Source: Phormidium tenue FACHB-1052
Lineage (GTDB): Bacteria; Cyanobacteriota; Cyanobacteriia; Phormidesmidales; Phormidesmidaceae
Length of the DNA: 64,000 nt
Assembly: GCF_014696675.1 (NCBI RefSeq)
Contig: NZ_JACJQN010000002.1
Location: forward strand, 248,001 to 312,000
Direction of reading: 5' to 3'
Shown here piece by piece: positions 1 through 64,000 of the stretch (position 1 is the stretch's first letter; each line of letters starts with the position of its first letter). The notes under the pieces were generated by a model, which saw nothing but the letters and a program-made list of their open reading frames with translations, did no database searches and was not told the origin of the DNA. The position numbers were made by a program, and so were the translations under genes.

Positions 1-879
1 TGATTTCCCGGTGGAGGGGTCAGAATTGGCGCTGAGGTATGTTTCTCGAAGGGCGACTTCGCGATCGCGCAGCGCCGTCGCATCCCCCAACTCCCGCAGG
101 CTTTGCTCGGTGATGTGGGCGATGAAGTTACCAATGTCCACCGCTGGTGATCCCAGGCAGTAGAGGTCGAGATCGACCAGCCAGAGGCGCTGTCCCCCTG
201 GGTCGTCAGCGTCGATGAGAATTTGGTCGGCGTAGAAGTCGCGGTGGATGCCGGTGTGAGGGGGTGGGAGAGTGGGAGGGTGGGAGAGTGGAGGGGAGAA
301 TTGGGTGACGAGGCGATCGCAGGCCGCTAAGACATGCTCAATGCGGGTGGCCCAAGGGGGATGTCGCTCGGCGACTTGGGGCAGGCGATCGCGAAGAATG
401 GCTAGCTCGTCGGCGAGGGTGTGGGTTTTAGCGGTGGTTACGGGGGTGTGGTGGAGTTTGTGGGCCAGGGTGGCAATGCGCTGTGCTAACGCAATTCCTT
501 GCTCGGTTGGCAGCAGTTGGGTGGCGGGAATGCCGGGCACTTTGCGCTGGAGGGTCATGTGCCAGTCGGGCACCAGCCCCAGGGGTTCGGGAATGGAGAA
601 GCGATCGCCACTGTCCGCAGCCCAACCGTTTCTCCACAGGGCTTGCTGCACCTGGTAGCTGGCCACATCAGTGCCCTTAGCGCGAAGCTTGCCCAGTACC
701 GTGAGGGGGCCGGTGACAGTCTCGGCATGGTATTCCACCAGGGCGCGGCGGCCTAGCTTGTGGCGCACCAGAGTAGCCGCCGTCACCTGGACCAAACTGG
801 GAATAGCGTTCTGAAGCTGAACCTGGGCCTGCCCTGGGTCTAAGGCTTTTTCTAAAAACGGAATTTTTGAGTCGAGCAT
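1..879 (-). CDS. APH-family (aminoglycoside/choline kinase-like) phosphotransferase, 3' end beyond window
   Basis: The frame is open from an ATG at 879 to the window edge (293 codons, no stop), so the C-terminus is missing. The catalytic loop of the APH kinase fold is visible as H212-R-D214 followed by FYADQIL, and the metal-binding region follows near residue 235 (LWLVDLDL, then DIGNF). Family members phosphorylate small hydroxylated molecules such as choline, sugars or aminoglycosides; the substrate here cannot be told. The usual Asn in the catalytic loop appears as Gln (ADQI), a variant seen in some family members. A Pro-rich low-complexity insert (about residues 195-210) precedes the catalytic loop. 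The gene starts 13 bp after the stop of the ABC exporter on the same strand, so it probably belongs to the surface-glycan operon. Confidence 0.75.
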   Translation of the reverse strand, partial: MLDSKIPFLEKALDPGQAQVQLQNAIPSLVQVTAATLVRHKLGRRALVEYHAETVTGPLTVLGKLRAKGTDVASYQVQQALWRNGWAADSGDRFSIPEPLGLVPDWHMTLQRKVPGIPATQLLPTEQGIALAQRIATLAHKLHHTPVTTAKTHTLADELAILRDRLPQVAERHPPWATRIEHVLAACDRLVTQFSPPLSHPPTLPPPHTGIHRDFYADQILIDADDPGGQRLWLVDLDLYCLGSPAVDIGNFIAHITEQSLRELGDATALRDREVALRETYLSANSDPSTGKS

Positions 880-892
880 GGTCAGAATGCCC

Positions 893-2719
893 CTACCGCG
901 ACACCATAGAAGACTCATCCCGCAGGGCCGCCTGCATGCGAAATAGGGTGGCGTAGGGGCCATTTCGGGCCAGGAGTTCTCGATGGCTACCCTGTTCGAC
1001 CATGCGGCCCTGCTCCAAATAGATCACTTGATCAGCCTGAGTGGCCAGGGAGAGATCGTGGGTGATCAGAAACGTGGTGCGCCCCTGGGCCAGCCGTTTG
1101 AGGGCGGCGACTACGGCTTGCTCGTTAGCGCTGTCGAGGCCGGTGGTGGGCTCATCCAAAATCAGAATAGGGGAAGGGCGCAGGGCGGCACGGGCGATCG
1201 CAATCCGCTGCCGCTGCCCTCCCGACAGGGTCGCTCCCCGCTCGCCCACGGGGGTGTCGTAGCCCTGGGGTAGAGCGGCAATAAAGTCGTGGGCGTTGGC
1301 TAGGCGGGCGGCGGCTTCAACTTCGCTCTGGCTAGCTCCAGCCACACCGTAGGCAATGTTTTCGCGAATGGTGGCGGCAAACAGCAGGCTCTCTTGCAGC
1401 ACTACGCTGATCTGGGGTCGCAGGCTGTCGAGGGTGTAGTCGCGCAGGTCGTGGCCGTCGATGAGAGTGCGCCCGGCGGTGGGATCGTAAAGGCGCAGCA
1501 GCAGGCTCATCAGGGTAGACTTGCCGCTGCCGGAGGGGCCGACGACGGCGACCTGCTGCCCCGGCTGTACGGAAAGGTTGAGTCCTTTGAGCACGGGCTG
1601 ACCTGGTTCGTAGGCAAACCAGAGATCCTCCAGTCGCACGGCCCCAGCAAAGATGGGGGCGGGGCGGGCATGGGGGCGATCGCACACTTCCGGCTCGGTT
1701 TCCATCACGTTCAAAATCCGTTCCCCTGAGGCGGCGGCCTTGGCCAGTCGCCCCGTATATTTGGCAAAATTCTGCACCGGCTTAAAGGCGTTCTTGAGGT
1801 AGCTCAGAAACACCAGCACATCCCCCGGCGACAGGGCGTCTTGAATCACCAGCCGAGCGCCAAACCACAGCACCAGGGCAGTGCCCAAAGCAATTACCAC
1901 ATCGACGGTGCGCTCCAGGTGGGCGGCGAGGCGTTTGGTTTCGACCACGTCGTCTAGGCTGCGCTGGTTTTGCTCAGCAAAGACAGCGGCAAAGGCATTC
2001 TCCAGTGACAGCGCCTGCACCAGCTTAATTGCCGCCAGAGATTCTGCTGCCGTCGCTGCCACCGCCCCCTCCTGCTTGCGCTGCTGGAGCGAGGCACTGC
2101 GAATGCGTTTGCTAAACCGAGTCGCCGCCAGCCAAAACAGCGGAAAGGTGACCGTTGACAGCAGCGCCAGTCGCCAGTCGAGCCACACCATCACCACCAC
2201 CATGCCCACCAGGGTCAGCAGGCTCGACACCAGGGGCAAGGCAGCAGTAATCAGCACCTCCTGCATGCGGCTGGCGTCGCCGCTGACCCGCACAATCAGG
2301 TCGCCGCTGCGGGCCTGGCTGTGGTAGCCCAGGGAGAGCCGCTGAAGGTGGCGATAGAGCCGGTTACGCACCTGGGTCATGACTCGGCTGCTAGCGATCG
2401 CCAAACTCACCGTATTCCAGTAGGTCGCCAAGGCACGCAGCCCAGTCAACACCACGATCGCCACCACCGCTGCCACCAGCAGCAAAGCCGGATCCCATCC
2501 TGCTAACGGTGTCGCATCGTCGCTGCGGGCGGGCACCAACACATAGTCAAAGATCACCTTCATGGGCCAGGGTTCAAGCACCCGCAGCCCCACATCGGCC
2601 AATAGGGCAAGCCCAGAGACCGTCAACAGCGGCCACTGGGGCCGAATTAGTGGCCAAAAGTATTGGCCAAATTGCCAAAGGCCAGGAACAGCTTGAGTGA
2701 GGGAGGAAGAGCGATCCAT
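893..2719 (-). CDS. ABC transporter, fused permease/ATPase (MsbA-like exporter)
   Basis: 608 aa, the usual size of a half-transporter that works as a dimer in the cytoplasmic membrane. The N-terminal half (about residues 20-320) holds hydrophobic membrane segments of the type I ABC exporter fold. The C-terminal nucleotide-binding domain has Walker [10 protein letters not shown] (394-402), signature LSGGQRQR, Walker B ILILDEP and the switch histidine in LITHDLS. The family exports lipids, lipid-linked glycans, peptides or drugs. The three upstream glycosyltransferases make a glycolipid or polysaccharide precursor the more likely cargo, but this is inference. It lies 13 bp upstream of the APH-like kinase gene and 220 bp downstream of the nearest glycosyltransferase. 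Confidence 0.88.
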
Positions 2720-2875
2720 GGCGGGAGTAAGGGGTGGGGAGTGAGGGGAAAGTGATCAATGTCGCAGGGTCGAGTGTCGCCCCCAAGCCCATTGGCAAAA
2801 CAGAGGTTTAAACCGATGATCGGCTAATCCTTTCCGCTGGGTCCAGGGCGGCGGAACGGCCCTGGTCGAGGGGGC

Positions 2876-2899
2876 CTGGGGCCAGCGAAATGGCCCCAG
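2876..2899. repeat. short GC-rich hairpin between glycosyltransferase and ABC exporter genes
   Basis: Perfect 9-bp inverted repeat (CTGGGGCCA / TGGCCCCAG) with a 6-nt loop in the 220-bp gap. It is followed by no T-run on either strand, so it is not a typical intrinsic terminator. It could attenuate or stabilise the transcript passing from the glycosyltransferases to the ABC gene. Confidence 0.4.
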
Positions 2900-2939
2900 C
2901 GGTAGGTCTGGCTTCCTTGAAGCAATCTCTGTCATCGAT

Positions 2940-4121
2940 TCAGGAGTGGTGCATTGCTGCGCTAATGCACCCTACGGGTTGGGAACGGGCGATCGCCAGA
3001 ATTTTCTCAGCCACCGCATCCCAAGTGTGGTGGGCCAGAATATGCTGCCGCGCCGCCTGGCCTAAGGACCGCCGCCGACTGGGTGAACTCCATAGATCTT
3101 CCAAAGCCAGGGCCAGAGCGATGTCGTCCCCAGGGGGGCGGAGCAGCCCGGTAACGTTGTTCACCACCAAATGCCGCAGCTGACCAATATCGCTCACTAC
3201 CACCGGCAGCCCCGCCGCCATATACTCCACCACCTTGAGGGGGGAGAAATAAAAGTCGGTGCTGTCTGGGTAGGGGGCAACGGCCACATCCATCTGGGTC
3301 AGCAGGGCAGGGATTTGCTCAGGGGAAACGGCTCCGGTCAGGCGGGTAGCTGAGGTTAGCTGCCGCTCAGTGAGCTCGGCTTCTAGGGAGGCCCGCTTCG
3401 GCCCGTCGCCAACGATCAGCAGGCAGGCCTGGGGTACTCGGCGGTGAAGGTGCTCAAAGGCGTTGACCAGGTGAGTTAGGCCGTGCCAGGGCTTGAGCGA
3501 ACCCACAAACCCGACGGTAAACGCGTTGTGCGATCGCATCCCCAGCCGCGCCTGAGTAAAGCGATGGTGATTAACCCCATTGGGGATGACGGTAACGCGA
3601 TCGCCTACACCCCAGCCTGCCAGGTAGGCCTGAATTTCTGCCGAGACGGCAATTAGCCCGCTGGCGGCGCGAAAGGCGCGGTGGGCGATCTGTTCTGCCA
3701 GGTCTCGATGCACTAGCCCCCGGTGCTGGGCCTGCTCGTCAATCAGCGGCGCGTTGACCTCCAGCAGTGCGGGGGTGCCGGTGGCCTGGGTCAGTTCCAG
3801 GGCGCTATAGCTCCAGAGCGAATAGCGCTCGTAAATCAGGTCAAAGGGGCCAGTGCGCTCTAGCTCAGCCCGCAGAATTGGGTTGAGGGCGATCGCCGCC
3901 TGTTCGCGCTGGGCTGGGTCACCCTTGGGCACCGGCGGTAGCTGGTGCAGGGGAACCTCGGTGAGATCGGCGGGGGGAGAGCCGCCAATCCGTACCGCAA
4001 ACAACTCCACGTTGGCCCCTTGGCGGCGCAGGGCGCGAATTACCTCCTGCACATGGATGGAGCAGCCCTTTTGGCCAAACACCGGAATGCCCGGATCGGC
4101 GCAGATATAGGCAATCCGCAT
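2940..4121 (-). CDS. glycosyltransferase family 4
   Basis: 393 aa GT-B fold glycosyltransferase. The N-terminus MRIAYICADPGIPVFG...CSIHVQEVIRAL matches the acceptor-side Rossmann domain. The nucleotide-sugar domain shows VGFVGSLKPWHG and the E-x7-E-type motif in VVEYMAAGLPVVVSD. It would transfer a sugar from an NDP-sugar to a growing glycan on the cytoplasmic side; the sugar is unknown. Its ATG lies 2 nt after the stop of the upstream glycosyltransferase, so the two are co-translated. The last residues (about PVGCISAAMHHS) are encoded by a dispersed palindromic repeat (2948-2978), so the natural C-terminus has probably been replaced by repeat sequence. Confidence 0.85.
   Translation of the reverse strand: MRIAYICADPGIPVFGQKGCSIHVQEVIRALRRQGANVELFAVRIGGSPPADLTEVPLHQLPPVPKGDPAQREQAAIALNPILRAELERTGPFDLIYERYSLWSYSALELTQATGTPALLEVNAPLIDEQAQHRGLVHRDLAEQIAHRAFRAASGLIAVSAEIQAYLAGWGVGDRVTVIPNGVNHHRFTQARLGMRSHNAFTVGFVGSLKPWHGLTHLVNAFEHLHRRVPQACLLIVGDGPKRASLEAELTERQLTSATRLTGAVSPEQIPALLTQMDVAVAPYPDSTDFYFSPLKVVEYMAAGLPVVVSDIGQLRHLVVNNVTGLLRPPGDDIALALALEDLWSSPSRRRSLGQAARQHILAHHTWDAVAEKILAIARSQPVGCISAAMHHS
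2948..2978. repeat. REP-like palindromic repeat
   Basis: Inverted repeat GGTGCATT / AATGCACC around GCTGCGCT, followed by CTACGGG. This resembles the dispersed 'gtagggtgcattagcgcagc' palindromic elements found in many bacterial genomes. It overlaps the 3' end of the glycosyltransferase gene and supplies its last codons. Confidence 0.6.
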
Positions 4122-4123
4122 GG

Positions 4124-5368
4124 TTACACCTCCTGAAGCTGGGGAGCGGGCTGAAAGTGCGATCGCAGCTCGGCGGCGTTGCGGGCAATGTCAAACTCGG
4201 CCTCGATCAGCGATCGCGCCTGGGCCGCCACCGAGTCTCGCAGCGCACCATCCATCAACAGCCGTCGCAGCGCTGCCGCCAGACCGGCGCTATCCCCTTG
4301 ATCTACCAAGAGCCCCGTGTCGCCATGGCGAATAATTTCAGGAATACCGGTGACATCGGTGGCGACGCAGGGAGTGCCCAGGGCCATCGCTTCTAGTAGC
4401 GCCGTCGGTAGCCCGTCACGGTTGCCGTCGCTGCCAATCACGTAGGGCGCGGCGAAAACCGCTGCTTGCTGCATGAGGCCAAAAACCTCCTGCTGGGGGC
4501 GTGGACCGAGGATATCAACCCAGTCGTCGAGGTGCAGGGCTTGAATCTGCGATCGCAGCTCCCTCTCCAGCGGCCCGGTACCCACAATTTGGCAGCTAAA
4601 CTCGACTCCCCACTGGCGTAGCAGAGCGCAGGCGTCGATCAGATGGGTCAGACCTTTCTTTTCTACCAAACGGCAAACCGAGAGAATGGTGGGCGATCGC
4701 TCCGTCGGAGCTTGATAGCGCAGCTCCGACAGATCCATGCCGTTGTAGATGCGTCGTACCCGGCTGGCATCGGCCCCAAACTGCTCACGCAGATAGGCCA
4801 CGTTGTAGTCGCTCACCGTTACCACCGAGGCGGCATCCCGCAGCTTGCGGCGCAGATCGTCAGGGTCTACCGATTCGTGAAAAATATCCTTAGCGTGGGC
4901 GGTAAAGCTGTAGGGCACCTCGGCAAAGTGGGCCGCCAGCCGAGCCACGCTGGTGGCGACGCTGCCAAAGTGGGCATGCAGGTGGGTAATGCCGCGCTGG
5001 CGAATCTCCTGGGCTAGCCACACCGCCTGGTACACCACGCTAGAGCGCTCCTCAGCGGCATAACTCAACTTGCCCCACAGGTCAGGTAAGACCTGGGCTG
5101 CTTCCTTTAGCTCTGACCAGAAGTAGGTGGCTGCGTTGGGGTTGAGCGTATCAATCGAGGGATTGCGGCGACCGCGATCGGGCTTTTGTAGATAGGTGAC
5201 CGAAGCTCGCACGCGGGCAATTTTGTCTTGAAAATGGGTATCCGACGGTGGACGTAGGGCAAAGATGTGAATCTCGATACCCGCCGCCTCGTGGGCCAAA
5301 ATTTCGTTAACGATAAAGGTTTCTGAGTAGCGTGGGTAGCGTTTAACAACGTAGGCAATGGGAGACAT
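4124..5368 (-). CDS. glycosyltransferase family 4 (exopolysaccharide type)
   Basis: 414 aa. The start SPIAYVVKRYPRYSETFIVNEIL is typical of the WcaL/colanic-acid-like branch of GT4. The donor domain has SVCRLVEKKGL and the conserved LLEAMALGTPCVATDVTGIPEII. It is predicted to be a cytoplasmic or membrane-peripheral retaining glycosyltransferase in surface-polysaccharide or glycolipid synthesis. Its stop is 2 nt before the ATG of the next glycosyltransferase, so the two form a tight unit. The third glycosyltransferase lies 74 bp upstream on the same strand. Acceptor and sugar cannot be read from sequence. Confidence 0.86.
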   Translation of the reverse strand: MSPIAYVVKRYPRYSETFIVNEILAHEAAGIEIHIFALRPPSDTHFQDKIARVRASVTYLQKPDRGRRNPSIDTLNPNAATYFWSELKEAAQVLPDLWGKLSYAAEERSSVVYQAVWLAQEIRQRGITHLHAHFGSVATSVARLAAHFAEVPYSFTAHAKDIFHESVDPDDLRRKLRDAASVVTVSDYNVAYLREQFGADASRVRRIYNGMDLSELRYQAPTERSPTILSVCRLVEKKGLTHLIDACALLRQWGVEFSCQIVGTGPLERELRSQIQALHLDDWVDILGPRPQQEVFGLMQQAAVFAAPYVIGSDGNRDGLPTALLEAMALGTPCVATDVTGIPEIIRHGDTGLLVDQGDSAGLAAALRRLLMDGALRDSVAAQARSLIEAEFDIARNAAELRSHFQPAPQLQEV

Positions 5369-5442
5369 GGGGCGTAAACGGGAGGATGGGCGAGATTGAG
5401 GGCGATCGCAGCAGGTCTGAAGATAGCAACCCCAAGGCAGAA

Positions 5443-6765
5443 TTACGATGCCTGAAGGGTGGGCATGGCAGGCTTGACTAAGAGCTGCTCCAGGTCAGCC
5501 ACTAGGTTTTTGAGGCCGTCGAGATTAATCGCAGGGCGCGCAGCGGCGTTGGCAATGGGTTGGTGCAGCCAGTGGGTCAGGGTTTGAGGGCTGAGCTGGG
5601 TAGGGTGCAGCATGTCGATCAGACCTTTTCGACTAAGGCGATCAGCCCGAATCCACTGCTCTTGGCGGGGGCTAATGCGGGGCACCACCAGAGCTGGCTT
5701 TTGGTAGGCCAAAATTTCGCAGGTGGTGTTGTAGCCACCCATCGCCACTACTCGGCTGGCCCGCTCTAGCAGCAGGGTGGGCTCCGCTAGGTAGCTGACC
5801 AAGCGCAGGCGAGGGTTAGCCTGCGCTAGCGCCTGTAGATGCCGCTGAGCTTCCGCAGGCATAAAGGGGCCGGTCAGCAAAACGCCTATGGTGTTTTCGG
5901 GAAAAGTGGCTTGAGCAAAAGCTTCGGCCAGGGTAGCACCATCTTGACCGCCGCCTACCTGGCACAGCACTAGCTCGTAGTCAGGCTTGGGGTCAGCTAG
6001 GGCAACGCCGGGCAGCCCGAGCTGCTGAATCTGGGCGCGGGCGGCAGCATTCACGTGTCTGGCCCGATCGCGGGAATCGAGGTAGCCCAGGGGACGCATC
6101 TTTTCAGTAATGTCGGCGGGAAAACGGTATTCGCGGCGGGGGTCGTAGATAGTTGGGTCGCCGTAGATCCATACGGTGTCGTAGTAGCGGCGAATGGCGG
6201 TGATATTCTCAGCCCGTTTCCAGTCGCGGCGCACGGTAGCGGGGGTATCGAGCACATCCCGCAGGCCCAAAATGCAGCGGGTCGAGCGACGGCGCAGGTA
6301 CTCCAGCGTGGCATCGAGTTCTCGCACGGCCCCGCGGGGGACGTTGTCCACAATCAGCGCGTCGGGCCGAAAGTTTTTGACGGCAGCGAGAATGAGCTGC
6401 GATCGCAGTTGCACAATCTCCTGTAGCTCTAAGTTGAGCCGCCGCGCCGCGTATTGCCCGTCGGCATTTTTGTATAAAGCAGGGAGCGTCAGTGTGTCAA
6501 TGCCATCGGGCACAGACATAGCATTGGCATCGCCCATACCGCTAATTAGCAAGATATCGACCGCTAGTCCAGCGCTGCCCAAGGCCTGGGCAATCAGCAG
6601 ATTCCGGCGCTTGTGGCCCAACCCCATGGTGTCGTGAGAATAGAGCACAACCCGCGATCGCGGCCCCCGAGCCGGAGAGGATGGCGCTGAGGTAGGCTCC
6701 GCGTTCGGTGCAACCGTGCCCAAGGCAATCGCGGGGTTCGGCGACGCTGGCACCAGGGTTGTCAT
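5443..6765 (-). CDS. MurG-like (GT28-type) glycosyltransferase family protein
   Basis: 440 aa from ATG 6765; an upstream TTG at 6795 would add ten residues and seems less likely. The N-terminal region has SHDTMGLGHKRRNLLIAQAL, the G-x-GHxxR glycine loop of MurG-like glycosyltransferases. The C-terminal half has VAMGGYNTTCEILAYQKPALVVPR, the nucleotide-sugar site of this group, then EQWIRADRL. About 30 N-terminal residues rich in Ala, Pro and Ser look unstructured. It is the first gene of the leftward glycosyltransferase cluster. A 385-bp AT-rich region upstream is shared with the divergent HAD gene and probably holds its promoter. Confidence 0.75.
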   Translation of the reverse strand: MTTLVPASPNPAIALGTVAPNAEPTSAPSSPARGPRSRVVLYSHDTMGLGHKRRNLLIAQALGSAGLAVDILLISGMGDANAMSVPDGIDTLTLPALYKNADGQYAARRLNLELQEIVQLRSQLILAAVKNFRPDALIVDNVPRGAVRELDATLEYLRRRSTRCILGLRDVLDTPATVRRDWKRAENITAIRRYYDTVWIYGDPTIYDPRREYRFPADITEKMRPLGYLDSRDRARHVNAAARAQIQQLGLPGVALADPKPDYELVLCQVGGGQDGATLAEAFAQATFPENTIGVLLTGPFMPAEAQRHLQALAQANPRLRLVSYLAEPTLLLERASRVVAMGGYNTTCEILAYQKPALVVPRISPRQEQWIRADRLSRKGLIDMLHPTQLSPQTLTHWLHQPIANAAARPAINLDGLKNLVADLEQLLVKPAMPTLQAS

Positions 6766-7150
6766 AGTTTTTTGAATTCGATGTGGTGAGCGCAAAACAG
6801 CCTCCTCAGGTATTAGAGCTAGTCACTGGCCTTAAACTGAGCTTAATGACCACAAAAAAGCTAAAAATGTTTCAAAATTACTGAATTATGCTTATATTTG
6901 CCCATAAATGACCTTTAAAGCTGGCACCTCCATAATCAGCATGACGCCTTTGTTTAAACACCCTGTGAAAGTTCTATGAGACCTTTCTCATGAACGGGAA
7001 GACCAATTTCTCCGAGTTAGGACAGTGGTCGTTTTCAACCAGGGTTGCTAAAGTAAACATGCTTTGATTTTTGTAAAGAAATTATTAATAAAAATGTCGG
7101 ATTGTACCTAACGCAAATTCACCGCTAGCGGTGAGGAGTTTCTGGAGTCT
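6766..7150. promoter_or_regulatory. divergent intergenic region between glycosyltransferase cluster and HAD gene
   Basis: A 385-bp AT-rich gap between divergent genes with no credible ORF. It must carry promoters for both sides. The only clear structure is the palindrome at 7120-7133 next to the HAD gene start. I could not pick out convincing -35/-10 pairs by eye. Confidence 0.5.
7120..7133. promoter_or_regulatory. 14-bp perfect palindrome directly before the HAD gene RBS
   Basis: CACCGCTAGCGGTG is a perfect palindrome immediately followed by GAGGAG, the ribosome-binding site of the gene starting at 7151. It could be an operator or a 5'-UTR hairpin that limits access to the RBS. Confidence 0.4.
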
Positions 7151-7885
7151 ATGTCTGCGATCACCATTTTTTGCGATTTTGACGGCCCTATTGCCGATGT
7201 CTCCGAGCGCTATTACGCCACCTACCGCCAGGGTTTAGCGTGGGTGCAGGCCAACGCTAAAGCGCAAGGCAATCCAGTTACCGTGCGCTATTTGTCAAAA
7301 TCACAGTTTTGGACTTTCAAGCAAAACCGAGTGCCCGATCGGCAGATCGCCCATTGGTCCGGGTTAGATGGGGCTAACATCGATGCCTTCTTGGCGCAGG
7401 TGAGCCACATCGTCAACCAAACGGCTCTGCTCGACCACGACCAAGTGCAACCCCAGGCGCGGGCTGGCTTAGACCTTCTGCGCCAGTGCCGGGTACGGGT
7501 GGTGCTCGTCACCCTGCGCCCTCCCAATCAGGTGATGGACTTTCTAGACCAGCACGATCTCCGCTGGGCCATTAGCGATCTCTACGGCATGCCCCAGGTC
7601 GATGCCGCCTACACCAACCAGGCCAGCCACAAGGTAGAGCGGCTGCAGGCAGCGATCGCTACCCAGCAGCGCCAGGGCTACGATCTTCGTCAAAGCTGGA
7701 TGGTGGGTGATACCGAAGCCGACATCATGGCTGGTCAAACCCTTGGCATAGAGACAGTGGCCGTTACCTGCGGCATTCGCAGCAGCAGCTATCTCCAGGG
7801 GTTTCGTCCAACCCATCTGATGCCCGACCTGTGGACAGCCTGCCAAAAACTCCAGCAGCGAGTCACCCTAGGTGGGCGCACTTAG
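7151..7885 (+). CDS. HAD-superfamily hydrolase
   Basis: 244 aa cytoplasmic phosphatase-like protein. HAD motif I is FCDFDGPI with D9 as nucleophile and D11 as acid/base. Motif II is in VVLVTLRPP, and motif III/IV are a lysine region followed by MVGDTEADIMAG with the metal-binding aspartates. The residues between motifs I and II form a helical C1 cap, as in phosphoglycolate/phosphoserine-phosphatase-like members. The substrate is not evident. GAGGAG lies before the ATG. It stands alone, divergent from the glycosyltransferase cluster and convergent with the DUF58 gene. Confidence 0.8.
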   Translation: MSAITIFCDFDGPIADVSERYYATYRQGLAWVQANAKAQGNPVTVRYLSKSQFWTFKQNRVPDRQIAHWSGLDGANIDAFLAQVSHIVNQTALLDHDQVQPQARAGLDLLRQCRVRVVLVTLRPPNQVMDFLDQHDLRWAISDLYGMPQVDAAYTNQASHKVERLQAAIATQQRQGYDLRQSWMVGDTEADIMAGQTLGIETVAVTCGIRSSSYLQGFRPTHLMPDLWTACQKLQQRVTLGGRT

Positions 7886-7911
7886 AAATTCCTATACAAC
7901 CTAATCGGGTT

Positions 7912-9123
7912 CTATCGAGCTAAATTAGCCTGTAGCTGCGGTTCTAAAGGAAGACTTGGATCAATTTGAAGCGTGCTTAGCATATCTGTCGAGCTAGCAT
8001 TGCGATCGCCGTTGCTCCAAACCAGTTGGCGACTGCCGGCGGCCAGGGCAATAGACTGGCCGCCAGCAGAGGTGAGCAAAATCGTCGCTACTTGGGGTAG
8101 AGAAACAGCGCGATTCTGACTTAAATCCTCGTTCCAAGTCGGTTCTCGTTTCTGAGATGCCACAAACTTTACGCTGCGTGAATCGCGGCCTGCCTCTGGG
8201 TTGACCTCCGCTAGAGCATGCATCACCCGGGCTGGATCTCGCAGGGTGTCTGCTTGAGGAACCCACAGGGCTGCGGCAAATCCCTGCTTCAGGGCGTAGG
8301 TGTAGAGCGACGCTGCCGCTACTACCGCTTGCTCAAAGCTCTCTTCATTCCAGCGCGCAGTAGTGTTGAGGGCAATCAAAATTTCTCGACTGGTGGTGAT
8401 GCTTTCTAGCTCGCGCACCCGCAGTTCGCCGTAGCGGGCGCTAGTGCGCCAGTGGATCAACCGGGTTGGGTCGCCCCAGCGGTAGGGACGCAGCGATCGC
8501 GTCACCCCCTGAGTGTCGGCCTTGGCTAATGGGCTGTAGCGCCAGTGCTGACCCTGGCGCTGGCCAATGGTGTCCAGTAGGGGGCAGCGTTTTAGGGGCA
8601 ACACCTGAGGATAGACCACGGCTGTGGCAGCAGCGGGCATTGTGCGCCGACACCAGAACAAGCCCAAGGGGGCCGCTGTGCGCAGATCGATCGTTGACCA
8701 GCGGTAAACGCCCCGCCGAGTGGTTGGTACTGCATACCGCCAGGTGTGGCTTTGCCCTGGAGGCAGAGCGCCCAGGGCATGTACCGCTACAGCCCCCAGC
8801 CGCGAGGGCACAGGATCGATGATTTGAAACAGCCCTTTGCTCTGGCGCTGGGCGTTGCGAACCCGTAGCTCGATGTCTAGCGGTGTCCCGGCGGTAACCG
8901 CTGCAATGGGCGATCGCGTTACCACAAGCCCTTGCAAGTTCCGGGGTGGTAGCACTGCCGCAATCAGCAGCAGCGCCAGCATCACGCCGCTAATCACATA
9001 CAGCCAGCCTGCCAGAGTATTAGTCGCCGCCGCAAAAAAGAACAGCGCCAGTCCTAGCAAAATCCATCCCACGTAGGCTGGGTTAACCCAGCGATGCTCT
9101 AGCCACTGCGTAAACCGTTTCAA
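7912..9123 (-). CDS. DUF58 domain membrane-anchored protein
   Basis: 403 aa. Two hydrophobic segments span about residues 17-57 (GWILLGLALFFFAAATN and WLYVISGVMLALLLIAAVL). The DUF58 signature lies near the middle: RPYRWGDPTRLIHWRTSARYG, then LRVRELE. DUF58 proteins often occur with MoxR ATPases and von Willebrand-type proteins; no such partner is visible here. The start is a TTG at 9123 preceded by AGGGG; I see no better ATG upstream. A 43-bp repeat (8148-8190) lies inside the coding region without breaking the frame. Confidence 0.78.
   Translation of the reverse strand: MKRFTQWLEHRWVNPAYVGWILLGLALFFFAAATNTLAGWLYVISGVMLALLLIAAVLPPRNLQGLVVTRSPIAAVTAGTPLDIELRVRNAQRQSKGLFQIIDPVPSRLGAVAVHALGALPPGQSHTWRYAVPTTRRGVYRWSTIDLRTAAPLGLFWCRRTMPAAATAVVYPQVLPLKRCPLLDTIGQRQGQHWRYSPLAKADTQGVTRSLRPYRWGDPTRLIHWRTSARYGELRVRELESITTSREILIALNTTARWNEESFEQAVVAAASLYTYALKQGFAAALWVPQADTLRDPARVMHALAEVNPEAGRDSRSVKFVASQKREPTWNEDLSQNRAVSLPQVATILLTSAGGQSIALAAGSRQLVWSNGDRNASSTDMLSTLQIDPSLPLEPQLQANLAR
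8148..8190. repeat. 43-bp dispersed repeat, copy 1 (inside DUF58 gene)
   Basis: 37 of 43 positions match the copy at 15371-15413 with no gaps, and all six differences are transitions. It begins GTTTCTGAGATGCC and contains CTTTACGCTGCG. It is translated as part of the DUF58 protein. Confidence 0.65.
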
Positions 9124-9205
9124 ACCTATTTCCCCTAATATGCGTGCCGCTAATGACTATGCTTCAGCGTACCCAGCCGCTCCGGCGACCCAGCGCTTCT
9201 ATAAA

Positions 9206-9264
9206 CCAAAAGCGTCTACATCCTAGTGCTCTGCCAGAGGCAGGCGAGATGTAAACGCTTTTGG
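9206..9264. repeat. long inverted repeat between typA and DUF58 gene
   Basis: 17-bp arms (CCAAAAGCGTCTACATC and its complement with one G:T-type change) flank a 25-nt loop. It lies between the typA stop (9359) and the DUF58 start (9123). It may end typA transcription or act as a cruciform or mRNA-processing site. The T-run on the minus-strand side is short. Confidence 0.5.
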
Positions 9265-9358
9265 CAAAGCTAAGCGAAGACTTAGCTCAGCTGAGGTATC
9301 TGCCTAGCTCTCTTAGCGTTTGAGCAGCTCCATACCGGGCTGCTGCAACACCGACGGC

Positions 9359-11149
9359 TTAGCGCTTGACCAGCTTCTTAGACAGCTTGCGCAGGCGGAT
9401 AGACTCAGGCGTGATTTCCACTAGTTCGTCTGAGCTAATGTACTCCAGGGCCCGCTCTAGGCTCATATCTATTGGAGTCTGGAGCTGCACCAGTTCATCG
9501 CCGCCAGCGGCGCGGTGGTTAGTGAGCTGCTTGCTCTTACAGATGTTGAGTTCGAGATCCTGGTTGCGGTTGTGCTCGCCCACAACCATGCCCTTGTAGA
9601 CCTTGGTACCAGGGGTGATGAAAAATACCCCTCGGTCTTCAGCATTCTTGAGGGCATAGAAGGTAGCTACCCCTTCTTCAAAGGAAATCAGCACTCCATT
9701 GCGGCGTGCCTCAATCTCACCACAGAGGGGACGATAGTCTGAGAAGCTGTGGTTCATAATGCCTGCACCGCGAGTCAGACGCATAAACTCACCGCGGAAA
9801 CCAATCAGCCCCCGCGCTGGGATCACAAATTCCAGAGTGGCGCGGCCATCGCCCATCACCCGCATATCTTGCATCTCACCCCGGCGCTGGCCAAGGCGCT
9901 CCATACAGCCACCGACACCCTCCTCTGGCACGTCGAGCACCAGCAGCTCGTAAGGTTCGCAGGGCTGGCCGTTAACTTCGCGGTAAATCACCTGCGGCTG
10001 GGTCACCTGAAACTCATAGCCCTCACGGCGCATGGTCTCTATCAAAATACCCAAGTGCAGCTCACCTCGGCCCGACACTGAAAAGCGATCGGGAGAGTCA
10101 GTCGGCTCGACTCGCAGTGCTACGTTAGTCTCAAGCTCACGCATGAGGCGATCGCGCAGCTGTCGTGAGGTGACAAAGGTGCCCTCCTGCCCCGCAAAGG
10201 GTGAGTCGTTAACCACAAAGGTCATCTGTAGGGTCGGCTCATCTACCTTAATCAGCGGCAACGCTTGGGGGTTAGTGGGGCAGGTAATGGTTTCACCGAT
10301 GTTGGCATCGGCAAAGCCCGCTACCGCCACAATGTGGCCCGCCGAGGCGCTTTCAATCTCAATGCGCCGTAGGCCATCAAAACCCAGTAGTTTGGAGATT
10401 TTGGACTTGACCAAGGTGCCATCTTCTGTCACCAGAGCGGCCTGCTGCCCGGCTTTGATTACCCCATTGTGAATTTTGCCAATCACAATACGGCCCAGGT
10501 ACTCGGAGTAGTCGAGGGTTGTCACCTGAATTTGTAGGGGCTTTTCAGGATCGCCAATCGGGGGCGGCACATGGTCGAGAATGGCTTCAAACATCGGCTT
10601 CATGTCGATGCCTTCGTCTTCGACCTTGTTCTTGGCGTAGCCCGATATCCCTGAGGCAAACAGGTAGGGAAACTCACACTGATCGTCGTCGGCCCCTAAC
10701 TCAATAAATAGATCCAGCACCTTATCAACCGAACCGTGGGGATCAGCCTGGGGGCGGTCGATCTTGTTGACTACCACAATGGGGCGCAGCCCTTTCTCCA
10801 GGGCTTTCTTGAGCACAAACCGAGTCTGGGGCATGGGGCCTTCGTTGGCATCCACAATCAGAATGCAGCCATCAACCATGCCCAGCACCCGCTCCACCTC
10901 GCCACCAAAGTCGGCGTGGCCAGGGGTGTCGATGATGTTGATCAACGTCTCACCGTAGTGAACGGCGGTATTCTTAGAAAGAATGGTGATGCCCCGCTCA
11001 CGCTCTAGGTCGTTGGAGTCCATCACGCAGTCAATTACGGCTTCCCCTTCGCGAAATATGCCGGACTGCCTTAGCAGGGCATCTACTAGAGTGGTTTTGC
11101 CGTGGTCAACGTGGGCAATAATTGCAACGTTGCGAATGGGAAGCGTCAT
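9359..11149 (-). CDS. typA: TypA/BipA ribosome-associated translational GTPase
   Basis: 596 aa from ATG 11149. The frame extends 19 codons further, but [21 protein letters not shown] is the usual TypA N-terminus. The G domain has G1 AHVDHGKTT (12-20), DTPGHADFG (G3) and NKIDRPQAD (G4). EF-G-like domains III and V and the TypA-specific C-terminal domain follow, in a full-length protein. TypA binds the 70S ribosome and supports ribosome assembly and stress adaptation. It is monocistronic, with an intergenic gap to petA that contains a terminator. Confidence 0.95.
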
Positions 11150-11310
11150 AACTGTGTAAAACCTTGGCGACAATAAGCGGGCGACGAAACTACCCCAGAG
11201 CGCCAAACGTAAGGAAGCTCAAGACAAGTTTCGAATATGAAAAAATACTTAACAATTGTAGCTCATTCAACAGACTCCTAACGACAGCCGCCTGTCTAAA
11301 TTCAGGCCGA

Positions 11311-11340
11311 AAAAAGGAACGCCAACTGGCGTCCCTTTTT
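11311..11340 (-). terminator. terminator of the petC-petA operon
   Basis: An A-run, GGAACGCC and GGCGTCC, then a T-run form a stem with one A:C mismatch in a GC-rich core, flanked by A5 and T5. It lies 50 bp downstream of the petA stop on the minus strand and is nearly symmetric, so it could also work on the plus strand. Confidence 0.75.
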
Positions 11341-11389
11341 CTTACCGTCGAAAAGCTCGATGCAGTTTGGCAAATAGGCTGTGAAGAGC

Positions 11390-12355
11390 CTACATGGTCA
11401 TGCCAGCCGCCTGAACCTTCTCGACCTGCTTCTTCTTCAGCACCAGCATAATCTGGGTCAGCATAACCGCTGCCAGGAAGGCCACTAGACCTTTGATGCG
11501 GTTGGGGCTTTGCAGCACGATTTCAGCATCCATCTGACCAAAGCCGCCCACGTTGGGGTTGGTGGTCAGGGGCTTGCCGGCTTCCACTACGTCACCCTCA
11601 GCCACAAGTAGCTCAGGACCAGCGGGAATGGTTTCGGTCACGGTGTTGCCTGCGTCTGCCTGGATGGTGACTTGGTAGCCACCCGCAGCCTGGGGCTCAA
11701 CGTCGGTAACGGTGCCGGTCACAGTGGCGTTATAAACGGTGTTGTTGCTGGCCTGACCAGTCGGGTAGACCTGGCCACGACCGCGGTTGCCGCCAACGTG
11801 GATTTGATACTTGCCAAAGGCGACCGACTTATCTTGACCGGGGTCGGGAGCCAGTACGGGGAAGACAATTTCCTGGTACTGTTCGCCGGGCAGCGGGCCG
11901 ACTAGGACAATGTTTTCCTGGGTGTCGCTGTAGGGCAGGAAGTAGGTGTTGCCAACTTCTTCCTTCAGCTCCTCAGAGATGCGATCGGCGGGAGCAATTT
12001 TGAAGCCCTCGGGGAGAACCACTACAGCACCGACGTTGAGGCCGCCCCGGCTGCCGTCGCCCAACACCTGCTGAGTGTTGAGATCGTAGGGAATTTCAAC
12101 CTTTAGCTTAAACACAGAGTCGGGCAGAACTGACTGGGGCACTTCTACCTTGGTGGGTTTGGCGGCCAGGTGGCAGTTGGCACACACGATGCGGCCCGTG
12201 GCCTCACGAGGGACGGCGTAGTTTTCTTGGGCCCAAAACGGGTAAGCCTCGGCGGTCTGGGGCACCGCTAGCCAGCCAGCCAACACCGTCAGAACCGCAG
12301 CGCAGGTAATGGCGAGAGGGCGCAGGCCGTTGATTAACGAAGGGAGTCTATTCAT
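11390..12355 (-). CDS. petA: cytochrome f (apocytochrome f precursor)
   Basis: 321 aa precursor. The signal peptide (about 1-37) ends ...QTAEA before mature Y38-PFW, where the Tyr N-terminus is an axial haem ligand in cytochrome f. The c-type haem site is C58-A-N-C61-H62. The large lumenal domain is followed by one membrane anchor near the C-terminus ([18 protein letters not shown]) and a short basic tail. Cytochrome f passes electrons from the Rieske centre of the b6f complex to plastocyanin or cytochrome c6. It lies 76 bp downstream of petC on the same strand, the conserved cyanobacterial petC-petA arrangement. Confidence 0.97.
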
Positions 12356-12431
12356 GCGTTCAAAAGTTATGTCAACTGGGGTTATGTCAACGGGGGTGTG
12401 GCGTTGTAGCTTGCTAACACGCAGACTTAGC

Positions 12432-12974
12432 CTAAGACCACCAGGGCGACTCGCCGGTGCGGAAGTCGGTTTCAGTCCAATTGCTGAGGGTCACCTTATC
12501 GTCGTCGGTGACATCGGCATGGGCCAGGGCCAAAGACAGGGGCGCTGGGCCGCGCACTACTTTGCCGGTGGCATCGTACTGAGAGCCGTGGCACGGACAC
12601 ATGAACTTGTTTTCGCTGGCGTTCCAGGGAACCACACAGCCCAGGTGGGTACAGATCGAGCTGATGCCGTAGCTCTCTAGGGAACCGCTCTCCTGAATCA
12701 CCAGGTAGGTGGGATCGCCCTTGAGGCCCTGCACCAGGACGCGATCGCCGGGGTTGTGAGCCGCCACAAATTGGCTGGCAATCACATCGTTGCCCAGCTC
12801 ATTTTTGGCGGTGACCCCACCGCCACCACCACCACTCGAGGGGGGGATGAAGTATTTAATAACGGGATAGAGCATGCCCCCGACGGCCCCAGAGGCGGCC
12901 CCCAGCAGCAGCAGGTTCATAAATTGGCGTCGCCCCAAATCAGGGACATCGGAGGTTCCAGAAACTTGAGTCAT
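12432..12974 (-). CDS. petC: cytochrome b6f Rieske iron-sulfur protein
   Basis: 180 aa. The N-terminus has a twin-arginine-type RRQFMN followed by one membrane helix ([16 protein letters not shown]). A Gly-rich hinge follows at about 47-53. The Rieske 2Fe-2S ligands are in C108-T-H110-L-G-C113 and C126-P-C128-H129, with the two extra cysteines forming the stabilising disulfide. It is the plastoquinol-oxidising subunit of the b6f complex in the thylakoid membrane. First gene of petC-petA; the 462-bp region upstream should hold the promoter. Confidence 0.97.
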
Positions 12975-13436
12975 AATCCAGACTGGTATACCTGTTTCAA
13001 ATGAATAACAGCTATCAACGGCGGTAGCTGAGCAAGGCTAAACAAGCGGATGCGTGAACCCGTTACGCTAGCCTGGCAAGCCCTTTACGGGGCACCAATG
13101 TGGAGCAGTCCCGATGTCGCTGACCACGCCTTTAGCTTTACCAATCGTATTATTGCACCTTGCTGTTCTCAGAAAATCCCTGCCGAAAGTAAAAGCGAGG
13201 GGGCGATCGCATAGTCATAATCTCAAAACCCCAGGGAAAGCAGGTATAAGCGATAAAAAGGGACAAAAAGACACCCTTAAAAGTCAAAAAGAGCTTTAAG
13301 ACCTAAAAGATCCTATTTTTTTCTGTTATATGCTCATTTTTGGCTAGTGAAGCCTCGGTGTAAGGGAGGTTGACCACTAGGACGTATCGTAAAGAAATGT
13401 ATATGCGACAACGATAGCTAGAACAGAGGTAGGGGC
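12975..13436. promoter_or_regulatory. intergenic region between petC and the DUF3067 gene
   Basis: 462 bp between divergent genes, with no credible ORF. The part near the DUF3067 gene is A/T-rich (runs of A and a T-run around 13310-13325). It is expected to carry the petCA promoter and the promoter of the rightward gene. I see no riboswitch-like structure that I can name. Confidence 0.4.
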
Positions 13437-13754
13437 GTGACAGGGGCAGATTTACAAGCGCTGTTAATAGACAAATGGGGCTACTCCTTTGACATTCAGT
13501 TTCGGCGTACCCAGGGCAAGATATTTCTTCAGGTGATGTGGCGATACCTAGAGCAGGTGTCGTTTCCCCTCAGTGAAGAGGAGTATTTGGCCCACCTCAA
13601 TCAGGTCATGCTCTATCTGTACGAGTGGGGACAGGTGGAGTATGTGCAGCAGCAGATTGCCGAAACGCGCGATCGCCCCCGGCTAGGCAAAGCGGTCAGC
13701 ATTCTCCTACCCCTAGGGGAACGCGCCTCAGAGTGGCTAACCGATGAGTTTTAA
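13437..13754 (+). CDS. DUF3067 family protein
   Basis: 105 aa, GTG start after GAGGTAGGGG. The sequence MTGADLQALLIDKWGYSFDIQFRRTQGKIFLQVMWRYLEQ-type start and the later LPLGERASEWL match my memory of DUF3067, a small family shared by cyanobacteria and plastids. No catalytic motif is visible. The family often lies next to petC, as here (divergent), which suggests but does not prove a link to b6f biogenesis. Tail-to-tail with the VOC gene with no gap. Confidence 0.7.
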   Translation: MTGADLQALLIDKWGYSFDIQFRRTQGKIFLQVMWRYLEQVSFPLSEEEYLAHLNQVMLYLYEWGQVEYVQQQIAETRDRPRLGKAVSILLPLGERASEWLTDEF

Positions 13755-14147
13755 CTAGCGCTCGTACAGCTCGATGGGTAGCTGGTCAGGGTCTTGAAAA
13801 AAGACAAAGCGTTTGCCCGTTAATTCATCTAGCCGAATTTCTTCTGTTGTCACCTGACAAGCGTGAAGGTGCTGAATAGCCGCCTCTAGATCCTCAACAA
13901 CTAAGGCTAAATGCCTCAGACCCCGGGCTTCTGGCTGGGACGGACGGGGTGGCGGGTGGGGAAAGGAAAACAGCTCAATCTGAATTCCATCGGCTAGGCG
14001 CAGATCAAGCTTGTAGGACTGGCGCTCGGCTCGATAGGTCTCTCGTACCACAGCGCAGCCCAGCACCTGGGTGTAAAACTGCTTAGACTGAGCGTAATTG
14101 CTACAGATGATCGCAATGTGGTGAATCCCCTGACAAAATGCCATCAC
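13755..14147 (-). CDS. VOC (glyoxalase/bleomycin-resistance fold) family protein
   Basis: 130 aa single-module VOC protein with two beta-alpha-beta-beta-beta units. The first is GIHHIAIICSNYAQSKQFYTQVLG and the second GLRHLALVVEDLEAAIQHL. The candidate metal ligands (the first-unit His, the Glu in IQIELFSF, the second-unit His and the final Glu in PIELYE) are all present, so it can probably bind metal. It resembles the YaeR/GloA2 type. The substrate is unknown. Its stop abuts that of the DUF3067 gene. Confidence 0.75.
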   Translation of the reverse strand: MMAFCQGIHHIAIICSNYAQSKQFYTQVLGCAVVRETYRAERQSYKLDLRLADGIQIELFSFPHPPPRPSQPEARGLRHLALVVEDLEAAIQHLHACQVTTEEIRLDELTGKRFVFFQDPDQLPIELYER

Positions 14148-14300
14148 TCATTAAGATATTTGAGTGCCATGCGCTTCAGGATAGCAGTTTGCCCTGCGGG
14201 GGAACGCTGGCCTCATGGCATGCCCAAGCGGCATGGCACAACAGCATTTTAAGGATAATTGCTCAGAAGCTTTTTAGACTGGAATGCTACGATTTCCTAG

Positions 14301-15320
14301 GTGAACATGCTCAGAGGGCCTGATGTGATCCGTTCCGCCACTTTGCCGATGCAAACTCCGTCGCTATCGCACTTCGGAGATAACAACCGCCTCAAACTTT
14401 TTTCCGGCTCGGCCAACGTTGACCTGGCGCGCGAAGTGGCTCGCTACCTAGGGCTAGACCTCGGCCCTATGGTGCGTAAGCGCTTTGCCGATGGTGAGGT
14501 TTATATCCAGATTCAAGAGTCGATTCGCGGCTGTGACGTGTATCTAATTCAGCCCACCTGCTATCCGGTGAATGACCACCTGATGGAGCTGCTGATTATG
14601 ATCGACGCTTGTAGGCGGGCTTCGGCGCGGCAGATCACCGCTGTGATTCCTTACTATGGCTATGCCCGCGCCGATCGCAAAACAGCCGGGCGCGAGTCAA
14701 TCACCGCCAAGCTGGTGGCCAACCTGATGACCAAGGCTGGGGCCAGCCGAGTGTTGGCGATCGATCTCCACTCCGCCCAAATTCAGGGCTACTTCGATAT
14801 TCCCTGCGACCATGTCTACGGCACCCCGGTGCTGATTGACTATATCTCCAGCAAAAAGCTGGAAGACTTGGTGGTGGTCTCCCCCGACGTGGGCGGGGTG
14901 GCCCGCGCTCGCGCCTTTGCCAAAAAGCTCAACGACGCCCCTCTGGCCATCATCGACAAGCGTCGCCAGGCCCACAACGTGGCAGAAGTGATGAACGTGG
15001 TGGGCGACGTGCGGGGCAAAACTGCCGTGCTAGTCGATGACATGATCGACACCGCTGGCACGATCTGTGAGGGGGCTCGCCTGCTCAAACAGGAGGGGGC
15101 GCGTCAGGTTTATGCCTGCGCCACCCATGCGGTGTTTTCTCCCCCGGCGGTGGAGCGCCTATCGGCGGGGCTATTTGAAGAAGTGATCGTCACCAACACG
15201 ATCCCGATGACGGCCGCGCGGCAGTTTCCGCAGTTGACAGTGCTGTCAATGGCAAATTTGCTGGGTGAAGCTATCTGGCGCATCCACGAAGAAAGCTCCG
15301 TCAGCAGCATGTTTCGTTAG
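14301..15320 (+). CDS. prs: ribose-phosphate pyrophosphokinase (PRPP synthetase)
   Basis: 339 aa from a GTG at 14301; an ATG two codons later is an alternative start. It makes PRPP from ribose-5-phosphate and ATP for purine, pyrimidine, His, Trp and NAD synthesis. It has the class I sequence: LFSGSANVDLAREVARYLG at the start, the flexible catalytic loop RADRKTAGRESITAKL, VVSPDVGGVARARAFAKKL and the PRPP-binding loop VLVDDMIDTAGT. Full length for the family. Monocistronic, followed by a hairpin terminator. Confidence 0.95.
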   Translation: MNMLRGPDVIRSATLPMQTPSLSHFGDNNRLKLFSGSANVDLAREVARYLGLDLGPMVRKRFADGEVYIQIQESIRGCDVYLIQPTCYPVNDHLMELLIMIDACRRASARQITAVIPYYGYARADRKTAGRESITAKLVANLMTKAGASRVLAIDLHSAQIQGYFDIPCDHVYGTPVLIDYISSKKLEDLVVVSPDVGGVARARAFAKKLNDAPLAIIDKRRQAHNVAEVMNVVGDVRGKTAVLVDDMIDTAGTICEGARLLKQEGARQVYACATHAVFSPPAVERLSAGLFEEVIVTNTIPMTAARQFPQLTVLSMANLLGEAIWRIHEESSVSSMFR

Positions 15321-15370
15321 CAGCTAGACTGGGCGATTCCGGAACGGATACTCGTGCCGAGTGAGTTCCT

Positions 15371-15413
15371 GTTTCTGAGATGCCGCAGGCTTTACGCTGC
15401 GCAAATCGCAGCC
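15371..15413. repeat. 43-bp dispersed repeat, copy 2 (downstream of prs)
   Basis: Matches 8148-8190 at 37 of 43 positions; all differences are transitions. It lies just before the prs terminator, between convergent genes. Confidence 0.65.
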
Positions 15414-15426
15414 ATGATGCTGCACA

Positions 15427-15458
15427 AAAAAGGGGATACCTGATGGCATCCCCTTTTT
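15427..15458. terminator. bidirectional terminator between prs and DUF3531 gene
   Basis: Perfect 11-bp stem AAAAAGGGGAT / ATCCCCTTTTT with a 10-nt loop. The A and T runs on the two sides let it serve both convergent genes. Confidence 0.8.
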
Positions 15459-15494
15459 GTGGTTTCTCGGAACTGCCAAGGTCAGTGGGACGGG

Positions 15495-15947
15495 CTAGGC
15501 GTCTTCGTCAACAAACTCGGGCTGCCCACTGCCTGGAATTGGCCAGTCGGCGTTTTCGCCCCCGATGTAGCAGGTCTCGATCACCACATACTCGCGGCTG
15601 AACTGCTCTAGGGTGTTGATCAAAACGTCAATAGCCAGGGCATCGCTGGTGCCCAGATCGAGCCAGCAGCGGGCCCAGAGCCCTTCATACTCGACTTCGC
15701 CCATGTTGTGCATCACCGAGAGCATGCTGTTGCTCAACTGCTCTTCGTTGTAGGGCAGGTAGCTGATATCGAGGCCCGTATCTTGCACCTGAAGGTTTTC
15801 GGCATTAAAGCCCCCCAGCTTGCCCAAGAAAAACCACGACGAAAAGACTTCATCGATGTACTGCTGCTCCATGGAGGAGGGCACGGTTTCAAATTTGAGC
15901 CAGATCCAAAGGTTAAAGAAGTCGCACTCGCGAAATTCAACCTGCAT
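15495..15947 (-). CDS. DUF3531 family protein
   Basis: 150 aa from ATG 15947 (MQVEFRECDFFNLWIWL). The frame extends ten codons upstream without resembling the family. The block QQYIDEVFSSWFFLGKLGGFNAENLQVQ is what I recognise as DUF3531, found in cyanobacteria and plants. It is an acidic soluble protein with no transmembrane segment or catalytic motif. Function is not established from sequence. It sits between the prs terminator and the TPR gene and ends just before the terminator at 15427-15458. Confidence 0.7.
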   Translation of the reverse strand: MQVEFRECDFFNLWIWLKFETVPSSMEQQYIDEVFSSWFFLGKLGGFNAENLQVQDTGLDISYLPYNEEQLSNSMLSVMHNMGEVEYEGLWARCWLDLGTSDALAIDVLINTLEQFSREYVVIETCYIGGENADWPIPGSGQPEFVDEDA

Positions 15948-16006
15948 AGTTAAGCCCCATACTGCATTACTCAGCATAGGGCTTAACTTACTCGAACTGA
16001 TGGGGG

Positions 16007-16942
16007 CTAGGGCTGGGGATTGCGCGATCGCTCCACGCAGACCTCTCCAGCGATGCCCTCAGCTTGGCAAGCCTCAAGCGTAATTTGCTGCACTGTTGAG
16101 GCCGGTAGCTGATCCGCGTAGGTCAACGCCGACTTATATAGGGGCAGACTGGCGTCGTACTTCTGCTGAAGAAATAGAATCTGAGCCTTGAGATAGATCA
16201 AATCAGGATTGTTGGGGGCAGCGGTTAGCGCTTTATCGACCTCGGCCAAGGCTTCGTCATAGCGCCCTAGGTCACGCATGCCAATAGCAACACCCCGGTG
16301 GGACAAATAGGCAGGGTTGCCGTTTTGCAGCCGAGCGATCGCCTGGTCGGGGTTAGCAAAGGGCAGATTGACCGCCAGCAGCAAATCCATGAAGCCTTTG
16401 AGCAGGCTGAGTTCTGGGTCGTTGGCGTCGATGCGCTCCGCCGCCGCTAGCTCGCTAAAAACCCGCTGTAGCAGGCGCAGGGCCGAGGGAGTGCCACGAG
16501 CGATCCCCTGGGTTTGCAGAACATGGGCACCTTCCATAAAAATGCCTACAGAGGTGTAGAGGTGGCCACGGAGGGGGTCTGATTCTTTGAGAGCGGTGGC
16601 CGTTTGCTGGGTAAGGCGGGCCTGTTCGGCCAGCTTGTCTAAATCTTTGTTGAGGTAGCCAAGGGCTGCTGCGATGGCGTAGTTCATCGGCTCATCGGGC
16701 TCAGCGGCGATCGCCTGCCCAACTAATGACTGGGCTGCGGTGTAGTTGCCTTCATAAAAGAGCGCGTTGAAAACGGCCTCAGTCTTGTCGCCAATTTCGT
16801 GGGGATCGTTGGGGCGAAACGGATCCCCAGCATGGGCCGACAGGGGAGCAAGCGCTAAAAAGGCTGTGGTGAGAGCACCAGCAGACAGTGCTTTTAGCCG
16901 CAAACTCAATCGAGATGGAGCCAGGCGAACGTGAAAAACCAT
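16007..16942 (-). CDS. secreted TPR-repeat protein (Sll0314/Alr1548-like)
   Basis: 311 aa. A signal peptide spans residues 1-38 (hydrophobic LSAGALTTAFLALAPL, cleavage after AHA). The mature part is helical with TPR-like units, the clearest being GRYDEALAEVDKALTAAPNNPDLIYLKAQILFLQQKYDAS. TPRs bind other proteins, so a periplasmic or lumenal scaffold is likely; the partner is unknown. It resembles a conserved cyanobacterial family of TPR proteins. Followed on the same strand, 59 bp away, by the DUF3531 gene. Confidence 0.7.
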   Translation of the reverse strand: MVFHVRLAPSRLSLRLKALSAGALTTAFLALAPLSAHAGDPFRPNDPHEIGDKTEAVFNALFYEGNYTAAQSLVGQAIAAEPDEPMNYAIAAALGYLNKDLDKLAEQARLTQQTATALKESDPLRGHLYTSVGIFMEGAHVLQTQGIARGTPSALRLLQRVFSELAAAERIDANDPELSLLKGFMDLLLAVNLPFANPDQAIARLQNGNPAYLSHRGVAIGMRDLGRYDEALAEVDKALTAAPNNPDLIYLKAQILFLQQKYDASLPLYKSALTYADQLPASTVQQITLEACQAEGIAGEVCVERSRNPQP

Positions 16943-17242
16943 AAATCAATTACCCCTTACGACCTGAACATCAAAACGGAACCGTATGACTTGGAGGGAA
17001 AGATGCCTGCTCAATCAGCCATCGTGATACCTGATGGCCCAATTGTGGCGAATTGCTTGGGGGTTTGCAGCGGTAATGTTACAGAAGCTACACTGGCCTA
17101 GCTCTCGGCAAACCGGCCCCGGCCTCTACCAATGGCAACCCAGTAGGGCACACTGGAGAAGGTATCGGCTATCGGCCATAGTAGCTGTACCGGTTTTCGC
17201 AGCATCTAGTTGACTTGTCTACTGTTTTACTGTGCGGGTGGA
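16943..17242. other. 300-bp gap between TPR gene and ECF-type ATPase gene
   Basis: Divergent intergenic region that should hold both promoters. No ORF, RNA gene or strong repeat seen. Confidence 0.4.
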
Positions 17243-17899
17243 ATGCTCTATCTTCGCCAACTGACCTATCACCCCCCGGCCAGCCCCAGGGCCATTTTGC
17301 AGGATATTTCCCTAGAGCTAGCGCCCCAGCAGCTAGGGCTGATCTACGGACCGAGCGGGTCGGGCAAGAGTACGCTGCTAGAGCTGATGGCAGGCTTTGC
17401 CCAGCCTACCCAAGGCGCGATTCAGTGGCGGCAGCAAGACCTTGACCCGGAGGCACTGCGGCAGCTAGCAGGGCTGGTGTTTCAGTTTCCTGAGCGCCAC
17501 TTTTGCGGGCACAGCCTGCTGGAGGAACTACGCTTGGGCCATCCAGAAATGGCGCGTAACCAGATTGAGCAAGCGTTGCAGGCGGTAGGGTTAGAGCAGC
17601 TCTCCCTCAAGGCGGCGCCCCACGCCCTCAGCGGCGGGCAGCAGCGCCGCCTGGCTCTAGCCGTACAGCTGATTCGCAAGCCCTATCTGCTGCTGCTAGA
17701 TGAGCCCACCGCTGGCCTAGACTGGTCGATGCGCCAGCAAATTCTTGCGCTGCTCAAGCAGCTCAAACAAAACTGGACGCTGCTGGTGGTGTCTCACGAT
17801 GCCGACGAGCTGGCCGATCTCGCCGATCGCTGTTGGCATCTTGACCATGGCCGTCTGGCTCCGGTACCGACGACAACCCTTTCGACCACCGCCGGATAG
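17243..17899 (+). CDS. ABC transporter ATP-binding protein, ECF/CbiO-like
   Basis: 218 aa from ATG 17243, preceded by GGTGG; 11 extra upstream codons look non-coding. A single nucleotide-binding domain with Walker [11 protein letters not shown]-loop VFQFPERHF, signature LSGGQQRRLAL, Walker B LLLLDEPTAGLD and switch His in VVSHDADEL. The Q-loop FQFPERHFC is characteristic of energy-coupling-factor ATPases (CbiO/EcfA), which power vitamin or metal-ion import. The matching EcfT and S components are not nearby, so they must lie elsewhere. It ends 16 bp before rsmG and may be co-transcribed with it. Confidence 0.8.
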   Translation: MLYLRQLTYHPPASPRAILQDISLELAPQQLGLIYGPSGSGKSTLLELMAGFAQPTQGAIQWRQQDLDPEALRQLAGLVFQFPERHFCGHSLLEELRLGHPEMARNQIEQALQAVGLEQLSLKAAPHALSGGQQRRLALAVQLIRKPYLLLLDEPTAGLDWSMRQQILALLKQLKQNWTLLVVSHDADELADLADRCWHLDHGRLAPVPTTTLSTTAG

Positions 17900-17915
17900 G
17901 CACTTTAGGATTTTT

Positions 17916-18647
17916 ATGGACATGCTACCTTCCCCCAGCGATCGCTGGCAGAGCACGCTGCACTGGCAGCCCAGCGATCGCCAGCAGCAGAGTTTTCAGC
18001 TGCTCTACGACGCTATTTTGGCGGCCAACCAGCAGGTCAACCTGACCCGCATCACCACCCCTGAGGATTTTTGGGAAAAGCACCTGTGGGATTCGCTCCA
18101 GGGTGTGGCCCCGTGGCTGACCGGAGCCAGTACCGACCCGCTAAAGGTAGTTGATGTTGGCACCGGGGGCGGCTTCCCGGGGCTGCCCGTGGCACTGGTG
18201 TTTCCCCACTGGGCGATCGCCCTGCTCGACGCCACCCGAAAAAAACTCGTCGCCCTTGAAACCGTCTGTGAAACTTTGGGGATCGCTAACGTCAGCTTTT
18301 TGCCCCAGCGAGCCGAGCAGGTGGCCCACCAGCCCATTCACCGCGAAGCCTATGACTTGGCTCTGCTACGGGCCGTCGGCCCCGTCAACACCTGTGCCGA
18401 GTATGCCCTGCCCTTGTTAACTCTAGGCGGCCAAGCCATTCTCTACCGAGGTCAGTGGTCGGCAGATGAGGAAGCTGGATTGACGGCCATCCTGCCACGT
18501 CTGGGCGGCAAACTATTGGAGGTGCGATCGCAGACGACACCCCTCACCCAGGGCGTTCGCCACAACGTTATTCTCACCAAGGTAGAGCGCACACCAGACA
18601 AGTTTCCGCGCCTGCCGGGGATCCCGTCGAAGACGCCGCTGGTGTAG
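17916..18647 (+). CDS. rsmG: 16S rRNA (guanine-527-N7)-methyltransferase RsmG
   Basis: 243 aa from ATG 17916; the long upstream frame is a shadow of the ABC gene. It methylates G527 of 16S rRNA with SAM. The RsmG pattern is clear: LLYDAILAANQQVNLTRITTPEDFWEKHLWDSL, then the SAM loop VVDVGTGGGFPGLPVAL, then ALLDATRKKLVALE and AYDLALLRAVGP. Full length. Convergent with hisIE across a 91-bp gap holding an inverted repeat. Confidence 0.92.
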   Translation: MDMLPSPSDRWQSTLHWQPSDRQQQSFQLLYDAILAANQQVNLTRITTPEDFWEKHLWDSLQGVAPWLTGASTDPLKVVDVGTGGGFPGLPVALVFPHWAIALLDATRKKLVALETVCETLGIANVSFLPQRAEQVAHQPIHREAYDLALLRAVGPVNTCAEYALPLLTLGGQAILYRGQWSADEEAGLTAILPRLGGKLLEVRSQTTPLTQGVRHNVILTKVERTPDKFPRLPGIPSKTPLV

Positions 18648-18649
18648 GG

Positions 18650-18709
18650 GTGGATGGGTAGGGAGTGGGGGGTAGATACAGTATCTTTTCTGTCTCCCTA
18701 CCCATCCAC
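18650..18709. terminator. inverted repeat between convergent rsmG and hisIE
   Basis: 16-bp perfect arms (GTGGATGGGTAGGGAG and complement) with a 28-nt loop. The surrounding DNA is low-complexity (repeats of CATCCACTC). It lies just after the rsmG stop and before the hisIE stop, so it may end both transcripts. It lacks a T-tail directly after the stem. Confidence 0.5.
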
Positions 18710-18738
18710 TCATCCACCCTCCTACTCATCCACTCACA

Positions 18739-19389
18739 TTACCGTCTCCGCTCCTGAAGCTTGCGGTACACGTCTTTAATATCGACCCCGTGGTGGGCCA
18801 GGGCAACGAGGGTGTGATACATCAGGTCGGCGGCTTCTCCAGCGATCGCATCGGCGTCATCGTCCTTGCAGGCCATTACGACTTCGGCGGCTTCTTCGCC
18901 AATTTTTTTGAGAATTTTGTTGTCACCCCCGGCCAGCAGCTTGCAGGTGTAGGAGTCGGGGTTGGGGTGGTCGCGGCGATCGCAGATCACCCCAAACACC
19001 TGAGACAAAGTATCGGCAGGGGGCGCGATCTTGTGGTCGTCTACTTGGTGAAAGCAGCTGCGCTCGCCCGTGTGACAGGCGATGTCGCCCAGTTGTTCGA
19101 CAGTCACTAGCAGGGCATCGCTGTCGCAGTCGTAGCGGATGGCCTTGACCCGCTGCACGTGGCCGGAGGTTTCGCCCTTGTGCCAAAACTCTTGGCGCGA
19201 TCGGCTCCAAAACCAGGTTTCGCCGCTGTCTAGGGTGCGCTGGAGCGATTCGGCGTTCATCCAGGCCATCATCAGCACTGTGCCATCAAGGTGGTCTTGC
19301 ACAATGGCAGGCACTAGCCCCTGGTCGTTGTAGCAAATGCGATCGACGGGCACAGCGGCGGCAAAGGGTGAAGACGGAGAGGTGACCAT
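18739..19389 (-). CDS. hisIE: bifunctional phosphoribosyl-AMP cyclohydrolase / phosphoribosyl-ATP pyrophosphatase
   Basis: 216 aa fusion of HisI (about 15-120) and HisE (about 125-216), catalysing steps 2 and 3 of histidine synthesis. The HisI part has [26 protein letters not shown] and the zinc/catalytic [11 protein letters not shown]. The HisE part has [29 protein letters not shown] and the metal-binding acidic residues of the MazG-like fold. A longer N-terminus ([17 protein letters not shown]) precedes the conserved core. Monocistronic. Confidence 0.94.
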
Positions 19390-19687
19390 GGTACGGGCGG
19401 CAAAACATCCTTACCCACTCTAGTATTTCTTTGCCTTCGCCCTGCTCTCACGCTCCAGAAAGGGCGAGTCACTGCGTCTCAACCCAGAGGCCACTCTCAT
19501 AAACGCTCAACCTGATACAAAACGCGGATTAGGCCAATTTGCTACCAACTTTTCTGCCAACAAAAGTTAACATAGTAATTAACAAACCTTCAGCTAAGTC
19601 CAGTCTGGCCATCTGCCCTGATCAGGGGCGCTTTGCCCAAGGGCTGGGCTCATTCGACCCTACTATCTACAGACGCAGGAGAGCTTC

Positions 19688-20107
19688 ATGACTGGATTTA
19701 TTCGCGGGCTGTTTAGCGGCAAAGCTAAGAACCCCGGAGAAGCAGATCGCCCCGTACGGCAAAAGCCTGCTCCTCAACAGCCCACCATCAAACAGGTGGG
19801 GGGAGCTTATTTTTTAAACGAAGATGATGCTAAGAGCTACGGCAACATCGAGTACATGCGCTCGTCTAAAACTGTGCGCCGCACCTTCGCCAAAAAGCGG
19901 GGCGAAACCGTAGAAAAAGAGAGCATTCGTCAGATTTCTGCGCTAGAGGCCAAAAGACTGCAGGAGCAGGGCCTAGCTGTGGAAAAGATTGCCCCGTCTG
20001 AAGTTTCTATTCAACCTGCTGTCAAGAAGGATGCTAGCGCCGAGCGCCGCAAGGTCGATACTAACCTCGACATGTTTCGCAAAATGGCTAAGGACATGAA
20101 GAAGTAG
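19688..20107 (+). CDS. conserved hypothetical protein, basic and charged
   Basis: 139 aa with a good RBS (AGGAGAGC) before ATG 19688 and a strong terminator after the stop, so it is a real single-gene unit. The N-terminus MTGFIRGLFSGK is amphipathic. The rest is rich in Lys, Arg and Glu, with a conserved-looking block GGAYFLNEDDAKSYGNIEYMRSSKTVRRTF. The C-terminus RKVDTNLDMFRKMAKDMKK is helical. No domain that I can name and no membrane segment. The size and style fit small conserved cyanobacterial proteins of unknown role. Confidence 0.65.
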   Translation: MTGFIRGLFSGKAKNPGEADRPVRQKPAPQQPTIKQVGGAYFLNEDDAKSYGNIEYMRSSKTVRRTFAKKRGETVEKESIRQISALEAKRLQEQGLAVEKIAPSEVSIQPAVKKDASAERRKVDTNLDMFRKMAKDMKK

Positions 20108-20155
20108 TCAATGGGTCTTTTCTTCTAGGGCTAAAGCCCTGCCAATAAATAACGG

Positions 20156-20182
20156 GGACGCAGCTAGGCTGCGTCCTTTTTT
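20156..20182 (+). terminator. intrinsic terminator after 139-aa gene
   Basis: Perfect 9-bp stem GGACGCAGC / GCTGCGTCC with a TAG loop and T6 tail. Textbook rho-independent form. Confidence 0.9.
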
Positions 20183-20325
20183 GTCCTCATTTTTATGGAA
20201 AAATTACGGCAATAGATTTTTCTCTCAAAGATGAATTAGCCAGATAGCGCAAGAGTCAACAACCTGGGCCCATTTTTCGTTACCTTTGGTAAAGATTCGT
20301 TTACTCCCCGCCTTTGGAGCCACCC

Positions 20326-22035
<1,710 letters not shown>

Positions 22036-22323
22036 CGCGGATGTAGAGTAATATGCAATTTATAAAAAATCTTTCTTAAATTGCACCTTAACCTGGTCAT
22101 TTGCTTGTAAAGCGCGTTTAGGCTGGGTCTAAAGTACAGTTGCTAGCTTTTCATGCTGTGGGTGTGCTCCCTCAGCAGCGAACTAAACGTGTATTTACCC
22201 GACGCGATCGCTTGAAGCGCCCCACAAATGACCATTCCAGCGCCGTCTCAGCTCAGACTGGGGCCAAATTTCTGGATAGTATGATCGCTGAGACGTTAGT
22301 CCAACTCCCAAGGATTCTTACCT

Positions 22324-23922
22324 ATGAGTCAAGCGTCAATCCCGCCGATGGTTTTAATCATTCTCGACGGCTGGGGATATCGGGAAAACACCGACGGCAA
22401 CGCTGTCGCTGCCGCAAAGACTCCGGTTATGGACAGTCTATGGGCCGCTTATCCCCACACCCTGATTCGCACCTCAGGCAAAGATGTGGGGCTGCCTGAC
22501 GGTCAAATGGGGAACTCCGAAGTGGGCCACCTCAACATTGGAGCCGGGCGTATTGTGCCTCAAGAATTGGTGCGGATCTCTGATGCCGTAGAAGACGGCA
22601 CCCTGCAAGAGAACGAGGCTCTACTAGAGGTGTGTCAGGCGGTGCGCTACCGCAACAGCAAGCTGCACTTAGTGGGGCTGTGCTCTGAGGGGGGCGTGCA
22701 CTCTCACCTCTCACACCTGTTTGGTCTGCTGGAGATGGCCAAGGCCCAAGACATTGACGAGGTTTGCGTTCACGTCATCACCGACGGTCGTGACACCAAG
22801 CCTACCGAAGGCCAGGTGGCGGTACAAAAAATTCAGGATTACGTTGATCAACTCGGCCTGGGCCGCTTGGTCACCCTCAGCGGTCGCTACTACGCCATGG
22901 ATCGCGACAACCGCTGGGATCGCGTCGAGAAGGCCTACCGAGTGATGACCGACCCCGGCGAGGGCAGCGGCAAAACCGCCCTGGAAGCCCTGATGGAATC
23001 CTACGAACAAGAGATCAACGATGAATTTGTCGAGCCAGTGCGGCTGGCCCCCGGTGCGATCGCCCCAGAGGACGGCGTGATCTTCTTTAACTTCCGCCCC
23101 GATCGCGCTCGCCAGCTCACCCAGGCTCTAGTTGATCCCAACTTCAAAGGCTTTGAGCGGGAGTTAATCGCTCCGCCCAACTTCGTCACCATGACCCAGT
23201 ACGACCCAGAAATGCCGGTAAAGGTCGCCTTTCAGCCCCAAAACCTGAGCAATATTTTGGGCGAAGTAGTGGCCAACAATGGGCTTAAGCAGTTTCGCAC
23301 CGCCGAGACCGAAAAGTACGCCCACGTCACCTACTTCTTTAACGGTGGGTTGGAAGAACCCCTAGAGGGCGAAGACCGGGAACTGGTATCGAGTCCTATG
23401 GTCGCAACCTACGACAAGGCTCCGGCCATGTCGGCAGAAGCGGTAACCAACACTGCCCTAGCGGCCATTCAAAAAGGGATTTATTCCCTGGTGGTGATCA
23501 ACTACGCCAACCCCGACATGGTCGGCCACACCGGCAAAATGGAGTCTACAATCACGGCGCTCCAGGCCGTTGACCACGAGCTGGGCCGCCTGATTGACGG
23601 TGTTGGCAAGGCTGGTGGTACCGCCATTATCATTGCTGACCACGGCAATGCCGAGCTGATGTGGGACGAAAACCATAAGCCCTGGACCGCTCACACCACC
23701 AACCCAGTGCCATTTATTTTAGTTGAAGGCGAGAAGCTCAAGGTACCTGCCTACGGTGGCGATGTTAACCTGCGCGAAGACGGGCGGCTGTCTGACATTG
23801 CCCCGACCATTCTGCAAATTCTGGGTCTGCCCCAGCCCCAGGAAATGACCGGGCGCTCAATGTTTCTCCCCGCCGATGTAGAAATTCGCAACAACCGTAC
23901 CCCGGTCAAACTCTCCCGCTAG
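22324..23922 (+). CDS. gpmI: 2,3-bisphosphoglycerate-independent phosphoglycerate mutase
   Basis: 532 aa, full length. It interconverts 3- and 2-phosphoglycerate using two Mn ions and a phosphoserine. The metal-site Asp is in VLIILDGWG (D15), the catalytic Ser in MGNSEVGHLNIGAGR (S65). ITDGRDTKP, GRYYAMDRDNRW, NFRPDRARQLT and IADHGNAE are all present. A 288-bp upstream gap (22036-22323) contains the promoter region. The next gene, secG, starts 91 bp later on the same strand. Confidence 0.96.
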   Translation: MSQASIPPMVLIILDGWGYRENTDGNAVAAAKTPVMDSLWAAYPHTLIRTSGKDVGLPDGQMGNSEVGHLNIGAGRIVPQELVRISDAVEDGTLQENEALLEVCQAVRYRNSKLHLVGLCSEGGVHSHLSHLFGLLEMAKAQDIDEVCVHVITDGRDTKPTEGQVAVQKIQDYVDQLGLGRLVTLSGRYYAMDRDNRWDRVEKAYRVMTDPGEGSGKTALEALMESYEQEINDEFVEPVRLAPGAIAPEDGVIFFNFRPDRARQLTQALVDPNFKGFERELIAPPNFVTMTQYDPEMPVKVAFQPQNLSNILGEVVANNGLKQFRTAETEKYAHVTYFFNGGLEEPLEGEDRELVSSPMVATYDKAPAMSAEAVTNTALAAIQKGIYSLVVINYANPDMVGHTGKMESTITALQAVDHELGRLIDGVGKAGGTAIIIADHGNAELMWDENHKPWTAHTTNPVPFILVEGEKLKVPAYGGDVNLREDGRLSDIAPTILQILGLPQPQEMTGRSMFLPADVEIRNNRTPVKLSR

Positions 23923-24012
23923 TGCTAGCCCAAGGGGCATCTAGAAGGGCTGAGAAGCTTGGGGTATAGTGAAGAATGGGCATTATTTTGAGCAGGTTAA
24001 TCTAGGAACGCG

Positions 24013-24267
24013 ATGATAGTCACCACAATTTTGAAAGTTATCTGGATGGTTGCCGCCGTGGGCCTTACGGCCATGGTGCTGCTGCACAGCCCTAAGGGCG
24101 ATGGTTTGGGTGGCCTAGGTGGCCAAGCCCAGCTATTTACCAGCACCAAAAGCGCTGAAACCACCCTTAACCGCGTCACCTGGACATTGACCGTGCTGTT
24201 CATGGGTCTGACGGTAGTGCTGAGCGCGGGCTGGCTTGATGTGGCGGCTACGCCCCCTGCCCTTTAA
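24013..24267 (+). CDS. secG: preprotein translocase subunit SecG
   Basis: 84 aa with two membrane helices (about 5-22 and 55-75) separated by the SecG loop LLHSPKGDGLGGLGGQAQLFTS. Small stabilising subunit of the SecYEG channel. Followed by a bidirectional terminator at 24438-24470. Confidence 0.9.
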   Translation: MIVTTILKVIWMVAAVGLTAMVLLHSPKGDGLGGLGGQAQLFTSTKSAETTLNRVTWTLTVLFMGLTVVLSAGWLDVAATPPAL

Positions 24268-24437
24268 AAGCCTTAAATTTCTGACTATAGGAACGGTTCT
24301 CATCCTATGCTCGATTCAATACCCTTGATTCAATGGTGGGCAGTTGTGTAGGGACACGCGCCGTTTGCCCTAAGCAGCCGAAAGTCCCAGGAAACTAACG
24401 GGCTTGATTAGAGCCTACAAAGATAAAGAACAGGAAA

Positions 24438-24470
24438 AAGCCTCTGACTTAGTTAAGTCGGAGGCTTTTT
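24438..24470. terminator. bidirectional terminator between secG and the next gene
   Basis: Stem of AAGCCTCTGACTTA with TAAGTCGGAGGCTT (one G:T pair), flanked by A5 upstream and T5 downstream. It can serve secG (+) and the convergent minus-strand gene. Confidence 0.85.
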
Positions 24471-24494
24471 CTATAGACCATTTATCGGTGGGGA

Positions 24495-25235
24495 TCACCA
24501 ATCGCCAGACATTACCGCCAAAGCCTGACCTGTGGTGGAGACAATGCTTAACGGTAACCTCTGCCCCCTCTCGCGACGGGGAAACTGCACTAGCTGTAAA
24601 CCAGTGCCTACAGGCTCAACGGTGACCAAGTACTGATCGTCTTGCCATTCTAGGTTGACCAAGCGGTGATGCAGCAGCCACATTTCTGCCAGCTCTCCCT
24701 GGTTAATCTGCTCGGGTTGATCCCCGCTATAGCAGTCCCACAAGTCATCCATCGCCGTCCACACGCCAGAGAGGTAAAGGGGATCGGTGCGGGCGCTGAG
24801 TCCGTAGGTGGTAAACACAAAGGCTTCGTGACTCCACCAGGCTTTGGCTAGCTCAATCATGGGATCGGTATCGAGTACTTCACCGTAGTAGGGCATGGCT
24901 TCTAGCTGCTTAGTTTGAGCGATCGCCGAGGGGCGCTCCCACTCAGGTAGATGGGCACAAATCGTGGCGGCGATCGCATCCAAAGACCGGTCTTGCTTAC
25001 CTAGAGAGGTAGTTCCAATCTCTGCGATCCCCGCTTCTGCTACTAGGGGCGCTTCTACTTGAGCTAAATAGTTGTCAAGAGCTGGCACCGCAGAGCCAGT
25101 GCCCATTAGCCCGGACTGCAAAGGGCTAATGGAGTTAAACGCCTGAGCCTGGGTCGGCTGGGCAGAAACGGTTAACAACCCCGCTGAACCAACACCAAGG
25201 GTAAGAAGCAAAGCCGTAGCAAACAGGTGACTCAT
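24495..25235 (-). CDS. hypothetical secreted protein
   Basis: 246 aa from ATG 25235, which gives a clean signal peptide (MSHLFATALLLTLGVGSAGLLTVSAQPTQAQA). A TTG at 25355 would add 40 residues and a second hydrophobic stretch. The mature part has no domain I can name. It has a block PMIELAKAWWSHEAFVFTTYGLSARTDPLYLSG and two cysteines (in ICAHLPEW and WDCYSG) that could pair in the periplasm. Probably a cyanobacterial envelope protein of unknown function. Alone between a terminator and a 463-bp gap. Confidence 0.6.
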   Translation of the reverse strand: MSHLFATALLLTLGVGSAGLLTVSAQPTQAQAFNSISPLQSGLMGTGSAVPALDNYLAQVEAPLVAEAGIAEIGTTSLGKQDRSLDAIAATICAHLPEWERPSAIAQTKQLEAMPYYGEVLDTDPMIELAKAWWSHEAFVFTTYGLSARTDPLYLSGVWTAMDDLWDCYSGDQPEQINQGELAEMWLLHHRLVNLEWQDDQYLVTVEPVGTGLQLVQFPRRERGQRLPLSIVSTTGQALAVMSGDW

Positions 25236-25698
25236 CGAAGGGTAGGTGGGGATGGAGAAAGCAAGAATGCTTGGCGTTAGAGCAAGCGCCAAAGCAATGA
25301 AACAGGTGCAGCCACGCTGCCAAGAGTCCGAGAACCCAAGCGAGCTATTTTCCAAGTGGATAGGAGTTAAGGCTCAAATCCGGCAGTAAGCGGCGGGTTA
25401 TTGGCCTGCTGTTTAACCACAGCGGGTCAAAGAACTAGACCACCAGGTTTGCCTAGCTCGTGACTGGACTTTTGTTAACTGGGGCAAGCCCGACACGTAG
25501 GGCTGTGGGGGGAAAGCCCGAGGTTAACAAACACGGCACTGAGCCGTGGGCAAAGCTCTGATATAAGGCTAGGGCGCGATCGCCGACAACCCTCTTCTAG
25601 CAAGACTTTAGCTTACTACTAAGATAGCGTTTGAGAAGCTTTCTGAGCACACCGATGTCCACTATCTTTGGGATTATTTTTGGGGCATAGGTGATTGC
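25236..25698. other. 463-bp gap between secreted-protein gene and helicase gene
   Basis: Both neighbours are leftward. The region can hold the promoter of the secreted-protein gene and the end of the helicase transcript. One HIP1 site at about 25576. No RNA gene or ORF that I would defend. Confidence 0.4.
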
Positions 25699-27192
25699 TT
25701 ACTCTGGCTCAGGGGGAGGTAGGGGCGGTGCTTCTGCGGCTCGCGGCACAGCCGGTAGGGGATCAGCGCTGTAGACCGGCTTCACCGGCACCAACGTTAG
25801 CTGACGAGGGCTAGTGGGCGACGGCTGTACCCCCTGGCGGCGACGGTTGGAGATGGCTTCTTCGGTAGTTTCTTCGGCCACCACTTCGTAAAGCATGGCC
25901 TGCTTGTTGCCGCTGCCCTTGCGTAAAATTCGCCCCAGCCGCTGCACATACTCGCGCGTGGAGCCGCTGCCGGAGAGCAAAATGGCTACCCGTGCCTCAG
26001 GCACATCCACCCCTTCGTTGAGTACGTGGCTAACCACCAGGGTAGGGTACTGACCACTGCGAAAATCTTGGAGAATGGCGTGGCGCTCTTTGACTGGCGT
26101 TTGGTGGGTAATTGCGGGGATCAGGAAGGTTTCGGAAATGTGGTAAACCGTAGCATTGTCATTAGTAAATATGATCGTGCGATCGGGGTGGTGTTGAGCG
26201 AGCAGGTCGGCCAGCACTCGTAGTTTGCCTTCGGTGCCCAGGGCGATCGCCCGCGCCTCTCGGTGGGCCAGCATCGCTCGTCGCCCCCCTGGAGATTGGG
26301 CACTGGCCCGCACAAACCGCTGCCACCCCTGGGCCGAGCTGAGCCAGATGTTGGCCTCCTGCAAAAAGCGGTTGCGCTGGGCGATTAGCTGGTCGTAGCG
26401 CGATCGCTCCTGGTTCGACAGCTTCACCCGAATCGGCACAATCTGAAACGGAGCCAGGGCATCCCCCGACAGATCCGCCGCTGATTTGGCATAAACCACT
26501 GGTCCCAGCAGATGGGTCAAATCCTCATGGCGTCCGTCGGCGCGATCGGGGGTGGCAGTGAGCCCCAGGCGATAGGGCGCGATGGAATATTCCGCAATCA
26601 CCCGATTAAAGTCGCTGGGTAGGTGGTGGCACTCGTCACAGATCAGCAGGGCATACTGGTTGCCCAAACTCTCGGCGTGGATGGCGGCGCTGTCGTAGGT
26701 GGCGACTAAAATCGGGGTGCGATCCTTTGATCCCCCACCTAAAAGCCCCACCTCGACATCGGGAAAGGCTGCCTCTAAATGGGCATACCACTGGTGCATT
26801 AAGTCCAATGTCGGCACGGTGATCAGTGTCGGTCGAGGCGTGGCCTGCATCGCCATCTGGGCCAGAAAGGTTTTGCCGCTGGCGGTGGGCAGCACCACTA
26901 CGCCCCGCCAGCGTTGGTCGATCCAGGCCTGGAGAGCTTCTGTTTGGTGGGGGTAGGGTTCTAGACTCAGCCGGGGATCAAGATCGAGCGGCTTAAAGGT
27001 GTGGGCCTGGTCATTGAAGGTTACTTGCTCAGCCCGCAGCCTTTCGACCAGAGCGCGATACTGCTGAGCGGGGATGCGAAACTTCTCGATGCGATCGTCC
27101 CAGTGGGCGAAGTCTACCCAGCTTTTGCCTCGCGGCGGTGGATGCAGAATCAGGGTACCGCGATCGTAGGTGAGGGTGGGTGTGCGCCCCAT
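25699..27192 (-). CDS. DEAD/DEAH-box helicase, XPB/Ssl2-like
   Basis: 497 aa SF2 helicase. The N-terminal part (about 1-85) is a damage-recognition-like domain. Walker A is VVLPTASGKTFLAQ, motif II LLICDECHHLP (DECH), motif III YRLGLTATPDRADGR. The C-terminal RecA domain has VSHVLNEGVDVPEA (motif V) and STREYVQRLGRILRKG (motif VI). This layout matches bacterial XPB-type helicases thought to act in DNA repair or transcription. The C-terminus is Pro-rich and variable (QPSPTSPRQLTLVP...PPLPPPEPE). Monocistronic. Confidence 0.82.
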   Translation of the reverse strand: MGRTPTLTYDRGTLILHPPPRGKSWVDFAHWDDRIEKFRIPAQQYRALVERLRAEQVTFNDQAHTFKPLDLDPRLSLEPYPHQTEALQAWIDQRWRGVVVLPTASGKTFLAQMAMQATPRPTLITVPTLDLMHQWYAHLEAAFPDVEVGLLGGGSKDRTPILVATYDSAAIHAESLGNQYALLICDECHHLPSDFNRVIAEYSIAPYRLGLTATPDRADGRHEDLTHLLGPVVYAKSAADLSGDALAPFQIVPIRVKLSNQERSRYDQLIAQRNRFLQEANIWLSSAQGWQRFVRASAQSPGGRRAMLAHREARAIALGTEGKLRVLADLLAQHHPDRTIIFTNDNATVYHISETFLIPAITHQTPVKERHAILQDFRSGQYPTLVVSHVLNEGVDVPEARVAILLSGSGSTREYVQRLGRILRKGSGNKQAMLYEVVAEETTEEAISNRRRQGVQPSPTSPRQLTLVPVKPVYSADPLPAVPRAAEAPPLPPPEPE

Positions 27193-27318
27193 GGTGGTTA
27201 ATGGCTACTGGGGTTATTGTAGCGGGAGGCTGACCTGAAGGATTCCGGCAAGCTACAGCTCAGGCCGTCTCACCCTCTCCATCTCCCCTACCTTCCTCAC
27301 CGTCTCTCACCGTCCACT

Positions 27319-27528
27319 TCACTCCGGCGCGTTCCCAATCTCCTCACTCTTGCCCCGCACTGGCGGCAGCTTGTCTACCAGACCCATTTCAAAGGCGGTG
27401 TCAGGCAGGTCGCCCGCAATATATTTACCCGGTTCAAACACGCGACCGGGGGTAAAGCACATCTGTCGCAGCTCCACGATCTCGGTATTCAAGAACATGG
27501 TGCGCGATAAGCGTCGTTCGAGGCCCAT
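27319..27528 (-). CDS. small conserved-looking hypothetical protein downstream of raf1
   Basis: 69 aa, starting 9 nt after the raf1 stop on the same strand with an upstream GGAGA, so it is probably translated from the raf1 mRNA. The sequence contains RTMFLNTEIVELRQMCFTPGRVFEPGKYIAGDLPDTAFEMGLV. It is soluble, with no motif I can name. Codon use matches its neighbours. I cannot assign a function. Confidence 0.6.
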   Translation of the reverse strand: MGLERRLSRTMFLNTEIVELRQMCFTPGRVFEPGKYIAGDLPDTAFEMGLVDKLPPVRGKSEEIGNAPE

Positions 27529-27537
27529 AGCTGTCTC

Positions 27538-28626
27538 CTATTCGTCTAGCTGCCAGAGTTCGCGGTTGTAGTTTTCATCCAAAATGCGCTTGGGCCGCAG
27601 AATCAGAATCATTTTGCCCAAGATGGGGGTTTCAATGGGGTTCGGTGACCAAACTAGGGCGAGCTGATCGCCCTCGGCGGTGAGAAAGTAGCCGTCGTCA
27701 TCCCAGGTGCGATCGCTGCGATCGACCACCACCAGCACCGTGTCATCGGCGGCATCGGCGGGATAGTTGGGCAACTGCCGGGCCTGGGTGAGAATGCCCA
27801 CCGGATCTTCAGCGCGAAAGATCACCTGCCAGCCGGGTACCGCTATCCAGGCGCTGGCCCCGTTGGCGCTGACCATGCTGAAGGGTTCTTCCGCCACCAC
27901 CACGGGCACCGCCTTCAGGTCATCCACCGTCAGCGGCATCTGCCCCACCACGGGGATCATGCGCGGCAGTTCGCTTTCGGTTTCGAGCCGGTAGAGGGGC
28001 AGCCGGGGGGCAGGGCGGTCTTTGACGACCGTAAAGTCGGTCAGCAGCTTTTCGATGTGCTGGCGGGCGGTGGGGCTCTGGGCAAAGCGCAGGCCTTGGG
28101 CAATCAGGCGCGAGCGATCTTGCAGGTCATCGTTTTGGCGGGCCAGCTTCCAAAAGTGGTAGGCGATCGCATCCCCCGGCCCATCGCTAAAGCCCTCGGG
28201 CTTGTCTTTGCGGTAGGCATATTCTTTGATCGGCTTTACCAGATCGCGCACCTCCTCAGAGTCGATGCCGTGCTGACGAATAAAGTCGGCGGTGGCGGCG
28301 CGATCGCCCTGGGAAAGCACCCGCAGCTCATAAAGCGCGTCGCTGCCCCGCTCGGTAAAGTGGGCCACGGTCGCCTCCGCCACCCCTATCTTGAGAATGG
28401 ATTGGTAGACCTGCTCCGCCACCATGATCTGGTTTTGGTGAATGGGCTCAAAGCCGGTTTCTTCAAAAATTTGCTGGGGGGTGTACCGCGCCTTTTGCAG
28501 CGCCTGGCAGCCCTGGGCCCAGTTCACCCAGGTGCCCTCCTTACGCCGCAGCCGCAGCAAAACATCCTGCACCGCATCGGCATCGGGGGGAGACGAAGAA
28601 CCAGGATAAACCATTGCCATTGCCAC
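27538..28626 (-). CDS. raf1: RuBisCO accumulation factor 1
   Basis: About 362 aa; GTG 28626 with ATGs at 28620 and 28614 as alternative starts. The N-terminal alpha domain is DAVQDVLLRLRRKEGTWVNWAQGCQALQKARYTPQQIFEETGFEP, the typical Raf1 opening, with GDAIAYHFWKLARQNDDL further on. A flexible linker joins a C-terminal beta-rich dimerisation domain (from about 200). Raf1 is an assembly chaperone that holds RbcL dimers during RuBisCO formation in the cytosol. Downstream on the same transcript is a 69-aa gene. Confidence 0.88.
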   Translation of the reverse strand: MAMAMVYPGSSSPPDADAVQDVLLRLRRKEGTWVNWAQGCQALQKARYTPQQIFEETGFEPIHQNQIMVAEQVYQSILKIGVAEATVAHFTERGSDALYELRVLSQGDRAATADFIRQHGIDSEEVRDLVKPIKEYAYRKDKPEGFSDGPGDAIAYHFWKLARQNDDLQDRSRLIAQGLRFAQSPTARQHIEKLLTDFTVVKDRPAPRLPLYRLETESELPRMIPVVGQMPLTVDDLKAVPVVVAEEPFSMVSANGASAWIAVPGWQVIFRAEDPVGILTQARQLPNYPADAADDTVLVVVDRSDRTWDDDGYFLTAEGDQLALVWSPNPIETPILGKMILILRPKRILDENYNRELWQLDE

Positions 28627-28775
28627 GTGAATACTTACAGTCTTCCTGACTCTATCGCGGATGGCTGCCCTTCACCGCTACCGTCGAATAAAACTCAGGG
28701 AAAATTTGGGGTTGACGACGGTACCCCCCGTAGGTCACTATTGTTGATGCGCTCAGCGAAAGAGTTGACGCACAA

Positions 28776-28848
28776 GGGGCTATAGCTCAGTTGGTAGAGC
28801 ACTTGCATGGCATGCAAGGGGTCAGCGGTTCGAATCCGCTTAGCTCCA
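28776..28848 (+). tRNA. tRNA-Ala (anticodon GGC)
   Basis: 73 nt without encoded CCA. The acceptor stem GGGGCTA pairs with TAGCTCC and contains the G3:U70 identity pair of tRNA-Ala. The D arm is GCTC-AGTTGGTA-GAGC, the anticodon arm CTTGC-ATGGCAT-GCAAG with anticodon GGC at 28809-28811, and the T arm AGCGG-TTCGAAT-CCGCT. It lies 36 bp upstream of the left end of the Tn7-like transposon and is the likely homing landmark. Confidence 0.97.
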
Positions 28849-28879
28849 TAGATATACGAGAAGTATGTGACGTTGAGTG

Positions 28880-28884
28880 GCAGC
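28880..28884. repeat. target-site duplication, left copy (GCAGC)
   Basis: GCAGC directly precedes the TGT terminus at 28885 and is repeated directly after the ACA terminus at 47270-47274. A 5-bp duplication is the hallmark of Tn7-family insertion. Confidence 0.93.
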
Positions 28885-28901
28885 TGTGCGTTTACCCATA
28901 A
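28885..28901 (+). repeat. left terminal inverted repeat of the Tn7-like element
   Basis: TGTGCGTTTACCCATAA, matching the inverted right terminus at 15 of 17 positions. It runs into an inverted copy of the subterminal repeat core (CATAAGCGTAC at 28897-28907), suggesting the first TnsB site. Confidence 0.9.
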
Positions 28902-28913
28902 GCGTACTCGTTT

Positions 28914-28930
28914 GGTACGCTTATGCTTCC
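28914..28930 (+). repeat. subterminal repeat, left end, copy 1
   Basis: GGTACGCTTATGCTTCC, identical to copies at 28941-28957, 47126-47142 and 47156-47172. Candidate TnsB binding site. More diverged copies may lie at 28966-28982 and 29021-29036. Confidence 0.8.
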
Positions 28931-28940
28931 AAAACTGCGT

Positions 28941-28957
28941 GGTACGCTTATGCTTCC
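28941..28957 (+). repeat. subterminal repeat, left end, copy 2
   Basis: Exact copy of the 17-mer at 28914, 27 bp further on. The orientation is the same as the right-end copies, which is unexpected for a Tn7-type left end. Confidence 0.8.
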
Positions 28958-29090
28958 CATGTTTTGGTAAGGATATGGTTCCAAATCACTCTGAGAATTC
29001 CAAAAAAATTATAATGCATTGGTACTATATGCCTCCCAGTTACGATTGCTAGGGTCAGGCTCCTCGGTATTAATCGCGCGCGATGCTGCC

Positions 29091-29134
29091 AAAATTCGAC
29101 CTCCAGGTGGTGCACCACCTGGAGGTCGAATTTT
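29091..29134. terminator. 44-bp perfect palindrome, likely bidirectional terminator
   Basis: Two 22-nt arms, perfectly complementary with no spacer, beginning AAAATTCGACC and ending GGTCGAATTTT. It lies 13 bp downstream of the stop of the minus-strand coiled-coil gene, and the outer A4/T4 would form the U-tract. The long GC stem could also act as a cruciform. Confidence 0.65.
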
Positions 29135-29147
29135 GCGAGGTTTAGGT

Positions 29148-29747
29148 CTATTCAGCCACCCGTTGCGACAATCGGGCAATCTCTGCGAGCATGGCTCGAA
29201 CCGTCTCACGGAAGGCCCGATGCTCACTTTCATTGCGGGCGCGGGCGCGGTCACCCCTGGCCAATGCCTCATCAATTCGCCGCCGGTCGGCCCTAGCCTC
29301 ATCCAGCAGGGTGTAGAAGCGCTGGGTATGCAACTCCTGCTTGCGGTCAGCGCGTTGTCGGTCAGCCCTAGCCTCTTCCATTAGGGTGTTGAAGCGCTGA
29401 TTATGCTCCTCGTGGAGCTGGTCAAAGCGTGCCCGGCCAACACCCTGGTTGTCCTCGATTCTCACGCCTAGGTCAGCTCTGGTAAAGCCAGTCGCCTCCT
29501 CGGTATCTACCTTCACCTGCTTAACGCGATTTCTCCATGCCTCAACTGCGCGGGTGTTGCTATCGGCGATGGCGCGGGTTTCTCGCAGGCCAGCAGCATT
29601 CTCCTCGACGATAGCCAGAGTGCGTGCCTGGCTCTCTGCCAGGGTGGCCAGCAGAGCTTCTATCCGGTCTAGTCGATCGCTACTGATGCCATAGGGATTT
29701 TTGGTTTCTGAATTTATCGTCGCATTCGAGTCAGGAGAGTTGAGCAT
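29148..29747 (-). CDS. coiled-coil hypothetical protein (transposon cargo)
   Basis: 199 aa, Arg/Glu/Ala-rich and almost entirely helical, with heptad-like patterning from residue 25 on. A 14-residue unit of the form QRFxTLxxEARADR occurs twice (117-130 and 142-155), showing internal duplication. No signal peptide, membrane segment or catalytic motif. Proteins of this style are common in filamentous cyanobacteria, but I cannot assign a role. It is the cargo gene nearest the left end and ends at the 44-bp palindrome. Its composition is closer to the host than that of the tns genes. Confidence 0.6.
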   Translation of the reverse strand: MLNSPDSNATINSETKNPYGISSDRLDRIEALLATLAESQARTLAIVEENAAGLRETRAIADSNTRAVEAWRNRVKQVKVDTEEATGFTRADLGVRIEDNQGVGRARFDQLHEEHNQRFNTLMEEARADRQRADRKQELHTQRFYTLLDEARADRRRIDEALARGDRARARNESEHRAFRETVRAMLAEIARLSQRVAE

Positions 29748-29883
29748 CGCCGCCAGAGAAAGGGGTCTCTGGTGTTCATTGAATTTGTCCTATTTTACAG
29801 GTGATGACGCTCAAAGCAATACACTAGATCTACTCGCAGGTAAGCTGTACTATGCTTCCAGTCATAGTCGAGGGTTAAACTCC

Positions 29884-30210
29884 ATGAGCGCTCCAGTGGC
29901 AGAATTAACAACCGAAAAGGTCAGCGCAGCCATCGCCATCATCTTCGAGGTTCTAGGAGAGCCCGAGACCGACCTTCACCGTCAAGCTCTCCAGTCGTTT
30001 CAGCAGGGCGATTACCAGACGGTAAAGCGCCTATCCCTAGAGAACCTAAGCGATTTCTACTGCAAAGCCTTGGGCTACCTTGGCGGGGCGCTCAAACTCA
30101 CCCCCAATACAGACACCATTCTGGCCGAGTCCGCCAGAGCTGCAGCTGACCATGCTCGCCAAAAGACCCTAGAGCATTTGGGTGCTCAGATCTCACAAGC
30201 CTTGAGCTAA
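29884..30210 (+). CDS. hypothetical protein (transposon cargo)
   Basis: 108 aa from ATG 29884; the frame stays open further upstream, but that part overlaps the start of the divergent coiled-coil gene. Mostly helical, with SAAIAIIFEVLGEPETDLHRQALQSFQQGDYQTVKRLSLENLSDFYCKALGYLG. No domain recognised, no membrane segment. A tetracopeptide-like pattern in the middle (ALQSFQQGDYQTVKRL) is suggestive but too short to call. Confidence 0.5.
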   Translation: MSAPVAELTTEKVSAAIAIIFEVLGEPETDLHRQALQSFQQGDYQTVKRLSLENLSDFYCKALGYLGGALKLTPNTDTILAESARAAADHARQKTLEHLGAQISQALS

Positions 30211-30375
30211 AGGCTCGTAGGGTTGAGGCATACATGGTCAGACAGCTCCACCTCAAGGACTCACATTTTATGTATGCAAAGGCTGCACGCTAAACCACTG
30301 ACTCAAGGTTTAATCAGCATTCAAAAGCTGAAAGCTGAGGTGTTCCGCGTCTGGTGCTGGATACACCGGTCAAAC

Positions 30376-30819
30376 ATGGCACAGGTTCAGCCAGAAAACT
30401 TCGAGCCAGAGGTTCGTCGTTTATTTGGCGACCTAAGGTTGAAACACACCTGGGAAAAGGCATACAGTCACTTCTTTGTCAGCTGGGTTTTTGACTGTAT
30501 CTGCGACGGCGACACCTATTTTCAGGTCTTGGATCCTAAGGACTGGTATGACTGGGAATATGAACTACGTCTTTTGACCTTTCAAGCGTTAGCTGCACAT
30601 CCAAGATCTGAGTCCATGACAAGAAATTCGTACTCGTATATTGCTCGTTACGAAAGAGCGTCATTGGCGGATGGCTTTTTTGCTCTGGCTAAAGAGGCGG
30701 TCGAGCGTCAGCAGCAGTACTCAACCAGTAGTACCGTGGTGATACCACAGACTGATCCCCAACCGGATCAAGCCGCCCAGTCTTTACACAGGGTCTCCGC
30801 CTGCTGCAGCACCGTCTGA
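30376..30819 (+). CDS. hypothetical protein overlapping the hsdR 3' end (transposon cargo)
   Basis: 147 aa from ATG 30376 ([20 protein letters not shown]); a longer version from about 30223 is possible. Aromatic-rich middle ([45 protein letters not shown]). Its last 52 bp overlap the end of hsdR on the other strand, so the C-terminal tail may be a late extension. No known domain. Real-gene status is moderately supported by amino-acid composition only. Confidence 0.4.
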
Positions 30820-33800
30820 GTTGCCTTCTCCTGCTTATCAGGCGGATAGCCATACTTCTTCAGCAGCCGCTTCACCATCACCCGCAGCTTCGCCCGCACC
30901 GCTTCCCGCTCCGTCCAGTCAATCGTCACATTGCCGCGAATCGCCTTAACCAGCTCCTGGGCAATGGTCTTCAGCGTCTCATCCCCCAGCACCTGCACGG
31001 CGCTGTCGTTGACCTCTAGGGCATCGTAGAAGGCCAGCTCATCCTCGCTCAGGCCCAGGTCAATGCCTCGGCGGCTGGCCTCGCGCATGTCTTCTGCCAG
31101 GTTGATCAGTTCCTGTATCACCTCTGCTGAGGTGATTGTCCGGTTCTGGTAGCGGCGAATGGAGGCTTCCAGCATCTCCGAGAAGTTGCGCGACTGCACC
31201 ACGTTCTTACGAGAGCGGGCCTTGATTTCGTCATTCAGCAACTTGCGCAGCACCTCCAGGGCCAAGTTTTTCTGGGGCAGGTCGCGCACCTCGGCCAGAA
31301 ACTGGTCGGAGAGAATAGAGAGTTCGGGCTTGTCGAGGCCTGCGGTCTCGAAGATATCGATCACCTGCTCAGAGGCGACGGAGCGGGAAACAATCTGGCG
31401 CACGGCGGCGTCTAGCTCGGCCCGGCTCTTGCCCCCTTCGACGGTGTGCTTGCTCAGCCCCGCCTTCACCGCCTGAAAGAAGCCTACGTCTTCGCGGATG
31501 GCCAACGCCGCATCCTCGGCAGCGCAGAGGGCAAAGGCTTTGGAGAGTTCGGTCACGGCTTGAATGTAGCGCTGGGGGCCTTTCACATCTACTGATTCAG
31601 GGCGCAGCATCCAATCCATGGCATTGCGGAGGATGGTCAGACGCTGAGGCGGTGGAGCACTGTGGAAAGCGTGGTAGTCAAACCCGTGGAACTGGCCCGC
31701 TACGATTTCATACTTCTCCTGCATCAGCGTCAGGGCTTGATCCATGAGAATACCCGCCTGGCCTCGGTCGCGCTCGGTATAGGCTTGCAGAGCTTCTTGC
31801 AGGTCCGAGAATATACCAATGTAGTCGACTACCAGGCCCCCCTGCTTGTCACCGAAAACGCGGTTGACGCGGGCGATGGCCTGCATCAGGTTGTGGCCCT
31901 TCATGGGCTTATCTACATACATGGTGTGCAGGCAGGGGGCATCAAAGCCAGTGAGCCACATATCCCGCACTATCACCAACTTGAGCGGATCGTTAGGGTC
32001 GCGCAGTCGTTTAGCCAGGGCCTCTCGGGCTTTTTTGCTGCGGATATGAGGCTGAAAGTTTTCTGGGTCAGCTGCGCTGCCGGTCATCACCACTTTGATG
32101 GTCCCAGTGGCATCATCTTCGCTGTGCCACTTCGGGCGAAGAGCCACCAGCTGATTATAGAGGTCGGCGCAGATGCGGCGGCTCATACAGACGATTAGGC
32201 CTTTGCCGTCCATAGAGGCGAGGCGGTTCTCAAAGTGCTGCACGATATCGGCGGCTACTAGAGACAGTCGTTTTGGGGTGCCTACCATGGCTTCGAGCTG
32301 CGCCCACTTGCTCTTTAGCTTTGCCTGAGTAGTGGTCTCTTCCCCCTCGGTGACCTCCTCAAAGTCGGGGTCAATGTGGGGGCGTTCGTTATCATCTAGG
32401 TCGATTTTGGCCAGGCGGGCTTCGTAGTAGATCTTGACAGTGGCCCCGTCTTCGACGGCTCGCTGGATGTCGTAGATATCGATGTAGTTGCCAAAGATTT
32501 GCTTGGTGTTTTTGTCGGCGGCTTCGATGGGAGTGCCGGTAAAGCCGATGAAGGAGGCGTTGGGCAAGGCATCCCGTAGGTATTTTGCGAAGCCGTAGGC
32601 GGTGTAGGCTCCTTCTATGCCGGTCTCCTTGTCTTTGGTGGTCACCACACGGGCTTCGAGCCCATACTGGGAGCGGTGGGCCTCATCAGCGATGAAGACA
32701 ATGTTCCTGCGATTGGAGAGGGTTTCGTACTCGCCGCCCCGTTCCTCAGGGGCAAACTTCTGAATAGTGGTGAAGATAATGCCGCCGGAGGCTACCTGCA
32801 GCTTGGCTTGGAGGTCGGCCCGGCCTTCCGCCTGTTGGGGTGTCTGCCGCAGCAGGTCTTGGCATTTGGAGAAGGTGGTGTAGAGTTGGTCGTCCAGGTC
32901 GTTGCGGTCGGTGAGCACCACCAAGGTGGGGTTTGCCATGTCCGGATGCTGGATGATCTTTCCGGCATAGAACACCATAGAAAGACTTTTGCCAGACCCC
33001 TGGGTATGCCAGATCACCCCGGCTCGCTTGTCGCCCTCGACAGAGGTAGCGCGGATGGTGGCTTCTACGGCTTTGTTGACTGCGTAGTACTGGTGGTAGC
33101 CCGCCACCTTTTTGATGAGAGTTTCGCCGTCGCTCTCGAAGACGGTGAAGTAGCGAATCAAGTCGAGGTAGCGCTCGGGATGGAAGACACCCTTAAGAAG
33201 AACTTCGAGGGGATTAGTAGATTGAACAGAATAACTTCCTGCTTGTTCAGCAGTAACTGAGCGAAGTCTCTCGGGAGATGAAGCCACACTATCGGCTTCA
33301 CTCGGAGGATTGCGCCAGGGCATAAAGCGGTCTCGTCCGGAAGTGAGGGTGCCGACTTGGGCATTAATACCATCAGAGATGACGAGCCCCTGGTTATAGA
33401 TAAATAGGCTAGGGATGTCTCTTTTATAAGTCTGTAGTTGGTTGAATGCTTGATCAATATCGGCGTTCCCGTCAGCGGCATTTTTGAGTTCGATGACAGC
33501 GAGCGGAAGCCCATTTAGAAAAAGAACAATATCGGGGCGGCGGTCAGCATATTCGTGAACAGTAAACTGGTTGACAGCAAGCCAGTCGTTATTACTAGGT
33601 TGGCAGAAGTCGATAAGCCAAATCTGCTCGTGTACTAGACGTTCTTCATGCTGATAAGAGACAGACACTCCATCTATCAGAAGAGAATGAAATCGCCTAT
33701 TATTCTCAAAAAGATTTTGAGTCTCAGAGCGTAAAACTTTTTGTATAGCTTCGTCTAAGACAAGAGCTGGCACTTGCGGATTAAGCTTAGTGAGAGCGGA

Positions 33801-33956
33801 GCGGAGGCGACTTTCAAGAATGACTTCAGAGCGACTTTCACGCTCTACCATAAACTCTGAGGAGTCAAGATTTGAACCTTCAGTAATTGTGTAACCTAGT
33901 TGCTCAAGGTAATAAAGTGCAGATTCTTCAACATCAAATTCTGTGAGGCTTTTCAT
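30768..33956 (-). CDS. hsdR: type I restriction endonuclease subunit HsdR
   Basis: 1062 aa, full length. The N-terminal PD-(D/E)xK nuclease has D142 in [12 protein letters not shown] and E156-L-K158 in AVIELKNA. The SF2 motor has Walker [12 protein letters not shown] (about 310), [21 protein letters not shown] and the motif VI region [16 protein letters not shown]. The C-terminal helical domain binds the HsdM/HsdS core. It cuts unmethylated DNA after ATP-driven translocation. It is the last gene of hsdM-hsdS-X-hsdR, starting 2 nt after gene X. The first ~250 codons (33200-33956) are visibly AT-richer than the rest, pointing to mosaic origin. Confidence 0.93.
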
Positions 33957-33958
33957 GG

Positions 33959-35041
33959 CTAGCTACTTCCTCGGCCAGATAAGTCAGGCAGCAAGTTCTT
34001 GATTTCATTAATGGCATTGACAAAATCAGCTTTGCTAATTTGATCTTCCCCTAAAGGCACTTCACCAGAACCATCCAAGACCTCATAAAATAGCTCTAGG
34101 CAAACATCTCTCCCCCTTTTCTGCTTATAAAAACAAAGTTTTGGATTTCCGATGTCATCCAACCTGAAGTGGACAAAAGGAGTGACACAATAAATATCTT
34201 CTCCATGGATTGCTAGGACATTACGACTATTTAGATGATAGGAAACACTGTCCAACTTGTCTGGCATAATATCTTTTGCAGAAAAAGTCCTATTCAAGGA
34301 AGCTCCTTTAAAGTCTTCATGCCTAAACGACAAGATGGATTCTTCTTGTGAAACATAACGAGCTAAAGTAATACTACTTATCTCGCTAATACCTTGTAAT
34401 ATATTTAGCACATCACCTTGATACCTAGAAATGGTTTGTCGGCACTGCAAATCTGTTTTGGCAAACGAATGAGAAAATTCATTTCGAACGCGGTTTAATT
34501 CTCTCAGCTTGTCCACTACATCATTAGATATATAATTTAAGCATGGAAGAGGATGATTTTTATCAATAGCTAGAGTTATCAACTGCTCAATAATAGAAAG
34601 CCGATCATCTATTTTATTGGAAACAATTTGTTTTGGCTTAATTGCCGTTTCTGTCATTGAGAAGCGAAAATGCCTGTATTCACTAACAATTAATGCATAT
34701 AATAGATATATGATTGATTCCCAAGTATCTTGAAGAAGTTTGAGGCGCTGTTGTTGATTCTCATAACCTCGCTCAAACCTCTCAAAAACAAAAGCTATTG
34801 GAGTTGGAAACTTTGAATAAACAAACTCTTTGAACTTCTCAATAGCATCTTGCCTAAACTCTACAAGTGCTGTGTGATACCCGACAGGCTCAACTGTGAA
34901 CAATATGAAGCTAGGTCTGAACTGGTATCCTCCAATTGCCACATAACCGCCCTCTTGTTCATCGAATTCTTCGTTAAAATCGGAATTTTCCTCATAGCTT
35001 ATTGTTTCACTATTGTATTCAAACACCGGTGAAAAATCCAT
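33959..35041 (-). CDS. HEPN-motif protein in the type I R-M operon (candidate abortive-infection RNase)
   Basis: 360 aa, not recognised as a named family. The middle is helical and contains [18 protein letters not shown], with R186-N-x3-H191, the RNxxxH catalytic motif of HEPN RNases, in the right helical context. No Walker A or other NTPase motif is present, so it is not a standard PrrC. The N-terminus is acidic ([14 protein letters not shown]); the C-terminal third is beta-rich. It is translated between hsdS (11 nt) and hsdR (2 nt). E. coli prrC, encoding an anticodon nuclease silenced by its R-M complex, sits in the same place. Role is inference: an RNA-cutting back-up defence, or a structural HEPN accessory. 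Confidence 0.6.
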
Positions 35042-35052
35042 TTCCCAACCAC

Positions 35053-36316
35053 CTAGGCATAACCAGATAATAGCTTTGGAAGAAGAGCGTCTCGGATTTT
35101 CTGCAATTCCCCTTTTTCGTAAATGTTGGCCTCAATTTTATTTCTCAAAGGCTTGACTAATTTGCAGTAATTGTGGACGACTGAATCTGTTGGATTTAAT
35201 ATCTCAAATTCTTTAAATGCTGAGGAGCCTAGGTTTGGGAAGACAGAACCAGTTGTTTTGGCGAGCAGTCTCTCTAGCCCCAGTTCAATAGTTTGATTGA
35301 TAAAAATTTGATTATTAGCAAGCCCCCTAATAGCGCAGACTCCACGTCCCAAGCAGTAAATATCATCAGCTATAACGCGACGCCCAGTGGTCGAACCACG
35401 TACACAAAAAACTAAATCCCCTAATTGAGTTAAGCGAGTAGGTGCTGTCGTCCACTTTCGCTTAATTAAGAAGTAATCACCAAATTCCACTGGTCCGTTG
35501 ACAAGGGGTATCCCAATACCATCCTCGTTATATGTATCTCCTTTGGGGGAAGCCCCCATGATAACTTCAGCAAGGTCTCCTAACTTGCCTACCTTCCACC
35601 CCTTAGGAATTTCTCCCAAGTTCGAGTCCTCGAAGGAGTCGGGGAAGAGGGCAGCGGTTTCGGCATCCATATCTGCGGGTTGCCGACCATCGAGCTTGGC
35701 GCGAACAGGGCCGAAGTCGATGAACCAGGATTTAAAGAGGGCGCGGGCAATGCCTTCCAACGTCCGATTCATCTGCTGGTTGAGTGCGATCTTGTCATCG
35801 AGGGTGCCGAGAATATGGGCAATTTCCTTCTGCTCATCCAGTGGAGGGAGGGCAAATCTAAATGCTTTGATTCTGTCAGGAGATGTGTGTTTTACAGTCG
35901 TTCCTGTAGCACTTGCTAGAACTTCATGTCGATAGGGATGGCTACAGAGCAAGTAGTAAAGAAATTCTTTATGTAACGGAGCATCTGGATTAACCAAAAC
36001 TTTTCCAAGTCTTTGGTTATGGAGAAAATGAGAATTTGGAGAAGCCTTGGGAACTAAAGAAGGATAGCCCAATGTGTCTGATACTTTACTCAAATCTGTC
36101 ATTGTTACTAGCAGATCGCCCTCATCCAACACATAATCCTCAGGTACAGGGCCATCGTAATATTTCAATTTGTCACCCTTGAAACCTCCTCCAATGGCAA
36201 AATTTCCGGGAGTCAGCAAAATATCGCCAGGTGGTTCTTCCCTGAAGTACTCACCCTTGAAAGCAAATCCGTGAATAATGTCAATCAGATCTGCGAGTTG
36301 AGCTTCCTTCCAGTGG

Positions 36317-36327
<11 letters not shown>
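35053..36327 (-). CDS. hsdS: type I restriction-modification specificity subunit HsdS
   Basis: 424 aa with two target-recognition domains (about 1-150 and 235-380). Each is followed by a conserved helical spacer: [32 protein letters not shown] and [33 protein letters not shown]. It sets the bipartite DNA site methylated by HsdM and restricted with HsdR. The target sites cannot be read from sequence. Its start overlaps the hsdM stop by 11 nt. The two recognition domains are AT-rich while the central spacer is GC-rich, the usual sign of domain exchange. Confidence 0.9.
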
Positions 36328-37924
<1,597 letters not shown>

Positions 37925-38135
37925 TCACTCAATCCTTATCGCTGGTCGATCTAACCCACCATACTCCGTTGGCGAGGCAGGTATTTCCACTGATAGTTCC
38001 CGTTCTAGTTCCAAATACAGTCCCAGCTAACGAGTTCTTTATTTTTCAGCGAAAACTTTACCTGACTACAGAGCAACCAGGCAATTAACCAACCCTAATT
38101 CTTAAATTAACTAAGTGGCTGGGCATACTACAGAG

Positions 38136-38513
38136 CTAAATACTCATCGTATCCGACTCCATTTCCCGCTTGATTTCTTCCCAAAGCTCTGGCCTAGTAT
38201 CACGAAGGGCATCTGTGCTTGTCATGAGCAGAGATAAAAACACTGAAAGCTGCACTGCCTCAAGTCGCTTGTAGGTTTTCTCGGCCAGAGTCCTTGCTCT
38301 ATAAGCACACGCCCCTGAGTGAACCGTATACACAGTAGTCCAATCCAGGTCAGTGATAGGTACGCCATACACCTCTCGCCGAGACTGGATCCTGACCGGG
38401 TAAAGCGCTACAGCAAGGTCTGAGTCCTCAATGATCCCACCACAAGAGGAACACCTCAAAAATAGTTTTAGGTTGGCTGCGTCTCCATCCCATTCAACAA
38501 ATAATCTCAGCAT
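38136..38513 (-). CDS. hypothetical protein with CxxC motif (transposon cargo)
   Basis: 125 aa. It has a CSSCGG pair near residue 22 and a further Cys in HSGACAYRARTLAEK, so a small zinc site is possible. The C-terminal half is helical (KTYKRLEAVQLSVFLSLLMTSTDALRDTRPELWEEIKREME). No named domain. Divergent from the XRE gene across a short gap with a palindrome, so it is likely controlled by that regulator. Could be a partner, antirepressor or toxin; I cannot tell. Confidence 0.55.
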   Translation of the reverse strand: MLRLFVEWDGDAANLKLFLRCSSCGGIIEDSDLAVALYPVRIQSRREVYGVPITDLDWTTVYTVHSGACAYRARTLAEKTYKRLEAVQLSVFLSLLMTSTDALRDTRPELWEEIKREMESDTMSI

Positions 38514-38529
38514 TGGGCTAGATCCCTAC

Positions 38530-38552
38530 AAATATCCGATTTTGGGATATTT
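38530..38552. promoter_or_regulatory. operator candidate in divergent promoter of XRE gene
   Basis: AAATATCC and GGATATTT separated by 7 nt, within the 65-bp gap between the divergent 125-aa gene and the XRE gene. A two-fold symmetric site here is typical for an autoregulating HTH protein. Confidence 0.55.
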
Positions 38553-38578
38553 TAACCGCTGATTGTAGCTTGCTCGTC

Positions 38579-38818
38579 ATGAGCAGCTCAGTCTATTCAC
38601 TTCGTTACCAACAGTTCCTCGCTCGGCTGAAAGCTGCCCGCCTAGATGCCAACCTCACCCAGCAGCAGGTTGCTGCCCGCCTCAGCGTCCCTCAGTCCTT
38701 CATTTCCAAGTGCGAGTCCGGCGAGCGACGCGTCGACGTCATCGAGCTCCTTGAGTTTGCGTCCATCTACAACAAGCCTCTCGTGTACTTCGTAGACTTC
38801 GAAAGCCCCTCTGGATAA
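38579..38818 (+). CDS. XRE-family HTH transcriptional regulator
   Basis: 79 aa from ATG 38579; a TTG three codons upstream is possible. Nearly all of it is one HTH domain: RYQQFLARLKAARLDANLTQQQVAARLSVPQSFISKCESGERRVDVIELLEFASIYNKPL, as in SinR/Cro-like single-domain repressors. It probably binds as a dimer to the palindrome just upstream (38530-38552). It lies between the R-M operon and the tns operon and could control the divergent 125-aa gene, the downstream 104-aa gene, or both. Such regulators also time R-M expression after transfer (C proteins). Confidence 0.85.
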   Translation: MSSSVYSLRYQQFLARLKAARLDANLTQQQVAARLSVPQSFISKCESGERRVDVIELLEFASIYNKPLVYFVDFESPSG

Positions 38819-38902
38819 GGCTTTAGAAAGCCGAGTGAGTTTTGAAGTTGAACTGCCCCCAGAAAATTGAGTACCCTTGTATCAAGTAACTAGAGGTATC
38901 CC

Positions 38903-39217
38903 ATGGTGGCAGAAGAGCTTGAGGATGTCATGAATCGCTTAGTCGATCAGCTTTCAGAATTTTGCTCGCAAGGTCAGATCAACGAAGCCCAAGAGCTCAT
39001 TGAAAGCTTTTGTACCAGGTTGGCTGAAGACACGGCTAGTTGGCAAGGCAATGACGTAGGCTATGTGCCGACCCTATTTGACTGGGAACCTCAGCCATAC
39101 CGCTTCATACCTGGAGAACCAGTAGACCCTACCAAATTCGATACATCTAATATCGTGAGCATATTAGATCCAAACTTCCATCCCCATCACCCCAGCTCCC
39201 AAAATCCCCCTAGGTAA
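38903..39217 (+). CDS. hypothetical protein downstream of XRE gene (transposon cargo)
   Basis: 104 aa with AGAGGT before ATG 38903. The N-terminal half is an acidic helix (EELEDVMNRLVDQLSEFCSQGQINEAQELIESFCTRLAEDTASW); the C-terminal half is Pro-rich and probably disordered. No named domain. It is 84 bp behind the XRE gene and may share its transcript. Confidence 0.5.
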   Translation: MVAEELEDVMNRLVDQLSEFCSQGQINEAQELIESFCTRLAEDTASWQGNDVGYVPTLFDWEPQPYRFIPGEPVDPTKFDTSNIVSILDPNFHPHHPSSQNPPR

Positions 39218-39289
39218 ACCCTTCGACCATTTATGCAGAATTACGGCTGCAAAAGAGGCTGCGCAGGTGCACGAGCTATCACAGCTTTC

Positions 39290-40690
39290 TTAGAAGTCAC
39301 CAGAATCAGAGAAATGCATCGATTTTTGTGCAGCCTTAAGGGTACTTCGAACAACCTCATAGCGTAAAAACCCAGGATGAGCCATGAGTGATGCCACTCG
39401 AGCTTCCGATGGATATTGGTTTGTTTTTTGTAGTTTGGTAACGATTTGCCTTACATCCTCACAAGAGGCTTTTATATTTTCCTCCTTTGCCTTCCGCCGG
39501 TAGGCTCTGTAGCGATTCGATATCTCATGACTTAGCTCTGGCAAGTGCCTCAATATCGTTCTTCTATCTTGCTTAAGCTGCCGAGCGACCTCCTCCAAGG
39601 AGGGAAAAGGGCCAGTTTCAATGGATAACAACGCCCGAAGGTGCTTTTCGACTGTAACTCTAGGAAAACTTCTTGGATTCTGTCTAGAAGTTTTATGCTC
39701 TTGGAATATTGTTGATTTCAGCACAGTACGTGGTGGAAACTTTAAATCCTCATCGCAGAAAAGATTTAGAGGACTGACTCCTAATTTGTGGCAAATGTCT
39801 AATACGGATCTGAGAGTAGGATTATTTTCGCCATTACACCAAAGCCAAAGAGTATTTCTAGGTAATCCTAATTGTCTTGCCATCTCTGCAATATTACCGT
39901 CAGCAAAATGACTAACAGCATTCGATAATCCTTTAGCCAACTTTTTCCTAGAAGGTTTGAGCACGCTACTGTCAGCAGCCAAAATTTCACCCACAGAGTT
40001 TGAGATCCAAAGCTGTCGACTTAACTGTCTATCATCTCGACATCCCTCTTCTATGATAAGTTGACTCTGCTCTAGGCCCAACCACGACGAGCAGTGAGAG
40101 CAATACCCTGGTCGACCCTGCCAAGTCAAAAAAATGCTTGATTTACTACAGGTATTACAGTTTTCTTGTAGATAAAGACGATGCCTATTGCAAACCTTGA
40201 CAGCTTCAACTGTCCAGAGCAACGCTTCATAAACTTCAAGCCCTCGGTTTCTAAGTTCTTGCAAACAGCAAGGACACCAAACTCTGTGGGATCGCAAGAG
40301 ATTTCTTGTAGTAAGAACCTCAGCCCAAGGTACTAAGGTGATTCTGGAAAGAGCATCTCGATGCGTAAGGTTTTCTAAACAGAAAATCAAGTCTTGAGCC
40401 ATAGTGCCCGGCCCATTTATAGCAGCAGTATAGTTATAAATTTTGTGCAGCGTTGCACTTCCATGCTCTTTCCCTAGCATAGGTTGCACTAGCTTCTCAA
40501 GCAATGCTCCTGCAGGTACACAATGAGCCATAGCTAAACGGCATATGAAGCTAGTTAGATTTTCTGCGTAGGCAGTATCAATACCTTTAGGAAGAATATG
40601 GTAGAGCCTACTCATAGGTTTTGAGGCTAGACCTATCGCCATTGAGTCTAGGTCCAAACTCACGTTTAAGTTTGATGTGGGCGAAGACAT
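39290..40690 (-). CDS. TnsD/TniQ-family target-selection protein 2
   Basis: 466 aa. The N-terminal TniQ domain begins SRLYHILPKGIDTAYAENLTSFICRLAMAHCVPAG. A zinc array follows with C139-C142, C167-H170, C178-C181 and C197-C200. A helix-turn-helix region (IAEMARQLGLPRNTLWLWCNGENNPTLRSVLDICHKLGVSP) and C-terminal helical DNA-binding-like repeats (SLEEVARQLKQDRRTILRHLP) complete it. The size matches Tn7 TnsD rather than the short TniQ that pairs with Cascade. It is a paralogue of the gene at 40703-42277 with the same zinc spacing. TnsD proteins bind a chromosomal site and recruit TnsC. Last gene of the tns operon, 12 nt after its paralogue. Confidence 0.88.
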   Translation of the reverse strand: MSSPTSNLNVSLDLDSMAIGLASKPMSRLYHILPKGIDTAYAENLTSFICRLAMAHCVPAGALLEKLVQPMLGKEHGSATLHKIYNYTAAINGPGTMAQDLIFCLENLTHRDALSRITLVPWAEVLTTRNLLRSHRVWCPCCLQELRNRGLEVYEALLWTVEAVKVCNRHRLYLQENCNTCSKSSIFLTWQGRPGYCSHCSSWLGLEQSQLIIEEGCRDDRQLSRQLWISNSVGEILAADSSVLKPSRKKLAKGLSNAVSHFADGNIAEMARQLGLPRNTLWLWCNGENNPTLRSVLDICHKLGVSPLNLFCDEDLKFPPRTVLKSTIFQEHKTSRQNPRSFPRVTVEKHLRALLSIETGPFPSLEEVARQLKQDRRTILRHLPELSHEISNRYRAYRRKAKEENIKASCEDVRQIVTKLQKTNQYPSEARVASLMAHPGFLRYEVVRSTLKAAQKSMHFSDSGDF

Positions 40691-40702
40691 TACGACAACA
40701 CC

Positions 40703-42277
40703 TCAAACCCACTCATTATCTTGAAGAAACTGCTCAAGCTTTTCTCGAGGTTCAACTTGCAAAATTGCTCTAGGAGTATTTAGATAGGGTGCTATACGAC
40801 TAGGGGTGGGTCTAACACCTTTGCTATGAAGAGATTGAGCAATTTGCTTCATCTCTTCAAAAAGTTTCTCCACCCTCTTGTCTTTCTTTTGTGTTCTAAA
40901 CTGGAAATAATTATTAGATACCTGTCTACAAAGTTTTTTTTCATAGCTTTTCAGTGTATGTGAATCTATACCTGACTCACTAGCGACATCTTCCAAAGGC
41001 TTCGGAGGATATTCATTTAAAGCCCTTTCTAATATTTCTCGAATATGCTCTGACTGCTTTTCGTTCAAAAATTCTTTGTGCTTTTTAGCTATTTCTTTGC
41101 ACGTCTCAGAATCATAGTGATAAAGGATTGAGCTTGTACGGTACTTCAATCGGGCTGCAATATCATTAACTGATGGAGGCGGATTTTCTAAAAGCGCCAT
41201 CTTCAACACTGATGTGGCTAATTTTTGCTTTTGAGTAACTCGCCGAGAGGATACATGAATAGTAGATTTCTTGTTTGCATGTTTTTGAGTCTCGACTACC
41301 CGATAGTTTTTCTCAATAGCCTCGGTATCAACAGTCTCAAATAAGGTGGGAAAGTCAATTTTAAGCTTGTAGCAGATATTTATCATTGAACCTAACGTTG
41401 GAGTACTATGGCCTTTACGCCATCTCTCAACCTGAGTAATGCTGGTTCCTAAAACTTGAGCTAGATACGAAAATTTGCCACTTGACACACCTTCTACAAA
41501 GTGACACAAATGATTTGCAATGAAAAATCTAATCTTGTCTGTAAATTGATCAGGTGGAATACAAAATAAATCATTAACACATTTAATGCAGTGAAGTTGT
41601 TCTTCACTTTCAACGGCTTTGGGTCTTAACTCAAGCGATGTAGATATGTAAGCACTTGCTCCTAGCCACTCCCGGCATTTCGAGCAAAATCCTGGTCTGC
41701 TATGCCATGAAAGGGGTCTATTTGTTTTTTGACAATGAGGACAAACATTGGAAAGAGGAATCTTGTGCTTAGAACATAATTTAAGTACGTCTAAACTCCA
41801 ATTAAGGGGCTCATACAAGACACTAGAATTGTCAAGTAGTTCTTCAAAACAGATAGAACACCAGGCTCTTTGCTGCTTTAACAGATTCTTAAGAGGGATA
41901 GCCTTTTGCCAGCTCAGCAAAGTTAGTTGAGATAGATCTGTTCTACAAGTAAGCTCCTCAACAGCATTAACCATTCCAGAAGCCCAATCACCAAACCCAT
42001 TAACCGCACGAGTTTGATTCGCAAATATTTTATCTAACCCTCCTGCACGAGACTCTCCGAGAGAACTATATTCAGGTTTTACTAAAGGAGCAATTTCTCT
42101 CATCACCAAAAGCCCTGTAGGCACACAATGTGCTTCAGACAACCTTGAAATATAGCTAATTAAGCTTTCGACGTTTGGAAGGCCGCAGCCAATAGGTTGT
42201 ATTGAATAGAGCCTGCTAACTTGCTGGTTCTGATTAATGCCAGTGCTACTAATAGAGTTAGTGTTATTCATCAACAT
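40703..42277 (-). CDS. TnsD/TniQ-family target-selection protein 1
   Basis: 524 aa, close to Tn7 TnsD (508 aa). The TniQ N-terminus is SRLYSIQPIGCGLPNVESLISYISRLSEAHCVPTG. Zinc ligands are C140-C143, C168-H171, C179-C182 and C198-C201. An HTH (YLAQVLGTSITQVERWRKGHSTPTLGSMINICYKLKID) and two further DNA-binding-like helical repeats (VNDIAARLKYRTSSILYHY; LEDVASESGIDSHTLKSY) follow. It should recognise a fixed attachment site, plausibly the tRNA-Ala 3' region 36 bp from the left end, and deliver TnsC. Its start overlaps the tnsC stop by 14 nt. Confidence 0.9.
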   Translation of the reverse strand: MLMNNTNSISSTGINQNQQVSRLYSIQPIGCGLPNVESLISYISRLSEAHCVPTGLLVMREIAPLVKPEYSSLGESRAGGLDKIFANQTRAVNGFGDWASGMVNAVEELTCRTDLSQLTLLSWQKAIPLKNLLKQQRAWCSICFEELLDNSSVLYEPLNWSLDVLKLCSKHKIPLSNVCPHCQKTNRPLSWHSRPGFCSKCREWLGASAYISTSLELRPKAVESEEQLHCIKCVNDLFCIPPDQFTDKIRFFIANHLCHFVEGVSSGKFSYLAQVLGTSITQVERWRKGHSTPTLGSMINICYKLKIDFPTLFETVDTEAIEKNYRVVETQKHANKKSTIHVSSRRVTQKQKLATSVLKMALLENPPPSVNDIAARLKYRTSSILYHYDSETCKEIAKKHKEFLNEKQSEHIREILERALNEYPPKPLEDVASESGIDSHTLKSYEKKLCRQVSNNYFQFRTQKKDKRVEKLFEEMKQIAQSLHSKGVRPTPSRIAPYLNTPRAILQVEPREKLEQFLQDNEWV

Positions 42278-43406
42278 GACTCTTTCTACGAACTGGATTT
42301 GGAGTTCCTACCCTTCTGCCTCTCTTACTGGGCGTAGACTTTTTTTCAGGTTCTTTGGTGAACTTCTCGTCTAATTCTAAAAGTTCTCTAAGTCTATCAA
42401 CTTTTGATGGAGACTCTTCCATCGACTGCTCACCTTCAATAATTTCAATAGCAATTTTCTGACATTGATCGACTGTTAAAGCTGTATTTTCTAAGTGAGT
42501 TTTTGTGATTTTCTCGCTTCCTTCATCCAAGGCATAATTTAATGCTCTACTAAGCCAATCCTTTAATATACCAACGCACCCCAGTGATCTCTCATAACAA
42601 TATTTCCACTCAGAATCCAAATCATTTTCTTGAGCCATAGGCATAAAAAGAAAACCTAAAGAGTGGAGAACTTTTCGGAAATTTTTTTTATCGCTTTCGA
42701 AGTTTGCCGTATAACGTGAAAAATGAACTTCTTGATTCCTTCTACTTAGCTGAGCACTAAGGTTGCGCATCATTAAAAGTTCATAGGTTCCTATTAAAAC
42801 ATGAGGAATTTTAGTTATATTTGCAATGGACTTTAAACAGTCCATATTATCTTGCAGTCGCCTGCCGCTAGACATCTTCTGAATGTGCTGCGCTTCATCT
42901 AAGATAACCGCGTAAGGCTGACGATGCCATAAAGCGTTTTCTTGGGCATGGCGTAGTCTGTTTGTTGATGTAGTAGGCTTAACTTTTATTTTCCCATTTG
43001 CGTCTCTATAAATTTCTTGAGTTGAATAGTCAATCTTATAGTCAATTAATGGCTCTTCCATTTTTATAAGAGCACGATAGTAATAATCTTTCCAATCAAA
43101 AATCCCTGAAGATGGGGAGGCTGCTTCTAGTGAAACAACAGGTATTCTTCCTGGATGAAAATTCTTATCTTCAAGAGATCTCTTAAATAGCATTTCTTCA
43201 ATTTGTGGTATTAAAGTAGACTTTCCAACTCCTGTAGGTCCGATCACGGTGATAATTGAAGATTGAGAGCTCGGATTAATTATTAATTTGTAAACCTTCT
43301 GGGCAACTTCTGACAACTTTACATGGTTCACTATGACGCCTTGAAAATATCGACTTCTTTCAACCTTGTCAGCTTTTAGCAAGTCTTCAGGAAACAGTCG
43401 GGTCAT
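42264..43406 (-). CDS. tnsC: TnsC, AAA+ transposition regulator
   Basis: 380 aa AAA+ ATPase. Walker A is G56-PTGVGKST64, Walker B YAVILDEAQHI (D170-E171), and sensor 1 lies near IPHVLIGTYELL. Family members form ATP-dependent filaments on target DNA, bridge the target selector (TnsD/TniQ) and the transposase, and enforce target immunity. The C-terminal tail is Lys/Arg-rich (PSKRGRRVGTPNPVRRKSHVDE). The start is 2 nt after the tnsAB stop, so translation is coupled. Size is nearer to the TnsC of Tn7-like elements with TnsAB fusions than to the small type V-K TnsC. Confidence 0.93.
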   Translation of the reverse strand: MTRLFPEDLLKADKVERSRYFQGVIVNHVKLSEVAQKVYKLIINPSSQSSIITVIGPTGVGKSTLIPQIEEMLFKRSLEDKNFHPGRIPVVSLEAASPSSGIFDWKDYYYRALIKMEEPLIDYKIDYSTQEIYRDANGKIKVKPTTSTNRLRHAQENALWHRQPYAVILDEAQHIQKMSSGRRLQDNMDCLKSIANITKIPHVLIGTYELLMMRNLSAQLSRRNQEVHFSRYTANFESDKKNFRKVLHSLGFLFMPMAQENDLDSEWKYCYERSLGCVGILKDWLSRALNYALDEGSEKITKTHLENTALTVDQCQKIAIEIIEGEQSMEESPSKVDRLRELLELDEKFTKEPEKKSTPSKRGRRVGTPNPVRRKSHVDE

Positions 43407-43408
43407 AT

Positions 43409-46108
43409 CTAAATAAGCTCCAAAGGTTGAAATATATAAGAGTCGTCATCATCTTGAATTTCTTCTTTTTTGTCCTTATTGTACATATCTAGCGTTTTTT
43501 CATCAGAAGATTCATCACTTTTTTCAACTTCAATAAATCCATTAAAATCTTTTTCTGAATCTTCTGAAATTCGTTGGCTTTCTAAGTCTTTGAGCCGCTG
43601 CTTTAAAAAAGCTTCTTCGGCTTCAATCTTTTTCAAGAAGTTGCCAATTGCTGAAGCATTAAGCTTCAGTTTTTTATTACTTCTTTCATTTCTCTTTTGA
43701 CACTCAGCCGAAACCATTTGTATTTCTTTCTCTGACCTACCTTTGAAGATGCTGTAAAGCTCGCTTCTACATTCAACCCATCGACCTTTCAAGAATGCAT
43801 AAGCTATGCCTCTATCGAATGGATCATATCGAACGTCTACATCTGCTCCTTCTAATTCAGGATCTCTAAAGTCGTTAGCCCAGTAGTAAATATTTTGAAT
43901 CCGAATACCTCTACTTGTTCGGACTCTTGCAGTGCCTTTTCTTGGCCCAGGCATGGTGATAATTTTCAAATTTCGGTCGTACACTATAAATTTGTGATCT
44001 CTAGAGCCAAATTTTGCTACGCCATTTTGCCATGCCTCTTGAGGAGTTATTCCAAGAGCACTATGAAAATTCGCATCGTAAACTTCGTATGCCCAGATGC
44101 TTAAACAGGTATACAGATCGCCTAAATTCCACGTGGATAGATCTTTAGGATTATTAGATTTTGTAGTTACTCTAACGTCTTTCGTGATTTGAGTATTTCC
44201 AGATAAGTTATAAATTAGCTGTCTAGAGCAAGTGCCAAATAAACGTTCACACACCGAGCCAAATCGTGATTTTGACGGTGGCCTATACTTGATTGTAGAA
44301 CCCAGATAAATTAGGAGAGTTTCATAATAAATACTATGAAATTCAGCACCATTGTCAGTAACAATGATCTGAGGCAAACGTCCGTGCCTTTGAATGCAAA
44401 CTCTAATTACCATCATGCAGGAGCGGTATGATGGTGAATCGAAAGTTATATAAAGAGCAAGAAATCTCCTTGTATTAGCATCTGTTAAAATTGTGAGCCA
44501 TGGTTTACCCAGGTTCTTTCCTGTGCTAGAGCATCTGAGTTCTATATCTAATTCTGTATGGTCTATGTGGCCAATCTCAAGTGGCCTATCTCCATGACTG
44601 GGCACGTTGAATTCTAGTTTATACTGAAACTCTTGATGCTTGTACGCTGCTTTATGTCCTCTTCTTTTCATTTCTTGTTCATAAATAGGTCTTTTTTTAA
44701 CTTCTTTAGAAAAAGTCTTATAGCTTGGAATATCATCAATAGAAAATCCTTTCTCTTTACATGCATGAATGAAACAACTATAGGCACTCATAATTGTCGA
44801 TTGCTTAGAGTTTTCATACACTTGAGCAATAATCTGTCCCATTAAATCTATTTTTTCTTCAAGTATTTTTCTTGTTCTATTTCCTTTTTTGTGATTTTTC
44901 GGGAGTAGGCCTATAAGCCCTACTCCACACTTTTTTTCAGCCAGCTTAAAGCTCCTCTTCCATTTTCTTATTGTCTCTGTTGCGCAATTCCCTTCGATAT
45001 TTCCTTGAATACAGTTAAAACGCATGTTAGCTATTGCTAAGTCACCCTTGCTTGCTCTAGACAAGCACTCGAAAATCTCACTTTTACTAGATATTTCTGA
45101 TTGAGAATTTAATGATTTAATCTTTCCTTGAGTAATTAACAACTCAATTTCTGAGATTTTGTGTTCAAGGAATTGTTGGTTTTCATCCATAAGAACTATA
45201 TTCTCAGAACCAACAAAACGAATGGCTAGCTCTTTATTCTCATAGAGTAATGTTTCTCCTGGCTGAAGCTTTACCTGAGAAAACTGGGCTGTTTGGAAGC
45301 TGTTCATTGAGTCAATACTTATTCTGTAAGCTATTGATACTTCCTTATTGGAAAAAAGAAGGCATTTTTCAGATTCCACTAATGGCGCAACACTTAGATC
45401 TATATATATTTCTCTTTGGGCGATTAAGGAATAAATTAGATCCTTGAGAAAATTGTTTTTATGGCTGAATACTTCAGCCAGGCTTATGCCAGGATTCCCG
45501 GAAATTAATGATATTAGAAGCTCTTTTTCTTCTCTTCTATCTGCTTGATCACTGGAGAAATAGTCATCAAGAAAAATTAAATTCCTGTAAAGAATCCAAT
45601 CGATCTCTGAGTCTGACCAAACATGAAAATCCAACCCCTTTTTTGTTGCGTATTCTTCACCTGGCGCAAAATGCCATTTCTGCTCATCTCCGAAGTAATA
45701 CCGTTTTGGGTTTTTTGAGTGAAGTTTCTCTAGATCTTTTTCGGTCTTGCATTCAATCCAACCTGCACAGTCACTCCAAAGTACAAAAAAATCTGGAGTT
45801 CCCAAGTAAACTACTTTCTTACCTTGACTGGTTTCGGAAGAGAACTTGATCTGATTTGGCTGATCGTAATACTCTAAAACGCTGTCGTCGTATTCTAATT
45901 TATAAATTACCGGCAATTCGTTTTTATGAGATTCAAATTGGATTGAGACACCCATCTTTCGACTTGGATATTGCCCGCATACATTTTTATAACCGCCTCC
46001 AACCTTTCGAGATGGTTGGGATGCTCTGATTTTACTTATCTCTTCTTTTGCCTCGACTGAGAGCTTGATACGGCTGCACCAAGAATTAAATCCTAGCTCA
46101 GTTAACAT
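43409..46108 (-). CDS. tnsAB: TnsA-TnsB fusion transposase
   Basis: 899 aa single polypeptide. The N-terminal ~185 residues are TnsA: restriction-enzyme-like E59 (IQFES), D106 (GTPDF) and E119-C-K121, which in Tn7 cuts the 5' ends. The rest is TnsB: a helical DNA-binding region (about 330-480), then the RNase H-like DDE core with D516 (GHIDHTELD), D585 (VTDNGAEF) and E621 (VCERLFGT), which does 3' cutting and strand transfer. The D585-E621 spacing of 36 residues is typical. An acidic C-terminal tail probably contacts TnsC. With TnsA present, the element should move by cut-and-paste. First gene of the operon, nearest the right end. AT-rich relative to host. Confidence 0.94.
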   Translation of the reverse strand: MLTELGFNSWCSRIKLSVEAKEEISKIRASQPSRKVGGGYKNVCGQYPSRKMGVSIQFESHKNELPVIYKLEYDDSVLEYYDQPNQIKFSSETSQGKKVVYLGTPDFFVLWSDCAGWIECKTEKDLEKLHSKNPKRYYFGDEQKWHFAPGEEYATKKGLDFHVWSDSEIDWILYRNLIFLDDYFSSDQADRREEKELLISLISGNPGISLAEVFSHKNNFLKDLIYSLIAQREIYIDLSVAPLVESEKCLLFSNKEVSIAYRISIDSMNSFQTAQFSQVKLQPGETLLYENKELAIRFVGSENIVLMDENQQFLEHKISEIELLITQGKIKSLNSQSEISSKSEIFECLSRASKGDLAIANMRFNCIQGNIEGNCATETIRKWKRSFKLAEKKCGVGLIGLLPKNHKKGNRTRKILEEKIDLMGQIIAQVYENSKQSTIMSAYSCFIHACKEKGFSIDDIPSYKTFSKEVKKRPIYEQEMKRRGHKAAYKHQEFQYKLEFNVPSHGDRPLEIGHIDHTELDIELRCSSTGKNLGKPWLTILTDANTRRFLALYITFDSPSYRSCMMVIRVCIQRHGRLPQIIVTDNGAEFHSIYYETLLIYLGSTIKYRPPSKSRFGSVCERLFGTCSRQLIYNLSGNTQITKDVRVTTKSNNPKDLSTWNLGDLYTCLSIWAYEVYDANFHSALGITPQEAWQNGVAKFGSRDHKFIVYDRNLKIITMPGPRKGTARVRTSRGIRIQNIYYWANDFRDPELEGADVDVRYDPFDRGIAYAFLKGRWVECRSELYSIFKGRSEKEIQMVSAECQKRNERSNKKLKLNASAIGNFLKKIEAEEAFLKQRLKDLESQRISEDSEKDFNGFIEVEKSDESSDEKTLDMYNKDKKEEIQDDDDSYIFQPLELI

Positions 46109-47125
46109 GATTTTCCCTACTCGGTATCAGGGGAGATTAGTCGATAAAAAGCTACTTGTCAATCTTTTTGGAGTTATGTAAACGACCTTTTTTAGCCAAG
46201 ATCGCAAAGTTATACAATCGTGTATATACGATTGTATAACTTTGTCCTTAAAAGCCATTTTTTGACCGATTAAAAAGTTGATTTTTTCAATTCTTCAAAA
46301 GTAAAATGTTTTTCTTTTTCAGATTTATGTGTGTTGGGAGATTTCAATAGGAAATTCAAATTAATATGTAATTTGCCATGCTTGGCTTAATCTGATTGTC
46401 TGATACATTGTTTGCACGCTTCTAGCAGCAATGTTAAAGATGTGAAGCATTAGATCTGGATAATTAGAAGTAGTCATAATTGCCGAGCTTCTAAACGTTT
46501 ACAGTCAGAGCTAATCTGTAGGTTGGTAGTAAACAGCGTTTTATGGGATGGAACAACCACTATTCCCTCATAACTACACCCTTGTGCTATTCCAGGGCTA
46601 CATTGAGTAGCTCAGTTTTCACGCTAGTAAGAATTAATTTGCTTATGGAGGACATTGATTAGATAGACATACCTCCTAGGGGCGATAGATGATGGCAACG
46701 ACGGCAATAAAGTCGAGCCGCTTTAATGCCAGGGCAGAGGTGCTAATAAGTGCTTCGAGGTAAAAACTAATCTCGAATTTAGAAAGAATTTTTTGACTTT
46801 AAACTTCGATCTGTATTGCTAGGAAGTAGGCGTCTCATCAGTGATGACGTCTACGCTGCTTAACACTTCTGACATTGGCTAGCACGAGATTGTAGCGCTA
46901 GGTGCTTTTATGCCACCCAAAGCGTGAACGGCTCGCAGAGTTGGGCTTTGCCCTGAGGTGACCACAGTGACCGTATCTTTGTCGAGTGTTGCCAGAGCCA
47001 TACATCAAATCTGTCGAAGCAGTTTCTAAACCGAATGGAGCAGTGATGGAATTGACTGAGTACAATTACTCACCATCAAGCCAAGATTGAGAACTTGGAT
47101 AGAGAAGAGTCCTTCTAAATTCTCG
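46109..47125. other. ~1-kb non-coding region between tnsAB and the right-end repeats
   Basis: No convincing gene, CRISPR repeat or known RNA seen. It holds the tnsAB promoter, the 40-bp inverted repeat at 46205-46244, and a more GC-rich patch at about 46860-47010 that contains a 40-codon minus-strand frame (46879-47001) of doubtful meaning. This is long for a Tn7 right end and may hold a regulatory RNA or a decayed gene. Confidence 0.5.
46205..46244. promoter_or_regulatory. 17+17-bp inverted repeat upstream of tnsAB
   Basis: CAAAGTTATACAATCGT, then GTATAT, then the exact complement. AT-rich, so not a terminator. It lies 97-136 bp upstream of the tnsAB ATG. Likely an operator for a regulator of transposition, or a dimeric recombinase/partition-type site. 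Confidence 0.6.
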
Positions 47126-47142
47126 GTACGCTTATGCTTCCA
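47126..47142 (+). repeat. subterminal repeat, right end, copy 1
   Basis: GGTACGCTTATGCTTCC, identical to the left-end copies. Candidate TnsB site. Confidence 0.85.
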
Positions 47143-47155
47143 AATTAAACTATCG

Positions 47156-47172
47156 GTACGCTTATGCTTCCA
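47156..47172 (+). repeat. subterminal repeat, right end, copy 2
   Basis: Exact copy, 30 bp after the first. A diverged copy (CTTATGGTTCC at 47230-47240) and the terminal repeat follow, giving about four sites as in Tn7 right ends. Confidence 0.85.
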
Positions 47173-47252
47173 GGAGGCATTGAATTCTTGACGGTGTTAC
47201 AATGCTTTCAGCGCTCTCTAGGACCCACTTATGGTTCCATGCGCGGCGCAGT

Positions 47253-47269
47253 TATGAGTAAACCCACAG
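47253..47269 (-). repeat. right terminal inverted repeat of the Tn7-like element
   Basis: TTATGAGTAAACCCACA; its complement matches the left terminus at 15 of 17 positions. It ends in the ACA expected for Tn7-family right ends. Confidence 0.9.
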
Positions 47270-47274
47270 CAGCG
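47270..47274. repeat. target-site duplication, right copy (GCAGC)
   Basis: Identical to 28880-28884. Fixes the element boundary to the base. Confidence 0.93.
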
Positions 47275-47375
47275 AGCCCTATAAATTGGGCGCGCCGAGG
47301 ATCACAGTGGCAGAACTCTTTATCGCTGCCGATACTAAAAACTAAGGCTAGAACATTACTACCGCAGAGCAATCC

Positions 47376-47411
47376 AAAGAAAAGGGATCGGCGGACGTTC
47401 CACCGATCCCT
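47376..47411 (-). terminator. terminator of the envelope beta-barrel-like gene
   Basis: On the minus strand, AGGGATCGG...CCGATCCCT with one internal mismatch and a 3-nt loop is followed by TTTTCTTT. It begins 34 bp after the stop at 47445. Confidence 0.8.
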
Positions 47412-47444
47412 CTATTGCTGGTTCAGAGCAGGAGGTCTAGTAAC

Positions 47445-47924
47445 CTAGAATGCGTAGCCTAGACCGACAGAGCCATTGACTTGGGTGTTGTCATAGAACG
47501 ACACGTTGACACCACCATTGGCTACGATGCGCTCGGTGATGCGGTAGTCAACCCCACCGGTAAGCATGGGACCAACCTGGGTAGAGCCTTCGGTAGAAAC
47601 CGACAGGCCAGCGCCAACGTAGGGCAGTATACGACCGTTGTCGGTAATGGCGTTGAAGTCGTAGGTCACGGGCAACAGGAAGACGGTTTCACCATCGTCG
47701 CCATTGAAGTCGAGGTCGCTGATGACACCGGGGCGCACTGAGATGTTGTCGGCTACAGTAACCTTGCTGTTGATAGAGAGGCCAATATCGTCACTGATGC
47801 CGACGCCTGCGCCGATGTAGTTGAGGTCAGTGCTGGCATTCTGGGCATTAGCGGCCATGGGAAGGGCAGCCATAGAAGCAGCGGTAAGACTCAAGGCGAT
47901 CGCAGCGATAGAACGGGTTTTCAT
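47445..47924 (-). CDS. small secreted beta-barrel-like envelope protein
   Basis: 159 aa from ATG 47924, which has GGAGA six bases upstream; a longer frame to 48071 lacks support. Signal peptide MKTRSIAAIALSLTAASMAALPMAANA. The mature protein alternates polar and hydrophobic residues with repeated GxG turns (NYIGAGVGISDDIGLSINSKVTVADNISVRPG ... SFYDNTQVNGSVGLGYAF). It ends in an aromatic residue, as outer-membrane beta-barrels do. It resembles small OmpA/opacity-like barrels; the exact family is uncertain. It flanks the right end of the transposon (176 bp away). Confidence 0.65.
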   Translation of the reverse strand: MKTRSIAAIALSLTAASMAALPMAANAQNASTDLNYIGAGVGISDDIGLSINSKVTVADNISVRPGVISDLDFNGDDGETVFLLPVTYDFNAITDNGRILPYVGAGLSVSTEGSTQVGPMLTGGVDYRITERIVANGGVNVSFYDNTQVNGSVGLGYAF

Positions 47925-48348
47925 GGTCATTCTCCAAATGCAAACTGTGTGTTGTTGACGGTCTTTTGTTGAGAAGCCCACCCAAAACGGCCAATGCGAT
48001 GTATGAGTCGATGCCATTAGGTCGGGATGGGTCTGGCAGAGAAGCAGTTGTCTTCGCTTTCGCCATGACACTGTTGTAGCGCTAGGGGCTAGGCACCCCT
48101 TAGCGAGGCCATGACACTTTATGGAGTGGGTGACACTGGCCTAACAGTCGAGGAGACCTCGCTAGTAAGCAGAATCCTTTTATTCACAAGCATTTTCAGC
48201 TTTAGAACCAGCAAAAATGAGCACTCAAGCCTTTGCCCCACTCGTCTCAATTAAGGGGATATGGCAGGCAGACCGTCCAACTGGCACACTCAACTGGCAT
48301 AGCTTCCTGGGCGCTGGGCGCTGGGCAATTTAGCCACCGATCGCACAC

Positions 48349-48366
48349 TTACATAGACAAATCTAT
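48349..48366 (+). repeat. direct repeat, copy 1
   Basis: TTACATAGACAAATCTAT, repeated exactly at 48440-48457 (91 bp apart). Similarity extends on both sides (CGCACAC versus TGCACAGC before; TAG and an ATT-rich stretch after). Possible regulator binding sites. Confidence 0.6.
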
Positions 48367-48439
48367 CTAGATTCAATTGACTGAGATAGTCCTGGAGCGA
48401 TTGAAGCACTGGTCAACTTGTTTGGCAGCCTGCACAGCT

Positions 48440-48457
48440 TTACATAGACAAATCTAT
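48440..48457 (+). repeat. direct repeat, copy 2
   Basis: Exact copy of 48349-48366 in the same orientation. Confidence 0.6.
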
Positions 48458-48980
48458 ATAGTTTTAATCGAGTTAATCATCGTTGACCGACCTTGAAGCA
48501 GGGGCTAGATCGCTGGCTCAAAGGCAGATGATTTGGACGCACTAACTTTTAGATTTGCTTAAAAGTTTTGCGGTTTCATCGCGGTATAAAAAAACCATAA
48601 AGTGGGCACACTCAAAAGACGCAATCGCGCTCTTTGAACCCCTAAAAATACGGATTAAAACCTTTGAAAACTAGCATTCCACAATTAATTTTAGGTATGT
48701 ACCTAGGTATTTTCTAGGATCTCAGCCGTGAAGTAAATGTCTCTAGACAACTAAAGCCTCAAACTTTGAGGGCGCACTAGACAGTTCATTTCGTTATTTT
48801 TTTTTTGCGGCAAGCCTTGCGACTACAACCCAGCCAGGTTCTCCCATTGGGCTCTGATGGCGTTGCAGTAGTGATACCCGTCTATTTCAACTCCATCTGC
48901 CTTGACTCTGTGCCCTAGGGGCAGCAAAGTTCAAGCTATATGGCCTTTTTAGGTTTCTTAGCTCCCTCACCTCTGAGTTT

Positions 48981-51900
48981 ATGCAGCGATTTTTTCCATC
49001 CTGGGTCAACACCAGCCTGGGTATCCGCTTGGGCATTGCCTTTAGCAGCATCACGCTTTTGTTGTCGGCTGTTTTGGGCGGCGTGGCTGGTAGGCAGGCG
49101 GAGGATCAAATCGAGCGCGACATGGGCGATAGACTGGCCCTGATGGCTGACCAGCTGGCAGAAGAATTAGACCGCAGCCTGTTTGAGCGCTACCGCGAGA
49201 TTCAAATCATTGCCGAGTTCAAGCTGGTGGGAAAGCTGGCCCAGCCCACGGTCGAGCGGCAGACCTTGCTTGAACGGCTCCAGAGCACTTACCCCGACTA
49301 TACGTGGATTGGCTTTGCCGACGACCAGGGTGTCGTGCAAGTTAGCACCCAGGACTTGCTAGAGGGGGTGAGCGTAGCTGAGCGCGACTGGTTTGTTGCG
49401 GCTAAAAATGAACCCTTTGTGGGCGATGTGCACGATGCCAAATTGCTGAGCAAACTGCTGCCCCCCAAGGCCGATGGAGCCCCGCTGCGCCTGCTGGATG
49501 TGGCCGCGCCTGTCTATAGCGATCGCGGAGAACTCTACGGCGTTTTAGGGGCTCACATCACCTGGGAATGGGTAGAAGAGGTGGCGGCCTCGCTAATGCA
49601 GGAGCCCACTGCCAGCAACCAGGCGGTTTTTATTGTTGATGCTGCGGGCAAGGTTATTCTTGGCCCTGAGGCCTGGCAGGGTCAGCAGCTCGCTCTAGAA
49701 AGCCTGCGTCTGGCCCAGAGCCAGTCCAAGGGGTCTACCGTCGAGCGCTGGCCCGATGGTCAGCGCTACCTGGTGGGGTTTGTCAGCAGCCAGGGGCATA
49801 GCAGCTACCCCGGCCTGGGCTGGACGATTTTAGTGCATGAGCCGGTAGCTACCGCGTTTAGCCCAGCTCGCGCCCTGTTTTGGCAAATTTTGCTGGGGGG
49901 GCTGGGCCTCGGCAGTGGGTTTGTGGTGGTGGGTTGGCTCGCGGCCTACCGCATCACCAAGCCCCTGCTGCAAATTGCCGCTGCCGCCGATCAAATTCGC
50001 GACGGCAACCGCGATGTGCCGCTGCCTCGGGTCAAGGGCCACAACGAGGTCTCTCGGCTCACGGAGGCATTTACCCAGCTAATCGCCAACTTGTTTGCCC
50101 AGGAAACGGCGCTGCGCACGAGTAACTCACAGCTCAGGCAGCAGCTTCAGGCCAAACGGCTCATGGGGCGATCGCTAAAACGTAGCCACGAACAGCTGCG
50201 GCAGATTGTCGATGGCATCGAAGACTCGCTGCTGCTGCGCGAGGTCAGCACGGGCAAGCTGATTTACTCCAATAATCGGTTTGCCGATCTCTACCAAGAT
50301 GTTGTGGCCGACAACTCTTCCCCTGGGGCCTGGCTTCAGTATGTGCACCCTGACGATCGCGCCTGGGTGGCTGAGAAGTTTGAGGACGAACTTCAGGGCA
50401 AAGACTTTTTCAACGATGAATACCGGTTTGTGGGAGCCGATGGCCACACCCGCTGGATTTGGAATCGCTCGTTTCCGATTCGTGATGAGCAGGGTGAGGT
50501 TTACCGCTACGTCGTCATTGAGCGAGATATTACGGAGATCAAGCAGGCCGCCGACGCCCTGCAACAGCTGATGGCGGGCACGGCGGCGGTCACCGGGGAG
50601 GCATTTTTTCAACAGTTGGTAAGGCATTTGGCCTCGGCCCTAGATGCCGACTGCGTCTATGTGGCAGAAAGCCACACCGATGGGATGCACACCCTAGCCT
50701 TTTGGTGTGAGGGCGAACTCCAGCCCAATATCACGATCGCCTCTACGGAGATGCCCTGTGCCCTGGTGCTCAACCAGGGTTTTCATCGCTGCCCTGACCA
50801 GGTTGCCGAGTCGTTCCCCTCTAACCCCTTTTTGCAGCGTCTGGGGCTTAAGGGCTATGTCGGGGTGACGATGACCAGCGCCGGGGGCGATGTGCTGGGT
50901 CTACTCTGCGTGATGAGCAAGCGGCCCCTGCGCGATCGCATTGACTACGCCACCATTCTGCAAATTTTTGCCAACCGGGCCGCCGCTGAGCTAGAGCGTC
51001 AGCAGGCCAGAGCGGCCTTGCAACAGAGTGAGGCCCGCTTTCGACTGCTGGCCGAGAATGTGAAAGATTTAGTCTGTCTGCACGACCTGACAGGCAAATT
51101 TCTCTACCTGAGCCCCTCTTGCACAGCGCTCCTGGGGTTTGAGCCCGAAGAACTGGTGGGCAGCGACCCTTACCGCCAGTGCCACCCCGAAGATCGCCCC
51201 CTGATTCGGCCCCAGTTTCAGCAGGCCCTTCAAGATCCAGCCTCTGGCTCAATCACCTATCGGGTGCGCTGCAAAAACAGACGCTACATCTGGCTCGAAA
51301 CGCTGATCAAGGTGATTTACTCCGACGAGGGATTGCCCACCTACCTGCAAACCAGCTCGCGCGACGTTACCGACCAAGTGCGGATGCTGCATCAGATGGA
51401 GCACGACGCCACCCATGACTGCCTGACCGGGTTGCCCAACCGCAGCCTGCTGCTGGAGCGGTTGAATCTAGCCATCAAGCGGATTCATCAGTACGATGAC
51501 GCGCAGTTTGCGGTGCTGCTGATCGATCTCGATCGCTTCAAGGTGATCAACGATAGCCTGGGGCATCAGGTGGGCGATCGCCTGCTCCAGCTCATTGCCA
51601 AGCGGCTGCAGGCGGCCATTGGCGGCGTTGATCTGGCGGCCCGCCTGGGCGGCGACGAATTTGTGCTGCTGATTGAAGACATCGACAATCTGGCGACGGC
51701 GGTGCGCACCGCCGAGCGCGTGTTAGGCAGTTTTCAAACGGCGATCTCACTGGCCAGCCAAGAGGTCGTCATGGGGGCCAGCATTGGCATTGTGCTGGGC
51801 GATCGCAGCTACAGCGAGGGCATCGATATGCTGCGCGATGCCGAGATTGCCATGTACTCTGCTAAGCAAACGGGCCAGTTGGGCTATGCGATTTTTAACC

Positions 51901-52721
51901 AAACCATGCATCAAAAGGCATTGCAGCGCCTAGAACTGGAAAACGCCCTGCGCCTGGCGATCGCCCAGCAGGAATTGACTCTGCGCTACCAGCCCATCGT
52001 CGATTTGGCCACGGGCGGTCTGGTGGGCTTTGAGGCCCTGGTGCGCTGGCAACATCCGGTGCAAGGCATGATCTCCCCTGTCGAGTTCATCCCCATTGCC
52101 GAAGATACCGGGCTGATCGTGCCCCTCGGCACCTGGGTGCTCAAGACCGCCTGTCAGCAGTTGGCCACTTGGCAGAGGCAGTTCCCTGAGGCAGCAGCTC
52201 TCAAAATGAGCGTTAACCTCTCAGTGATTCAGCTCAAAGAAGCCAACCTGGTGGATCTAGTGGAGCAGATTTTGGCTGAAACCAGTTTGCCGGGCCACTG
52301 CCTCGCCCTCGAAATTACCGAGAGCATGTTTATGGAAGATATTGAAGTCATCAACCAGCGGCTCCAGCAGCTCAACCAGCGGGCCATTCAGATCAGCATT
52401 GACGACTTTGGTACCGGGTTTTCGTCCCTCAGCTATTTGCACCGGCTCTCAGTCAACAACCTCAAAATCGATCGGTCGTTTGTCAGCAACCTGTCTGAAA
52501 GTCATCGCAACCTCAGCATGGCGCGAACAATTATCAATCTGTCTCAGCAGCTCGGCCTGACCACCATCGCCGAAGGCATTGAAACCCCAGAACAACTTCA
52601 ACAGCTGCGATCGCTAGGCTGCCAACTGGGCCAGGGGTATCTGTTTAATGCCCCGGTCACGCCAGCGGTAGCCGAAACCCTTTTAGCCGAGCTAACCGAG
52701 GTGGAGGCGGCCCAAGCTTAG
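48981..52721 (+). CDS. membrane sensor diguanylate cyclase/phosphodiesterase (Cache-HAMP-PAS-GAF-PAS-GGDEF-EAL)
   Basis: 1246 aa. A membrane helix near residues 12-34, a Cache-like extracytoplasmic sensor (about 40-290) and a second helix (about 305-325) lead to HAMP (RITKPLLQIAAAADQI). A PAS with PAC, a GAF (about 535-670) and a second PAS (about 680-800) follow. The GGDEF domain has an intact GGDEF at about 890; the EAL domain starts with EAL at about 1018 and keeps DDFGTGFSSLSYL and AEGIET. Both catalytic signatures look complete, so it may make and degrade cyclic di-GMP. The effect is probably motile/sessile or light-linked behaviour (inference). Single gene. Confidence 0.9.
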   Translation: MQRFFPSWVNTSLGIRLGIAFSSITLLLSAVLGGVAGRQAEDQIERDMGDRLALMADQLAEELDRSLFERYREIQIIAEFKLVGKLAQPTVERQTLLERLQSTYPDYTWIGFADDQGVVQVSTQDLLEGVSVAERDWFVAAKNEPFVGDVHDAKLLSKLLPPKADGAPLRLLDVAAPVYSDRGELYGVLGAHITWEWVEEVAASLMQEPTASNQAVFIVDAAGKVILGPEAWQGQQLALESLRLAQSQSKGSTVERWPDGQRYLVGFVSSQGHSSYPGLGWTILVHEPVATAFSPARALFWQILLGGLGLGSGFVVVGWLAAYRITKPLLQIAAAADQIRDGNRDVPLPRVKGHNEVSRLTEAFTQLIANLFAQETALRTSNSQLRQQLQAKRLMGRSLKRSHEQLRQIVDGIEDSLLLREVSTGKLIYSNNRFADLYQDVVADNSSPGAWLQYVHPDDRAWVAEKFEDELQGKDFFNDEYRFVGADGHTRWIWNRSFPIRDEQGEVYRYVVIERDITEIKQAADALQQLMAGTAAVTGEAFFQQLVRHLASALDADCVYVAESHTDGMHTLAFWCEGELQPNITIASTEMPCALVLNQGFHRCPDQVAESFPSNPFLQRLGLKGYVGVTMTSAGGDVLGLLCVMSKRPLRDRIDYATILQIFANRAAAELERQQARAALQQSEARFRLLAENVKDLVCLHDLTGKFLYLSPSCTALLGFEPEELVGSDPYRQCHPEDRPLIRPQFQQALQDPASGSITYRVRCKNRRYIWLETLIKVIYSDEGLPTYLQTSSRDVTDQVRMLHQMEHDATHDCLTGLPNRSLLLERLNLAIKRIHQYDDAQFAVLLIDLDRFKVINDSLGHQVGDRLLQLIAKRLQAAIGGVDLAARLGGDEFVLLIEDIDNLATAVRTAERVLGSFQTAISLASQEVVMGASIGIVLGDRSYSEGIDMLRDAEIAMYSAKQTGQLGYAIFNQTMHQKALQRLELENALRLAIAQQELTLRYQPIVDLATGGLVGFEALVRWQHPVQGMISPVEFIPIAEDTGLIVPLGTWVLKTACQQLATWQRQFPEAAALKMSVNLSVIQLKEANLVDLVEQILAETSLPGHCLALEITESMFMEDIEVINQRLQQLNQRAIQISIDDFGTGFSSLSYLHRLSVNNLKIDRSFVSNLSESHRNLSMARTIINLSQQLGLTTIAEGIETPEQLQQLRSLGCQLGQGYLFNAPVTPAVAETLLAELTEVEAAQA

Positions 52722-52821
52722 GGATACCAGGATTTAAGGTTTAAGGCCGACCTCAGACCTTACTCCCTACACCGTACGCCTTCAACCCTCAACTCCACCC
52801 CATCACCATTGCCCTAGCCGC

Positions 52822-53544
52822 CTACTGGGGCTCGCGCTGGCTCTGGATAGCCGCATTGATTTGGTCAAAGATTTCCTCAAACAGCGGCAAGGGCGCACCG
52901 CCCGGAATTAGCAGGTCATTCATGATGAAAGAGGGCGTGCCCTGGAGCTGAAGCTGCTCAGCCAGGGCTAGGTCTTGCTCAATGGCGGCAGTGGCCTCGG
53001 CGCTGGTGCGATCGCGATTGAACTGTTCCATATCGAGCTGCATGGCCTCGGCTAGCTCAACATAGAGGTCTTCGCCCAGGCGATTTTGGTTCACAAACAA
53101 ACCGTCGTGGTAAAGCCAAAACTGCCCTTGCTGCCCCGCCGCCCAGGCCGCCTTGGCCGACGGCATCGCCTCGGGGTGAATCTGGGTGAGGGGAAAATGC
53201 TTGTAGACGTAGAGAATTTCATCCTCGTGCTGGCCCACAAACTCTTTCATGTTGCCTGCCGCCACGGCACAGTAGGGGCACTCAAAGTCAGAGAACTTAA
53301 ACAACACAATCGGCGCGTTGGGGTTGCCCTTGGTAGGCGAGGAGCCGAGTAAACTGGCGCGATCGCTTGAGGTGATCACCTCGGTGACAATTGCCTGGTG
53401 GGCCTCAGGGTTAGGGGGCGGGCTGGCCTGGTTGCGCCGAGGCAAGAAAATCAGCATTGGCACCGCTATTCCCACCAGCAGAGCGGCAACAATGCCCCAC
53501 CGCAGCAGTTTGGATGCGCGCAGTCGCGCCAAGACCTGATCCAT
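52822..53544 (-). CDS. DsbA-family thiol:disulfide oxidoreductase, membrane-anchored
   Basis: 240 aa. N-terminal membrane anchor (about 15-34). The thioredoxin-fold domain has the active-site C89-P-Y-C92 in FSDFECPYCA, a helical insert and the cis-Pro loop in LQGTPSFIMND. This is the Com1/DsbA_4-like pattern. It probably forms or isomerises disulfides on the periplasmic or lumenal side. Alone between short gaps, convergent with the GGDEF/EAL gene. Confidence 0.85.
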   Translation of the reverse strand: MDQVLARLRASKLLRWGIVAALLVGIAVPMLIFLPRRNQASPPPNPEAHQAIVTEVITSSDRASLLGSSPTKGNPNAPIVLFKFSDFECPYCAVAAGNMKEFVGQHEDEILYVYKHFPLTQIHPEAMPSAKAAWAAGQQGQFWLYHDGLFVNQNRLGEDLYVELAEAMQLDMEQFNRDRTSAEATAAIEQDLALAEQLQLQGTPSFIMNDLLIPGGAPLPLFEEIFDQINAAIQSQREPQ

Positions 53545-53664
53545 GGGCTTCCTTTTCCGTGCTAGGACTACCCCCCATCATGCCGTTCTGGGGGTAGCCT
53601 AGCCAGCTTTTTCTCAGAGCAACGTTGCCTACCGGCAAGACAGCGGCCCAGCGGGTGGAGTGCC

Positions 53665-54288
53665 CTAATCAGTGCGTCGCCAGACGATGGTTTGCAGGCG
53701 GCGCTTAGCTCGCGAAGCCCGCTGGCGCAGGGCAGCGTCACTGGCCAGTGGCTGTCCCTCAGCAGCCAGCCACTGACTGATTTGATCCCACGACCAGCCG
53801 CGCACGGTGCGTAGATAGAGCAGACAGGTGGCCGTGGGGTCTTCTTGGTAGAGCAGATGCAAGGCTTGATAGAGCAGGTCTAACTCTTCAATCAGCATCT
53901 GCTGCTGCATCAGGTTGAGGCGATAGTCAGGCAAAATCGCCTCGATCACCTGGGGGTCAGTGGCGCTGGCGCGATGCTGGCGCTTGCGTTCATAGATCAC
54001 GTGGACGGCCGTAGCCTTGAGCCAGGCGTAGGGGTTGCGAATTACTTCTCCGGTCTGGAGCTTTTTCTTGCCGCGCAGGTAGGCCTCGTGGAGGATCTCG
54101 TGGGCCTCGAACTGGGCCTCTAGGTGGTACTGCTGAAGGGTTCTCTGAATGGCGCTGAGCAGGGTATAAGCATGGGCATTGTCTTTGCTGAGAATTTCAC
54201 TCAGTGCTTGATCGAACACATCTTGGGCTGGAGCATCAGCGGGTGGGCGGAACTCATTAAAACCACTAGTGTCGTCAGGTTGGCTCAT
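53665..54288 (-). CDS. sigma-70-like (ECF-type) RNA polymerase sigma factor
   Basis: 207 aa. Region 2-like helices (AHAYTLLSAIQRTLQQYHLEAQFEAHEILHEAYLRGKKKLQTG ... NPYAWLKATAVHVIYERKR) and a region 4-like C-terminal HTH (YLRTVRGWSWDQISQWLAAEGQPLASDAALRQRASRAKRRL). The overall pattern is of an ECF sigma, although region 2 is diverged. No anti-sigma gene sits next to it. It may control the neighbouring signalling or envelope genes, but nothing here proves that. Confidence 0.7.
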   Translation of the reverse strand: MSQPDDTSGFNEFRPPADAPAQDVFDQALSEILSKDNAHAYTLLSAIQRTLQQYHLEAQFEAHEILHEAYLRGKKKLQTGEVIRNPYAWLKATAVHVIYERKRQHRASATDPQVIEAILPDYRLNLMQQQMLIEELDLLYQALHLLYQEDPTATCLLYLRTVRGWSWDQISQWLAAEGQPLASDAALRQRASRAKRRLQTIVWRRTD

Positions 54289-54703
54289 ATTCCCTAGGCA
54301 TTAGGTGCGGCATCACTCACTTTTTAGTGATATCAATGGCTCCACTGTGACATTCCCAATTTCGGAAACTAGCGCTCAAAGTTTTTTAGAGAATTCTGGC
54401 AAAAAGTTTTGGATTGGCCTGTCACAAGCGGCGGCCTGAGGTCACTAATACACTAGTGCGGCAAACCCTAAACCCCGTTGGCCCCGGCTAATTCAGGTTC
54501 AGTTTGGGGCTTTGCCTGGGTTTGACGGCTTGGCAGCTAGCGGGCGTAAGCCTGTGGCATTCTGCTCTGCGATGGTCGTTGGCATAGCCGCCCCAGAGGG
54601 GCTAGACCGGCCCCCTAGGGCCATTGCAGCGGCACCACAGCAGCGGCAGCTAGCCAAGCTCGGTTGTCTATTTTGCTTTCCCTCCGGAGGCACGCGAGGA
54701 GTC
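54289..54703. other. 415-bp divergent gap between sigma gene and PG-binding-like gene
   Basis: Contains the upstream regions of both genes. An inverted pair around a TTTTT loop (ATCACT...AGTGAT, about 54311-54329) could form a small hairpin. No gene supported. Confidence 0.35.
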
Positions 54704-55237
54704 ATGAACACGGAACACGCGACGGCACCCCTAGACTATCCTTCTATGGCAGGCGCTCCCGGCTCCGCCGTAGTCGATCTACTCACTGCCCGAGACCATG
54801 CCCCGCTCGACGCCCTCAGGCGGGGCCTAGAGCAGCACCGCCAGACGCTGGTTGACTACTGCACTCTGGCCCTTCAGCCCCGGCTGTCTGACGCTGATGA
54901 GGCTCGCTTGGGCACTATTTTAGACCGGGCCGTCGATGACCCGCTGCTCAGCTTTTGGCTCGACGAGGCCGATGTCTGGGTAGGCGAACACCTCAACCTC
55001 ATGCCCGATGATGTGCTGCGACAGCAGCAGCACCGGCTCCAGCGCACCCTGGGTCACACCTGGGTCGATAGCTTGTGGAACGATTTGCAGCACCGCACCA
55101 AAGCCCTTCAGGCCTACCTCAAGCGGGTGGGGGTCTACAGCGGGGCGATCGACGGCATTATGGGGCCTACCACCCAGCGCGCGATCGAATCCCTCAAGAC
55201 GGTGTACCCCGACGGTCTGCCCCTGGGGTATTTATAA
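54704..55237 (+). CDS. peptidoglycan-binding-like domain protein
   Basis: 177 aa from ATG 54704 with CGAGGAG upstream; the frame is open further left, but composition there is poor. The N-terminal two thirds are helical and acidic with no named domain. The C-terminus LQAYLKRVGVYSGAIDGIMGPTTQRAIESLKTVYPDGLP is a PG_binding_1-like repeat. No signal peptide is visible, so whether it reaches the wall is unclear; such repeats also occur in cytosolic cyanobacterial proteins. A cupredoxin remnant follows. Confidence 0.6.
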   Translation: MNTEHATAPLDYPSMAGAPGSAVVDLLTARDHAPLDALRRGLEQHRQTLVDYCTLALQPRLSDADEARLGTILDRAVDDPLLSFWLDEADVWVGEHLNLMPDDVLRQQQHRLQRTLGHTWVDSLWNDLQHRTKALQAYLKRVGVYSGAIDGIMGPTTQRAIESLKTVYPDGLPLGYL

Positions 55238-55290
55238 AGCAGACATGTTGCAGGAATCGGTGCTGTGGGCCAGCGAGTGGGTCGACGGCG

Positions 55291-55413
55291 GTGTTTGTGC
55301 TCGAGCACCCCGGCACCTACGAGCTGCACTGTACGATCGCAGATCATGCCGAAGCAGTCGTGGTCGGGCAGCTTGAAGTCGCTCCAAAACCAGCGCAACC
55401 TTCCCAAGGTTAA
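55291..55413 (+). pseudogene. cupredoxin C-terminal remnant
   Basis: The translated stretch VFVLEHPGTYELHCTIADHAEAVVVGQLEV matches the last strand of plastocyanin-like cupredoxins, with the Cys and His copper ligands. The third ligand, usually Met in a GMVG-type loop, is Val, and the N-terminal two thirds are missing. Just upstream the frame is not cupredoxin-like. Probably the decayed end of a copper-protein gene. Confidence 0.45.
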
Positions 55414-55566
55414 CCTTCAATTCAAGCCCAGAAGCACAGAAAGAGCCGTGCTTTAATGAACTAAGCCGTTAGGTGGCAGCGCGATCGCCCCAGGGGGCCA
55501 CTCCTCGACCATCGCCGCCCCTCGCCGCCCCAGGGACATCGCTTCTGTGCTCCCCCTCAACCGTTA

Positions 55567-56814
55567 GTGGAGATGACCTTTCAAACCCCTTCGGGTGCAA
55601 CCACTCTCTCCCGTCGCCTCAGCATCCAGGCCGCCCTCGACCAGGTAGTATCCCGAGAGGCCCACCGCAACGAACTTCAGCTGTCCTACGTGCGCATGGG
55701 GGTGTTGCTGATTTCCCTGCTGCTCGACGTGGCCGTATTTTTGTTTCCCCAGTTGCTGTTAGGCAAAGACCATGTGCCGCCCACGGTGATGATCATTAGC
55801 CTCTGCGCCAACCTGTTTGCCCTCGGGCTGGTGGTCATTTTGCGCCAGGGCCTGTCAATGGAGGCCCTGCAGCGCTGGCAGGTGATCATTCCCATCTTCG
55901 ACAACCTGCTGCTGTGGGCCTTTATCACCAACATTTGGCGGGTGTTGGGGGCTAGCCAACCGCTGATTTTGACCAACGTGGTAGCGTTTTGCAGCCTGGT
56001 GGCTGTATCGGGAGGACTGCGCCTGAGCCGCCGCGCCGCGCTGCTCACCTCCTTGCTGGCTCTGGCTAACTTTGGCTACGCGGCGGTGCTGTTTAAGCTC
56101 AACCTGGCCCTGGCTCTGTTTGCCGGCATTACGGTGTTTGGCACCGGCTATTTAGGCATGCGCATGGCGGTCATCGTGCGCCGCCATGTCAAGAACGAGT
56201 CGGGTCGCCTACTGATGGCGCAGTTTTTGCCCAAAACCATTGTCGAAGCTGCCTTTGAGTCGCCCTTAGAACTGCTGCAACAGTCCCAAAAGCGCGACGT
56301 TACTGTGGTGGTGACCGATCTGCGCGAGTTTACCCACTTTTCAGAGGCCCTAGAACCCCAGACGGTCCTGGATTTTCTCAATCGCTATCAGGGGTTGTTG
56401 GCCACGATTGTGGAGCATCACGGGGGCTGGGTGGACAAGTTTATGGGCGACGGCATGCTGGCGGTCTTTGGTGCCCCTGACCCGCTCGAAAACCACGCCC
56501 GCAGCGCCCTGACCGCCGCCGCCGCCATGGTGCGGGAGGTGACGCAAATTTCGCCTTTGGCCATGGGAGTTGGGGTGCACTCTGGCCCGGTGGTCGCGGG
56601 CTGCCTGGGCACTAGCGGTCGCCTTGAGTTTACGGTGATTGGCGATACGGTCAACGTGGCCGCCCGGCTCGAAGCTTTAACGAAAACCTTGGGGTATGGG
56701 GTGCTGGTGAGCAATGCCACCCGACAGCGGGCCGATTCTTGGCCTTTACAATCGGTAGGTGTGCACCCTATTCGAGGGCGGGCCCAGGAGCTTGAGCTGT
56801 TTACCTTCGCTTAA
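55567..56814 (+). CDS. membrane-bound class III adenylate/guanylate cyclase
   Basis: About 415 aa; GTG 55567 or ATG 55573. The N-terminal half has about six hydrophobic helices (residues 40-200). The cyclase domain (about 235-415) has the metal Asp in VVTDLREFTHFSE, KFMGDGMLAVFG with the second metal Asp, HSGPVVAGCLG and IGDTVNVAARLE with the transition-state Asn/Arg. The substrate-specifying residues cannot be scored safely by eye, so cAMP is likely but not certain. It lies in a signalling cluster with a GGDEF/EAL protein and a REC-kinase. Confidence 0.87.
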   Translation: MEMTFQTPSGATTLSRRLSIQAALDQVVSREAHRNELQLSYVRMGVLLISLLLDVAVFLFPQLLLGKDHVPPTVMIISLCANLFALGLVVILRQGLSMEALQRWQVIIPIFDNLLLWAFITNIWRVLGASQPLILTNVVAFCSLVAVSGGLRLSRRAALLTSLLALANFGYAAVLFKLNLALALFAGITVFGTGYLGMRMAVIVRRHVKNESGRLLMAQFLPKTIVEAAFESPLELLQQSQKRDVTVVVTDLREFTHFSEALEPQTVLDFLNRYQGLLATIVEHHGGWVDKFMGDGMLAVFGAPDPLENHARSALTAAAAMVREVTQISPLAMGVGVHSGPVVAGCLGTSGRLEFTVIGDTVNVAARLEALTKTLGYGVLVSNATRQRADSWPLQSVGVHPIRGRAQELELFTFA

Positions 56815-56992
56815 AACTCTCGTGTAGAAATCGGCGCTAACCGGGAGCTTATGCCCTCAGGTAGAGGTTGTTGGCATAGTATTGTGGCATTCCTAAGGTT
56901 AGATCGCTGAGCCTTTTGCTACCTTGGTTACGTTTTGTAAAACGCCGCAAAAATTTCATAGGAAGTGCCCTGCCAAGAGTGTTGAACCCGCA

Positions 56993-58255
56993 ATGCCCCC
57001 GGATTTTCCCGACGACTCCTTCGCTATTCTGGCTGTAGACGATTCTCCGGACAATTTGTTCCTGATCGAATCAATTCTGGATGACCCTGACTACCGCATG
57101 ACCTGTGTAGAGAGCGGTCAGGCGGCTTTGGATGTAGTACGGCAGGTGCCTCCCCCGGATCTGATTTTGCTCGACGTCATGATGCCGGGCCTGGATGGCT
57201 ATGCGGTGACCCAAAAGATTCGCGACGATACGAGCCTGCCCTACATTCCCATTTTGCTGATTACGGCCCACGATCAGTCGAGTCTGGTGCAGGGGCTTGA
57301 CGCGGGGGCAGATGACTTCATCCGCAAGCCCGTAGATGTCAATGAGCTGCGGGCCAGGGTGCGATCGCTGTTACGGCTCAAGCGCAGCATGGATGCTCAG
57401 GCCGATATGATTCGCCAGCGAGACGACTTTGTGGCCCGCCTCACCCACGACCTGCGCACTCCGCTAGTGGCCGCCAATCGTATGCTCAAGCTGTGCCAAG
57501 ACGATGCCTTTGGCCCCATGCCTGACGACGGTAAAGCGGCGATCGCTACCATTATTGACAGCAACCGCCACCTGCTCAGCATGGTTAACACGCTGCTTGA
57601 GGTCTACCGCCATGAGGCCGGGCACAAGGCGCTGACCCTATCACCCGTCAATCTTTTCAACCTGGCCGAAACGGTAGTCACTGAGCTGGCCCCCATTGCC
57701 GCCGAGAAGTCGCTCACGGCGATGCTGTGTCGGGCTGACCAGGTAGAGACTCCGCGCACCGCTGTTTCTGCTGCTACTTTCAACGGTGCTGCCACCCTAG
57801 GGGGGGTTACTCGGGGCAATGCGCTGCTGAACGACGATGCTTTTACCGTAGAGGGCGACCATCTAGAGCTGCGTCGGGTGATCACCAACCTGATCGGCAA
57901 CGCGATTAAGTTTACCGATGTTGGCCACGTCTCCGTTACGGTGGGCACTGAGCCGCACCTGCCGCCCGAGGTTGAGGCGACTGGCTACCCTCGCGATCGC
58001 CCCTGGGTATGGCTGTCTGTAGCCGATACCGGTATCGGCATTCCCGTCGCCGAGCAGACTAGGGTTTTTGAGTGGTTTCGCCAGGGCAACCATGCGCGGG
58101 CGGGCCATGGTTTGGGTTTGCACCTGTCCCAGCGGATCGCAAAGCTTCACAACGGTACTATTTTCCTGTCGTCTGAAGCTGGCCAGGGCAGTTGCTTTAC
58201 GCTCTATTTACCCCAGCTCGGGAGCACAGAGTTAGGGAATTCTGCGGTTTCCTAG
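56993..58255 (+). CDS. hybrid REC-histidine kinase
   Basis: 420 aa from ATG 56993 (MPPDFPDDSFAILAVDDS); 23 codons upstream are possible but unlike the family. REC domain with phospho-acceptor D61 (LILLDVMMPGLDG) and K112 (RKPVD). A HisKA domain with H152 in RLTHDLRTPL and a HATPase domain (NLIGNAIKF, VADTGIGIP, GHGLGLHL) follow. The REC-first layout is common in cyanobacteria and suggests it receives a signal from an upstream kinase. A ~30-residue insert within the ATPase region (PRTAVSAATFNGAATLGGVTR) is unusual. Downstream, ald starts 62 bp later. Confidence 0.88.
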   Translation: MPPDFPDDSFAILAVDDSPDNLFLIESILDDPDYRMTCVESGQAALDVVRQVPPPDLILLDVMMPGLDGYAVTQKIRDDTSLPYIPILLITAHDQSSLVQGLDAGADDFIRKPVDVNELRARVRSLLRLKRSMDAQADMIRQRDDFVARLTHDLRTPLVAANRMLKLCQDDAFGPMPDDGKAAIATIIDSNRHLLSMVNTLLEVYRHEAGHKALTLSPVNLFNLAETVVTELAPIAAEKSLTAMLCRADQVETPRTAVSAATFNGAATLGGVTRGNALLNDDAFTVEGDHLELRRVITNLIGNAIKFTDVGHVSVTVGTEPHLPPEVEATGYPRDRPWVWLSVADTGIGIPVAEQTRVFEWFRQGNHARAGHGLGLHLSQRIAKLHNGTIFLSSEAGQGSCFTLYLPQLGSTELGNSAVS

Positions 58256-58317
58256 GGGTTGGCCTCATCTGGGTTAGCTAGGATGGAATTACCCTTCCAC
58301 CAACTGACAGCGACACT

Positions 58318-59433
58318 ATGCGCATCGGGCTCCCCAAGGAAATCAAAGACCAGGAATTTCGCGTGGGGTTGACCCCAGCGGCGGTGCAGAGCTTGGTTCA
58401 GCAGGGGCACTCGGTGGTAGTGCAAACCGGGGCTGGAGCTGGGTCGGGCTTTGCGGATAGCGACTATCATGCAGCCGGAGCCACACTGGTGGCCGATGCG
58501 GCCACCGCCTGGAGCCAGGACATGGTGGTGAAGGTCAAGGAGCCCCAGCCTTCGGAGTACGGCTTTTTTCGCCGTGACCTGATTTTGTTTACCTATCTGC
58601 ATTTGGCCGCTGAGCGATCGCTCACCGAAGCGCTGATGGCTAGTGGCATTGAGGCGATCGCCTACGAAACCGTCACCGCCGCCGACGGCAGGCTCCCCCT
58701 ACTCACCCCCATGAGCGTGATCGCCGGACGGCTATCGGTGCAGTTTGGGGCTCGCTACCTGGAGCGCCAGCAGGGAGGGCGAGGGGTGCTTTTGGGCGGC
58801 ATCCCTGGAGTGGCCCCTGGCACCGTAGTGATTTTGGGTGGCGGTGTGGTCGGTACCGAGGCCGCCAAGATGGCTGTGGGGCTGGGGGCCAGGGTGCAAA
58901 TCATCGATCTCAACGTCGAGCGGCTGGCCTACCTCGAAACCCTGTTTGGTTCCCGCGTTGAGCTGCTCTACAGCAGTTCTGCCCAAATCGCTGCCTCCGT
59001 ACCCCAGGCCGACCTGCTGATTGGCGCGGTGCTGGTGCCCGGTCGCAAGGCTCCCACCCTGGTGTCGAAGGCGCTGGTAGCCACCATGCGCCCCGGTTCA
59101 GTCATTATCGACGTTGCCGTGGATCAGGGGGGCTGCATCGAAACCCTGCGCCCCACCTCCCACAGCCAGCCCACCTACGTGGAGCAGGGGGTAGTGCATT
59201 TTGGGGTGCCCAATATGCCCGGTGCCGTGCCCTGGACGGCCACCCAGGCCCTAAACAATGCCACCCTGCCTTACGTGCTCAAACTGGCGCGCCACGGGCT
59301 AGATGCGCTCGCCATTGACAGCGGATTGCAGGGCGGTCTAAACGTTTCAGCCGGAAAACTGATTCACCCAGCTGTGCGCGATGTTTTTCCCGATCTAGCG
59401 ACTCAATCGGCGGCCCCTCTGGCGGCTATTTAG
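58318..59433 (+). CDS. ald: alanine dehydrogenase
   Basis: 371 aa, full length. It oxidatively deaminates alanine to pyruvate with NAD. The start MRIGLPKEIKDQEFRVGLTPAAVQSL, the KVKEPQPSEYGF substrate loop, LFTYLHLAAERSLTEAL and the NAD site VVILGGGVVGTEAAKMAVGLGA are all typical. It ends NVSAGKLIHPAVRDVFP. Single gene, convergent with the thioredoxin-like gene. Confidence 0.94.
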   Translation: MRIGLPKEIKDQEFRVGLTPAAVQSLVQQGHSVVVQTGAGAGSGFADSDYHAAGATLVADAATAWSQDMVVKVKEPQPSEYGFFRRDLILFTYLHLAAERSLTEALMASGIEAIAYETVTAADGRLPLLTPMSVIAGRLSVQFGARYLERQQGGRGVLLGGIPGVAPGTVVILGGGVVGTEAAKMAVGLGARVQIIDLNVERLAYLETLFGSRVELLYSSSAQIAASVPQADLLIGAVLVPGRKAPTLVSKALVATMRPGSVIIDVAVDQGGCIETLRPTSHSQPTYVEQGVVHFGVPNMPGAVPWTATQALNNATLPYVLKLARHGLDALAIDSGLQGGLNVSAGKLIHPAVRDVFPDLATQSAAPLAAI

Positions 59434-59501
59434 CGACTGATCCACGGTATTCATCCTCACATTGACGGCTGCCCAGGGAGGGGGATGGCGGCCCACCTGA
59501 A

Positions 59502-60083
59502 TTAATTTACGATCGCACTGCCGTGGGCGCGAGGATCATCATTCACAGCGCTCTGCCGCGACAGGAAATCGCCCTCTACCTCTGAAACGCGGCCAAAGGT
59601 TTGCTGGTGGGGTAGAGGAGCCTGGGCAATCAGCGCGTCGAGGTTGTCGCTGAGAATCTGCCGGGGCTGTTCGCCAACAGCGGTGGCAATGGGGTGGGCG
59701 TCGGCCCCCATATAGACAAAGTGGGGAATGCCCTCAACGCGGTAGGCCAGCATTTCGGGCAGCCACTTGTTGTTGTCGATGTTGAGCATGACAAAGTTGA
59801 CGCGATCGCCGTACCCATCCCGCAGCTCGGCCATGTCACCCGCCATCGCCTGGCAGCTAGTGCACCAGTTGGCGTAAAACTCTAGCAGCGTGGGCTTGCC
59901 GTTGGTTTGGGCCACCTCGTAGGGCACGGCATTGGCGGCCAGTTCGCTCAACGAAGGCGTGGTCGATTGGGTGCGAATTCCTAAGACCATGGCGATCGCC
60001 AGCCCAATGGCCGCGATCGCGACTACCAGATTGCGGGCGCGGCTGGTCGGAAGTTCTGTAGGGCTAGGAGAAGGGTCTGACAT
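59502..60083 (-). CDS. thioredoxin-like membrane protein (TxlA/HCF164-like)
   Basis: 193 aa. One membrane helix (about 18-36) then a thioredoxin domain with W73-C74-T-S-C77 in FYANWCTSCQAM and the cis-Pro loop in YRVEGIPHFVYMG. This matches HCF164/TxlA, a lumen-facing reductase used in cytochrome c and b6f maturation. The b6f genes petC-petA are in the same window but far away, so no operon link. Divergent from the NIL-ferredoxin gene. Confidence 0.85.
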   Translation of the reverse strand: MSDPSPSPTELPTSRARNLVVAIAAIGLAIAMVLGIRTQSTTPSLSELAANAVPYEVAQTNGKPTLLEFYANWCTSCQAMAGDMAELRDGYGDRVNFVMLNIDNNKWLPEMLAYRVEGIPHFVYMGADAHPIATAVGEQPRQILSDNLDALIAQAPLPHQQTFGRVSEVEGDFLSRQSAVNDDPRAHGSAIVN

Positions 60084-60195
60084 AGGACGACGGCAGTCTC
60101 AAAATCGGATGAAGGCGGGACACCCTAGCTCTCCGGTTAGGATAGAGGTAGGCCATTAGTATTTAGTGTAAAAGAATCGGGGTGTAGAGGCGGCC

Positions 60196-60600
60196 ATGAA
60201 AAAACGGGTCAAGCTAATTTTCCCCAAGCGGTCGGTGCACATGCCCATTACCTACCGACTGGCCAAAGACTTCAATATTGCCGCCAACATTATTCGCGCC
60301 CAGGTGGCCCCCAACCAGGTGGGCACCCTGGTGGTTGAGCTGTCGGGCGACATCGACCAGCTCAATGACGCTATCGATTGGCTAGAGGTGCAGGGCATTG
60401 AGGTGTCGAGCGCTAGCGGCGAAATTGTCGTGGACGAAGACCTCTGCGTGCACTGCGGTCTGTGTACCGGCGTCTGCCCCACCCGCGCTCTCACCCTCGA
60501 CCCAGAGACCTATCGGCTGACCTTTGCGCGATCGCGCTGCATTGTCTGCGAGCAGTGCGTGCCCACCTGCCCGGTGCAGGCTATTTCTACCAATCTTTAG
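60196..60600 (+). CDS. NIL domain and 2x[4Fe-4S] ferredoxin protein
   Basis: 134 aa. Residues 1-77 form a NIL domain (ligand-sensing fold first seen in MetN); residues 78-134 a bacterial-type ferredoxin with CVHCGLCTGVCP and CIVCEQCVPTCP. The fusion is common in cyanobacteria and some anaerobes. It has been proposed to relate to methionine or sulfur metabolism; nothing nearby confirms that. The next gene starts 23 bp after the stop. Confidence 0.88.
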   Translation: MKKRVKLIFPKRSVHMPITYRLAKDFNIAANIIRAQVAPNQVGTLVVELSGDIDQLNDAIDWLEVQGIEVSSASGEIVVDEDLCVHCGLCTGVCPTRALTLDPETYRLTFARSRCIVCEQCVPTCPVQAISTNL

Positions 60601-60623
60601 CCGTTCCCCGTGAGGCGATCGCC

Positions 60624-61094
60624 ATGAGACCCAGCCGCTCCCTATCTACCGTGCTCCAGAGCCACTGGCTCTCATGGACGCTTTTGATCATGGCCTACGC
60701 TACCTACGGTGGTTTTTTGCACCACGGCGAGACATCTCCTGGAGGCTGGGCTGTGAGCGCTCTGCTAGCAATTTGGGGGGCCTGGGCAATTACCCTGGGC
60801 TGGCCCAAAATGAGGCAGCTCCTGCTACTGGGTTTTCAGTCTGATCTGGGCTATTTCGTCATGGCGCTCACCACCGCCTCGCTAGCAGTGGCTGCCGTCA
60901 GCCAGTTTCAAAGGTTTGCCTACTTCGTCATGCTCATCGCCGTATCGCTGCTGGCTCGGGTCGACAATTTGATCGCTGGGTACAAAGACACGGTCGCCTT
61001 TGTTTGGCTGTCAATCCTGGCGCTCCTAGGACTGGCATTGAGCTGGCTCCCTGTCCTGTTGCGATCGGCCACAATCCATGGTGCGCACCTCTAA
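60624..61094 (+). CDS. hypothetical membrane protein
   Basis: 156 aa from ATG 60624, preceded by GTGAGG. Four or five hydrophobic helices (around 15-30, 42-60, 72-92, 95-110, 122-142). No motif that points to a transported substrate. It starts 23 bp after the NIL-ferredoxin stop and is probably co-transcribed. Confidence 0.65.
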   Translation: MRPSRSLSTVLQSHWLSWTLLIMAYATYGGFLHHGETSPGGWAVSALLAIWGAWAITLGWPKMRQLLLLGFQSDLGYFVMALTTASLAVAAVSQFQRFAYFVMLIAVSLLARVDNLIAGYKDTVAFVWLSILALLGLALSWLPVLLRSATIHGAHL

Positions 61095-61315
61095 GCTCTC
61101 AACCATATAAATGTGTCGGCTTACCCCAATCTCAGCCCTCCAGAATCGTAATGGTGTCCACCGCCTCGGTGCCCCATCGCTGTGTAGGATGGTTAACAGC
61201 TCCTTGCCAACTGCATACAATTGCGCTTGCTGGACAGACGCTGCTCAGTTAACCGGGCGCGCAAACAAGGCTGGGGAGCCATAGTTCTTTTGACGCTAGT
61301 TAGGGGGTTTAAGGT

Positions 61316-63520
61316 ATGACGATGGCCACCACGCAATCAATTCCGGCTTTTTGCGAAGGCATTCAGCACTTTGGGGAGCTGCCCCCCGAGTTTGCGGCCT
61401 ATGGTCAGTCTGCGGCGATCGCCCCCGAGCAAACCGCCGTCTCGTCTCCCAGCGACCCGACTGCCGTCTACCAAACCCTGCTGGCTGCCGATGCGCTGCG
61501 CTACCTCACCCTGCAAGTGACCGCCAGCAAAGAGTCGGGTCACCCCGGCGGGTTTGCCAGCATTGCTGAGGCGATCGCATCTCTGGTCATGCTGGGCCAC
61601 AAAAACATCATTACCGAGGTCGGCCACCACGCCCCCGGCTTCTACAGCAATGTGTTTTTGGATCGATCGCTAGAGGATATGGGAATTGAGACCGTGCAGC
61701 AGTTGTGCGATCGCTTCCGCGAAACCCACGGTCTGCTCGGCCACCTGTCTGGCCAAATCCCCGGATTGCTCAACCCCGCCGGGCCGCTGGGCCAGGGCCA
61801 GCACTTCGCCATGGTCGGGGCCAAACTGCACCCCGGCGTCCTGTTCCCCGTCACCATCGGCGACGGCGGCCTGGGCGAACCCTACATCATGAGCAGCTTT
61901 GGCCACTTCAACACCGCCTACCCCACCGTCACCAACTTCTTGCCCATCCTAGTGTGGAATGGCTACAGCCAGGAACACCACAGCATGGTCTCTACCAAGT
62001 CCAACCAGGCCATGGTGGATTACTGGCGCGGCAACGGCTTCCAGGAGGTAGTCCTCGTCGATGCCAAAGACTTTGACGACGCCGACCAGCCCGGCGATTA
62101 CGTAGATAGCACCGCATTCTCCTTTCCCCAGCGGTTTGCCTTTACCCAGGCCGTGCTCGAAGCCACTGACAAAGCGGCTAAGCTCGCCCTAGGTGGCACC
62201 CTCAGTGTGCTGATCGTCAAGCAACTCAAGGGGGCCGGTGTCCACAAGCGCGGCGCTCAGTCTCACAATCTCTACCCCGGCGACTCCCTCCAGCGCGACT
62301 ACATCGTCAGCGCCCTCACTACCCGCGCCCTCCACCCCGACGCCTGGGCGCTGGTGCGCACCAACTATGAGCGCTCCATGGGCGGCCCCGGGGCCAAAAC
62401 AGCGGTCACAGAATCGGTGCTGCCCCTGGCCGACCTGGGCAACCTACCCTTGAACGAATTCCCCGTGGAGGGCGACAAGCAGGTGGCCACCACCGCCATG
62501 GGAGCCCTGGTGGGCTACGTGGGCCAGCAAGACGCCCAGTTTGTAGTTACTAACGCCGACGGCAATGCCGCCTCTGGCCTCAACAACATCAACCAGGCGC
62601 TCAAAATCATTCACCCCACCACCGACGCCACCTACTCCCAGCAACCCCAGGGCCAGGTGTACGAACCCCTCAGTGAAGACGCTTGCGCCGGGCTCGCCGC
62701 CGCCCAGGCTCTCTTTGGCGCTCGCACCCTCTGGTGCTCCTACGAATCTTTTGCGATCAATGGCCTGCCCATCTGGCAGACTGTCACCCAAGCAATGGCT
62801 GAACTGCGCCGCCCGACCCCGTCTACGATCGCCCTATTTACCGCCGGAGCATTAGAACAGGGCCGCAACGGCTGGACTCACCAGCGCCCTGAGGTGGAGA
62901 ACTACTTCGCGGGCATGCTGCGCAACGGCAACGTGTACGCGCTCTTTCCCACCGACGCCAACGGCATTCAGGTGTGCTACGACTGGGCGCTGGCCACCCG
63001 CAACAAAGGCATCACGATCACGGCCAGCAAGTCGCCGCTGCCCGTTCGCACCACCTTTGAGCAGACCCGCCGCGCCCTAGCCGAGGGAGCGGTAGCCTTG
63101 GCCAGCATCGCTGGCGATAAAACCGTCGTGTTTGCCGTAATTGGCGATATGACCCTGATACCTGTCTTTGAAGCGGCTGAACAGTTAGCGGTTAAGGGCA
63201 TTGGCAGCCGCATTGTGTCAGTGGTCAACCCCCGTCAGCTCTATCGCCCTACCGACGTGGCTTGGGATATGTGCTCTGAACCGGACAGCAGTTTCTTGGA
63301 CGACGCTGGGTTCGAGCGGCTGTTTGGTGGCGACGTGCTGATTGGGGTAACGGGGGGTTCAAGCGCCATGCTCGAACCCATCATGTTGCGCAGTACCGCT
63401 CCCCGCGACACCTTCTGCTGGAGACGGGGCGAAACCACCGCCAGCGCTGGCCAGATTATGGCGCTAAACGGCCTTACCGCCGATGAGTTTGTGGCCAGGG
63501 CCACGGCGCTGCTGGGCTAA
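61316..63520 (+). CDS. transketolase-like ThDP-dependent enzyme (atypical phosphoketolase-type)
   Basis: 734 aa. The N-terminal ThDP domain resembles transketolase: RYLTLQVTASKESGHPGGFASIAEAIASLVM, GHHAPGFYSN and the ThDP motif in VTIGDGGLGEPYI. The middle and C-terminal domains (TNADGNAASGLNNINQALK, LWCSYESFAINGLPIWQ) recall phosphoketolases. It is shorter than standard Xfp (~790-800 aa) and its N-terminus differs. I place it in the transketolase/phosphoketolase superfamily; the reaction is uncertain. Similar cyanobacterial proteins are sometimes annotated as xylulose-5-phosphate enzymes. Single gene with a strong terminator. Confidence 0.7.
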   Translation: MTMATTQSIPAFCEGIQHFGELPPEFAAYGQSAAIAPEQTAVSSPSDPTAVYQTLLAADALRYLTLQVTASKESGHPGGFASIAEAIASLVMLGHKNIITEVGHHAPGFYSNVFLDRSLEDMGIETVQQLCDRFRETHGLLGHLSGQIPGLLNPAGPLGQGQHFAMVGAKLHPGVLFPVTIGDGGLGEPYIMSSFGHFNTAYPTVTNFLPILVWNGYSQEHHSMVSTKSNQAMVDYWRGNGFQEVVLVDAKDFDDADQPGDYVDSTAFSFPQRFAFTQAVLEATDKAAKLALGGTLSVLIVKQLKGAGVHKRGAQSHNLYPGDSLQRDYIVSALTTRALHPDAWALVRTNYERSMGGPGAKTAVTESVLPLADLGNLPLNEFPVEGDKQVATTAMGALVGYVGQQDAQFVVTNADGNAASGLNNINQALKIIHPTTDATYSQQPQGQVYEPLSEDACAGLAAAQALFGARTLWCSYESFAINGLPIWQTVTQAMAELRRPTPSTIALFTAGALEQGRNGWTHQRPEVENYFAGMLRNGNVYALFPTDANGIQVCYDWALATRNKGITITASKSPLPVRTTFEQTRRALAEGAVALASIAGDKTVVFAVIGDMTLIPVFEAAEQLAVKGIGSRIVSVVNPRQLYRPTDVAWDMCSEPDSSFLDDAGFERLFGGDVLIGVTGGSSAMLEPIMLRSTAPRDTFCWRRGETTASAGQIMALNGLTADEFVARATALLG

Positions 63521-63565
63521 GGTCAGCTCCCAATTGTCTCTACAGCCACAGCGGCCCTAAAGACA

Positions 63566-63609
63566 AAAATAGCCGATGGCTGAGCAGAGTCGAAGCCATC
63601 GGCTATTTT
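63566..63609. terminator. bidirectional terminator after the transketolase-like gene
   Basis: Perfect 16-bp stem AAAATAGCCGATGGCT with its complement, 12-nt loop, and A/T runs on each side. It serves both convergent genes. Confidence 0.9.
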
Positions 63610-63661
63610 GCAGCCTGCTAGTTCCTACTCTCAGTTGGACATTCCACGGTAGTTAAGAGTC

Positions 63662-64000
63662 TTACTCTCCAGCAGCAGGCTCTGAATCTTGGGCGCGAAT
63701 GTAGTTGAGCACTTCGGTAGAGGGAAAGAGCCGCACCTGTTGAAGTTGCGCGTCAAGTTCAGGGTCGCTGTTGCTGGTCATAGTAGCGAGCAACCACTCC
63801 AGCGAAAGCACTTGTACCACAATATCGTCGGCGGCTTCGGCATTGGACTCACTGTAGCGATCGAGCAGCGTTTGCAGGTCGTTGCGCGAGAAAAACATCG
63901 GCAGCGAGGCCTGACCATCCTGGTTGATGGTCAGATAAGGCCCGTCTGCACCCTGGCGGGCTATGAATAACGGCACCCCTTGAAAATTGGACTGGAGGGC
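63662..64000 (-). CDS. Tic22-like family protein, 5' end beyond window
   Basis: The frame continues to the window edge (ALQSNFQGVPLFIAR...), so the N-terminus, probably with a signal peptide, is missing; an internal GTG at 63976 is not the start. The visible 112 residues include LTINQDGQASLPMFFSRNDLQTLLDRY and LSLEWLLATM, matching my memory of the C-terminal half of Tic22-like proteins. In cyanobacteria this family works in outer-membrane biogenesis in the periplasm. Confidence is limited by the truncation. Confidence 0.6.
   Translation of the reverse strand, partial: ALQSNFQGVPLFIARQGADGPYLTINQDGQASLPMFFSRNDLQTLLDRYSESNAEAADDIVVQVLSLEWLLATMTSNSDPELDAQLQQVRLFPSTEVLNYIRAQDSEPAAGE

Follow-up and report, generated by a model that had tools for sequence, protein, structure and literature searches.

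The window, that is, the whole stretch of 64,000 nucleotides analysed here, contains a complete Tn7-like element of 18,384 bp (28885-47268), which is flanked by the target-site duplication GCAGC, begins 36 bp past a tRNA-Ala(GGC) gene and carries a type I restriction-modification system as cargo. Open reading frames were listed over 30000-50000 (at least 80 aa) and 20000-30000 (at least 100 aa), and the features of the locus are as follows.

28776-28848, plus strand: tRNA-Ala (GGC) gene, the chromosomal attachment site (ARAGORN); the same tRNA adjoins the element in the sisters G007, G006 and G019
28880-28884: left copy of the 5-bp target-site duplication, GCAGC
28885-28902: left terminal inverted repeat, TGTGCGTTTACCCATAAG, 15 of 18 positions matching the right end
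28905-28958: two internal end repeats, GGTACGCTTATGCTTCC, probable transposase-binding sites (repeat search)
30768-33956, minus strand: HsdR, type I restriction, cargo (PADLOC REase_I, E 0)
33959-35041, minus strand: 360-aa protein between hsdS and hsdR, cargo, no family matched
35053-36327, minus strand: HsdS, cargo (PADLOC Specificity_I)
36317-37924, minus strand: HsdM, cargo (PADLOC MTase_I)
38136-38513, minus strand: orf125, common to sisters G007 and G006
38570-38818, plus strand: 82-aa Xre-type HTH protein (HTH_3), common to the same two sisters
38903-39217, plus strand: orf104, likewise common to both
39290-40690, minus strand: tniQ2, TnsD-like, probable tRNA-homing selector, 466 aa (Pfam TniQ; match to PmcCAST TnsD 8v32_J; fold; Ala clade)
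40703-42277, minus strand: tniQ1, second TnsD-like putative selector, 524 aa, one extra predicted C-terminal HTH unit (Pfam TniQ; 8v32_J; fold; own clade)
42264-43406, minus strand: tnsC, AAA+ regulator (Pfam AAA_22/TniB; PmcCAST TnsC 8fcu_Q, E 1.7e-93)
43409-46108, minus strand: tnsAB, fused TnsA nuclease and TnsB transposase (Pfam TnsA_N, TnsA_C, rve, Mu-transpos_C)
46205-46244: 40-bp near-perfect palindrome upstream of tnsAB, possible operator
47116-47172: two internal end repeats of the right end (repeat search)
47251-47268: right terminal inverted repeat
47269-47273: right copy of the target-site duplication, GCAGC

Terminal inverted repeats of the form TGT..ACA with a 5-bp duplication bound the element in the window and also those in G007 and G019. 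The duplications of these sisters differ from GCAGC, being ATAGT in G007 and GCGCA in G019 (where it spans two contigs), and different duplications beside the same tRNA therefore indicate that the elements inserted independently, at distances of 30-36 bp past it. An empty site is visible in six of the 21 genus loci examined. Read by eye, the internal end repeats have a similar arrangement in relatives.

We note that a single 899-aa open reading frame holds all four tnsAB domains, TnsA_C and rve slightly below cut-off. The preliminary description saw in the two tniQ genes tandem full-size TnsD/TniQ proteins that share eight zinc ligands, an HTH and C-terminal DNA-binding-like repeats, and this description held at each point. 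Both reading frames are intact, and they account for all matches to TniQ (PF06527) in the 5.82-Mb genome, each above the curated cut-off. The ligands are identically spaced: C139/C142/C167/H170/C178/C181/C197/C200 in TniQ2, invariant in 18 sequences, and C140/C143/C168/H171/C179/C182/C198/C201 in TniQ1, invariant in 14 sequences except for C140, conserved in at least 90%. A mid-protein Cro/C1-type HTH is matched at 266-307 of TniQ2, slightly above the Pfam cut-off, and at 271-317 of TniQ1, under it (E 0.012). AlphaFold models built on 14 (TniQ1) and 18 (TniQ2) sequences, with pTM of about 0.55, place helix-turn-helix units on long helices at the C-terminus; our own reading of the helix lists counts three for TniQ1 and two for TniQ2. 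Compared with T2u1, T1u1 scores z 7.7 and T1u2 z 12.6, these slices sharing residues 405-422 and being not fully independent; the scores T1u1-T1u2, T1u2-T1u3 and T2u1-T2u2 were not used because the slices overlap. By sequence and by fold, the best match of both proteins is the PmcCAST TnsD 8v32_J (TniQ2, E 1.6e-94 over 26-456; TniQ1, E 4.1e-72 in two stretches), and with their long C-terminal DNA-binding-like regions both proteins look like site-binding TnsD, as had been proposed. Neither gene looks dead: comparison with three sister elements gives tniQ1 a dN/dS of 0.21-0.24, and comparison with two gives tniQ2 one of 0.17-0.20. One predicted HTH unit is deleted in frame in the TniQ1 of sister G006.

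The notion that one of the two selectors homes to a fixed site fits TniQ2 well. Its Ala clade (21 rows, support 99/99) includes 16 loci that adjoin tRNA-Ala (15 GGC, 1 TGC) and five with no tRNA in reach; all five loci of the PmcTnsD clade adjoin tRNA-Val, and the TniQ2s of Leu(GAG) and Leu(TAG) loci each fall in clades of their own. Val homing is found outside the Val clade too (G372). Based on position and on this agreement between clade and tRNA, TniQ2 is probably a tRNA-homing TnsD. Some other sites deserve mention in their own right: that of G355 reads by eye as an intron-bearing tRNA-Leu, G149a and G293b adjoin what appear by eye to be further transposon-end repeats, and L121 and L129 have no tRNA and seem to adjoin the end of another element, ends that may be V-K-like.

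TniQ1 has a different history. Two split fragments, P_L115b, T1_G085_part and any row shorter than 230 aa were left out of the trees, and manual curation took out 14 of 33 further loci that were duplicated, fragmentary or nearly identical to others. The TniQ1 clade (12 rows, support 100/98) contains both Ala- and Leu-homing elements, and AU tests, with groups named after the trees had been seen, bear out partner swaps between TniQ1 and TniQ2 (p 0.0009 and 0.001). By the same test the TniQ1 tree rejects the TnsAB grouping (p 0.001), the reverse test on TnsAB giving p 0.075 and TnsC being undecided. Between the window and G007, dS reaches 1.01 (0.79-1.31) for tniQ1 against 0.46-0.57 for tnsAB, tnsC and tniQ2; tniQ1 has about twice the dS of its operon neighbours in three of the six sister pairs (window-G007, window-G019 and G007-G019), and in two of the three pairs with G006 it is no more diverged than tnsAB. 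As the trees show, tniQ1 has moved from element to element separately from tniQ2 and, inside the genus, also separately from tnsAB.

The explanation that we favour, and hold to be reasonably probable as a whole, is that TniQ2 homes to tRNA-Ala and that TniQ1 is a separately exchanged second selector made of protein only, in an intact-looking cut-and-paste element; the TnsAB-fused, tRNA-homing branch to which it belongs is also the source of the I-B2 and I-D CASTs. Independent exchange of tniQ1 is what a swappable target module should show. By analogy with PmcCAST TnsD, TniQ2 would read the tRNA-Ala(GGC) gene and recruit TnsC and TnsAB, and would so bring insertion to the position observed, about 30-36 bp beyond the 3' end of the tRNA. 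TniQ1, with the TniQ core in common and three C-terminal HTH units to the two of TniQ2 in the models, would serve a second pathway to non-tRNA targets, and would thereby fill the place that TniQ plus Cascade has in the CAST relatives.

Where the TniQ1-clade elements sit bears on the other readings. Nine of the 12 loci lie at the tRNA that matches their TniQ2, one in a kinase gene, and two are unresolved. Alternatively, TniQ1 might direct relaxed or untargeted insertion and read no specific site. One dual element, G207, is inserted not at a tRNA but within a conserved chromosomal kinase gene, with one end only on the contig; this single case could be an untargeted insertion. Small one-TniQ relatives on plasmids (L117, L119) likewise have target-site duplications at non-tRNA sites. 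Tolypothrix PCC 7601/7712 and Microchaete diplosiphon are presumably Fremyella, the host of Tn5469. Tn5469 itself, with one TniQ, is apparently untargeted according to the portion of a review consulted here (PMC11406308). We nevertheless think relaxed insertion unlikely: purifying selection on the predicted HTH units suggests sequence reading, and the plasmid TniQs lie outside the TniQ1 clade. The six long ones placed in trees, of 25 matching plasmid records, all do so, and the link to plasmid targeting, raised in the preliminary description, was therefore dropped as evidence; plasmids and phages yielded no copy of the TniQ1 clade, and phage records and viral contigs no relative. Plasmids or phages may be targets of TniQ1 all the same. 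Calothrix single-TniQ copies (L126, L128, L145), searched for a target, gave no convincing ends supported by duplications.

A heterodimer of TniQ1 and TniQ2 that acts at the tRNA site is improbable, although their adjacency in one operon and the nine loci at tRNA sites would suit it. In G086, G162 and G175 the locus beside tRNA-Ala pairs a TniQ2 of the Ala clade with a short TniQ that belongs to a different clade and replaces TniQ1, L132 lacks TniQ1 between tnsC and tniQ2 (its contig being cut upstream), and TniQ1 and TniQ2 swap partners, so that an obligate form of the heterodimer suggested earlier is disfavoured.

We consider it very improbable that TniQ1 is an adaptor, like a short TniQ, for a partner acting in trans (cas genes elsewhere or another selector). 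The claim that no CRISPR-Cas accompanies the two genes was borne out: the proteins scanned from the open reading frames of the element include no cas gene, and, of at least 60 repeat families, the 20 largest contain no CRISPR-like array. The Cascade genes and CRISPR array of an I-B2 or I-D CAST were accordingly not found in the element, and models for Cas1 (PF01867), Cas6 (PF10040 and PF09559) and Cas7/DevR (PF01905) had no match in the genome. PF09559 was added after PF10040 because a scan of G372 showed its Cas6 to be of that family, and it detects Cas6 next to TnsD genes in G372 and G355; it is absent from eight of the nine searched genomes with TniQ1-clade elements. The claim that TniQ1 stands apart from Cascade-binding TniQ survives in part: the best trees keep it apart, the 90-row tree placing it outside the PmcTniQ clade, but joining the window's TniQ1 group with four Cascade-binding TniQ gives AU p 0.076 and is not strictly rejected. 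A 61-row tree has the short TniQ of other dual loci as sister to TniQ1 (91/81), a grouping that the 90-row tree lacks. TniQ1, at 524 aa, also retains a long C-terminus, unlike a short TniQ.

A second fixed site in the chromosome as the home of TniQ1, also suggested earlier, would suit its domain plan, which is like that of a tRNA-homing TnsD, but is highly improbable, since no second recurrent site appears among the 12 loci and tniQ1 varies more than tniQ2 between the window and its sisters, which would be unexpected of a fixed-site reader.

Tn7 TnsD is described in the literature as a C-terminal DNA reader that homes downstream of a conserved gene, glmS. Both proteins share its TniQ core, but the fold match is weak (8glw_Y, residues 1-318, E 0.17 and 0.054) and the target here is a tRNA. 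The type I-B2 CAST Tn7744 (PmcCAST; TnsD 8v32_J, TniQ 8fcu_P), whose TnsD and TniQ we recovered in L134 (Peltigera membranacea cyanobiont 210A) adjoining tRNA-Val(TAC), is closer, with a TnsAB fusion, TnsC, a tRNA-homing TnsD whose overall fold is the same, and a second protein with the TniQ domain. That second protein is a 329-aa Cascade adaptor in PmcCAST, whereas here it is a 524-aa TnsD-like, predicted DNA-reading protein in an element without cas genes at tRNA-Ala(GGC). Faure et al. (2023, PMC10293859), in the sections drawn on here, count 1,048 tandem tniQ/tnsD loci, some with two tnsD, and describe a second protein that is usually substantially smaller, an origin by duplication in place and few distantly related partners. 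The present locus likewise has TniQ-domain genes in tandem, and its architecture is therefore of a known, already published kind; it differs from their usual duals in that both proteins are long, with long C-terminal DNA-binding-like regions, and in the partner exchange of tniQ1. TnsAB fusion, tRNA attachment sites, exchanged TniQ partners and a non-CRISPR targeting described as unstudied are likewise attributed to cyanobacterial non-CRISPR relatives of I-B2/I-D in the portion of the review cited above (PMC11406308), and the element shares these traits.

We speculate further, as a doubtful extension, that TniQ1 is a re-programmable protein-only selector for a second target class, whose specificity would change by swaps of tniQ1 alleles and by gain or loss of HTH units; if true, elements without CRISPR would have in it a modular equivalent of targeting by guide RNA. 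The target of TniQ1, if found, could provide a protein-only means of directing large insertions. The I-B2/I-D branch illustrates the takeover of CRISPR for transposition, and a CRISPR-free sister group with a putative DNA-reading protein in the second TniQ slot, exchanged apart from homing, would offer a natural comparison for that takeover.

The two tandem full-size TniQ/TnsD reading frames put forward in the preliminary description, TniQ1 (524 aa, 40703-42277, minus strand) and TniQ2 (466 aa, 39290-40690, minus strand), are both present, and a genome-wide search of the 5.82-Mb genome found no TniQ-family protein besides them. The eight zinc ligands ascribed to both are indeed shared, with identical spacing. 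The genes come after tnsAB and tnsC on the same strand; the last bases of tnsC are shared with the start of tniQ1, and 12 nt lie between the end of tniQ1 and the start of tniQ2. Both are under purifying selection (dN/dS about 0.2 against sister elements). The claimed lack of cas genes held among the element proteins scanned; no CRISPR-like array was seen among the 20 repeat families shown of at least 60, and PF10040, PF09559, PF01867 and PF01905 had no match genome-wide. As a positive control, PF09559 detects Cas6 next to the TnsD genes of two other genomes, G372 and G355, whose short TniQs cluster in a 90-row tree with PmcTniQ, the Cascade-binding TniQ of the type I-B2 CAST Tn7744 (PmcCAST). 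Of nine searched genomes with TniQ1-clade elements, one (G231) has a PF09559 Cas6, on a different contig from both its dual elements, i.e., those with two tniQ/tnsD genes. TnsD also occurs with a short TniQ (248-308 aa, forming its own clade) in G086, G162, G175, G066 and G319.

The element spans 28885-47268 (18,384 bp), is bounded by terminal inverted repeats (15/18) and a 5-bp target-site duplication (TSD), GCAGC, and starts 36 bp downstream of the tRNA-Ala(GGC) gene. Its repeats are as follows.

28905-28958 and 47116-47172: paired GGTACGCTTATGCTTCC repeats, same orientation at both ends
29090-29135: perfect 46-nt inverted repeat close to the left end, with no gap between its arms
46205-46244: 40-bp near-perfect palindrome, upstream of tnsAB

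The GGTACGCTTATGCTTCC repeat has only 4 copies genome-wide; those at the left end run opposite to the terminal repeat, and relatives have a similar layout by eye. The palindrome, possibly an operator for the tns operon, is kept upstream of tnsAB in the same-genus sister element G019, with matching changes on both arms; the pattern search used found none there in the sisters G007 and G006. All three sisters lie at the same tRNA, 30-33 bp past it, with TSDs ATAGT in G007 and GCGCA in G019 (spread over two contigs); the right end of the G006 element was searched for and not found. Among 21 genus loci examined, three besides the window are occupied at this tRNA and six are empty, the right-flank gene directly following the tRNA (G012, G003, G022, G016, G023 and G011), the remainder having other sequence at the site or no right flank within the stretch covered.

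As cargo the element carries a type I restriction-modification system. In G007 (L009 and L010) and G006 (L011 and L012), pieces of hsdM and hsdR are left on either side of unrelated genes, which suggests that cargo was replaced between conserved edges. In this genus the cargo separates tniQ2 from the tRNA, unlike in the other loci that have a tRNA no more than a few hundred bases from tniQ2. A 360-aa protein (33959-35041) between hsdS and hsdR has no Pfam, NCBIfam or PADLOC match. A trio of orf125, an Xre-type HTH gene and orf104 (38136-39217) adjoins tniQ2 and is common to G007 and G006, the G019 contig stopping short of its position; it was unmatched in all other loci searched.

By sequence and fold, the closest match to both proteins is PmcCAST TnsD (PmcTnsD, 8v32_J), with sequence E 1.6e-94 and Foldseek 2.1e-29 for TniQ2, and 4.1e-72 and 1.6e-23 for TniQ1. 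Structure models (pLDDT 74.5 and 81.1, pTM 0.55 and 0.56) predict two C-terminal HTH units in TniQ2 and three in TniQ1. Residues 358-397 of PmcTnsD are matched twice by TniQ1, in stretches 19-401 and 419-504, and its unit-1 and unit-2 slices, which share 18 residues, each resemble TniQ2 unit 1 (z 7.7 and 12.6). The TniQ1 of G006 has an in-frame loss of about one unit and one zinc-ligand cysteine.

Of 388 genomes searched within the class, 34 gave matches, and a scan of named genomes, partly the same ones, gave 33 loci. TniQ2 belongs to an Ala clade of 21 rows (support 99/99, 90-row tree), of which 16 elements adjoin tRNA-Ala (15 GGC, 1 TGC); no tRNA was within reach of the other five (L121, L129, L130, G149a and G293b), which seem to be located next to the end of another transposon or of a contig. 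All five loci of the PmcTnsD clade, among them L134, which carries the PmcCAST proteins themselves, are beside tRNA-Val, and the TniQ2s of Leu(GAG) and Leu(TAG) elements form separate clades of their own; G372 is one Val element outside the Val clade. Given this agreement of clade with tRNA, TniQ2 fits a homing role, on grounds of position and phylogeny.

The TniQ1 clade (12 rows, support 100/98 in the same tree) adjoins tRNA-Ala at seven loci (the window, G007, G006, G019, G293a, G181 and L133) and tRNA-Leu(GAG) at two (G231a and G057); G207 lies inside a kinase gene, L121 seemingly by another element's end and L130 at a contig end. The clade does not track tRNA type. In topology (AU) tests whose groups were chosen after seeing an earlier tree, the TniQ2s of L121, L133, L124 and L131 form one clade and their TniQ1s do not (p 0.0009), and a grouping of Leu TniQ2s with those of Ala elements having sister TniQ1s was rejected (p 0.001). 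Between the window and G007, dS is 1.01 [0.79-1.31] for tniQ1 as compared to 0.57 for tnsAB, 0.46 for tnsC and 0.49 for tniQ2, a pattern repeated in the window-G019 and G007-G019 pairs. In the three G006 pairs the largest divergence does not always belong to tniQ1 (G007-G006: tniQ1 0.59, tnsAB 1.01), matching the trees: TnsAB favours grouping the window, G007 and G019, and the TniQ1 tree rejects this (p 0.001). Tested the other way round, TnsAB gave p 0.075, and TnsC favours neither grouping. Since dN/dS remains near 0.2, simple relaxation does not account for tniQ1, and exchange of older alleles is the better fit.

A dual element can sit away from a tRNA, as G207 shows, its second end lying beyond its contig. 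The element end cuts the kinase, whose domain was identified, at about residue 424; the kinase was matched in 54 of 60 genomes searched, G207 included, and its closest orthologues are open frames of about 500-540 aa. That TniQ1 is a second selector for another kind of target has several observations against it: no TniQ1-clade copy was seen in the plasmids and phages searched, no second target common to TniQ1-clade loci was found, and a topology joining Cascade-binding TniQ to the TniQ1 group of the window was not strictly rejected (AU p 0.076).

Related elements with one TniQ occur on plasmids, with identical 18-bp terminal repeats, 5-bp TSDs and no tRNA annotated nearby.

L117, 9687-15633: 5.9 kb; TnsAB, TnsC and one TniQ of 530 aa
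L119, 10202-15309: 5.1 kb; TnsAB, TnsC and one TniQ of 414 aa

The latter sits amid CRISPR genes (cas10, Cmr/Csx-type). Calothrix sp. NIES-4101 has three single-TniQ1-like tns operons in one chromosome (L126, L127 and L128), one with a truncated tnsAB.

Tandem tniQ/tnsD loci are not new: in the text available, Faure et al. 2023 (PMC10293859) counted 1,048, two-tnsD tandems among them, and a review (PMC11406308) describes tRNA sites, swapped TniQ partners and unstudied non-CRISPR targeting for the TnsAB-fused branch. The division of labour between two selectors is clearer here than in the available portions of both.
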